38,366 nucleotides of DNA from positions 1 to 38,366 of IMG/VR virus record IMGVR_UViG_3300008954_000121; one strand, written 5' to 3'. Shown here piece after piece: positions 1 through 38,366 of the stretch (positions within the stretch are counted from its first letter, which is position 1; each line of letters begins with the position of its first letter). The position numbers and the translations under genes are program-made. Under the pieces are notes generated by a model. That model made no database searches, had not been told where the DNA came from, and worked only from the letters and a program-made list of their open reading frames with translations. Origin of the DNA: a virus.

Positions 1-1
1 G

Positions 2-1282
2 GATGGGAATTCAGTTGCAACTGGGTATGAAGGATACAATATCCCAGACGACTTGTACGTACCATCTTGTACTATTGAAGATGTAGACAGGGCAGTATTC
101 AATTTATTCAATAAAGATCTTCCATTAATTTTTGAGTATAAAAATGCATCAAAACGAATTCCAGTAATTTTTGCCACTGGTGAGCGCTTTGCTGTCCTTA
201 GGCGTAAGCGGCCACTTCGAGATAAACATGGTGCACTAGTATTACCCCTGGTATCAATAATGAGATCGGGGATTGCACAGGACGTTGATAAAGGCATGGG
301 CCCAGGCCAAAATGCCCCACTGACAATTAGAAAGAGATTGAGTCCAGGTGATGCAGAATATCAAGCTTGGTTAAACAAATTAGGATTGCAAAATCAAGAT
401 AACCGTACGACAGAGTTACACAGAATTGCTGGGAAAGGTGAAGGCGCCGAACCTGGGACAATTGCGACCAGCGGGGGGAGAGAATTTCCACGCAATAAGG
501 ACGGCCGCTTACTGGATCCGACATTAGGGAAAAATGTATTTGAGATTATTACATTACCACCTACAAAGTTTTTTAATGCATCTTATGAGATAACAATGTG
601 GGCTCAATATACCCAACAAATGAATAATATGATTATGGGAATAATGAGCTCATATCAAAATAATCATCGTCGGACGTTCAAGCTAGAGACAGATAAAAAA
701 TATTGGTTTGTCGCATACATCGATAGTGAGTTTAGTCCAGGTAGCAACTACGATGACTTTACGGATGAAGAAAGAATAGTCAAATATACATTTACAATGT
801 CCGTACCGGCATATGTTATTGCAAGTGACCACCCTGGTGCAATGAACCCACTTAGAAAGTTTGTTTCTGCGCCCACGATACAATTTTCAGGTACTGAAAT
901 AATGGGCGATATTTTTGCACCAGTTAAGGGTGGACCACCAAGTGGTTATCCAGATAGCTATCTCTTAAATTCTCTAGCCACCGTTGATTCACTGGCACCT
1001 GGTGATGGTATCGGCTCATCATCTATTGCTTCGGCAATGAATGCGGCAGGATATGATACCCCCGGAGGAAGTTTGGCAACTCCCGGCCTACATAATATAA
1101 AGGAAGAGGCGATGTTAGGTGGTACCAAAACACAAACAACAACAAAAATGTACAGATTAGTAAAAGATCCCTTCACGGGGAAGCAGACTCGAAAGATCGT
1201 TACGGTAAAGTCAAAAGACCAGCGTAGCGGAGAGACTGTATTCAGGGGGGGATTAACCATTGACCTTGGCAAATTATGCTAG
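2..1282 (+). CDS. Phage neck/tail-terminator-like structural protein (5' end missing)
   Basis: The reading frame is open to the left edge, so the gene starts upstream of the window; codons are readable from base 2 and it ends at TAG 1280-1282. No internal start has a convincing ribosome binding site, so I treat it as 5'-truncated. The visible part is about 426 residues. The first 60 residues or so contain a FNLFNKDLPLIFEY segment followed by a basic patch (RRKRPLRDK). A mid-region reads like virion proteins rich in aromatic and beta segments (KKYWFVAYIDSEF, FTDEERIVKYTFTMSVP). The last 120 residues are Gly/Ser/Thr-rich. It sits directly before the sheath gene, where T4-like phages carry neck, tail-completion or terminator proteins (gp3/gp15-type roles). 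The general structural role is likely; the specific neck assignment is an inference from position. Confidence 0.6.
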   Translation, partial: DGNSVATGYEGYNIPDDLYVPSCTIEDVDRAVFNLFNKDLPLIFEYKNASKRIPVIFATGERFAVLRRKRPLRDKHGALVLPLVSIMRSGIAQDVDKGMGPGQNAPLTIRKRLSPGDAEYQAWLNKLGLQNQDNRTTELHRIAGKGEGAEPGTIATSGGREFPRNKDGRLLDPTLGKNVFEIITLPPTKFFNASYEITMWAQYTQQMNNMIMGIMSSYQNNHRRTFKLETDKKYWFVAYIDSEFSPGSNYDDFTDEERIVKYTFTMSVPAYVIASDHPGAMNPLRKFVSAPTIQFSGTEIMGDIFAPVKGGPPSGYPDSYLLNSLATVDSLAPGDGIGSSSIASAMNAAGYDTPGGSLATPGLHNIKEEAMLGGTKTQTTTKMYRLVKDPFTGKQTRKIVTVKSKDQRSGETVFRGGLTIDLGKLC

Positions 1283-1363
1283 GTCGAATGAGTCGAACCC
1301 AAGAAGTTTGAGTATCTACCCAATACTTAGATAAGAGTGACATGAGCCCAAGGAGAAACTTTC

Positions 1364-4300
1364 ATGGCTGAGCAAACATTCCGATCACCCGGATTTTTTG
1401 AAAAGGAAATAGACTTATCCGCGCGAAAGGTGGGACCAGTTGGTACCCCGGCCGGCATCATCGGCACTGCGGAAAAAGGTCCAGCATTCGTTCCAATGAC
1501 AGTGGGATCTTATGCAGATTTTGAAACACGATTCGGAGGCTTAGACCCCAATAGATTTGGGCCCTATGCTGTAAGAGAATTCCTAAAGAACCGTACTGCT
1601 GCAACATTCTTAAGAGTGTTAGGTGCCGGTGCAAATGAAACCAGTGTGGATATGAATACCACAAAAGTACAAGGTACTGTGAAAAATGCTGGCTTTGTAT
1701 TACGTCCGACCCAGCTTGATGCTGCAGGTGCAACTACAGCGCCAATTGATATGGGGGAGACAAGAAATAACTGTAAAGTGCAATTCCTCTGTGGCCTACA
1801 TGAAGTACCACAGAATGCTATAGATGGATATCCTGTATTTGTCAATAATGATAGCTGTGGTGTTGTTGACGGCGGCTCAGATGAAGCAAATCTAGTTAGG
1901 GCAATGATATTCACTCCCGATACAGCAAAAGTTATGGTTTTAAGTGGTGATGCTGAACATGATTTTACTGCTGATGGCGGAACAGCACTTGGTGACTTTG
2001 CATCTCTTGGTGCAACCTCAGGCGCAGAAGCCGGTACGTTTAAGTTGGTGATTTCCTCTTCATTAGGTAAACCATTTTCTCATTATCTTGGTCGCGACGA
2101 AGGTATCCGAGTACTTACTGCATCATTAGACCCTAATAACCGATCCTACATTGGTAAGGTGTTGAATAGGGACCCACATAAGTTTTATGAAATGCAACAT
2201 TATCTATATGCAGATTTTGCAATGGAAAATGAAATTGCATCAATTGCTGATGCTGATGCCACAAATGGTGGGACGGCCTCAATTGCACTTCTTTCCGGAA
2301 ACGGAGGAGCTACTAGCGCAGACTGTCCACTAACAACCAACGAGACATTTGAAGAGTTGTTTGGTCGATTCGATACCAGGTATACAACACCAACAACACC
2401 ATGGATTATATCCCAGCCATTTGGTGGTACAGAGTACAAATTATTTAGATTTGAAACAATCTCTGATGGTGCATATGGGAATGATAAATTAAAGATTTCG
2501 ATTGCAAACCTAAGAGCATCAACAGATCCTAAGGATAAGCATTGTTCATTCGAGGTCCAGGTACGCCGATTTGGTGATACGGATATGAATAAGCAGATGG
2601 TAGAACGTTATCCAGAGGTTAACTTAAACCCGAAGAGTGATAAATACATTGCGAATGTAATTGGCGACTATAAGGTAAGGTTTGACTTTGATCAGGAAAA
2701 CCCTGATGAACGCCGACTAGTTATTAGTGGCAAGTATCCAAATAAGTCATCGGCAATCCGCGTTATTATGGATGCCACAGTAGATCGTGGAGATGGATGC
2801 CTTCCGCAAGATATTATGCCATTCGGGTTCGAGGGTATACCGACCTTAAAAACCGCTGATTCTTTGACTGATGATACAACAGTTGCACTAACCCTGGGGC
2901 CAGATACCCTTGGTGATGTAAACGCACCTTCCCGCCTAGATGGTTTAACTGGGGCAGGGATGGTTGCTGATGACACATTTTTGAAGAACTCAATTATCCC
3001 ACCTCTACCACTAAGATTTAAGTGTACAAGAGGAAAGACAAAAGACTCTACAGAAGCAGGTGTAACAATAGATTTCTTAGGTGACCCAGGTGTGGATGAA
3101 AAGGCAGACTCAAGGTTATATTGGGGTGTTAAATTTGAACGATGCCCAAGGGAATCTAGCCTTCCAGGTGCCGCATTGAACCCCAATGTATCTGCATTGC
3201 CGAACCCTCTAGTTTCTGCATATACACAATTTCTTGGAATTGCAGACTTAGATACAATGATGACCGGTTCTGCGGTAAATACGTTTAACAATAACAAGTT
3301 TACCTTGGCAAGAGTTGCGCTACAAGAAGATGATATTGGCGACGTCGATAGCACTGCTAAAACACATATGAAAGGTGCAGCCTATATCAGAAATGGTGTA
3401 CCTGATCCATCGACATATACAATAGATGGCCCAGATATTCCTGGCCGCTTAACGCTAGCATCTCTTGTTCATGACAGTGTAAATGCACAAGGTGTAATGT
3501 TTAATAGGTTTACTCCTTTTGCTAAGTTCACGCTACCATTCTCTGGTGGTTTCGATGGCCTAAATATGTTGTCCAGGGATGATGCAAATATGACAGACAG
3601 GGCATGTTCATCTGCTACAGATGGATTGGCAAATGAATCTGCTGCTGCAGCTGGTCTTGGAGATGCAGAAGATGTAACAGGTACCGGTAGGGATAACAAT
3701 GTTGTAGCATCTTATAATCTTGCAGTCCATCAGATGACCGATCCAATGACAGTAAACACAAATATCTTGTGTGTTCCTGGAATCAGGGACCCATTTGTCA
3801 CCGACTTTGCTGCAGATAGGACTAGGGAATACTCAAAGGCATTCTACCTAATGGACCTTGAGAATTACTCAGAGGCTACTGATAGAATATTCCTTGATGC
3901 TGGTACTCTAAATGCTGGTACTGCTAATGAAATTGATCATGATGCATTAAAGCCAGATATCAGAGTAACCTCCGAACAATTTGAGGGACGTGCAATTGAC
4001 AACAATTATTGTTCAACGTATTTCCCAGATTGCTACATTGATGACCCAGTTAACAACCTTAAGGTAAGGGTACCTGCTTCTGTGGTTGCCCTCGCAGCGT
4101 TAGGGTTTAATGATAAGGTTGCGTACCCATGGTTCGCACCTGCTGGTTTTAATCGAGGTGCTTTAGGGTTTGTCTCTAATGTAATGACAAGGTTAACTGC
4201 CGGAGACAGAGACACATTATATGATGCGAGAATTAATCCAATTGCAGTCTTTCCAAGCGGTGGATTTGTAATCTTTGGACAAAAGACGCTGCAGATGAAT

Positions 4301-4627
4301 AAATCAGCGCTTGATAGAGTTAACGTCCGAAGGATGTTACTTGAAGTTAAGAGATTGGTCACTGGTGTGGCTGATAAGATTCTCTTTGAACAGAATACGC
4401 CACAAACAAGGGCGCGATTCGTTGGAGGTGTTACCCCATTACTAGCATTGGTACAGGCTCAGGCAGGTATTGAGCAATTCCAGGTAGTTATGGATGACAC
4501 AAACAATACACAGGAGGATTACGAAAGTAACCGCTTAAATGGTAGGATTGTTGTGGTACCGACTCGAGCAATTGAGTTTATCGCAATCGATTTTATTATA
4601 ACCAATAGCGGCGTAATATTCGCATGA
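1364..4627 (+). CDS. Tail sheath protein, first of two tandem paralogs
   Basis: This protein would polymerise around the tail tube and contract during injection (T4 gp18 family). The N-terminus has the sheath signature of an extended arm followed by GTPAGIIGTAEKGPAFVP (residues about 28-45) and a ferredoxin-like segment ending REFLKNRTAATFLRVLGAG. The C-terminal 170 residues carry the conserved sheath core: FAPAGFNRGAL, LYDARINPIAVFP, ALDRVNVRRMLLEVKR, ending in a beta strand pair (VPTRAIEFIAIDFIITNSG). At 1087 residues it is far longer than T4 gp18 (659). The extra length lies in the middle, where surface domains are usually inserted. ATG 1364 follows AAGGAG with 8 nt spacing. The next gene, 39 bp downstream, is a homolog with the same two ends and a diverged middle. 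Confidence 0.93.
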   Translation: MAEQTFRSPGFFEKEIDLSARKVGPVGTPAGIIGTAEKGPAFVPMTVGSYADFETRFGGLDPNRFGPYAVREFLKNRTAATFLRVLGAGANETSVDMNTTKVQGTVKNAGFVLRPTQLDAAGATTAPIDMGETRNNCKVQFLCGLHEVPQNAIDGYPVFVNNDSCGVVDGGSDEANLVRAMIFTPDTAKVMVLSGDAEHDFTADGGTALGDFASLGATSGAEAGTFKLVISSSLGKPFSHYLGRDEGIRVLTASLDPNNRSYIGKVLNRDPHKFYEMQHYLYADFAMENEIASIADADATNGGTASIALLSGNGGATSADCPLTTNETFEELFGRFDTRYTTPTTPWIISQPFGGTEYKLFRFETISDGAYGNDKLKISIANLRASTDPKDKHCSFEVQVRRFGDTDMNKQMVERYPEVNLNPKSDKYIANVIGDYKVRFDFDQENPDERRLVISGKYPNKSSAIRVIMDATVDRGDGCLPQDIMPFGFEGIPTLKTADSLTDDTTVALTLGPDTLGDVNAPSRLDGLTGAGMVADDTFLKNSIIPPLPLRFKCTRGKTKDSTEAGVTIDFLGDPGVDEKADSRLYWGVKFERCPRESSLPGAALNPNVSALPNPLVSAYTQFLGIADLDTMMTGSAVNTFNNNKFTLARVALQEDDIGDVDSTAKTHMKGAAYIRNGVPDPSTYTIDGPDIPGRLTLASLVHDSVNAQGVMFNRFTPFAKFTLPFSGGFDGLNMLSRDDANMTDRACSSATDGLANESAAAAGLGDAEDVTGTGRDNNVVASYNLAVHQMTDPMTVNTNILCVPGIRDPFVTDFAADRTREYSKAFYLMDLENYSEATDRIFLDAGTLNAGTANEIDHDALKPDIRVTSEQFEGRAIDNNYCSTYFPDCYIDDPVNNLKVRVPASVVALAALGFNDKVAYPWFAPAGFNRGALGFVSNVMTRLTAGDRDTLYDARINPIAVFPSGGFVIFGQKTLQMNKSALDRVNVRRMLLEVKRLVTGVADKILFEQNTPQTRARFVGGVTPLLALVQAQAGIEQFQVVMDDTNNTQEDYESNRLNGRIVVVPTRAIEFIAIDFIITNSGVIFA

Positions 4628-4666
4628 TGAATACCTATAAAAGGATAACAGGTAGGAGCAAAACCA

Positions 4667-7600
4667 ATGGCTGAATTGACCTTTAAGAGTGCCGGAGTAG
4701 CTACTCGCGAAATTGACTTAAGTGGACCGACTACAGTCAAACCGCAGGGAACACCTGCTGGCGTAATCGGTACTGCATTAAAAGGTCGGGCTTTCGTTCC
4801 GATCACATTCGCTACGTATCAAGACTTCGTTGCCGAATTCGGAACTTCCGACGGCGAAAAGTTCGGTCCACTTGCAGTATACGAGTGGATGAAGAACTCT
4901 AGAGCAGGAACATATGTAAGAACCCTGGGCTGTGGAGACGGTACCAGAAGAAGAGTAGACAGTCCTAATGAGGGCAGTGTCACTAATGCAGGGTTTCAAG
5001 TAGGTGCAGAACTTCCCCAGGAAGATGGGTTCTTAGGACAAAATGCTTATGCTGGTGCTTCTTCCGGAACAGATCGTGGCGAAGAGCTCGGCCGAACATA
5101 TTTTCTGGGTTGCCTCACAACTGAGACAGCTACTTCAAATCAGTTTTCTGATGCCGGCATAAATGTTCTTGGTGAAACAATTTCAGACACACAATCCGCA
5201 CCAATTTTGCGTGGTGTCTTATTGGCACCTTCCGGAGTGCTTTTATCATTATCAAGTTCTTATTATGCCGATGGCTTAGCCTTAGGACACAATCAGCCGT
5301 CTGCACATATAAAGGGTGCATTTGGTGCCACCGCGGCTAATAATGATGGCGGGTATATGATTGGGTCCGTTAATAAAGCAAATAACGGTCAGCAGTTTGT
5401 TATGATCTTAAATGGCCATATCAATACCCCTGAATTCCCAAATATTTTAACCGCATCTTTCGACCCGCAGGCACCAGATTATTTTAGAAATATTTTTAAT
5501 GCTGATCCAGGTTGTACAGAACATGCAGGTCACTGTTTGTACACATCATGGGATGTATATAGCAATCATGCAACTGCAGGTGCTACAGGGGTTTGTGAAA
5601 CCGATTTCTTGGCTGGCGGAGCATCAGGATTTCAAAACGTCGAAGAGTGCGCATTCTTGGTAACAGGGTCACTTGACAGAAACGACGGACATGCTACAGT
5701 TCCGAACCCAGAATGTTTTGAAGACAGATATAGAACAGCACGCTCTCCGTGGTTAACATCACAGAAGTTTGGTGGCAAGGTCAAAAATCTTTTTAAGATT
5801 CATGCACTTGATGATGGTACTGCTGGTAGTGATGGGTTCAAAATTTCAATTGGTAATATTGCGGCATCTAGTAATGAGTCGACAGACTTCGGAACATTTG
5901 ACCTATTCGTTAGGGCAATGGAAGATGATGATGATAATGTTGTTGCATTAGAAAAGTTTTATAAGCTTGACCTTGACCCAACTTCAGACCGCTATGCAGC
6001 TAGAGTAATTGGTGATCAATATACATACTACGATTTTGATAAGCCAGATGGTTCTCAGAAATTAGTAATTGAAGGCATTCATCCGAATCGTTCCAAGTAT
6101 ATCCGCCTTGAAATGGCTAGTGAGGTTGATAAGAATACAATCGACGATTCAGCATTACCAGTTGGCTTCCGCGGCCACAGTCACCTCGTAACATCAGGTT
6201 CAATAACAGAGGTTACCCAGGGCAGCTCCACCGCAGACAGTTTATTAAGTTCAACCCCAATGGGGGCAGATCAGACTGACGGTACTAATGTTCTTTGGTC
6301 AGCAGACCCACTAAACAGCATAATCCAAATGCCGGTTCCTCTACGGGGTGACATTACGAAGGGCTCGGGTACAGGTAGAAAAGTTGGGCCCAATCTCCAC
6401 TGGGGTGTACAATTCCAGGTTAACGATGACCCAGCTGAGCCAAATAAGAGTAGAGTATTTGAGAAATCAATTTATGGATTTACCAAGTATTTCCCTGACT
6501 TTCAAACTTCCGATTTGAATTTGATGGTTGGTGATAATGCTGGCACTCCTGATGATAGTATTGATGATCTATTTACAGTTCTTGACTCTGATAGATTTAA
6601 CAATAATGCTTTCTCTCTAGAAAATATTGAAGTTCAAGGAATTGATGCTGATGCAGGTGCACTAGATAATAAGAAGTGGGAAGATGCAGTATATCGAAGA
6701 GACGGCATCGCCACCGGAGATTCTCCAGATGCATTATCTACAGGAAGACTACTTGGCGGCGCCCACTTCCAAGATGACTTTACAAATATAGGTGCTAGAA
6801 AGCATCGCAAGTTTAGCTTATTCCTCCAGGGCGGTTTCGATGGTCTCAATATTCTAGATCATAATAAAGCTAAGATGACAGACCTTGCATGCCGTAGAGA
6901 GATGCAAGATTCTCAAGGCCAGGGTGGTGTTGATGGACCAACAGTTGCATCTTACCGCAAGGCACTTGATGTAATGGCTGAGAAGGCTGATGTTGATATC
7001 AAGCTTCTTGCAATTCCAGGCCTTAGAGACCCATCTGTATCTGAATATGCTATTGACACATGTGAGGATCGATTCGACGCGATGCTTATTATGGATGTTG
7101 TAGAGGTTGATGATGTAAATGAAGTTGTAGAAAATAAAGCAACTCAGGTTATTAGCGTTTCAAACACCGTAGAGAACCTTCTTGGTAGAAACCTTGATAC
7201 ATCATTTGCCGCAGCATACTTTCCAGACTGCGTGGTCCCTGACCCGACAACAAGAACAAATGTATTATGCCCACCATCTGTTGCAGTCCTTGGGGCCTTT
7301 GCACTTAATGATGCGGTAGCACATCCTTGGTTTGCCCCAGCAGGTTTCACAAGAGGTGCTCTCTCCAGGGTTGTAGAGTCCCAGGTTAAGCTTAATAGAG
7401 CGAACCTTGATACACTATATGAGGCGGACATCAATCCTCTATCGGCCTTCCCACACACTCCAGGTGTTGTGGTCTGGGGCCAGAAGACACTGCAGGCCGC
7501 AAAGAGCGCGCTCGACAGGGTCAATGTACGTCGCCTGCTTATTGAAATCAGGCGTCAGGTTAAACGAGTTGGAAATACCCTCTTGTTCGAACCAAACCGG

Positions 7601-7825
7601 GCAGAGACGCTAGCACGCTTCTCGAACGCGGTTAACCCGATCCTCTCAAGGATCCAGCAACAGCAAGGTCTTGATAAGTTCAAGGTTGTGATTGATACCA
7701 CAACTACAACCCAGGCTGATGTTGAAAACAACACTGTGCGCGGGAAGATCTTCTTACAACCAACACGTACTGTGGAATTCATCTCTTTGGATTTCGTGGT
7801 TACAAATGCTGGAATGGAAGTATAA
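4667..7825 (+). CDS. Tail sheath protein, second of two tandem paralogs
   Basis: This is a second gp18-family sheath subunit of 1052 residues. Its N-terminus parallels its neighbour (GTPAGVIGTALKGRAFVP at about 29-46, then YEWMKNSRAGTYVRTLGCG). Its C-terminus shares FAPAGFTRGALS, LYEADINPLSAFP, ALDRVNVRRLLIEIRR and a terminal strand pair VEFISLDFVVTNAG. The central region is Asp/Gly-rich and clearly diverged from the first sheath gene, with Cys residues the core does not need. ATG 4667 is preceded by GGAG with 8 nt spacing. The TAA stop is followed at once by a 7-bp RNA hairpin (7825-7841) without a U-tract. Both copies have intact ends and full-length frames, so neither looks like a pseudogene. 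Whether both are assembled in one tail or used alternatively cannot be told from sequence. Confidence 0.92.
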   Translation: MAELTFKSAGVATREIDLSGPTTVKPQGTPAGVIGTALKGRAFVPITFATYQDFVAEFGTSDGEKFGPLAVYEWMKNSRAGTYVRTLGCGDGTRRRVDSPNEGSVTNAGFQVGAELPQEDGFLGQNAYAGASSGTDRGEELGRTYFLGCLTTETATSNQFSDAGINVLGETISDTQSAPILRGVLLAPSGVLLSLSSSYYADGLALGHNQPSAHIKGAFGATAANNDGGYMIGSVNKANNGQQFVMILNGHINTPEFPNILTASFDPQAPDYFRNIFNADPGCTEHAGHCLYTSWDVYSNHATAGATGVCETDFLAGGASGFQNVEECAFLVTGSLDRNDGHATVPNPECFEDRYRTARSPWLTSQKFGGKVKNLFKIHALDDGTAGSDGFKISIGNIAASSNESTDFGTFDLFVRAMEDDDDNVVALEKFYKLDLDPTSDRYAARVIGDQYTYYDFDKPDGSQKLVIEGIHPNRSKYIRLEMASEVDKNTIDDSALPVGFRGHSHLVTSGSITEVTQGSSTADSLLSSTPMGADQTDGTNVLWSADPLNSIIQMPVPLRGDITKGSGTGRKVGPNLHWGVQFQVNDDPAEPNKSRVFEKSIYGFTKYFPDFQTSDLNLMVGDNAGTPDDSIDDLFTVLDSDRFNNNAFSLENIEVQGIDADAGALDNKKWEDAVYRRDGIATGDSPDALSTGRLLGGAHFQDDFTNIGARKHRKFSLFLQGGFDGLNILDHNKAKMTDLACRREMQDSQGQGGVDGPTVASYRKALDVMAEKADVDIKLLAIPGLRDPSVSEYAIDTCEDRFDAMLIMDVVEVDDVNEVVENKATQVISVSNTVENLLGRNLDTSFAAAYFPDCVVPDPTTRTNVLCPPSVAVLGAFALNDAVAHPWFAPAGFTRGALSRVVESQVKLNRANLDTLYEADINPLSAFPHTPGVVVWGQKTLQAAKSALDRVNVRRLLIEIRRQVKRVGNTLLFEPNRAETLARFSNAVNPILSRIQQQQGLDKFKVVIDTTTTTQADVENNTVRGKIFLQPTRTVEFISLDFVVTNAGMEV

Positions 7826-7878
7826 TTCTTTCGAAGAGAATAATTAGATATGTCACAAGTTTATAGGAGAATTTAGAC

Positions 7879-8367
7879 ATGGCCGAAACACTATCCGTTA
7901 CTGATATGCTTCCAAATAAGTTTGAGCCGAAGCGCAAATTTAGATGGGTCTTTGCAATCGAGGGAATCGATGCATTCTTAATGAAGACTGCCGCTCGCCC
8001 AACTATTAATACTGCTTCACAAGAAGTTGCGTATATGAACTCTACGAGGTTCCTTGCTGGAAAAACAAAGTTTGATGCAATTTCTGTAACGCTGCACGAT
8101 CCAATTGCTCCTTCTGGTGCTCAACAGGTCATGGAATGGGTACGTACCCACTTTGAATCTGTATCAGGTCGTGCTGGCTATGCTGACTTTTACAAGCGTG
8201 ATTGTCAACTTAAGCTTCTAGATCCTGTTGGTACTGTAGTTGAACTATGGGACCTTAAGGGGTGTTTTCTTGAGTCCGCTGCTTTCGGCGAACTAGATTA
8301 TGCCGGCGAAGATCCTGCTGAGGTTTCTATAACCATCCGCTTTGACAACGCTGTCCTACAATATTAG
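7879..8367 (+). CDS. Tail tube protein (gp19-like)
   Basis: This 162-residue protein would stack as rings inside the sheath to form the rigid tube. Its length matches T4 gp19 (163). The start MAETLSVTDMLPNKFEPKRKFRW, the DAFLMKTAARP strand, the amphipathic segment around GAQQVMEWVRTHFES, and the closing FGELDYAGEDPAEVSITIRFDNA are typical of gp19/Hcp-like tube subunits. The position directly after the sheath genes is the canonical one. ATG 7879 is preceded by AGGAG. The gene is followed by a strong rho-independent terminator, so the sheath and tube genes end a transcription unit here. Confidence 0.93.
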   Translation: MAETLSVTDMLPNKFEPKRKFRWVFAIEGIDAFLMKTAARPTINTASQEVAYMNSTRFLAGKTKFDAISVTLHDPIAPSGAQQVMEWVRTHFESVSGRAGYADFYKRDCQLKLLDPVGTVVELWDLKGCFLESAAFGELDYAGEDPAEVSITIRFDNAVLQY

Positions 8368-8407
8368 CATTCTTCTATACATTACTGTAGCTCAGTAACT
8401 AGGTCTC

Positions 8408-8440
8408 AAAAGCCCTCCATTGGAGGGCTTTTGTCTTTTT
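8408..8440 (+). terminator. Rho-independent terminator after the tail tube gene
   Basis: An 11-bp perfect stem (AAAAGCCCTCC / GGAGGGCTTTT) with a 3-nt loop is followed by TGTCTTTTT. It lies 40 bp after the tube stop codon and would separate highly expressed sheath/tube transcripts from the genes downstream. Confidence 0.92.
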
Positions 8441-8525
8441 AATAGTTTACAAGAAATTCTTGGGTGGTGATATTTAATATGCACGTGCATGAGGCACACT
8501 ATAAACGTAATTGATGGAGAAAACT

Positions 8526-9398
8526 GTGTCAGACGAAACAAAGACTAGTAAAACGGAATCAAGGGAAGACAAGAACCAGATCTTTACATCATCTGCGTCA
8601 GAGGCAATGCCCCGTCGCAACGTGATGAAGGAAGACTTTGGGTATGAAGTTCCTGTAGAGGCGGTACCACTTCCGTCAAGAGGCAGAGTGTATCCTCCGG
8701 ATAGCCCTCTTGCCGGCCAAGATACCATAGAGATTAAGGCAATGACGGCCCAGGAGGAGGATATCCTTACATCCAGGGCCCTAATTAAGAAGGGTACGGT
8801 AATCACACACCTTCTTAAGTCATGTATGATTGACAAGCGTATCAATCCTAACGATATGATTGCCGGTGATAGAAATGCTGTTATGACAGCACTAAGAATT
8901 ACAGGGTATGGTCAGGAATATAATGTTGAAGTAGATTGTCCTGCATGCAGTGTTCGTTCGAAGCAAGGATTTGACCTTGCTGCCTTACCAATTAAGCGCT
9001 TAGAAATTGAACCAGTTGCTGAGGGTGCAAACTTATTTGAGATTACACTTCCCGTAACAAAGAAGGTAGTAAGATTTAAGTTTCTTGACGGTAATGATGA
9101 AGAAGAAATCATGATTACTGCTGAGCGTTCTAAGAAGGTAGGCCTACAAGGGGAGAACCTTGTAACAACCCGACTAAAACATTCAATTGTTGCTATTGAT
9201 GGAACAACCGAGAAGGGGAAAATTGGGCTATTCATCCGAAACATGCCAGCACGTGACTCGTTAACGCTTAGAAAGTATATCGATAAAAACGAGCCAGGCA
9301 TTGATATGAAGTCATGGATGGAGTGCCCAAGTTGTTTCGAGTCCTCGGAGGTGCGCCTGCCCTTGGGCGCCACGTTTTTTTGGCCTGACTCCGAATGA
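8526..9398 (+). CDS. gp26-type baseplate/tail assembly protein, zero-frame product
   Basis: The 290-residue product resembles the T4 gp26 / T4_baseplate family. It has a charged N-terminus, then a core beginning near YEVPVEAVPLPSRG with helical segments around AMTAQEEDILTSRALIKKG. Two Cys pairs (CPAC at 138-141 and CPSC at 267-270) are likely to share one zinc ion. I prefer GTG 8526 as start because GGAGA sits 5 nt upstream; TTG 8511 and ATG 8514 overlap that Shine-Dalgarno. The gene lies between tube and tape measure, the position of tail assembly chaperones in most tailed phages. A T7 run at codons 284-285 precedes the stop by 15 nt and leads into an open downstream frame (next entries). 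The family call is from sequence resemblance; the chaperone role is an inference from position. Confidence 0.82.
   Translation: MSDETKTSKTESREDKNQIFTSSASEAMPRRNVMKEDFGYEVPVEAVPLPSRGRVYPPDSPLAGQDTIEIKAMTAQEEDILTSRALIKKGTVITHLLKSCMIDKRINPNDMIAGDRNAVMTALRITGYGQEYNVEVDCPACSVRSKQGFDLAALPIKRLEIEPVAEGANLFEITLPVTKKVVRFKFLDGNDEEEIMITAERSKKVGLQGENLVTTRLKHSIVAIDGTTEKGKIGLFIRNMPARDSLTLRKYIDKNEPGIDMKSWMECPSCFESSEVRLPLGATFFWPDSE
9375..9381 (+). other. Candidate programmed frameshift site (T7 slippery run)
   Basis: Seven consecutive T are read as ACG TTT TTT TGG in the zero frame. A Phe tRNA on TTT 9378-9380 can re-pair fully after moving +1 (next codon GGC) or -2 (next codon TTT). Both moves enter the same downstream open frame. 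The zero frame stops at TGA 9396. The shifted frame is open from 9310 to 9639, so the shift must occur in that interval. A GGAGG (9347-9351) and an imperfect GC-rich hairpin (9351-9373) lie just upstream. Confidence 0.6.
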
Positions 9399-9642
9399 TA
9401 AAGAGGTTTTTCTTGAACATACGTTTTTGCTAATGTATTACATGGGATTCACTTATAATGAGTGCTATGCCATTCCTATCTGGCAAAGAATATGGTTTAT
9501 TAAGAGAATTAATAAAGAGTTAAAAGCCTCTCAAAATAATGAGCAGGGTAGTAGAGCAGCACACCATAATACTCCAGATGCCCGTTCAATGATGGGTAGA
9601 GCTCGTGCTCAAGTACCATCAAAATTAAGGCGCTTTACATAA
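9382..9642 (+). CDS. gp51-like C-terminal extension, reached by frameshift from the gp26-type gene
   Basis: This stretch of 86 codons is in the +1/-2 frame relative to the upstream gene. It reads without a break from GLTPNDKEVFLEHTF into a helical segment MYYMGFTYNECYAIPIWQRIW followed by FIKRINKELK and a polar, basic tail ending KLRRFT. The pattern of a short helix, a Gly-Phe-Thr/Tyr turn, Pro and Trp-Phe-Ile-x-Arg resembles the small gp51-type hub assembly proteins of T4-like phages. The only internal ATG candidates (9433, 9448) lack a properly spaced ribosome binding site, while recognisable coding continues upstream of them to the T7 run. The fused product would be 371 or 372 residues. 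Separate initiation, for example from ATG 9433 by coupling, remains possible. Confidence 0.62.
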   Translation, partial: GLTPNDKEVFLEHTFLLMYYMGFTYNECYAIPIWQRIWFIKRINKELKASQNNEQGSRAAHHNTPDARSMMGRARAQVPSKLRRFT

Positions 9643-9677
9643 TGCGCAATAGTTATTGATAATAAGGGGTGATGAAC

Positions 9678-9932
9678 ATGAGTCAAACAAAAAATAATAC
9701 TTTTAATGCCACAGTGGCTGCACACATTCTTGGTAAGAAAACGAATGTAAGTCTATCAGGTTCTCCAGAACGAGTAGGTGCAACTAAGGATGTTATTGTT
9801 GCATCTAAGGAACTATATGAGGCATTATGTAGTAATAATTCAACTTTTGAACTTGTAACAGAGCTTCTTAAGAAAAAGAATAAAGCCTCTCAGAGATTCC
9901 AAGATATAATGGGTGTCCCCTGGGTGTTATAA
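9678..9932 (+). CDS. Small conserved-looking phage protein of unknown function
   Basis: I do not recognise a function. From ATG 9678 the product is 84 residues. AAGGGG at 9664-9669 is spaced 8 nt from this ATG, whereas GTG 9669 and ATG 9672 overlap or abut it. The N-terminal 35 residues are Thr/Ser/Asn-rich; the C-terminal half is a charged helix (KELYEALCSN, ELLKKKNKASQRF) ending in the hydrophobic GVPWVL. It lies between the gp26/gp51-type gene and the tape measure gene, so a role in tail assembly or in protecting the tape measure protein is plausible but unproven. Confidence 0.6.
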   Translation: MSQTKNNTFNATVAAHILGKKTNVSLSGSPERVGATKDVIVASKELYEALCSNNSTFELVTELLKKKNKASQRFQDIMGVPWVL

Positions 9933-10000
9933 CGTCGGCCTGAAATCTGGTCACCAACCTATTTACTTAGTGAGGCGCATCATGATGGAGATTGCCCTAA

Positions 10001-13000
10001 ATGGCTGACGATCTTAATAAACAACTAGGGATCCAACAACAGATCAACAAGATCCTTGAAAAGAGGTCTGGTGTCCTTAAGGCACAAGGTGATCTTTTAT
10101 CAGGGCAGGCACAGCTAGCCAAAGAACTGTGTAAGGCCCTAGACTGTTCTGAGCTTGATGATATGGAAGCCAGGCTTGGTAGTATCAAGGATGGCATGGC
10201 CGCAGCAGCTGAACAGGCTGGTGCTATGGGTGCAACGACTAGTGAAGCCCTTGAGAATGCCGCCGATGAAGCAGAAGGTCTTTCAGACAAATTAGGTGGC
10301 TTAGCTGGTGGCCTCTCAACAACTAAGACCGCCGCTGTAGGTGCCGGCGTAGGTATGGTTACGGCATTCAAGGGAGCCGGCCAGCAACTTAAAGGAATGG
10401 GCAAACTCTTAGGCAGTGTCACTAAGGGTATCTTTAGTATAGGCACAGCTGTGCTTAGTATTCCAGGCCAAGTTTTAGGTGGCCTTATAAGTCAAGCCAA
10501 TGCTCTTCATGGGGCCATGAGTCCTCTTCGTGAGGCTATAGAGGACGTGCGCGAAGAGTTTGGTAATCTATCACAAGGCTCCGGCGCCGCCGTCATGGAT
10601 ACATTTCGAGACCTCCAGGGCGAAGCCGGTAACCTGGCCGGTTCAGGGATGTCAATGGGCCGAATGTTCGGATACGGTCCGGCCGGCGCAGCAGCAGCAT
10701 TAAAGTTTGTAAATGAACAGGCTTCAGCAATGGGGCCAATGTTCAATGTCCTTAAAGATCAAGTCGCAGAAATGGGGCCAAAGTTTGTAGTATATGCCAA
10801 AGGCTTAGGTTTGTCAGGCGAGGCAATGAAAGGTTTGGGCCTCAATGCTAAAGCTAGCGGCAAGACAATGGAAGAGGCCCTGCAAGAGACAGCCAACTAT
10901 TCAGTTCAATTAGGAAAGCAATTTGGTGTTTCTGCAAAGTCTATAAGCAAAGACATGGGGGAAATGTCTAAGGATGTGAAGAACTTTGGTACCTTCGGTC
11001 CTAAGACGCTGGCAAAAATGTCAGTATATGCTCAAAAGCTTGGTATAGACATTAAAGAACTTACTGGTGTCGTTGATAAGTTCGACAACTTTGAAGATGC
11101 TGCTAAGAGTGCATCAATGCTGGCACAATCATTTGGTATGAACATTGATGCCATGGCAATGATGAATGAGCAAGACCCTGCCAAACGAATTGATATGATG
11201 AAGAAGTCATTCGATGAGACCGGCAAGAGTGTAGAGGATCTTAGTCGCCAAGAATTGAAGCTATTGGCTAGCCAGATGGGCCTTTCAGAAGAGGCCGCCA
11301 AAGCCGCACTTTCGGGTGATACAGATTATGACGATATTTCAGCTGGTGCAGATAAGGCTGAAGATTCTGCTCTTTCACAAGCTGAGGCAATGAAAGAACT
11401 ATCAAAATCCATTAAGAAGGTTTTTGATTCCGGCGGCGATAGTAAGAGCTTCTTCGGCGAGTTGATGAAAGGCTTTTCAGATGGTATTTCTAAGACTGCC
11501 GAATATAGGGCAATGCTTAAGAATATCACTCAATCATTAAAGGTTGTTTATTGGGCCGGCCGCGAACTCGGTGCCATGTTCGTGAAGTTCTTTCCAGGTG
11601 TTAAAGATATAATCGGTGGCCTAACAGATATATTTGACCCTGCACGATTTAAGAAATTAATGAGTAAAGTCACTGATGCATTCAAAGACTTTTTCAAAAT
11701 GGTGACTGTAGACCCTAAGGCAGGTATGAAAAACCTGATGCAGAAACTACAAGACATATTTCAGGACTTCTTTAGCTCTGGTGGTTCTGCCGGTAAGAAA
11801 GTAATGGAGGGTGTTAAGAAGTTTTTTGGCACTATGGTACAAATGCTTATAGCATCAATCCCTATTATTATTAAGGGACTAGCCAATGTGATCAATAAAC
11901 TAGCCGACTTCCTCGCCAGCCCACCAGCAACATCAGGTATGGGTGCAAATATCCGAAAAGCATTTGTTGCGGCATTTGATGCGGTCAAGGAAGCCCTCCC
12001 CGATCTCGCCGCAGCCGTTATGAGATTATTTGGTGAGCTCTTTAAAGCACATGGTGGCAAGATGATAGCCGTTGGTAGTGCACTGGGCGCAGTTGTAATA
12101 GGTAAAATGTTATTGGTCATGACCGCCAGTGCATTAAAGGGTGCAGTTGTTGCAAAAATGACCCAGATGTTTGCTGCAAAATTTGGGGCAGCAACAGAAG
12201 GTGCCGCAAAACAAGTTGGAGATGGGGGTTCTGCAAAAAGTCTTGGTACAGCAATGAAAGACGGGTTTAAGGGATTAGCCGAGGGTGTAAAAGGCTTCTT
12301 TGAGTCGATTGCAAGTATTAAGCCTGACACAATTATTAGAGCAGGTATTGCAATGGCACTTACTGCTATTGTGATGGGTGTTTCAATGATACTATTTTCA
12401 TTAGCAATATTGGCAGTAGGTAAAATCCTTAGCCTTCTTTCATTCAGTGAGTTAGTGAATGCGTTTGTTGGTCTTGCCGGCGCTGCTGTAGCATTAGCAA
12501 TAATGATGTATGCATGTGCACCTTTAGCTGCACCTCAAGCAGCCGGCGCAGCAATGCTCGGAATGCTTATGGGTGCTGCCGTACTAACTGTTGGTGGTAT
12601 TATATTTGCACTTGCATTAATAGTCGTCACAAAGGTAATGAGCGGAATCGATGCTGGGGCAGCTATAGGAGCTATGGCACTATTAGCAGTAACGGCAATT
12701 GCAATGGTCGCAATGGTAGTAGCAGGTGCTGTTTTAGGGTCATTGATACCGGTCATGGGCATTGCAATGCTCGGCCTTGCGGCCGGTGCTCTTTTCCTAA
12801 CTGCTGGTACTGCAGTATTTGTTGTAGCACTAATAGCAATATCTGGCCTTGTACAACAGATTAAGAACCCGACGGCCGCGGCCGCGGGGATGGCTGCTGT
12901 GGCAATAATGACAGTGGCATTAGCTGCGATGGCATATGCACTTACGATTGCAGCACCTACATTTGTTACAGGCCTAGCAGGTCTGATTCCTGCCGGTTGG

Positions 13001-15544
13001 TTCTTATTAGCGATGGTGCCTGCAGTGATAGCACTGGGGATAGTTGCCAATATTGTACAGTCTATAAACTCTGCGGCTGACTGGGCAAAAGTAGGATTAT
13101 CATTTCTTGCACTAGCATTAGTCTTTGTATCAGTCGCCGCCATGGCATATATTGCAACGTATGCAGGGGTTGCAGCAATCCCAGGTGCTGTAGGGTTATT
13201 ATTGATGATCCCACTTTTGCTTGTATTACCCATGGTAGTAACAATGATATCAGATTCACTCAAGGCTGTGGAAGCATCAGGCCTTGATTGGCAAAAAGCA
13301 GCGAAGCAGTTCTTGAGCTTGACTGCTGTCCTGCTTTCAATAGGCGCAATGTCTGTTATAGCAACATATGCCGGTGTAACTTCTATAGTAGGTGCTATAG
13401 GATTAGCACTTATGATTCCATTCCTACTTCTCATGCCAATAATTGTTGGGATGTTTGTTGATACTGCAAAAGCATTTAGCGAGATGGGTGATGTAAAGAA
13501 ATTAGCAACAGGATTTCTTTCCTTAATTGCGATAATGGGTTCAATAGGTGTAATGGCATATATAGCTCAAGCCACAGGGATCCTGGCACTAATGGGGGCA
13601 GTTGGCTTAGTAGGTGTTGCAGTTTTTGCTGTAGCATTCAATAAGGTATTTATTCCAGCATTTAATCCCCTAGCAAAAAGCCTAAGTGCACTTGGTGATC
13701 TTAAATCATTAGCAAAAAATATGGTAATGCTAACGATTATATTTACCGCTTTAGCAGCTATGGGAATTGGATCATTGTTGCTAGCAGTCTTTGCGATTCC
13801 TGGTGTAATGTGGGTAGCAGAAAAAGGATTCGAGGCAGTTGCTGATATAGCTAATGCTGCAGTAACCCACCTGGGCCCTGCGCTAAGACAGATAGAGGAT
13901 ATGAATATAGCCGACCCCACTGGTCTTGGTAAAAAGATAACAGCCTTAGCAAGCGTGATACAAACTGTATCATTAATGGGTGATGTAGTTCTTAAGATAG
14001 CAATGCTTGATGTATTATCAACTGCTGCAGGAGGAAAGTCTGGTGACGTTCTAAGTGGTGCCGCTGGGTTTATGGATTCAATGATGGCCGGTGCTGCCAC
14101 ACTAATTACAACGATAATTGAGCAAACTAAGTCAATGAAGGTTGCAGATATTAAGAAAGCAGAAGCAGTTGGTGGTATTTTAGCTGCAGTTGGATCTCTA
14201 ATGCAAGCGCTTCAACCGCCTCCCGGGTTATTTGAAACAATGAAAACGATGGCTGGGGGATTATTCGGGGGTAAGGCAATTGATGTGAAGTCAATAATGG
14301 AACCATATGCCGCGGCAATGAAAGATATAATGCAATCAATGCTAGACCTCGTTGTTCCAATGATAACTCAACTGATGGCTATACCTCTTACAGTTGGGCC
14401 AAAAACAACAAAGGCAAAGGCTGAAGCAATTGCCGCTGTTATAAATGCAGTTGCTTCTATGGCTAAGGGGTTTGGTGAGATGGCTGGTGGTGTAATGCAG
14501 ATGAATGCCGACCAACAAGGGTTATTTAGTTCAGGCCCTACGGTGCAAAAGACGATGGAAGATTATTCATCTGTTTTAACTACAATTATGGAAGCTGTTA
14601 AATGCCATATTCCGTCTATTGTTACTACTGTCATGGATGCAGCTATGGCAATACCTGGAAAGCCTGAGGATGCAAAAGCTAAATTAGAAGTAATCTCACT
14701 TGCAATGGAGGCTGTTGGAAACTTTGCCTCTGCGATATCAGAAATGTCCGCGTTGATTCCAAAAGATACAGGTTCATGGTGGCCTTTTGGGGAAGACCCA
14801 GAACCTTTAACAGAATTTATGTCAACAGTAAAGTCAATTGTAGACGTTGCTGCATGCCATATTCCAGGAATTGTAAATGCATTAATGGGAATAAAAATTG
14901 ATAAGCCCGAAGAAGCCAAGGTAAAGATGGGTGTTATTGCTGATGCAATGCGTGCAACTGCAGACTTTGCAAAAATGATGTCGAGCATTAAGGATATGAA
15001 AGCAACCGATATATCTGGTAAGTTTACCTCAGTAGCCACCGCAGTGGTAGGTGCCCTTAATACTCCTGTAAAATCAATTGTTGATACGCTCGTTGCATTT
15101 CCAACTGTCGATGATAAGCCGCTAATAGAAAAGATAAATGCATTAGAAAATGTAATGAACCCACTAATCAGATTCACTCAGAAGTTTAAGACATTTAGTG
15201 AAGGTATGAAAAACATGGAAGGGGTTGCAGAGTCGAACCTCGTTACCAATTTTCAATTGATTATTGAAGAAATGGCCATGATCCATGATATACTGCAATA
15301 TGACATGCCATCCCTCGATCTTGTGGGTGTTTTGGATCAATTTGGCCAGAATATGTCGATATCATCTGAGACGATCTCAGTTAACAATAAGCCCATCAAT
15401 ATTACCGTTAACCTAAGCCTATCCATGGATGCTGATGAAATTGCACAAGGCCTTTCAAAACGTAAAGGCAAATATTCTGTTGCCCTATCAAGAAGTAATG
15501 GAGAGGGCGTTCCAGGAACAACGGATATGCAAGGTACACAATAG
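10001..15544 (+). CDS. Tape measure protein
   Basis: This is the longest gene of the window, 1847 residues, located after the tube and chaperone-like genes. The protein would set tail length and be ejected ahead of the DNA. Residues 1-130 are Ala/Gly/Glu-rich helix suited to coiled coil. Residues about 100-760 are amphipathic helices with Gly-rich turns. Residues about 777-1270 are a long hydrophobic region with many potential membrane segments. The remaining third is amphipathic and repetitive, ending in a beta segment (INITVNLSLSMDADEIA). Two internal repeat families are visible (separate entries). GGAG with 10 nt spacing precedes ATG 10001. At roughly 1.5 angstrom per residue, a rule known for other phages, the length would correspond to a tail of about 275 nm. 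Confidence 0.92.
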   Translation: MADDLNKQLGIQQQINKILEKRSGVLKAQGDLLSGQAQLAKELCKALDCSELDDMEARLGSIKDGMAAAAEQAGAMGATTSEALENAADEAEGLSDKLGGLAGGLSTTKTAAVGAGVGMVTAFKGAGQQLKGMGKLLGSVTKGIFSIGTAVLSIPGQVLGGLISQANALHGAMSPLREAIEDVREEFGNLSQGSGAAVMDTFRDLQGEAGNLAGSGMSMGRMFGYGPAGAAAALKFVNEQASAMGPMFNVLKDQVAEMGPKFVVYAKGLGLSGEAMKGLGLNAKASGKTMEEALQETANYSVQLGKQFGVSAKSISKDMGEMSKDVKNFGTFGPKTLAKMSVYAQKLGIDIKELTGVVDKFDNFEDAAKSASMLAQSFGMNIDAMAMMNEQDPAKRIDMMKKSFDETGKSVEDLSRQELKLLASQMGLSEEAAKAALSGDTDYDDISAGADKAEDSALSQAEAMKELSKSIKKVFDSGGDSKSFFGELMKGFSDGISKTAEYRAMLKNITQSLKVVYWAGRELGAMFVKFFPGVKDIIGGLTDIFDPARFKKLMSKVTDAFKDFFKMVTVDPKAGMKNLMQKLQDIFQDFFSSGGSAGKKVMEGVKKFFGTMVQMLIASIPIIIKGLANVINKLADFLASPPATSGMGANIRKAFVAAFDAVKEALPDLAAAVMRLFGELFKAHGGKMIAVGSALGAVVIGKMLLVMTASALKGAVVAKMTQMFAAKFGAATEGAAKQVGDGGSAKSLGTAMKDGFKGLAEGVKGFFESIASIKPDTIIRAGIAMALTAIVMGVSMILFSLAILAVGKILSLLSFSELVNAFVGLAGAAVALAIMMYACAPLAAPQAAGAAMLGMLMGAAVLTVGGIIFALALIVVTKVMSGIDAGAAIGAMALLAVTAIAMVAMVVAGAVLGSLIPVMGIAMLGLAAGALFLTAGTAVFVVALIAISGLVQQIKNPTAAAAGMAAVAIMTVALAAMAYALTIAAPTFVTGLAGLIPAGWFLLAMVPAVIALGIVANIVQSINSAADWAKVGLSFLALALVFVSVAAMAYIATYAGVAAIPGAVGLLLMIPLLLVLPMVVTMISDSLKAVEASGLDWQKAAKQFLSLTAVLLSIGAMSVIATYAGVTSIVGAIGLALMIPFLLLMPIIVGMFVDTAKAFSEMGDVKKLATGFLSLIAIMGSIGVMAYIAQATGILALMGAVGLVGVAVFAVAFNKVFIPAFNPLAKSLSALGDLKSLAKNMVMLTIIFTALAAMGIGSLLLAVFAIPGVMWVAEKGFEAVADIANAAVTHLGPALRQIEDMNIADPTGLGKKITALASVIQTVSLMGDVVLKIAMLDVLSTAAGGKSGDVLSGAAGFMDSMMAGAATLITTIIEQTKSMKVADIKKAEAVGGILAAVGSLMQALQPPPGLFETMKTMAGGLFGGKAIDVKSIMEPYAAAMKDIMQSMLDLVVPMITQLMAIPLTVGPKTTKAKAEAIAAVINAVASMAKGFGEMAGGVMQMNADQQGLFSSGPTVQKTMEDYSSVLTTIMEAVKCHIPSIVTTVMDAAMAIPGKPEDAKAKLEVISLAMEAVGNFASAISEMSALIPKDTGSWWPFGEDPEPLTEFMSTVKSIVDVAACHIPGIVNALMGIKIDKPEEAKVKMGVIADAMRATADFAKMMSSIKDMKATDISGKFTSVATAVVGALNTPVKSIVDTLVAFPTVDDKPLIEKINALENVMNPLIRFTQKFKTFSEGMKNMEGVAESNLVTNFQLIIEEMAMIHDILQYDMPSLDLVGVLDQFGQNMSISSETISVNNKPINITVNLSLSMDADEIAQGLSKRKGKYSVALSRSNGEGVPGTTDMQGTQ
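13079..13780 (+). repeat. About 69-residue tandem repeats in the hydrophobic part of the tape measure protein
   Basis: Three units of 69, 68 and 69 codons begin at 13079, 13286 and 13490, with a partial fourth from 13697. Each opens with Asp-(Trp/Val/Leu)-x-Lys and FL-x-L or similar. In units 1 and 2 this continues to an IATYAGV motif, GA-x-GL-x-LMIP, and an amphipathic x-D-x-x-KA end. Unit 3 keeps the frame of the pattern but diverges in its second half. Confidence 0.75.
14147..15130 (+). repeat. 81-88-residue repeats in the C-terminal third of the tape measure protein
   Basis: Four diverged units start near 14147, 14411, 14672 and 14915. The shared pattern is a Lys/Ala-rich opening helix (AKAKLEVI, AKVKMGVI), a second helix with Phe/Met (FASAISEM, FAKMMSSI), a variable linker, a third helix, and then CHIPSIV or CHIPGIV with a following KPEDAK or KPEEAK joint. 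The CHIP and KPE(D/E)AK motifs are clearest between the second and fourth units. Confidence 0.65.
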
Positions 15545-15553
15545 GAATAAATT

Positions 15554-15841
15554 ATGAGTAATCAAAAAAAGATAGATGATATGAATGTATTTGAGCTTCT
15601 TAATGCTCATGGTCAAATGGACAGAATTATTGATTTGTTCTCCGAGGCTTCTGAGGATGAGCTATTACCGGTGCACAGAAAGCTTATAAAAGACAACGTC
15701 AAAACCATTACTACAAAATTGGACAAGATGATAGTTATCTTAAACGAAGTCAATAATGATCCAGAGAAGAAAAAAGAGTTTCTAAAAGAGCTTGAAAAGC
15801 AAAAGCATAAAATGCCACCTTCTAAAAAAGAAGATGCATAG
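15554..15841 (+). CDS. Small charged helical protein of unknown function
   Basis: A 95-residue product with alternating acidic and Lys-rich segments, predicted from composition to be almost wholly helical (ELLNAHGQMDRIIDLF, KTITTKLDKMIVILNEV) and ending in a Lys-rich tail. There is no Cys, no signal peptide and no membrane segment. It starts 9 bp after the tape measure stop, and its TAG overlaps the GGAG that serves the next gene, so it is translated within the baseplate operon. An adaptor or chaperone for neighbouring baseplate proteins would fit the location. I cannot assign a family. Confidence 0.65.
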   Translation: MSNQKKIDDMNVFELLNAHGQMDRIIDLFSEASEDELLPVHRKLIKDNVKTITTKLDKMIVILNEVNNDPEKKKEFLKELEKQKHKMPPSKKEDA

Positions 15842-15851
15842 GAGAGTATAG

Positions 15852-18800
15852 GTGGGTAACCCTAAAGAGCCATTTGAGACGCAACAGTACGGTCCGACGT
15901 ATCAACCAGCCGGTTCTGGTAATGCAGTTGGAAATGTACCAGAGGGCCTTAAGGAGGGTGATGATCTACCTGCAACAGAAGAGGGTACCAAGGAAGGATT
16001 CAAGGGCGCCTCACTTGACAACTTAGGAAGCTATCTCAGCTTAAGGACAGAAGATTCACAATATGGAAACTACTACTCAGTTGGTCCAGGAAGCCGACCT
16101 GCCATAAGCCATAGAGATGTGCAAGGGGGTACACCTGTAGTTCCATCCGGATATGAATCAGGCGGGGGAAATGAGAATGCCGATAGCCAAAAGACATTTA
16201 TTGATGAGGTTATAGAGAAGGGTGGTGAAGGTGGTGTCCAGGCCCATCACTTTATTAGGATAAGCGAAAATGATTATGCCGGTACCCCTATGGCAGGTGC
16301 AGATTATGCTGAGTATACTTCTGATGGAATTATTTCGAAGCATGAAAGAGGCCCGGGCCACACCCTATACTCAGGTGTTCATAGCCACCCTGATGATGGA
16401 ACCCCAGCATCAAACGATATTCAGAAACGAACATCATTGGTGCTAAAGAATAACAGATTTCACCCAGGATCTCAAACGCCATATACAAAGGGTGGGGAAT
16501 GGGGCATGCATGCAACAAACCCTAAGGGTACCCTTGGATCACAGCAAAAAGTAAAGGGTAGATATAGTCCCTCCGCAAAAGGCTATGATGTTGAAGAGAT
16601 GATGAAAATGGGGCGGTCCTTGATATTTGCATCAACAGGCCATGGCGACTGGGATCCAAATGGATTCGGCTTATCAGATTTAGCAGTGTTACCTAATCTT
16701 GCACAACTACAAATTCCTGGGTTGAAGGTTGAGAATTCAAAACTTAATGTTCGAGCAATGACAGATAATTTTTCTGAGGATCTCTGGGACCTTGCACCCC
16801 GTGGCAATCTTGTAGGTTTAGGTAGTGCTAGTGCAGAAGGCCAGTATGAGGATACTGTTTATGGTGATGGCCATAGTAATAATGATAAGACATATGGCCA
16901 GCTAAACTCACATTTAGAGCCATTCTCAGGCCCGCTGCCACTCGGTATGGTTGTGCTAGCGGCAACATCATTATTGTCAATGTTGGCTCTAACAATTATT
17001 ATTCGCTTATTGATAGTAGGCAGCTCAAATCCATTTGCGGTTGGTCCAAATACGCCAGAGCCAGAAAATCCAATATCATTACCAAAGGGAAAATCAAGGC
17101 AGCCCTCAACTGCTAACTTTATTTACGACCTCTTAGGGATTCCTGTAACAGAGACACCTCTTTCATTAGCTATGGAACGAGGCCTGGCTTCATTTTACGG
17201 ATTTGATAAACCTCTTAGCGATATGAGTGCCCAAGATATTATAGATGCAGCTCTAAATCTTGCATCTTCCTCGGGTTACTATGCCAGTATTATGAGACAT
17301 GTCGTTCGAGATTTGGAGCAAACAGAAAAAGCAATCATGAACTTCCCCACTACAGGAGTTCTTTCTGCGGTAAGTGGTGCACTTAATATAGTTACGGAGT
17401 TTGCTTCATCTACATCATTTAGATTTTTAATGCATATGGGAGCTTTAGGTGATATTGTTATAACGTCTGAGCGTTATGCTGCCGCCCCAATGGGTCAAGA
17501 GCTTGATGATATAAAAGAGGTTCCTGGCACCCGGGTAGGAAAAAGTAGAGTATCATCAGGTCGCTCAACGCTAGTGTGGAGACAGTCAGCTTTACCAAGC
17601 AGGTATATCCTACCACAAACCTATGATATTGCAAGTTCACAATGGGGACTAGCGGCAAATCAAGGTTCAGCGGCTATAGCTGCTTCTTTATTGGGGAAAA
17701 AATTAGTAGGTTCAGGCGAAAAAGCCGGCGCAGATGAAGCTATTGATTTGGGTGAAACACCCCCGTCTACCAACGGCCGATTATCACTTGAGTATGTTAA
17801 ACATATTGAAAATCAATTTGAGATGGAATATGTTCCATTTTATTTTCAAGACTTACGTACAAATGAAATTCTAGGTTTTCATGCATTTATAGAAAGTATG
17901 ACAGATGATTATTCACCTGACTATAATACTGTTTCAAGTTACGGCCGGGTAGATGATGTTCGTATTTGGAAAAAGACATCTCGTGCTATAAACCTTACAT
18001 TTTTTGTGGCTGCTACAAACCCAGATGATTTTGATGCAATGTGGTTTGATATAAACAAGCTCACGACGTTAGTATATCCTCAGTGGTCAAGAGGTCAGGC
18101 ACTTCAGTCGCCTGATGGGAATAAATTTATAATGCCATTCTCACAAATCCCTACGGCATCCCCCTTAATTCGTCTTCGTTTAGGTGATCTTTTTAAGTCA
18201 AATTATTCCAGGTTTAATTTAGCAAGATTATTTGGCCTCGGCCAAGATGATGCTGTTTTTGATTTAACGACAGGTGTTCCTGAGCTGAAGAAGGCTAGTG
18301 ACCTAGCATCTGAATTAGCTTCAAAGGCAATAATTGATGCCCGGGCAAAAATTGTTTCTGCAACCAGGATAGGTCAAATACCTAATCCTGATGCTGCACA
18401 AGGAGAATCTCAATTGATGGCGCCACCTCCACCAGCCAGTGTGGATGAAGCAAAAGAAATAGGCGTCATGGGTCCAGGCTCGATAGTAAATGTTGACCCG
18501 TCAAATAAGGGGTATTGGCTTACTGTAGCTGAAGATGGGAAAAAAGCTAAAGTACGATTTACACTAACAACAGCATGTACAGTAGAAGATATAACGGTAT
18601 TGGGTGGTGCACCTATTGCTATACCAGGCATGCCAGCCCCAGAGGGTTCTCCATACTGGCATGTAAAATTTATAAGTGGTTCAAGAATACAGAAAAAAGA
18701 AGATCCAGATGAGGTCGGATTCTTTGTACCATGGCAGATGCTATCGCCTCATGAAACTAGCATTAGAGAATTTATTGAGAATGAAGAAGGCGTAATAGCT

Positions 18801-19253
18801 TCGCAACAAGCAGATGAAGCTGCGGCAAAAGCATTTAGGGAGGGTGGTCCAGACAAGTTCTTTGGGCACACCGTAAATGCGGTCGTACGATCGTTTGAGT
18901 CTGCTGGTGGACGTGGGTTAGCTGGTCATATTACAAGCCTAAGCTTGGGTTATGATGCTGCCCCATGGGAGACTCGGCGCCTTGGATCAAAAGCACCTAT
19001 GTGGGTTAAAGTAACAATGGGCTTTGCACCGATACATGATATTCCACCTGGTATGGATGCCGATGGATTTAACAGGGGTGCAATCTACAATGTAGGTAAG
19101 GTTATGAATGCTCTCGCCGGCAATGACATCCATGGTACAAACTTTAATGAAACATCAGAAGGTTCTATTCAAAAGATGGATGCTGATAGTAGGGCAGAAC
19201 TTATGTCTCAACCACCAGAATCTGATGATGGTGGTGGTTTCGGTATATTCTAA
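15852..19253 (+). CDS. Large baseplate structural protein with a membrane-like segment
   Basis: An 1133-residue protein with GTG start 15852 behind GGAG (7 nt spacing). Three parts are visible. Residues 1-355 are polar and Gly/Asp-rich and include an HSHP motif at 177-180. Residues about 363-390 form a strongly hydrophobic stretch (VVLAATSLLSMLAL onward). The C-terminal part from about 640 looks like baseplate hub or tube-initiator proteins: YVPFYFQDLRTNEILGFHAF, then YGRVDDVRIWKKTSRAINL, a variable Ala/Glu linker, and a final beta-rich domain with KAPMWVKVTMGF. Its position between the tape measure gene and the gp53-like gene supports a baseplate role. The precise T4 equivalent is unknown, and the N-terminal part looks like an added domain. 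Confidence 0.72.
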   Translation: MGNPKEPFETQQYGPTYQPAGSGNAVGNVPEGLKEGDDLPATEEGTKEGFKGASLDNLGSYLSLRTEDSQYGNYYSVGPGSRPAISHRDVQGGTPVVPSGYESGGGNENADSQKTFIDEVIEKGGEGGVQAHHFIRISENDYAGTPMAGADYAEYTSDGIISKHERGPGHTLYSGVHSHPDDGTPASNDIQKRTSLVLKNNRFHPGSQTPYTKGGEWGMHATNPKGTLGSQQKVKGRYSPSAKGYDVEEMMKMGRSLIFASTGHGDWDPNGFGLSDLAVLPNLAQLQIPGLKVENSKLNVRAMTDNFSEDLWDLAPRGNLVGLGSASAEGQYEDTVYGDGHSNNDKTYGQLNSHLEPFSGPLPLGMVVLAATSLLSMLALTIIIRLLIVGSSNPFAVGPNTPEPENPISLPKGKSRQPSTANFIYDLLGIPVTETPLSLAMERGLASFYGFDKPLSDMSAQDIIDAALNLASSSGYYASIMRHVVRDLEQTEKAIMNFPTTGVLSAVSGALNIVTEFASSTSFRFLMHMGALGDIVITSERYAAAPMGQELDDIKEVPGTRVGKSRVSSGRSTLVWRQSALPSRYILPQTYDIASSQWGLAANQGSAAIAASLLGKKLVGSGEKAGADEAIDLGETPPSTNGRLSLEYVKHIENQFEMEYVPFYFQDLRTNEILGFHAFIESMTDDYSPDYNTVSSYGRVDDVRIWKKTSRAINLTFFVAATNPDDFDAMWFDINKLTTLVYPQWSRGQALQSPDGNKFIMPFSQIPTASPLIRLRLGDLFKSNYSRFNLARLFGLGQDDAVFDLTTGVPELKKASDLASELASKAIIDARAKIVSATRIGQIPNPDAAQGESQLMAPPPPASVDEAKEIGVMGPGSIVNVDPSNKGYWLTVAEDGKKAKVRFTLTTACTVEDITVLGGAPIAIPGMPAPEGSPYWHVKFISGSRIQKKEDPDEVGFFVPWQMLSPHETSIREFIENEEGVIASQQADEAAAKAFREGGPDKFFGHTVNAVVRSFESAGGRGLAGHITSLSLGYDAAPWETRRLGSKAPMWVKVTMGFAPIHDIPPGMDADGFNRGAIYNVGKVMNALAGNDIHGTNFNETSEGSIQKMDADSRAELMSQPPESDDGGGFGIF

Positions 19254-19267
19254 TAGGGTTTTAGGTC

Positions 19268-19564
19268 ATGGCAATAAATCGATATGATAGAACAGATCTA
19301 ATGGCAGGTGGCAAGATGCTAGCCACTCCAGAGAACATTAGAAGTATACAACGTGCTGTTCGTAATGGGAATATAATTTGTAAGCAGATTATTCTACGAG
19401 AGGGTGAGCGCTTAGATCATCTTGCTGGTAGAGTATACGGCAATGGTAGGCTTTGGTGGGTAATCGCCGCGGCAAGCGGTGTAGGTTGGGGCATGCAAGT
19501 CCCACCTGGTACCAGAATCTCAGTACCAACTGAGCTATCCGGAATAGCAATGCTGGTGTCATAA
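19268..19564 (+). CDS. gp53/LysM-like baseplate protein
   Basis: This is a 98-residue protein with the short LysM-type fold used at baseplate inner parts (T4 gp53, tail protein X and related). The diagnostic stretch is REGERLDHLAGRVYGNG followed by RLWWVIAAASGV and a closing VPPGTRISVP. This corresponds to the 'de-x-LA-x-x-YYGD-x-x-LWW-x-IA' pattern of the family, with Val in place of one Tyr. The stop TAA overlaps the next gene's ATG by one base (TAATG), indicating translational coupling. Probably part of the inner baseplate, contacting the tube or hub. Family call is good; exact position in the baseplate is inferred. Confidence 0.8.
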   Translation: MAINRYDRTDLMAGGKMLATPENIRSIQRAVRNGNIICKQIILREGERLDHLAGRVYGNGRLWWVIAAASGVGWGMQVPPGTRISVPTELSGIAMLVS

Positions 19565-22500
19565 TGAGTGGCAACCCAGACTACAAGGCTAATCTAAATA
19601 AGGCAACAGCTGCATTAGGAAAGTATTTCGGAGTACTTAGTAAAGATGATTTCTTAGGTAAGCTTGTTGCTTTAGAGAATTTGGATGTTGTTGAGGCAAC
19701 AACAACCCCTGATGCTGATAAGCCAACTACAGCTGAGATTATCTCAATGGAACCGAAGGCTGCAATTGCTGAGTTTTTTCTTGATGTATCTGAGGGTGCA
19801 TTACTAACAAAAGATATTATCGAAAAGCTTGAAAAATTTACAACAGATGGTGTTGATTTTGGAACAGCCGGCTCAGACGGTGATCTAGTTGTAGAGGATG
19901 GAACAAAGGTAAAGGGCTGGTTTGACATTTTGTATGAGCCTTCTGTTTTTGAAGGGAAGGATGGGGCAAAGGCTGCCGCAGCCATGATTCACCCAGAGAA
20001 TACTCATGAAAAAGCTGGTGAAGTTGCATCTATGAGAGAAATGATCATGCCCATTGCCCCTAACCCAAATGCACAATTGCCAGTGGCCCCAACAACTGTT
20101 GCAGATATAGGTGTAAATAGAAAACCAGATTGTCCAGACTCGACCGCACCATCATTAGCAGCATTTATGGTACACCCTTGTAGGTTATCTCCAGCGCATA
20201 GAGACACCGGCGCGGTTTCATTATTTATGAACCTAATACCAACGCTCGAATTAAGTCGTTGTGTACCATATCTCAATATCCAGTTTATATTCAACCAACC
20301 GGCGCTTGATGAACAAAATCGTCCATCAGGTTTATCACTCTATACATTTTTGCAAGGTAGAAAATCAACCGGCCAGGGTGACGACGGTCCAAAGTCTATA
20401 GACGGCCAAATGTTATCAGCTACGCCAATTGGCATCGGTGCTATTATGGGGGATGATGAAGAAGCCAAAAAGATGTCATATGCAGGTATGGAGCTTTTCA
20501 CAGTACCTCAAAGCATGATAAATGCAGACGAACCTGAGTTTGTAGTATTTGCAGAGACCGAGGATGGTCAGGCAATAGGTGGCCCACGATCAGCACCAGT
20601 TATTGATAAGATGAGGCCATTTGCATCTGTTGATGGATTAAGCGTAAGCGTTTCTCCAGCTGGTGGTATGATGTGCCATAAGACTGCTGAAATGAACATT
20701 ACACTTCATGACCGTTCCAGGTTGGGTGAGATATCTGAGTTTGTACGTCCAGCAATGTATGGTGGCACCCATATGTTAATAGAATATGGGTGGTCTCATC
20801 CTGATGGCGGGCCTGAATCAACAAATGCCATTGGCCAATTCTTAAATGCATTGAGAGTAAAGGAAAAATTTCAGATTGTTAACTCTGACTTTAAGTTCGA
20901 CGACTCAGGCCAGGTTTCTATAGGGTTGAAATTGAGCATGCTCGGACTTGTTGATATTGATAGTGGGACTATAGGTTCTAATGACTTTCTAAAAGAGGCA
21001 AAGGAAGAGATTGGAAAACTAATCCAGGTAATTAGATCAATTAGGAAAAAAGTATCTGGTGATGGAAAGTCTGGAGCAAAGAGTGTATCAGGAACAGATT
21101 TTCTAGGCAAGGTTTCTAGCTATAATAGTGCAATGCAACTAGACGCAGAGACGATAAAGCAGATATCTGAGTATATGAAAAAGAATAAAAACCCTGAAGC
21201 CGGTTCTACAGGTGAAGAGCTGAGGGGTGCTTTAGAGGGCCTGCTTGGTGAAGATGGCGATGGCAAGGGTGGTGTTATAGGGGGGCTTAAAGATACTATT
21301 GCCCATGTAATCGCCGGCCGAATGTCTATGGTTGAAGATCCTGCTTCCGGTGACCCATTTTTTCGTACTGTTGGTTGTGCCCCAAATGATGGCGAAAGAA
21401 AGTTTGTAAGAGTACAGACCCCAGGGACATATCGTAAGGATGATAAGGTAGGCTATGTAGATACAAAGGTAAGTAAGCAAAGATTTGTATCATTAGGAAA
21501 GTTATTGTCTGTTTTTGTAGCACAGCCACTTCTCTTTAAGTCCAAGCATGATGAGATTCAATTAATTTTTTACTCATTCAATCCTTATGCATCTTATATG
21601 TGTGACTCGAATATAGCACAATACCCTATTGATATAGCTGAATTTAAGAAGGAATTAGCAAAAGTAACAAAGCTAGACCCTAATATGTCAATTCGCAGGT
21701 TTATTGGATTTATTCAAAGTAGCTTTATAACGGCACAACACGCATATGCCTGGGGAATCAGTGATCAGTTTAAAGAAGGCGAAGACGGAAACAGGGAGCT
21801 AAAAAACGAAAAGCTAGATGCAACAATGCTCCATGACATGAAAGACAAACGTCTTCAGGATGCATATAAGGATGAGAAAAATGGTGACCCCACGCGTGAA
21901 GCAAAATTCAAACCACCGAGACTAGCTGTATTTATGGAGGCACTTCCTGTAAAAGCAGAGTCAACAACACCCGATGGCGATGCTGGGGAAACCCTGACTG
22001 TTCTAAAGGTTCACATTTATGATAAACAATGTAGTTCGTATACTGGGATTCAGCAATTATTAGAGTCGTCCCGTAGTGATTCTATGGGGGCAATAAACCA
22101 GGCTATCTTTAAAGCAGAAAAAGATGCTGATGCTGCAACACAGAATTCAACTCAAACAGGTCAAAATGATGAATGGGTTAAAACAATTCAATCAGCTATT
22201 GATGTTGGTCTTCTAGAATTGCTCGGTGGAGAACAAGGGAAATCAACAGTTGATATAGCTGAGCTAAAACCGGGTGGTACACAGTCACTTCGTATGGTGG
22301 GTGGGTTTCCAGCCCTCAAGGCCTTTGTGAAAAAAACAATGCCAACGATAATATACGGTTCTCAAAACTCTGCAGTCTTATCTGCTGACCTCAGTAGTAT
22401 GAATGATCCTGCGCTAACTTCAATTCATATGATGAGACAAGGGCAGGCAGAAGCTTCTACATCAGCGGTTTCTCAAGATAGAGGTGTTCCGTTGAAAGTA

Positions 22501-22770
22501 TCCCCAACCCAGTTAAGCCTGGAGATTATTGGTTGCCCGATAGTTCGATATGGCCAACAATTCTTTGTCGACTTTGGGACTGGCACGACGGCAGATAATG
22601 TATATGCTGTAAATGGTATCTCACATACAATAACTTCAGGTGAATTTAAGACAAGCTTAAAGATGTTACAGTTAGACACCTTTGGCAAGTATGAGTCGAC
22701 ATTGAACAACATTACTAAGGCAGTCGAAAATCTGCAACAGGCAGATGCGGATGGGGAAGCTGCAGAATAA
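19564..22770 (+). CDS. Large baseplate hub-like structural protein
   Basis: The product is 1068 residues, with its start coupled to the gp53-like gene through TAATG. The N-terminal 180 residues are acidic and Ala-rich. The middle contains a beta-rich module (AEMNITLHDRSRLGEISEF, then GGTHMLIEYGWSHPDGG and a strand-rich segment ending LKLSMLG). A charged helical linker follows (EEIGKLIQVIRSIRKK). The C-terminus has a typical hub-like end: LSLEIIGCPIVRYGQQFFVDFG, then NGISHTITSGEFKTSLKM and a Gly-Lys-Tyr turn. Such ends occur in baseplate hub proteins of diverse contractile phages. It would join tube, spike and wedges. I cannot match it to one T4 gene, and enzymatic domains such as lysozyme are not apparent. 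Confidence 0.7.
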   Translation: MSGNPDYKANLNKATAALGKYFGVLSKDDFLGKLVALENLDVVEATTTPDADKPTTAEIISMEPKAAIAEFFLDVSEGALLTKDIIEKLEKFTTDGVDFGTAGSDGDLVVEDGTKVKGWFDILYEPSVFEGKDGAKAAAAMIHPENTHEKAGEVASMREMIMPIAPNPNAQLPVAPTTVADIGVNRKPDCPDSTAPSLAAFMVHPCRLSPAHRDTGAVSLFMNLIPTLELSRCVPYLNIQFIFNQPALDEQNRPSGLSLYTFLQGRKSTGQGDDGPKSIDGQMLSATPIGIGAIMGDDEEAKKMSYAGMELFTVPQSMINADEPEFVVFAETEDGQAIGGPRSAPVIDKMRPFASVDGLSVSVSPAGGMMCHKTAEMNITLHDRSRLGEISEFVRPAMYGGTHMLIEYGWSHPDGGPESTNAIGQFLNALRVKEKFQIVNSDFKFDDSGQVSIGLKLSMLGLVDIDSGTIGSNDFLKEAKEEIGKLIQVIRSIRKKVSGDGKSGAKSVSGTDFLGKVSSYNSAMQLDAETIKQISEYMKKNKNPEAGSTGEELRGALEGLLGEDGDGKGGVIGGLKDTIAHVIAGRMSMVEDPASGDPFFRTVGCAPNDGERKFVRVQTPGTYRKDDKVGYVDTKVSKQRFVSLGKLLSVFVAQPLLFKSKHDEIQLIFYSFNPYASYMCDSNIAQYPIDIAEFKKELAKVTKLDPNMSIRRFIGFIQSSFITAQHAYAWGISDQFKEGEDGNRELKNEKLDATMLHDMKDKRLQDAYKDEKNGDPTREAKFKPPRLAVFMEALPVKAESTTPDGDAGETLTVLKVHIYDKQCSSYTGIQQLLESSRSDSMGAINQAIFKAEKDADAATQNSTQTGQNDEWVKTIQSAIDVGLLELLGGEQGKSTVDIAELKPGGTQSLRMVGGFPALKAFVKKTMPTIIYGSQNSAVLSADLSSMNDPALTSIHMMRQGQAEASTSAVSQDRGVPLKVSPTQLSLEIIGCPIVRYGQQFFVDFGTGTTADNVYAVNGISHTITSGEFKTSLKMLQLDTFGKYESTLNNITKAVENLQQADADGEAAE

Positions 22771-22809
22771 ACAAATGAACACTTATGAACAATACTGTAT
22801 GTTTAATAC

Positions 22810-24033
22810 ATGTTGATTTCTGTTCATCCAAATGTTTTAGGTGTTTCGAAATACCTGGTCTGTGATCCTGAATCCGGATCATATTCCTGGTCAACGTCGA
22901 GCCCAGAGGATGCATGGGTATTTGGAGACCCATCCACAATAAAGAGCTTAGATGTTATAATGAAAATGGGAAATATAGAGATTCCCCGAATAGAAAACTC
23001 GGCCCATATAAAGGCTTTTAGAACTTTAATGGGTGAAGATGTGCCAAAATTGCCATGGCACAAGGTATTACCCACCCATTGTTTCCAGGAGATGATACAA
23101 ACGTTGGTGTCTAGCCTCACACAGGCCCTGGAGTCCTTTATTAGTTGTGCATATGGGGAAACCTTTATAGCTGAGCGTGCCTTCCTCCTGGGCCTTTCCA
23201 GGGCTCGTGTAGATATACAAAAGCTCTCTAAGTATTTGGAATCCGAGGATAATTCAACGGTAACTAGTATCTTGAATAGTTTTTGTCCTACCATCGGTGA
23301 AAGAACCAGGCCAGTAGTATATGATCAAGCTGCAACAGCAACTGGCCGGCTTACTGTAAAAAGCGGCCCGATGATCCTGACACTTCCAAAGAAATACAAA
23401 GACCTAATAAAGTCAGAACACCCACAGGGTGAGATTGTTCAGCTTGATTTTGTTTCATTAGAACCAAGAGTTGCTAGGTTTATTTCCGGAAATATTCCAG
23501 AGGCAGATGTATACGAGAGTATGTCCAAAGAATTATTTCAAGGCATGCTCTCTAGGGATCAAGCTAAGTTAGCTATATTATGTGCCCTGTATGGGGCATC
23601 TTCCAGAAGACTACAAAATATGTTGGGTAATGATCTAAACTCAGTTCAGGTTATTCAGGGTGTCAAAAGATACTTTGGTGTACCAAGATTGATCGATCAA
23701 CTTAAGCACTCTTTAAGAACTGACGGCCATATGACTAATTTATTTGGTAGAAAGCTAGTGCCAGATCGTACAGATGAAAATATACTAGTTAACCACTATA
23801 TCCAGTCGACATCTGCAGATGTAGCATTACTTGGTTTTCAAAACGTAATGAATGAACTATCATCTGCTGGTGCCGATATTAAGCCCCTGTTTGTAATCCA
23901 TGATGCGCTGGTTCTAGACGTTCCCCCGTCCTGTCATTCAAAGATTAGGGCCATGGCATCCAAAGGAATTGAAATAGAGGGTATAGGATCTTTTCCGCTA
24001 GGTCTAGAAGTCATCAGAGCTTCTGGTGCATAA
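22810..24033 (+). CDS. Family A DNA polymerase, polymerase domain only
   Basis: The 407-residue product matches the fingers/palm/thumb part of Pol I. Visible motifs are TATGRL (176-181), motif A QLDFVSLEPR with catalytic D213 and E218, and the O helix R249-x3-K253-x3-L257-x3-Y261-G262. These are followed by NLFGRKL (311-317), a QSTSADVAL segment, and motif C VIHDALVLD with catalytic D365. No 3'-5' or 5'-3' exonuclease domain is present. Leu occupies the position of Pol I Phe762, and Ala follows the motif C Asp where Pol I has Glu883. ATG 22810 is the first start after an in-frame stop; it has no clear Shine-Dalgarno, which suggests low expression. It is probably the replicative polymerase, with proofreading, if any, encoded elsewhere. 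Confidence 0.88.
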   Translation: MLISVHPNVLGVSKYLVCDPESGSYSWSTSSPEDAWVFGDPSTIKSLDVIMKMGNIEIPRIENSAHIKAFRTLMGEDVPKLPWHKVLPTHCFQEMIQTLVSSLTQALESFISCAYGETFIAERAFLLGLSRARVDIQKLSKYLESEDNSTVTSILNSFCPTIGERTRPVVYDQAATATGRLTVKSGPMILTLPKKYKDLIKSEHPQGEIVQLDFVSLEPRVARFISGNIPEADVYESMSKELFQGMLSRDQAKLAILCALYGASSRRLQNMLGNDLNSVQVIQGVKRYFGVPRLIDQLKHSLRTDGHMTNLFGRKLVPDRTDENILVNHYIQSTSADVALLGFQNVMNELSSAGADIKPLFVIHDALVLDVPPSCHSKIRAMASKGIEIEGIGSFPLGLEVIRASGA

Positions 24034-24056
24034 TTATTGACATAAGAAGGTGTGAT

Positions 24057-24617
24057 ATGACCAAATTACAGAATGAAGCATTTATTAGATCTCAAATCCG
24101 AAGAATTATTACAGAGGATGCCTCCGCTGAAGAAGAAAAGCCGGAAAAAAAGACAAAGCGATCTTCAGGTGGCAATAAGATTCTTGGTGGTCCCCGAGGC
24201 GGCCGAGTTCATAAGGATATTGAGGCAGTTTTAGGAAAGGGTGGAAAGTCCACACGATTAGCATCTAAAGATCCCACTCAGTTAATGAAGAATCTTAATG
24301 CATCCAAGCCTTCCGGAAAAAATGACGAAGATAAAATAGAGAATTATTTGAGCCAAGTTATTGGTGCCACAGATGAAATGTCTGCTGCTTTTTCTGGTAT
24401 CGAAAAAAAGAAAGACTCTTACGGTCGCATTGGCTGGCATATTAAGAGTACTTTCAAAACCCATCATGCGCTATTCTTTATTTTTGATGCTGTTCGAGGT
24501 GCTGTTAATGCAAGGTTCTTTGACTTGGATGAAAAAGTCAGGGTAGGTGCAGCCTCTGGTGGCTCTGTTGTTTATCACGTTAAATCTGAGTCTGAAAAAT
24601 GGAATGAAAAAGCGTGA
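24057..24617 (+). CDS. Basic protein of unknown function, possible internal virion protein
   Basis: A 186-residue product I do not recognise. It begins with an amphipathic helix (FIRSQIRRIITED), then a Lys/Gly-rich unstructured stretch (residues about 25-85, including KKTKRSSGGNK). The C-terminal 90 residues look folded: DEMSAAFSGIEKKKD, then GRIGWHIKSTF, HHALFFIFDAVRGAV and a final beta pair (VVYHVKSES). AAGAAGGTG upstream gives a modest ribosome binding site 5-6 nt from ATG 24057. The short N-terminal helix ending Ile-Thr-Glu resembles capsid-targeting peptides of T4-like internal proteins, but this is only a resemblance. Confidence 0.6.
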   Translation: MTKLQNEAFIRSQIRRIITEDASAEEEKPEKKTKRSSGGNKILGGPRGGRVHKDIEAVLGKGGKSTRLASKDPTQLMKNLNASKPSGKNDEDKIENYLSQVIGATDEMSAAFSGIEKKKDSYGRIGWHIKSTFKTHHALFFIFDAVRGAVNARFFDLDEKVRVGAASGGSVVYHVKSESEKWNEKA

Positions 24618-24623
24618 GAATTC

Positions 24624-24652
24624 TTGTAAACTTGTTCTATATGTGATATAAT
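24624..24652 (+). promoter_or_regulatory. Sigma70-type promoter with extended -10
   Basis: TTGTAA (24624-24629) is followed after 17 bp by a perfect TATAAT (24647-24652). TG at 24644-24645 gives an extended -10. Transcription would begin near 24659, 20 bp before the HD-protein start codon. This is the best host-type promoter match I found, and it lies at the head of a nucleotide metabolism and replication block. Confidence 0.68.
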
Positions 24653-24678
24653 CTTCATAGGACTTTATGGAGACGATC

Positions 24679-25287
24679 ATGGAACTTGACTTCGATCAAA
24701 TCAAATCAAATTGGGATACCTTTGAACGACTATGCCGCAAGGCATTCGAAAATGAGCAGGATGAATTAATCGGTTCATTATTGGATACACTGGGCGAAAG
24801 GATCCTGGCATGTCCAGCATCAACTAAGTTAGAACAAGGTGGTGCATATGCAGGTGGTTTAGTTGAACATGCGCTGACCGTAACTTCTCGCATGCGAAAG
24901 TTGGCTCAAGCCCATGAAGTAACACAAGATGTTAAATCAATCCTTCGGGTTGGCCTATTACATGAGTTGGGAAAAATCGGCGGGCTGGAAGAAGATCTTT
25001 TCATTGATCAGGATTCGAACTGGCATAGAGAAAAGCTTGGCCAGATGTACAAATATAACGAGGCACTTCCAAAAGTTGCCGTACCTCATTTAACGTTGTA
25101 CTTGCTACAACATTTTTGTGTACAATTAACCCGCGATGAATGGTTAGCCATACACTTATCTCAGGGGTCACACCTCGATGAAAACCGGTTTTATATTCGA
25201 AACGAACCGATGTTAGCAGTACTTTTACAACAGGCAAAACAGGCAGTATTACTTCAATCAAAGGATGCTGTGAATGCCGACGTATAA
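24679..25287 (+). CDS. HD-superfamily phosphohydrolase-like protein
   Basis: The 202-residue protein has the all-helical HD pattern. The first metal-ligand His is in GGLVEHALTV (H64) and the second motif is VGLLHELGKIG (H95, E96), followed by helices with further His residues (H136, H145). The usual His-Asp doublet is His-Glu here. I chose ATG 24679 because GGAG lies 6 nt upstream; ATG 24667 overlaps that site. Family members hydrolyse nucleotides or nucleic acid phosphates, and the downstream MazG-like gene (14-bp overlap) suggests a nucleotide-pool role. The altered doublet leaves activity uncertain. Confidence 0.75.
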   Translation: MELDFDQIKSNWDTFERLCRKAFENEQDELIGSLLDTLGERILACPASTKLEQGGAYAGGLVEHALTVTSRMRKLAQAHEVTQDVKSILRVGLLHELGKIGGLEEDLFIDQDSNWHREKLGQMYKYNEALPKVAVPHLTLYLLQHFCVQLTRDEWLAIHLSQGSHLDENRFYIRNEPMLAVLLQQAKQAVLLQSKDAVNADV

Positions 25288-25585
25288 TAAGTTAGTTCGA
25301 GATAAGATCCCAGAAATACTAGACGAAAAGAGAAAGACATTTTCGTATCACGTTGCTGGTAAAGAAGAGTATACACAGAAGCTAAGGGAGAAGCTTGTTG
25401 AGGAAGTTAATGAGTTTCTTGAAGAACCTTCTGTGGGAGAACTAGCAGATATTCAGGAAGTAATATTTGCTTTGTTAGAAGATATGGGAGAATCCCAGTC
25501 TAACTTAGCATCAGTTCAAGGATCTAAAGCTGCAAGTAGGGGTGCATTTCGTATGGGGTGCATTTTGGAGCATGTAGAGGACTAA
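25274..25585 (+). CDS. MazG-like NTP pyrophosphohydrolase
   Basis: This 103-residue protein starts with YNKLVRDKIPEIL (residues 4-16), the signature opening of the small MazG-like / phosphoribosyl-ATP pyrophosphohydrolase-like family. It is followed by the metal-binding helices: EKLVEEVNEFLEE supplies the E-x-x-E, and GELADIQEVIFALLED supplies the E-x-x-D. The remaining residues are a short Gly/Ala-rich tail (KAASRGAFRMG). Such enzymes split non-canonical or excess NTPs to NMP and pyrophosphate. ATG 25274 lies inside the end of the HD-protein gene, so the two are translationally coupled and probably act in the same process. Confidence 0.86.
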   Translation: MPTYNKLVRDKIPEILDEKRKTFSYHVAGKEEYTQKLREKLVEEVNEFLEEPSVGELADIQEVIFALLEDMGESQSNLASVQGSKAASRGAFRMGCILEHVED

Positions 25586-25621
25586 CTGACACTAAAGCAA
25601 TACTTAGTATTGAGGTAAATT

Positions 25622-25897
25622 ATGAAAGTATTGTTACTCAGAGAATATGTTAGAGAAGTTCTAAGGCTTTTTGAAAAGAAAGACAAGGAGCATGAGGAGA
25701 AGGAACAAGATGATCTCCTTACCGAACCTGATGGTACTGATGATGTTGATAAGAAAACAGAGTTAGCTGTAGGTGGCGTCGCCGGCGCAATCACACCTTT
25801 GGGATCTGGATCAACCCACCCTAATAAAGGGAAGAAAAAGAAGAAAAAACGCCCGACCTACGGAAGTGTGGCATCGGATAAACGTCGGAAAGCATGA
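25622..25897 (+). CDS. Small basic protein of unknown function
   Basis: A 91-residue product. It starts with an amphipathic helix (LREYVREVLRLFEKK), continues with a Glu/Lys/Asp-rich segment and a short Gly/Ala patch (GGVAGAITPLGSGS), and ends in a strongly basic tail with six consecutive Lys. No enzyme motif is present. The leader contains a 15-bp palindrome (25598-25612, CAATACT-T-AGTATTG) just before the TGAGG ribosome binding site of ATG 25622, which might modulate translation. The stop overlaps the next gene's start (ATGA). A nucleic-acid-binding or head-internal protein is possible; there is no direct evidence. Confidence 0.55.
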   Translation: MKVLLLREYVREVLRLFEKKDKEHEEKEQDDLLTEPDGTDDVDKKTELAVGGVAGAITPLGSGSTHPNKGKKKKKKRPTYGSVASDKRRKA

Positions 25898-26157
25898 TGG
25901 GAAAACTTCGAAATATTACTGAGGGCTGGCTAAATTTTATTAAGTCAAAGAAACCAAAGGGCATCTCGCCGGAACTTGATGCACTGGCCGAACAAAGAAT
26001 CCGGATTTGTGAACAATGTCCATTTCTTCAATCAAAACCCTACAAGGTTGGTGGTAAGACGTTGGCAAAATATCGTTGTGGGAAATGTGGGTGTGCCTTC
26101 CCAATGATGGTCTATGCACCTAAGAAAAAATGTCCTATAGATAAATGGCCTAAGTAA
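25894..26157 (+). CDS. Small Cys-rich (zinc-ribbon-like) protein
   Basis: This 87-residue protein has six Cys: C39-x2-C42, C62-x2-C65-x-C67 and C80. The spacing is that of a treble-clef or zinc ribbon (ICEQCPF, RCGKCGCAF, KKCPIDKW), ending in a short CPIDKWPK motif that I associate with small phage and bacterial zinc proteins of unknown function. It overlaps the previous gene by 4 bp (ATGA); ATG 25897 is an equally possible start. The basic N-terminal half could contact nucleic acid. It is the last gene before the gp32-like leader region. Confidence 0.68.
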   Translation: MMGKLRNITEGWLNFIKSKKPKGISPELDALAEQRIRICEQCPFLQSKPYKVGGKTLAKYRCGKCGCAFPMMVYAPKKKCPIDKWPK

Positions 26158-26159
26158 GA

Positions 26160-26190
26160 TACCTCTTATACATGGGTTATAAGTAAGGTA
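26160..26190 (+). promoter_or_regulatory. Hairpin in the leader of the gp32-like gene
   Basis: TACCT-CTTATA (26160-26170) pairs with TATAAG (26178-26183) and AGGTA (26186-26190) around a 7-nt loop, with a 2-nt bulge (26184-26185). About 73 nt of AT-rich sequence with little predicted structure follows, up to the AAGGAG of the SSB gene. There is no U-tract, so it is not a terminator. In T4, gene 32 mRNA is autoregulated through a structured nucleation site upstream of an unstructured AU-rich operator; this layout is similar. Confidence 0.4.
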
Positions 26191-26263
26191 CATTATATCT
26201 GTGGTCATACTGATTACAAAGAAACTGCAATTTAAGCAATTAAACTTTTAAGGAGTTAAAAAG

Positions 26264-27073
26264 ATGGCAATCGATTTTGATGCAATCCGCAAGAAGCTGG
26301 GACAACTTTCCGGCACAAATTCTCGACGCAATGTAATGTGGCGTCCCCAAGAGGGAGAAGAGGCAACTGTTCGCCTTATTTCCTTTGCCGATAATGATGG
26401 GCAGCCCTTTAAGGAGCTTTGGTTCTATTATAATATCGGAAACAATCCTGGCCTATTGGCCCCGAAGCAATTTGGTGAGCCCGACCCAATTCAGGAGCTA
26501 ATTAATAAGCTTCGTGATGACGGTAGTAAGGATTCTTATGAGCTAGCTAAGAAGCTCTATCCTAAGATGCGTACATTCGCACCTGTCATCGTTCGAGGTG
26601 AGGAAGATAAGGGTGTACGCCTTTGGTCTTTCGGTAAGACAGTATATCAGTCCCTTCTAAACATCATGCTTGATGAAGATTATGGTGACATTACAGACCC
26701 CTCAGAGGGCCGCGATGTCAAGGTAACCTGCACAAAGGCACCTGGTCGGATGTGGGCAACAACTACGGTTCGTCCTCGAGGTAAGGATAACCCTCTAGCC
26801 AGCGATCCTGCGCAAGCAAAGGAATGGCTTTCTAATATTCCTTCGCTTGATGATCTCTACACACTCAAGTCTTATGATGAACTTGAAAAGATTGTTAATG
26901 ACTGGCTAAACGGTGATGAAGAGGCTGAGTCTGATGACTTTGGTACTTCTCGAAACCAAGCTACTGTAACTGCTGAGTCCAGTAACACTAGCAATACGTC
27001 AAATGACACTGCTTCTGCAAAGGTAAATTATAAGAGCCTCGACGAAGCTTTCGCAGATCTTGAAGATCTATAG
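26264..27073 (+). CDS. gp32-like single-stranded DNA-binding protein
   Basis: This 269-residue protein would coat ssDNA during replication and recombination. A short N-terminal basic/amphipathic segment (FDAIRKKLGQLSG), then RRNVMWRPQEGEEATVRLISF, a Trp/Phe/Tyr-rich OB-fold core (KELWFYYNIG, VRLWSFGKTVYQSLLNIMLDEDYGDITDP), and an acidic Ser/Asn-rich tail ending DEAFADLEDL reproduce the T4 gp32 layout. The core lacks the His/Cys zinc ligands of T4 gp32; the single Cys (in VTCTKAPGR) is not part of a cluster. AAGGAG precedes ATG 26264 by 8 nt, consistent with high expression. A strong terminator follows, so the gene can be expressed largely on its own. Confidence 0.9.
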   Translation: MAIDFDAIRKKLGQLSGTNSRRNVMWRPQEGEEATVRLISFADNDGQPFKELWFYYNIGNNPGLLAPKQFGEPDPIQELINKLRDDGSKDSYELAKKLYPKMRTFAPVIVRGEEDKGVRLWSFGKTVYQSLLNIMLDEDYGDITDPSEGRDVKVTCTKAPGRMWATTTVRPRGKDNPLASDPAQAKEWLSNIPSLDDLYTLKSYDELEKIVNDWLNGDEEAESDDFGTSRNQATVTAESSNTSNTSNDTASAKVNYKSLDEAFADLEDL

Positions 27074-27099
27074 TCCGAAAAAGCCATAACAGCTTTCAG

Positions 27100-27127
27100 A
27101 GGGGCGCTTTTGCGCCCCTTTGTTTTT
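27100..27127 (+). terminator. Rho-independent terminator after the gp32-like gene
   Basis: An 8-bp GC-rich stem (AGGGGCGC / GCGCCCCT) with a TTTT loop is followed by TTGTTTTT. It starts 27 bp after the SSB stop codon and precedes the recombinase gene. Confidence 0.92.
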
Positions 27128-27189
27128 AGTGATGAACACTCTCATTTTTTTGGGTATATTCAATTAGCATTATAGCATTAAGGACACAT

Positions 27190-28374
27190 ATGACAAAGAG
27201 CAATAACACAGAAGATTTTACTAGCGATTTGATTAAGTCTCTAAACAAGGAGGCCGGCAGTAAGGTTGCATATAACTTAGCATATGATGTTTCCCCCACA
27301 CATGTAAAGCGATGGGTGTCAACCGGCTGTAAGCAACTAGATTATATCGTTGCAAATCGCCAATCCGGGGGTTTACCTGAAGGAAGAATTGTCGAGGTCT
27401 TTGGTCCACCAGGGATTGGCAAGTCTCATCTTGCAATCCAGGTTGCCCGTTCCACTCAACAAATGGGTGGAATTGTCGTTTATATTGACACTGAGAATGC
27501 AACCAGCGTCGAGAACCTTGGCTTATTAGGTGTAGATATTAAGCAACGTTTTGTATATGTTGATACACACTGTACTGAGGAAGTCCTCTCCATTGCAGAA
27601 GCTACTATTATGAAAGCAAAGGCAATGAATAAGGACGTTCCAATTACTATCATCTGGGACTCTGTTGCCGCAAGTTCACCAAAGGCAGAACTAGTTGGAG
27701 ATTATGATAAGGAATCAATAGGTCTTCAGGCTAGGGCAATCTCAAAAGGCATGCGCAAGATTACTGGCGTAATTGCAAATCAAAATGTCCTATTCCTAAT
27801 CCTAAATCAGATTCGAACGAAAATCGGTGTGATGTATGGTGACCCAACGACGACTCCAGGCGGCAAAGCAATTCCATTTCACTCCTCAGTTCGAATTAAG
27901 TTGGGCGCCGGCCAGAGAATTGAGAATAAGGATAAAGAAGTAATCGGAATCCATGTATCTGCCAAGACAATTAAGAATAAAGTATCCGCCCCATTTAGAT
28001 CATGTAATTTTGAAATTCATTTTGGTGTCGGCATTAAGGAGCATGAACAAGTCTTTGATGTACTACGTAAGTTTGGCTCTGCTACAGTTAATGGGAAGAC
28101 AATCGAGGTTGCTGGGACAGGAGCATGGAAAACACTTACAGTAATTGATGACGGTTCAAAAAAGAAGCTAGTTGAAAAGAAGTTCTATAAGGGTGATTTT
28201 GAGGAAGTTATGAATGATCCAGAATATGGGACCTATGTAGACCAGCTTTTAGAGAAAGCGATGATACGAGAAACCGTAACTGCACAAGATGTAGAGATCG
28301 ATGCTGAATCGTATGAAGAAGTACGATCAGTTGCAATGGAATTAGACGAAGAAATTTTAGACCCGGAGGCATAA
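27190..28374 (+). CDS. RecA-type recombinase (UvsX role)
   Basis: This 394-residue strand-exchange ATPase has Walker A GPPGIGKS at 72-79, the RecA catalytic Glu in VVYIDTENA (E102), Walker B ITIIWDSVAA (D157), and an L2 DNA-binding loop NQIRTKIGVMYGDPTTTPGG at 206-225. It continues with AIPFHSSVRIKL. These motifs resemble bacterial RecA more than T4 UvsX. An acidic C-terminal tail (ELDEEILDPEA) matches RecA's regulatory tail, and the protein is about 40 residues longer than typical RecA. AAGGA lies upstream of ATG 27190. It opens the RecA / 5' nuclease / helicase / NrdJ block and probably serves recombination-dependent replication as UvsX does in T4. Confidence 0.93.
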   Translation: MTKSNNTEDFTSDLIKSLNKEAGSKVAYNLAYDVSPTHVKRWVSTGCKQLDYIVANRQSGGLPEGRIVEVFGPPGIGKSHLAIQVARSTQQMGGIVVYIDTENATSVENLGLLGVDIKQRFVYVDTHCTEEVLSIAEATIMKAKAMNKDVPITIIWDSVAASSPKAELVGDYDKESIGLQARAISKGMRKITGVIANQNVLFLILNQIRTKIGVMYGDPTTTPGGKAIPFHSSVRIKLGAGQRIENKDKEVIGIHVSAKTIKNKVSAPFRSCNFEIHFGVGIKEHEQVFDVLRKFGSATVNGKTIEVAGTGAWKTLTVIDDGSKKKLVEKKFYKGDFEEVMNDPEYGTYVDQLLEKAMIRETVTAQDVEIDAESYEEVRSVAMELDEEILDPEA

Positions 28375-28375
28375 A

Positions 28376-29341
28376 GTGTCAGACAAGGGTGCTCGGCCAG
28401 TCTTGATCATTGATGCCATGAACTTATTCATGCGTCATTTTATTGCAAACCCTACGATGAGTTCATTGGGTCATCATGCAGGTGGTATCGTTGGGTTCTT
28501 AAAAGCCATTCGTCTTTTGGCTGACCGTACAGACCCATCAGACATTGTTGTTATCTGGGAGGGCGGTGGTTCCAGCCGCCGGCGTGGTATGTATTCTGGG
28601 TATAAAGCAAAGCGAAAGCCTCAACGCCTAAATCGATTTTATGGTGATGATATTCCCGATACATCACAAAATAGAGATACTCAAATAACAAGATTGGTTG
28701 AAATGATTCGGCTAGCTCCTATAAACCAGATCTATGTTTCTGACTGTGAAGCAGATGATGTAATAGGGTATCTTACCAAGTACAAATTCGAAGATAGGGA
28801 ATGTGTAATAGTATCGTCAGACAAAGATTTTTACCAATTATTGTCTGATCGTGTAACACAGTGGTCACCAGGCCAGAAGTCTTTTGTAACACCCACATCT
28901 GTGGTTGAAAAATTTGGGATTCCTCCGCATAACTTTTGCACAGCTAGGTGTTTTTCTGGAGATCCTTCTGATAACATCTCGGGTATAAAAGGTGCAGGTT
29001 TTCGTACCCTTGTAAAGCGTTTTCCAGAATTTGCCGAATCGGATTTTACGTCAGTTGAAGATATACTTAACTTGGCACGACAGCGGACCCTAGATAGTAA
29101 GGTCAAGCTTTATAGTTCTATAGTTGAGAATGCTGACGTAGTTAAGAGAAATTGGAAATTAATGTATCTAGGCACGTCTAATCTTGCAGCATCACAAATT
29201 CAAAAAGTTAATCACCTGGTAGATACTTTTCAGCCTGTACGTAATAAAATTGGGTTAATGAGGATTCTTGTGCGTGAAGGCCTATCAACTTTTGATGCCG
29301 ATTCATTTTTTATGTCACTAAACGCGGTCTCAAAGACTTAA
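28376..29341 (+). CDS. FEN-family 5'-3' exonuclease / RNase H
   Basis: A 321-residue structure-specific nuclease that would remove RNA primers and flaps. Its metal-binding motifs are VLIIDAMNL (D13), IVVIWEGGG near 57-65, CEADDVIGYL (124-133), VSSDKDFYQLL (146-156) and the helix-hairpin-helix segment GDPSDNISGIKGAG (195-208). The pattern matches T4 RNase H and the Pol I 5' nuclease domain, which the polymerase in this window lacks. GTG 28376 is preceded by GGAGG and begins one base after the recA stop, so the two genes are coupled. The C-terminal 100 residues are helical and less conserved. Confidence 0.92.
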   Translation: MSDKGARPVLIIDAMNLFMRHFIANPTMSSLGHHAGGIVGFLKAIRLLADRTDPSDIVVIWEGGGSSRRRGMYSGYKAKRKPQRLNRFYGDDIPDTSQNRDTQITRLVEMIRLAPINQIYVSDCEADDVIGYLTKYKFEDRECVIVSSDKDFYQLLSDRVTQWSPGQKSFVTPTSVVEKFGIPPHNFCTARCFSGDPSDNISGIKGAGFRTLVKRFPEFAESDFTSVEDILNLARQRTLDSKVKLYSSIVENADVVKRNWKLMYLGTSNLAASQIQKVNHLVDTFQPVRNKIGLMRILVREGLSTFDADSFFMSLNAVSKT

Positions 29342-29350
29342 GGGGAGAAG

Positions 29351-30760
29351 ATGACGCAGTCAGCCTTAAAATTAACTGATAAGAATGTTCCACACTTTAG
29401 ACATTATGGGAAGTCATTCCAGGAAAAGATATTTCAGGGGTTATTGACAGATCATTCTTGGGCTGCTCAAATTGTTGAGGTAATGAAGCCCGACTTTTTT
29501 GATGTTAAGTACTTGTCATATTTGACCGAGAAGTATTTTGCATATTTTTACAAGTACAAGTGTTTCCCTACCGCAAAGCTATTAGTCTCCATTATCAAGG
29601 ATGATCTTTCTAATGGAAATGATGTAATCCTTCGGGACCAAATTGTTGAGTTTCTTCATAGAATGAAGTATAACCCTGATATGGGTGACATCAAGTACGT
29701 AAAGGATAAAGCATTAGACTTTTGCAAGAGACAAGCTCTAAAAGAAGCCCTTGAATCATCTGTTGATGATATCAATGAGGGAAATTATGAGACTGCTGTT
29801 GAGCGTATGAGGAAAGCTTGCGCTGCCGGCATGCCAAGCACCGTCGGCCATGATTTCTTTGATGATCTTGAGGCACGATTTATTAAGGCAAATAGGCATG
29901 TCTGCCCTACTGGTATTGATAGGCTAGATGCACCAGATATTCTTCGGGGTGGCCTCGGCAGGGGAGAGATTGGTGTTATCACTGCAAATACCGGTGTAGG
30001 GAAGAGCCATTGGCTTGTAGCAATGGGTGCCAATGCAATGAGGATGGGAAAAAATGTCTTACACTATACATTTGAACTTACAGAACATGCAGTTGGGATT
30101 CGATATGATTCAAATCTATGTGGAATTCCTAGCAATGATGTGCAAGATAATAAGAAGAGAGTTCTTGAATTTTATGAAGATAATAAAGATCTCGGAAAGA
30201 TGATAATCAAGGAGTATCCTACGGGATCTGCCAGTGTAATAACAATCAGGAATCACATCGAGAAGTTATCCCTTAAAGGATTTTCCCCCGGGGTAATCAT
30301 TATTGACTATGCTGATATTATGAGATCTACTAGGAGCTATGATTCTTTACGTCATGAATTGAAATTAATTTACGAAGAGTTGCGAAATTTAGCAATGGAG
30401 TTGAATATTCCAGTCTGGACAGCATCACAAGCAAACAGGGATTCTGCTAACTCTGATATTGTTGGCCTTGAGAACATGTCAGAGGCATATGCAAAAGCAA
30501 TGGTTGCTGATGTCGTTATCTCGATGTCTAGAAAACCGATGGAAAAATCAGGCGGGACCGGCCGCTTGTTCATCGCTAAGAACAGAGCCGGAAAGGATGG
30601 TTTGGTTTTTCCTATTCACATTGACACATCTATGTCTAAAATTGAAGTAATGGATGAATCTGAGTTGACACTTAATGAAGCTGTAGATCAAGACGCTGGA
30701 GCCATGAAAAAAATTCTTAAGAAGAAATGGCAAGAGGTGTCTGGTCTGGCAAGCGATTAG
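29351..30760 (+). CDS. DnaB/gp41-type replicative helicase
   Basis: A 469-residue hexameric helicase of the RecA/DnaB fold. Residues 1-165 form a helical N-terminal domain (FQEKIFQGLLTDH, DVKYLSYLTEKYF). The motor domain begins near TGIDRLDAPDILRGGLGRG, with Walker A ANTGVGKS at 212-219. H1a follows as YTFELTE, Walker B as GVIIIDYADI (D319), the sensor segment as PVWTASQANR (Q360), and an arginine-finger-type segment as LFIAKNRAGKDG. It starts 9 bp after the nuclease gene with GGGGAG upstream. T4 gp41 is similar in size. A separate primase is not visible in this window, and the protein has no primase domain. Confidence 0.92.
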   Translation: MTQSALKLTDKNVPHFRHYGKSFQEKIFQGLLTDHSWAAQIVEVMKPDFFDVKYLSYLTEKYFAYFYKYKCFPTAKLLVSIIKDDLSNGNDVILRDQIVEFLHRMKYNPDMGDIKYVKDKALDFCKRQALKEALESSVDDINEGNYETAVERMRKACAAGMPSTVGHDFFDDLEARFIKANRHVCPTGIDRLDAPDILRGGLGRGEIGVITANTGVGKSHWLVAMGANAMRMGKNVLHYTFELTEHAVGIRYDSNLCGIPSNDVQDNKKRVLEFYEDNKDLGKMIIKEYPTGSASVITIRNHIEKLSLKGFSPGVIIIDYADIMRSTRSYDSLRHELKLIYEELRNLAMELNIPVWTASQANRDSANSDIVGLENMSEAYAKAMVADVVISMSRKPMEKSGGTGRLFIAKNRAGKDGLVFPIHIDTSMSKIEVMDESELTLNEAVDQDAGAMKKILKKKWQEVSGLASD

Positions 30761-30761
30761 T

Positions 30762-33227
30762 ATGGGTGGTAGAATGGTTAAATTTGAAGATGCAATAAAG
30801 CAATCTAGAGAGTATTTTGATGATGATGATCTAGCTGCAAACGTGTTTGTTACGAAATATGCTTTAACTGATAAGGACGGGGGAATTCATGAAACCACAC
30901 CTGACGATATGCATAGGCGTTTATCAAAACAGTTTGCCCGCGTAGAGGCGAATTATTCAAATCCACTATCAGAAGAAGAGATTTACGAATTGTTCAAGGG
31001 GTTCAAGTATGTGATACCCCAGGGTTCTCCAATGGCAGGAATAGGAAACCCATATCAGGTTCAATCATTATCAAATTGTTTTGTGATAGGTTCCCCCTGG
31101 GATTCATATGGTGGAATCTTAAAGGTAGATCAAGAACTAGTTCAAATTGCAAAGCGCCGAGGGGGTGTTGGGTTTGATATTTCAACTATTCGACCGAAGG
31201 GTGAGTCGACGGGGAATTGTGCACGTACGACAGATGGGATCGAAGTTTTTATGGATCGATTCTCAAACTCATGTAGAGAGGTTGCTCAAGGTGGTCGTCG
31301 CGGCGCATTAATGCTAACAATATCTGTGCACCATCCACAGGTTCGAGATTTTATACGCATTAAAAGAGATTTATCTCGGATAACTGGTGCAAATATTTCC
31401 GTTAGATTGTCTGATGAATTTCTGAAGGCAGTTGAAAAAAATAAGGATGTTGAACTAAGGTTCCCGGTGGACTCTGATGACCCCCAGATCTCTACAATGG
31501 TTAATGCCAATGAGCTATGGGATGAGATTATTGAGTGTGCTCATGCATGTGCGGAGCCTGGATTACTCTTCTGGGATACTGCACTTCGCCTAACACCATC
31601 AGATATATACACAGACCAAGGATTTGGATCAACGTCAACAAATCCTTGTGGTGAGATTATTCTTAGCCCATATGATAGTTGTCGTTTAATGGTTATCAAT
31701 CTATTGTCATTTGTAGAAGATCCTTTTACGAAGACAGCTTGGTTTGATTTCGAAAAGATGGCTTCGGTGGTCCAAAAGGCCCAACGTCTAATGGATGATA
31801 TGGTAGATCTTGAGATAGAGCAAGTCGATAGGATTCTTAAGAAAATTGAAGATGATCCAGAACCATCAGCAGTAAAAGCCATAGAAGAAAATATGTGGCT
31901 AAAGATAAGAGAGCAGGCAGAAACAGGCAGGCGTACCGGCTTAGGTGTAACGGCAATTGGCGATACATTGGCAGCATTAAATGTAGGTTATGGTTCAAAT
32001 AAATCTATCTCACTTGTTGAGAAGTTTTATAAAACCATGACAGTAAATGCATATCGTTCATCATGTCAGTTAGCCAAAGAGCGTGGTGCTTTTCCAATCC
32101 ACAGTCACGACAAAGAACAGGGCCATGAGTTTCTAAGCAGAATATGGGAAGCAGCTCCTGATGTTCGTGAGATGAGTCAAAAGTATGGCCGCAGAAATAT
32201 CGCGCTGACGACGACAGCCCCAGCAGGTTCTGTATCAACATTGACACAAACAACATCAGGTATTGAGCCAGCATATCTTCTAAAATATACCCGCCGTAAA
32301 AAACTTACTGAAAATGATGTAGATGGTACTGTTGATTTTGTTGATAAGGTAGGGGATAGATGGCAAGAATACGATGTATACCACCACGGATTCAAGAGGT
32401 GGATGGATGTTACTGGTAAAACCAAACCTGAAGATTCTCCATATTGGGGAGCGACATCAAATGATATAGATTGGGTCCGGAAGGTAAAACTACAGGCCGC
32501 TGCACAGAAATGGATTTGCCATGCAATTTCCAATACTACAAATCTACCAAATGATGCCTCAATAGACACTGTGAAAAAAGTTTATATGGCTGGTTGGAAA
32601 TCTGGTTGTAAAGGTGTAACAGTTTATAGGGATGGCTGCCGAGCAGGTGTTTTGCTAAACAAGAAAAAGAAAAGTAAGTTTCGCAAGAACTCAGCTCCTT
32701 CCCGACCGATGGAGCTAGAATGCCATATTCATCATGCTGCCATTAAGGGAGAGGCATGGACAATTCTTGTTGGTTTGCTGGAGGGTAGTCCATATGAGGT
32801 AATGGGTGGCCTTGCACAGTTTGTAGAGATTCCAAAGAAGTATAAAGAGGGTGTAATCATTAAGCACCCAAGGAAATCAGTTAATTCTGTTTATGATTTG
32901 AAGTTTGGCGAAAATGGTGATGAGATAATCTTAAAGAACATTGTATCGCTATTTGATAACCCAAACCATTCAGCTTTTACCAGAACAATATCTTTATCAC
33001 TTCGTCATGGTGCCCCGATCAATTATGTGGTTGAGCAATTACAAAAAGATAGGGATGCAGATTTCTTTTGCTTTTCAAAGGTAATCGCCCGGGTGCTAAA
33101 GTCATATATCTCAAATGGGACAAGGCCTGGTAAAACAGCTTGTACAGGCTGTGGAGCTGAAAATACCCTTAGCTATCAAGAGGGCTGTGTGATGTGTACA
33201 TCATGTGGCCACAGTGCATGTTCATAA
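30762..33227 (+). CDS. nrdJ: Class II (B12-dependent) ribonucleotide reductase
   Basis: The 821-residue enzyme reduces ribonucleotides using adenosylcobalamin. Catalytic residues align with class II enzymes: C106 in SLSNCF, and the NPCGE motif at 294-298 with N294, C296 (thiyl) and E298. C307 lies eleven residues after C296, the same spacing as C408/C419 in the Lactobacillus enzyme. Further signatures are RRGGVGFDIS, GGRRGALML, TTAPAGSVSTLTQTTSGIEPAY and KGVTVYRDG. The C-terminus carries a C-x2-C ... C-x2-C cluster (CTGCG, CVMCTSCG) as in many NrdJ. No small subunit or activase gene is nearby, consistent with class II. Start choice between ATG 30762 and ATG 30774 is open; neither has a good Shine-Dalgarno. 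Confidence 0.93.
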   Translation: MGGRMVKFEDAIKQSREYFDDDDLAANVFVTKYALTDKDGGIHETTPDDMHRRLSKQFARVEANYSNPLSEEEIYELFKGFKYVIPQGSPMAGIGNPYQVQSLSNCFVIGSPWDSYGGILKVDQELVQIAKRRGGVGFDISTIRPKGESTGNCARTTDGIEVFMDRFSNSCREVAQGGRRGALMLTISVHHPQVRDFIRIKRDLSRITGANISVRLSDEFLKAVEKNKDVELRFPVDSDDPQISTMVNANELWDEIIECAHACAEPGLLFWDTALRLTPSDIYTDQGFGSTSTNPCGEIILSPYDSCRLMVINLLSFVEDPFTKTAWFDFEKMASVVQKAQRLMDDMVDLEIEQVDRILKKIEDDPEPSAVKAIEENMWLKIREQAETGRRTGLGVTAIGDTLAALNVGYGSNKSISLVEKFYKTMTVNAYRSSCQLAKERGAFPIHSHDKEQGHEFLSRIWEAAPDVREMSQKYGRRNIALTTTAPAGSVSTLTQTTSGIEPAYLLKYTRRKKLTENDVDGTVDFVDKVGDRWQEYDVYHHGFKRWMDVTGKTKPEDSPYWGATSNDIDWVRKVKLQAAAQKWICHAISNTTNLPNDASIDTVKKVYMAGWKSGCKGVTVYRDGCRAGVLLNKKKKSKFRKNSAPSRPMELECHIHHAAIKGEAWTILVGLLEGSPYEVMGGLAQFVEIPKKYKEGVIIKHPRKSVNSVYDLKFGENGDEIILKNIVSLFDNPNHSAFTRTISLSLRHGAPINYVVEQLQKDRDADFFCFSKVIARVLKSYISNGTRPGKTACTGCGAENTLSYQEGCVMCTSCGHSACS

Positions 33228-33240
33228 TGAAGGAGAAACG

Positions 33241-33843
33241 ATGAAATGGACCACAAATATATCCCCGCTCATTAAGGAAATTGAGCTTAGAAAGAATCCT
33301 GTTATTGTGAGAGTCAATAAGTTTGATGAGGAGGCTGCAACAAAGTTTAATCTTGAAATAGCCCAAGCACATAATACAGGCCAGAAGGTGATTCCGATTG
33401 TGATTGATTCTTATGGGGGACAAGTATACTCTTTAATGGCAATGGTTTCTACAATAAAACATGCAGAATTACCAATTGCCACTATTGTTGAAGGGAAAGC
33501 GATGTCTTGCGGTGCTATTCTATTTTCATTTGGTGAAGAGGGAATGAGGTTTATTGACCCCAACGCCACAATAATGATTCATGATGTATCCTCTTGGGAG
33601 TATGGAAAAGTAGAAGAGGTAAAAGCCAGTGCAGATGAGACCGATCGGTTAAATAAGCTGGTGTACACACACATGGCCCGCAACTGTGGGAAGAAAGATG
33701 ATTACTTTCTAAAGCTAGTTCATAAGAAGGGTCATGCAGACTGGTACCTAAATGCCGAAGATGCAAAAAAGCATGGGTTAGCAAATCATCTTAGGGTACC
33801 TAAGTTTCATATAGATATATCGGTAGATATTGGGTTTGAATGA
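33241..33843 (+). CDS. ClpP-like serine protease
   Basis: A 200-residue ClpP-fold protein with an intact triad: Ser89 in GKAMSCGA, His114 in IMIHDV and Asp167 in HADWYLNAEDA. DSYGG at 56-60 replaces the NSPGG-type oxyanion motif. ATG 33241 has AAGGAG 5 nt upstream; an upstream in-frame start at 33205 would lie within the end of nrdJ. The size equals bacterial ClpP, but residues matching the Clp ATPase docking surface are not evident, and no Clp ATPase is encoded nearby. ClpP-type enzymes act as head maturation proteases in some phages and as cellular-type proteases in others. Here the neighbours are metabolic and lysis genes, so its substrate is unknown. Confidence 0.87.
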   Translation: MKWTTNISPLIKEIELRKNPVIVRVNKFDEEAATKFNLEIAQAHNTGQKVIPIVIDSYGGQVYSLMAMVSTIKHAELPIATIVEGKAMSCGAILFSFGEEGMRFIDPNATIMIHDVSSWEYGKVEEVKASADETDRLNKLVYTHMARNCGKKDDYFLKLVHKKGHADWYLNAEDAKKHGLANHLRVPKFHIDISVDIGFE

Positions 33844-33873
33844 TACTTAATGTAACTGATAGACGGAGGGATT

Positions 33874-34533
33874 ATGTCATCGGAATCATATAATTTAGAA
33901 CAAGTAGCAAAGGGACTGTTAACAGGCAATCATATTTCAACACTTACAGAGGCTTGGCAAGAGGCACATGATCTTACGGTTGATGGATATTGTGGCCCCA
34001 CAACACGAGCCTCCCTAGAGGCATCTAAGCTAAGTGATAACCCACTTGGGATTGCTGCACTTGATGTTGCTATTGAAAATCTTGGACAGGGCGAAGAGGG
34101 TGGCAATAACAGTGGTGCTTTTGTTGAAACATTACATGGCCTACAATTTGATGGTGATGATGATGATGATGGCGCCTGGTGTGCAGCTTTTGTAAGCTGG
34201 TGTTTTGAGCGTGCCTGCCAAAGGATTGGCGCTGATATGCCGTTCCGCCGTTCACGAGGTGCAAAGAGCTTGTATCGTAAGATCGGTACTGCAGGGAAAT
34301 TTGTTGATCTAGATCCCCAACCTGGTGATGTTGTATGTTGGGATCGTGGTGTAAAAGGATCATGGCAAGGTCACATCGGCATTGTTGAGAGATGCGAGAA
34401 TGGAATTTTATATACTGTTGAAGGAAATGTTGGTAGATTTCCATCTGTTGTTCGTAGGTTTGCGCACAATCTAGATTTACAACCAAGGTTAGAGGGATTT
34501 GCCAGATGTCCGAAAGTTTCCGTAAGCGGATAG
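33874..34533 (+). CDS. CHAP-domain peptidoglycan hydrolase (probable endolysin)
   Basis: A 219-residue cell-wall enzyme. Residues 10-50 look like a PG-binding-1 repeat (LTEAWQEAHDLTVDGYCGPTTRAS). Residues 57-219 form a CHAP/NlpC-type amidase or endopeptidase with nucleophile C103 in GAWCAAFVSW, H167 in QGHIGIVE and E183-x-N185 in VEGNVG. Just before the Cys is an Asp-rich loop (DGDDDDDG, 93-100) in the place where Ca-dependent CHAP lysins bind calcium. No signal peptide is seen. GGAGG precedes ATG 33874. No holin is recognisable next to it, so a virion-associated role is an alternative to endolysin. It overlaps thyX by 28 bp. Confidence 0.85.
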   Translation: MSSESYNLEQVAKGLLTGNHISTLTEAWQEAHDLTVDGYCGPTTRASLEASKLSDNPLGIAALDVAIENLGQGEEGGNNSGAFVETLHGLQFDGDDDDDGAWCAAFVSWCFERACQRIGADMPFRRSRGAKSLYRKIGTAGKFVDLDPQPGDVVCWDRGVKGSWQGHIGIVERCENGILYTVEGNVGRFPSVVRRFAHNLDLQPRLEGFARCPKVSVSG

Positions 34534-35216
34534 AACTATATGATGATGGCATAGGTGCAGTTGAATATGTTGAACATATGGGTGATGACCTAACAATTGT
34601 CAATGCCGCCCGTGTTTCATTTGGTAAGCATAAAGACAGCCTGAACGATAAAGACAAGAAGCTAATAAAGTACCTTGTTGATCATCGGCATACTTCTACC
34701 TTTGAACATAATGTGGTAACCTTTAGATTTACCGTCCCTTTATTTGTTCGTAGCCAGCACCACCGACATAGAACCTGGTCATATAATGAAATAAGCCGAA
34801 GGTATACTGATATTGATATCAGATTTTATGAACCCACAAAGTTTCGTACTCAGCATAAATCAAATCGACAATCATCTAATGTAGAAGACCTCATTGATCC
34901 TGAGTACGCATGGGATGGAGAAACCTACGCGGCCGCAGTTAAGAACTATCATAGAAAGTCATTGGTTTTTTATGAGAATATGCTTGAAGCCGGCATATGT
35001 AGGGAGCAAGCCAGGGGAATATTGCCTCAAAATATGTACACAGAGTATTACGGAACCGTAAATCTCAGTAATCTAATCAAGTTCATTGACCTGCGCACAC
35101 ATGAGGGTGCCCAATGGGAAATTCAACAAGTTGCAAATGCATGCCTAGATATTGCAACAGACCTATGGCCACATTCGGTTCGTGCATATAGGGATAATAA
35201 GGAAAATGCTTCTTGA
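34506..35216 (+). CDS. thyX: Flavin-dependent thymidylate synthase
   Basis: The 236-residue enzyme makes dTMP from dUMP with FAD, NADPH and methylene-tetrahydrofolate. The ThyX motif RHRTWSYNEISRRY is complete at 87-100. Other family features are VNAARVSFGK at 32-41, YLVDHRHTSTFEH at 56-68 (the flavin-site H-x-T-x-F-EH) and EAGICREQARGILP with the Arg used for dUMP binding. ATG 34506 lies within the lysin gene and has AGAGGG 9 nt upstream. Together with nrdJ and the MazG-like gene it forms a dNTP supply set. ThyX rather than ThyA is common in marine phages and avoids a need for dihydrofolate reductase. Confidence 0.95.
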   Translation: MSESFRKRIELYDDGIGAVEYVEHMGDDLTIVNAARVSFGKHKDSLNDKDKKLIKYLVDHRHTSTFEHNVVTFRFTVPLFVRSQHHRHRTWSYNEISRRYTDIDIRFYEPTKFRTQHKSNRQSSNVEDLIDPEYAWDGETYAAAVKNYHRKSLVFYENMLEAGICREQARGILPQNMYTEYYGTVNLSNLIKFIDLRTHEGAQWEIQQVANACLDIATDLWPHSVRAYRDNKENAS

Positions 35217-35270
35217 ATTTCTGGGGTTACGAGTCGGCAATTGCTGGGTAGTTTTATCTTGAGGTAATGT

Positions 35271-36404
35271 ATGACCGCGCGAGTCGTAATAGACAACCAT
35301 AATCAGCTTCAGAATAAGGGTGACCTTACGCATGCTGAGTTAGATGAAATTGTTTTAGAAGGTACCACCCCTGATGGGCGTGCCGTCAACATACCCTCAT
35401 TGGTTCTAGCGAATACTTTTCAAGATGATGTGACCATACAAGGTGATCTTACTGTCACCGGTGCGGGTGCTCTGGATGATGTAACCACAGTTAATGATGC
35501 TACAGTTGGCCGAAATGCACTAATCCAGGGTGACCTTACTGTTATGGGTGAAATTACCCATATGGGAGGTGCAACAAGCGTTGACATGTCAACCATGCTG
35601 GTAGAGGATGTTGTAATATTCCTTGGCCAAGGTGCAACAGCTGAGGCAGCAGCAGGCGATCGCGGCATAGTTTTTTCTAGAAGTAGTGATGATAATCATT
35701 GTTTTTACTGGGATGATTCTGAGTCAGAGTTTAGGATTGCCAAGCTTCCAATGGAACTATTAGATGGTGCTACACCCTCTATATTCCCTGCAGCAGATCC
35801 TGAGGATTTTCAAGCGTTGCATGTAGGCTCTTTATTATCAGTAGGAAATATAGTTGCTGGTGCTGGAATAACTGGTGCTTCTTTAAACATAACAGGACAA
35901 TCTACATTAGCAGATACGATAGTAGCCGGTTTAACCGCAACAGGAGATATTTTTGCTGCCGCTGTAACATCTGATACATTAGCAACGGGCAATATTAGCG
36001 CCGCTAGTGTATTATTAACGGGTGACTTAAATGTCCAGGGTGACCTATCTATCGGTTCTCTGCTAGATCAAGCTGGTGAGCAATTTATAATTCCCGGCCG
36101 AGGAATTGATATCAATGCAGATCCGGTAACAGGCCAGCTAGAGGTTTCTTCACCCCTGGGTGGAAAAATAAAATTTGTTAAAGAAATAGATGACGAGATT
36201 CCTGCAGACACACCGATTGTAATAGATGAAGCCCTAAATCCTGATTCTTATGCCTATGATGAGGATTTTTGGGATATTTATGTAAACGGGATGTTACAAG
36301 TCGGCGGGGAAGAGAAAGACTTTACCTTCAACGAAAATCTCAAGATCATATTTACTTTTGATATCGAGCCAAACGACGTAATTGTTGTGTCCGTAATGCA
36401 CTAA
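35271..36404 (+). CDS. Fibre-like virion protein with Gly-Asp-Leu repeats
   Basis: A 377-residue protein. After a short N-terminal domain (residues 1-45, DEIVLEGTTPDGRAVNIP), residues about 50-110 and 180-265 consist of short beta-strand repeats such as VTIQGDLTVTG, LIQGDLTVMG, ITGASLNITG and LNVQGDLSIG, typical of trimeric beta-helical fibre shafts. A loop domain (about 120-175) has an aromatic HCFYWDDSESEF segment. The C-terminal 80 residues form a distinct domain (DIYVNGMLQVGGEEKDFTF) seen in phage fibre or tail-associated proteins. TTGAGG sits 6 nt before ATG 35271; an out-of-frame ATG at 35267 is not used. It likely belongs to a tail fibre or whisker; receptor binding is an inference. 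Confidence 0.72.
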   Translation: MTARVVIDNHNQLQNKGDLTHAELDEIVLEGTTPDGRAVNIPSLVLANTFQDDVTIQGDLTVTGAGALDDVTTVNDATVGRNALIQGDLTVMGEITHMGGATSVDMSTMLVEDVVIFLGQGATAEAAAGDRGIVFSRSSDDNHCFYWDDSESEFRIAKLPMELLDGATPSIFPAADPEDFQALHVGSLLSVGNIVAGAGITGASLNITGQSTLADTIVAGLTATGDIFAAAVTSDTLATGNISAASVLLTGDLNVQGDLSIGSLLDQAGEQFIIPGRGIDINADPVTGQLEVSSPLGGKIKFVKEIDDEIPADTPIVIDEALNPDSYAYDEDFWDIYVNGMLQVGGEEKDFTFNENLKIIFTFDIEPNDVIVVSVMH

Positions 36405-36467
36405 GACCTTGCTGTTTCTGCGCCTTCTTGATATTTATAGATGTTAAGTCCACTAAGGAAGACAGGC

Positions 36468-36707
36468 ATGAATAACACGAGCGCTGGTAAAACTTTTGTC
36501 ACATCCGATATCGCAATTGCTGCGTATCTGGCTACACATAACTTTGCCATTATAGAATGCAAGCGTCTCCCGGATGGTAGGTTTTACTTTGAGTTTAATG
36601 ATCCAGATGACAAGGCAAGGCTGAGATCAGTAGAGTTCGTAAATTCGGATTGTTGTAAATTCGATAATCATGTACGTAATCTAAAGAAGATCTTGTATAA
36701 ATCTTAG
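36468..36707 (+). CDS. Small DUF5659-like protein
   Basis: From ATG 36468 the product is 79 residues. AAGGA lies 8 nt upstream of this ATG, while the in-frame ATG 36441 has no ribosome binding site. The pattern FVTSDIAIAAYLATHNF, a central GRFYFEFND, and the closing FDNHVRNLKKILYKS resembles the small DUF5659 family, which is widespread in phages and of unknown role. It is acidic to neutral, single-domain alpha/beta, without membrane segment or signal. It lies between two putative virion adhesion genes, but nothing in it shows a structural function. Confidence 0.65.
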   Translation: MNNTSAGKTFVTSDIAIAAYLATHNFAIIECKRLPDGRFYFEFNDPDDKARLRSVEFVNSDCCKFDNHVRNLKKILYKS

Positions 36708-36721
36708 GATTTTGGTGACGA

Positions 36722-37105
36722 ATGGCGTTAGTAACAGATAATTGGAAATTAGCTACACTGAGTTCGACCCAGGTATCCCTTCACCTTGAGGATAATCAAC
36801 CATTATCTGATTGGTCAATTACATCATTTAGTGTTGATGGGGCCGTCGCCGATATTAGCCAGATAGCTCCTCTAATTGGTACTCATGATGATGCCGGCAC
36901 CGGTGATTGGACACTAGCGCTAAGTAATGGTATAGCCCTATCAGGTACAGGGGCCATCTCCCTGTCTATTGATGGAATAGACGGCGATGCTGAAATTTTT
37001 TCAACAATTATTAATTTTTCTTACACAGTCCCTCAGATTACGAGAACACGATTAGTTGGTTCTACTGGCATGACCCGCATTCGCTTGACGTCTTCAGGTG
37101 ACTAG
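36722..37105 (+). CDS. Beta-rich probable virion protein
   Basis: A 127-residue protein I cannot assign. It is Ser/Thr/Ile/Gly-rich with alternating hydrophobic strands (WKLATLSSTQVSLHLED, TGAISLSIDGIDGDAEIF, STIINFSYTV) that suggest a small beta sandwich. Its C-terminus has two related short motifs, TRTRLVGSTG and MTRIRLTSSG. The LamG protein encoded after the next gap also ends in Thr-Arg-Thr-Arg. Its start ATG 36722 has only a weak GGTGA upstream. A small decoration, fibre-tip or attachment protein is a reasonable guess from location and composition. Confidence 0.55.
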   Translation: MALVTDNWKLATLSSTQVSLHLEDNQPLSDWSITSFSVDGAVADISQIAPLIGTHDDAGTGDWTLALSNGIALSGTGAISLSIDGIDGDAEIFSTIINFSYTVPQITRTRLVGSTGMTRIRLTSSGD

Positions 37106-37330
37106 CCCAGCAGTCAAAATTCTGTAGAGCACCATACTTATAACAGTCGCGATACTATCGCAATTGTTAAGTTTTCACAAGTTTTAATAAGTCTCCCGTT
37201 CGGTAGAGACCCTCGTTAGTCACAGTCAAGTTTGTTTTTTTGTTGCTGTACAGCATAGAAGACAATTACTTTGGCTGTTTTTTTTGTGCGTTGAGTTTGA
37301 AACTAACAAATACAAAATTTAAGGAGAACA
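37106..37330. other. Non-coding gap with several palindromes
   Basis: This 225-bp stretch is the longest non-coding interval in the window. It holds GCGATA-C-TATCGC (37149-37161), GTCTC/GAGAC arms 10 nt apart (37191-37210), and a perfect 12-bp palindrome TGCTGTACAGCA (37244-37255). It also has two T runs (near 37234-37241 and 37278-37285). No tRNA fold or clean terminator is apparent. AAGGAG at 37321-37326 belongs to the next gene. It may carry a promoter or operator for the LamG gene, but no strong -35/-10 pair is visible. Confidence 0.45.
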
Positions 37331-38245
37331 ATGATGGCTGATTATAAATTACAAGGCTATTATCGTCTCAATGAGTCCAGCGACTTTGCTGACGGCCTTG
37401 AGGCAAAAGATATATCAGGAAGAAAAAGAGACGGTGAGTATTTTGATAAATCCGGTAACGGAGATACTCAATTTATAGACTGGGTACATCCCGTATCCGG
37501 TGAAAAAGCACGTGGCCTAGAGCTACATGGAAAATATCAATCTGATGGTGTTAAGCTTCCAGATGCTAGGAAATTAAAAATAGAGAAAAGTGATTACTCA
37601 ATTTCTTGTTGGGCACTTCTTCCAGAAGATGGTGCAGACGGGTCCGAGGTAATGGTCTCAATTGTCTCAGGGATGGATACAAAAAATAGAATTTGGCTCT
37701 ACACAAGAGATATGACATCGAATCAAACAACGAAATATTATGAAGATTTATCAGCCGAAGAGTTAGCTGCATTGCCACCAGAAAGTGAAATGCCACGAGA
37801 TGGTAAGTGCAGAGTTAGAATAATGTCAACGAAATTTACGGGAACATCAAATTACATGTGTTCTAGTGCACCCGATCTTTATAGCAGGGGTGAGCCGGTT
37901 AACATTGTTATGACCTGTGAGGCAAAAGATGAAGGTAATGACGATTGGAAACACACCTATAACCTGTATATCAATGGTAAGAAGGCTGCTGACGAAATGT
38001 CTTCTGGCGTTGTTGCACCGATTGGTTGGGAAACACCTGAAGTATTAGGCGAAGGTGAGTATGCTGATGACATAACTATCGGCGGTGATCTAGACAATCA
38101 CAATTATGATGATCTTTCAAACTTTTTCTCTGGCCTTATTGCTGATGTTGCAATCTGGAATAAAGTTTTAACCCCAACACAAATCAAGGCTGTATACGAG
38201 TCAGGTGTCTGCGTTCCATTCACCCGCACACGTATTATTGCGTAA
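37331..38245 (+). CDS. LamG/concanavalin A-like lectin-fold protein
   Basis: This 304-residue protein reads as one laminin-G-like jelly roll. It opens with LQGYYRLNESSDFADGLEAK and DISGRKRDGEYF. The first conserved strands are GLELHGKYQSDGVKLPD and DYSISCWALLPEDG, and a long insertion spans about 125-185. The family's closing block is TYNLYINGKKAA, DDITIGGDL, then FFSGLIADVAIWNKVLTPTQI and VYESG. This is the LamGL/LamG_3 pattern common in phage and bacterial surface-binding proteins. It probably binds carbohydrate on the host or decorates the virion. The final residues (FTRTRIIA) echo the C-terminus of the gene at 36722. AAGGAG at 37321 fits either ATG 37331 or ATG 37334. Confidence 0.8.
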   Translation: MMADYKLQGYYRLNESSDFADGLEAKDISGRKRDGEYFDKSGNGDTQFIDWVHPVSGEKARGLELHGKYQSDGVKLPDARKLKIEKSDYSISCWALLPEDGADGSEVMVSIVSGMDTKNRIWLYTRDMTSNQTTKYYEDLSAEELAALPPESEMPRDGKCRVRIMSTKFTGTSNYMCSSAPDLYSRGEPVNIVMTCEAKDEGNDDWKHTYNLYINGKKAADEMSSGVVAPIGWETPEVLGEGEYADDITIGGDLDNHNYDDLSNFFSGLIADVAIWNKVLTPTQIKAVYESGVCVPFTRTRIIA

Positions 38246-38267
38246 ATAAGAATTAAGGAGAAATAAA

Positions 38268-38366
38268 ATGCAAGACTTTGGTGTTGAAGGCACCGAGCCT
38301 GATGCCGAAGCAGAAGCCGAAGCAGAAGCCGAAGCACCCGCAGAAGCCGAAGCCGAAGCCGAAGCC
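38268..38366 (+). CDS. Glu-Ala repeat protein (3' end missing)
   Basis: ATG 38268 is preceded by AAGGAG (8 nt spacing). The frame stays open for 33 codons to the right edge of the window. After MQDFGVEGTEPDAE the product is almost only alternating Glu and Ala with one Pro-Ala. The real size and function lie outside the window. Such an acidic low-complexity start could be a flexible linker of a larger protein. The reverse strand is also open here because of the repeat, but its product has no independent support. Confidence 0.6.
   Translation, partial: MQDFGVEGTEPDAEAEAEAEAEAPAEAEAEAEA
38307..38366 (+). repeat. Tandem hexamer repeat GAAGC(A/C)
   Basis: Ten hexamers in a row are in frame with the gene that starts at 38268: nine are GAAGCA or GAAGCC, one is CCCGCA. 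The array continues to the window edge, so its copy number is unknown. The last four units are identical. Confidence 0.9.

Follow-up and report, generated by a model that had tools for sequence, protein, structure and literature searches.

We report that the viral DNA analyzed here, a stretch of 38,366 nucleotides to which we refer as the window, very probably encodes a two-form tail assembly chaperone from a single gene of the T4 gp26/gp51 family, the longer form being reached by +1 slippage. That slippage occurs, how efficient it is and that the product acts as a chaperone are what we infer from sequence, on the strength of gene position, profile and structure comparison, and a junction that keeps its layout in distant relatives.

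A gp26/gp51-type gene lies between the tail tube and tape measure genes

The genes concerned are the following.
7879..8367, plus strand: tail tube protein (gp19-like), adjoining the chaperone gene upstream (phrog_4542, E 9.7e-30; PF06841, E 5.5e-5).
8526..9398, plus strand: putative TAC-N, the G-like short chaperone of the T4 gp26/gp51 family, 290 aa (PF12322, phrog_150; AlphaFold2).
9382..9642, plus strand: putative extension in the +1 frame, T-like and homologous to the C-terminus of T4 gp51, 86 aa (profile comparison; AlphaFold2).
10001..15544, plus strand: tape measure protein (phrog_4070, E 2.8e-6, and phrog_58, E 1.4e-4, both tail length tape measure; position).

The first open reading frame (ORF) starts at GTG 8526, with a GGAG at 8516-8519, 6 nt upstream, and ends at TGA 9396-9398. 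Its product matches the profile PF12322 over the full length (T4_baseplate; E 6e-11, 42.8 bits for a cut-off of 24.5) and the baseplate hub family phrog_150 (E 1.5e-15). In the window as in its phage relatives, this gene sits between the tail tube and tape measure genes, the slot typical of G/GT chaperones, and the tape measure protein is its presumed client.

The first half and the extension were predicted separately with AlphaFold2. For the first half (residues 37-290, pLDDT 90.9), the top PDB entry is 2ob9, the tail assembly chaperone of HK97, at a weak match (E 1.1, probability 0.30), while a viral library returns SP-15 and T4-like hub proteins. The window shares with lambda G/GT the tube/tape measure slot and the pairing of a short form with a frameshift-extended one, but lambda uses a -1 shift where the window has +1, and no sequence homology to lambda G/T is detectable, as no Phage_TAC or lambda G/T family is found among the Pfam and PHROG matches. 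The comparison of both halves to gp26, gp51 and lambda proposed in an earlier, sequence-only reading of this DNA thus delivers its T4 side and not its lambda side, and what would tie the gene functionally to lambda G/T is its position, its architecture and a weak fold match rather than sequence homology.

Between the chaperone and tape measure genes lies a small ORF (9669-9932, 87 aa) with no family match above chance, and phage Mel-JY01 likewise has a small ORF in this place. Elsewhere in the window, two adjacent and very large tail sheath proteins (1364-4627, 1087 aa; 4667-7825, 1052 aa) both contain sheath C-terminal domains, and a gene for a ClpP-like head maturation protease (33205-33843) lies well away from the structural genes, overlapping the end of a ribonucleotide reductase gene. 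The match of a 407-aa protein (22810-24033) to phage DNA polymerase is confined to the C-terminal part of the latter (phrog_17 positions 967-1195), so this polymerase may be split or incomplete.

The slip site and the +1 frame are conserved in relatives

The first ORF and its extension meet at a short T-rich site.
9375..9383, plus strand: putative +1 slip site TTT TTT TGG (second codon TTT or CTT, then TGG, in 88/88 junctions).

A run of seven T residues (T7) occupies positions 9375-9381, and the zero frame reads ACG TTT TTT TGG CCT GAC TCC GAA TGA, placing the stop (9396-9398) 15 nt past the run, just as the sequence-only reading had described. The frame at 9376, which is +1 relative to the first ORF, is open from the T7 run to a TAA at 9640-9642; the first ATG, GTG or TTG that it contains past the run is TTG 9427, and there is an ATG at 9433.

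A tblastn search against phages yielded 21 records at identities under 40%, and contig scans added 80 loci from viral contigs and 16 from genome contigs. Phages Mel-JY01, immuto, LIS04, SP-15, SagM-GXN1 and BRock all have the frame that follows the gene at +1. Homolog alignment had been proposed as a check on the conservation of site and frame, and both are conserved: among window-type relatives, dereplicated and with contig-end cases dropped, the extension frame (the longer one) lies at +1 in 91 of 92 and at -1 in one, so the arrangement is not due to chance. Short-looking extensions at three loci (L063, L066 and L088) proved to be contig ends.

The junction is TTT-YTT-TGG-C or TTC-TTT-TGG-C in all 88 window-type relatives, which fall into three site types: the T7 site TTTTTTTGG in 68, TTTCTTTGG in 12 and TTCTTTTGG in 8. 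Where the second slip codon encodes Phe, it is TTT in 76/76 cases and never TTC (background 0.74, p 9e-11), and where it encodes Leu, it is CTT in 12/12 (background 0.26, p 1e-7); these p-values overstate the evidence, given the shared descent of the sequences. After thinning to a set of 66, the three site types are all still present. The site persists in relatives as distant as about 36% identity. The site reads TTTCTTTGG in Flavobacterium phage immuto and TTTTTTCAC in Bacillus phage SP-15. Members of the SP-15-type +1 class carry codons other than TGG after the slip codon (TTT TTT CGT, CAT or AGT; CTG TTT CAG), so the wider family as a whole does not depend on UGG.

The base preceding the run also differs between classes. 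In the +1 window-type relatives it is T in only 6/88, versus 34.6 expected, a rarity that amounts to avoidance of the -1 heptamer which a T in this place would create; in the -1 class recovered by the SP-15-type scan it is T in 26/26. The single -1 case among the window-type relatives (L057, junction near 3470-3490) is also the only one with TTC TTC TGG and has a T before the run; its frame may reflect a genuine switch to -1 or, alternatively, the gain or loss of one base in the contig sequence.

Candidate stimulators lie upstream of the slip site

Two further elements precede the site.
9347..9351, plus strand: Shine-Dalgarno-like GGAGG, 28 nt 5' of the first slip codon, putative +1 stimulator (motif excess in the family).
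9351..9373, plus strand: 5' hairpin, separated from the slip codons by 1 nt; putative +1 stimulator (MFE -11.7 kcal/mol; family excess over synonymous resampling).

Compared with synonymous resampling, GGAGG is enriched at -28 (29/88 loci, 5.0 expected) and at -22 (19, with 5.6 expected). A Shine-Dalgarno-like motif is present in 66/88 loci; a count confined to the stretch of 15-30 nt gives 61, with 26.4 expected. The stretch of 30 nt preceding the +1 site folds more stably than synonymous-codon resampling predicts (mean z -1.32 for n=80, -1.45 for n=88), with little signal further upstream, while the same procedure in the cyanophage -1 class gives an upstream z of 0.10 and a downstream z of -4.07, indicative of strong structure on that side. 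Downstream structure as a stimulator of the +1 shift is unsupported (z -0.83 against a background near -0.6).

Watson-Crick stems of at least 5 bp occur upstream in 27/88 loci, versus 11 expected; the register varies, and 21 distinct stem sequences are seen. A 5-bp stem is missing at about two thirds of loci, so the hairpin is not universal, and its excess, like that of the motif, is a statistical signal among related sequences. Stem-loops placed 5' of a site can stimulate +1 shifting in constructs, and the 5' stem-loop of T4 gene 60 is thought to pull on the mRNA (PMC5009743).

Forward slippage by the ribosome is the favored route into the extension

The element common to all site variants is YUU followed by U (88/88), which permits re-pairing in the P site onto UUU at +1. 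In 20/88 relatives the run is broken by a C (TTTCTTT or TTCTTTT, longest T run 3-4) with the same frame relation. Because such runs exclude both polymerase slippage on a T run and a -2 shift at those loci, we read the junction as +1 slippage at UUU_U or CUU_U, an RF2-type site; the argument is direct for the C-broken relatives and carries over to the window by homology. The sequence-only reading had left the shift as +1 or -2: its first option is the better one, and the second fails for the C-broken variants.

In the model that we propose, most ribosomes would stop at TGA 9396 and release the short form, TAC-N, equivalent to lambda G and T4 gp26. Some would slip forward while UGG is in the A site and the P site holds UUU 9378-9380 (in some relatives, CUU), the slipped tRNA re-pairing with the overlapping UUU 9379-9381, and would translate 86 more codons to give the long form, TAC-NC, equivalent to lambda GT and T4 gp51. 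Coating of the tape measure protein would fall to the short form and recruitment of tube subunits to the long form, and the Shine-Dalgarno-like GGAGG and the hairpin just 5' of the site probably favor forward slippage, somewhat as in RF2.

The site shares with RF2 (prfB) a CUU_U or UUU_U slip codon in the P site and an upstream Shine-Dalgarno-like element, here a putative stimulator; CUU_U is the conserved RF2 +1 site, with UUU_U in a minority of species (PMC5009743). It departs from RF2 in the A site, where the Trp codon UGG takes the place of the UGA stop, in the hairpin that separates the Shine-Dalgarno-like motif from the site, and in its product, a putative phage chaperone rather than an autoregulated release factor.

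An RNA polymerase that stutters on the T7 run, aided by the nascent hairpin, would yield mRNAs with one base fewer or two more that read into the extension. The window, where the run lies directly behind the hairpin, and the majority of relatives with an intact T7 are compatible with such transcriptional slippage, for which cases stimulated by stem-loops are known (PMC5009743). We nonetheless judge it improbable: the C-broken loci retain not only the frame relation but also the hairpin excess (z -1.48 vs -1.62) and the Shine-Dalgarno-like motif (18/20), an element that makes sense for ribosomes and not for a polymerase.

Coupled reinitiation past the TGA, with the extension as a separate small gene, is very unlikely. 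Gene callers annotate the extension separately in some phages (Mel-JY01, SP-15), and TTG 9427 and ATG 9433 could serve as starts in the window, but the extension is conserved from the residue directly after the junction (GL.....E..F.L.Y...F...Y.LP...R.WF..R), so that conserved residues (GL, E..F) lie upstream of both codons. A start codon with a Shine-Dalgarno sequence precedes the extension core in just 9/85 loci, compared with 71/85 for the first gene, which bears out the earlier remark that the second frame has no good start of its own. Reinitiation would, moreover, need neither a fixed frame relation nor conserved slip codons.

A -2 ribosomal shift on the T run would enter a reading frame identical to that of a +1 shift, and the U7 of the window permits it. 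It is hardly plausible for the family, since TTTCTTTGG and TTCTTTTGG offer no clean -2 re-pairing and yet show the same frame relation. Finally, an inactivated fusion gene or a sequencing error (T7 for T6 or T8) can be set aside: runs are typical error sites, but a 9-nt length kept in 88 junctions, across three sequence variants and relatives down to about 36% identity, means that the junction is not an error, and the T6 misread that the sequence-only reading had named as a possible undoing is thereby refuted.

The extension matches the C-terminus of T4 gp51

In T4, gp26 (208 aa) and gp51 (249 aa) each cover the whole of PF12322, and gp51 alone runs on past it, by ~45 further residues, so the two are paralogues that match the short and long forms. 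Comparison with hhalign of extension family A2 with A7, the T4-like extensions including T4 gp51, gave a probability of 96.5 (E 8.6e-10), and the window-type and cyanophage TAC-N families align with an E-value of 9.6e-13. T4 gp26 and gp51 therefore belong to the same family as the window gene (PF12322, phrog_150), gp51 with the same C-terminal extension domain; they differ in being two separate, divergently transcribed genes with no frameshift, where the window would make both forms from one gene by a +1 shift. A gp26-type gene followed by a gp51-like frame had been the sequence-only description: the extension does match gp51, but only in its C-terminal extension, and the first ORF is homologous to both gp26 and gp51.

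The extension is predicted as a small helical domain (core pLDDT about 95) with no meaningful PDB match, and a tblastn search with the extension alone against phages gave no matches. DUF6760 (PF20546) matches the window extension at 17.1 bits, below the Pfam cut-off of 27 bits, and gives weak matches (E 0.1 or less) in 24/47 extensions, the best of which (4.4e-5) also lies below the curated cut-off. In DUF6760, Pfam may have captured this chaperone extension under separate gene annotations (9376-9639 in the window, and in relatives). Weak Pfam hits of single extensions to other families were dismissed as chance.

Relatives differ in the direction of the predicted shift

P-SSM2, S-PM2, P-RSM6, KVP40, phiM12, phiW-14 and Vi01 each have a single gp26-like gene, behind which the extension lies in the -1 frame. 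Five of the seven carry U UUU UUC as the site, phiM12 has U UUU UUU, and the site is non-canonical in the Salmonella phage Vi01, whose ORF end at 2307 (locus L102) shows no canonical heptamer (GAA ATT TTC ATT TAA). Contigs of the cyanophage type have T TTT TTC in 76/76, and a further group (L153-L185) has U UUU UUA/G/C sites with the extension in the -1 frame and the preceding base always T. The -1 relatives in the T4 superfamily (P-SSM2, S-PM2, P-RSM6, KVP40, phiM12, phiW-14) thus encode a homologous chaperone with a shift near FF codons, as in the window, but use U UUU UUC/U and, in the cyanophage set, downstream structure, whereas the window has +1, YUU_U then GG, and upstream structure. 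The proposal that gp26/gp51 is a G/GT-type pair, expressed as one frameshifted gene in relatives, is supported by PF12322, by the extension profile match and by the overlapping frames of cyanophages, KVP40, phiM12 and phiW-14.

The classes comprise the T4 superfamily (-1 or separate genes), jumbo phages (-1), the window clade (+1), the SP-15 type (+1), the BRock type (+1) and the U UUU UUA/G group (-1). In a tree of 73 first-half proteins, the +1 label changes at least four times on well-supported branches (5 changes in all; shuffled mean 22.6), the tree being the product of a quick search with several long branches and unsure individual placements, and with one member of doubtful class (L188) that has no recognizable slip site. 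We tentatively suggest, at somewhat below even confidence, that one homologous chaperone has gone over from -1 to +1 or back on several occasions and that its stimulators changed sides too, from downstream structure (-1) to a Shine-Dalgarno-like motif and hairpin upstream (RF2-like +1) or the reverse. Looping out of the hairpin could put the Shine-Dalgarno-like motif ~8 nt from the slip codon, or the hairpin could pull the mRNA backwards and push the ribosome forward.

Discussion

Vladimirov, Gautam and Davidson (2022, doi 10.1016/j.virol.2021.11.003, via PMC12846349 and PMC10885494) recognized T4 gp26 and gp51, known as hub assembly chaperones, as the tail assembly chaperones of that phage, so this idea, although right, is not new. 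As summarized in these two articles, that work also describes poly-T slip sequences within the chaperone genes of T4-like phages, some of which have a short gene together with a longer, fused one. A 2016 review had held G-T frameshifting to be conserved in long-tailed phages 'except T4' (PMC5009743). Nor is +1 as such unprecedented, since it has been suggested for the tail chaperone of the archaeal myovirus HSTV-2 (PMC5009743). Vandenendeviridae and Andersonviridae, contractile-tailed phages likened here by architecture, also carry a poly-T slip site shortly before TAC-N ends, but with a -1 shift and a GTTTTT motif (PMC12846349) rather than the +1 of the window. In the open-access literature searched, which leaves most subscription papers outside, we found no earlier description of a +1 class in the gp26/gp51 family, nor of repeated -1/+1 switching with mirror-image stimulators.

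The gp51 of cyanophage and marine vibriophage has been reported without its first ~200 residues (PMC3037559), and our findings offer a candidate explanation, namely that this gp51 is the shifted tail of gp26. Annotators could likewise join many wrongly split chaperone genes. Taken together, the findings place T4 in a continuum that runs from two genes (T4) through a -1 shift (cyanophages) to a +1 shift (the window and its relatives). One assembly system would thus be wired in three different ways, by forward slip, by backward slip and by separate genes, which makes these phages a natural set to compare when asking what determines whether a ribosome slips forward or backward.
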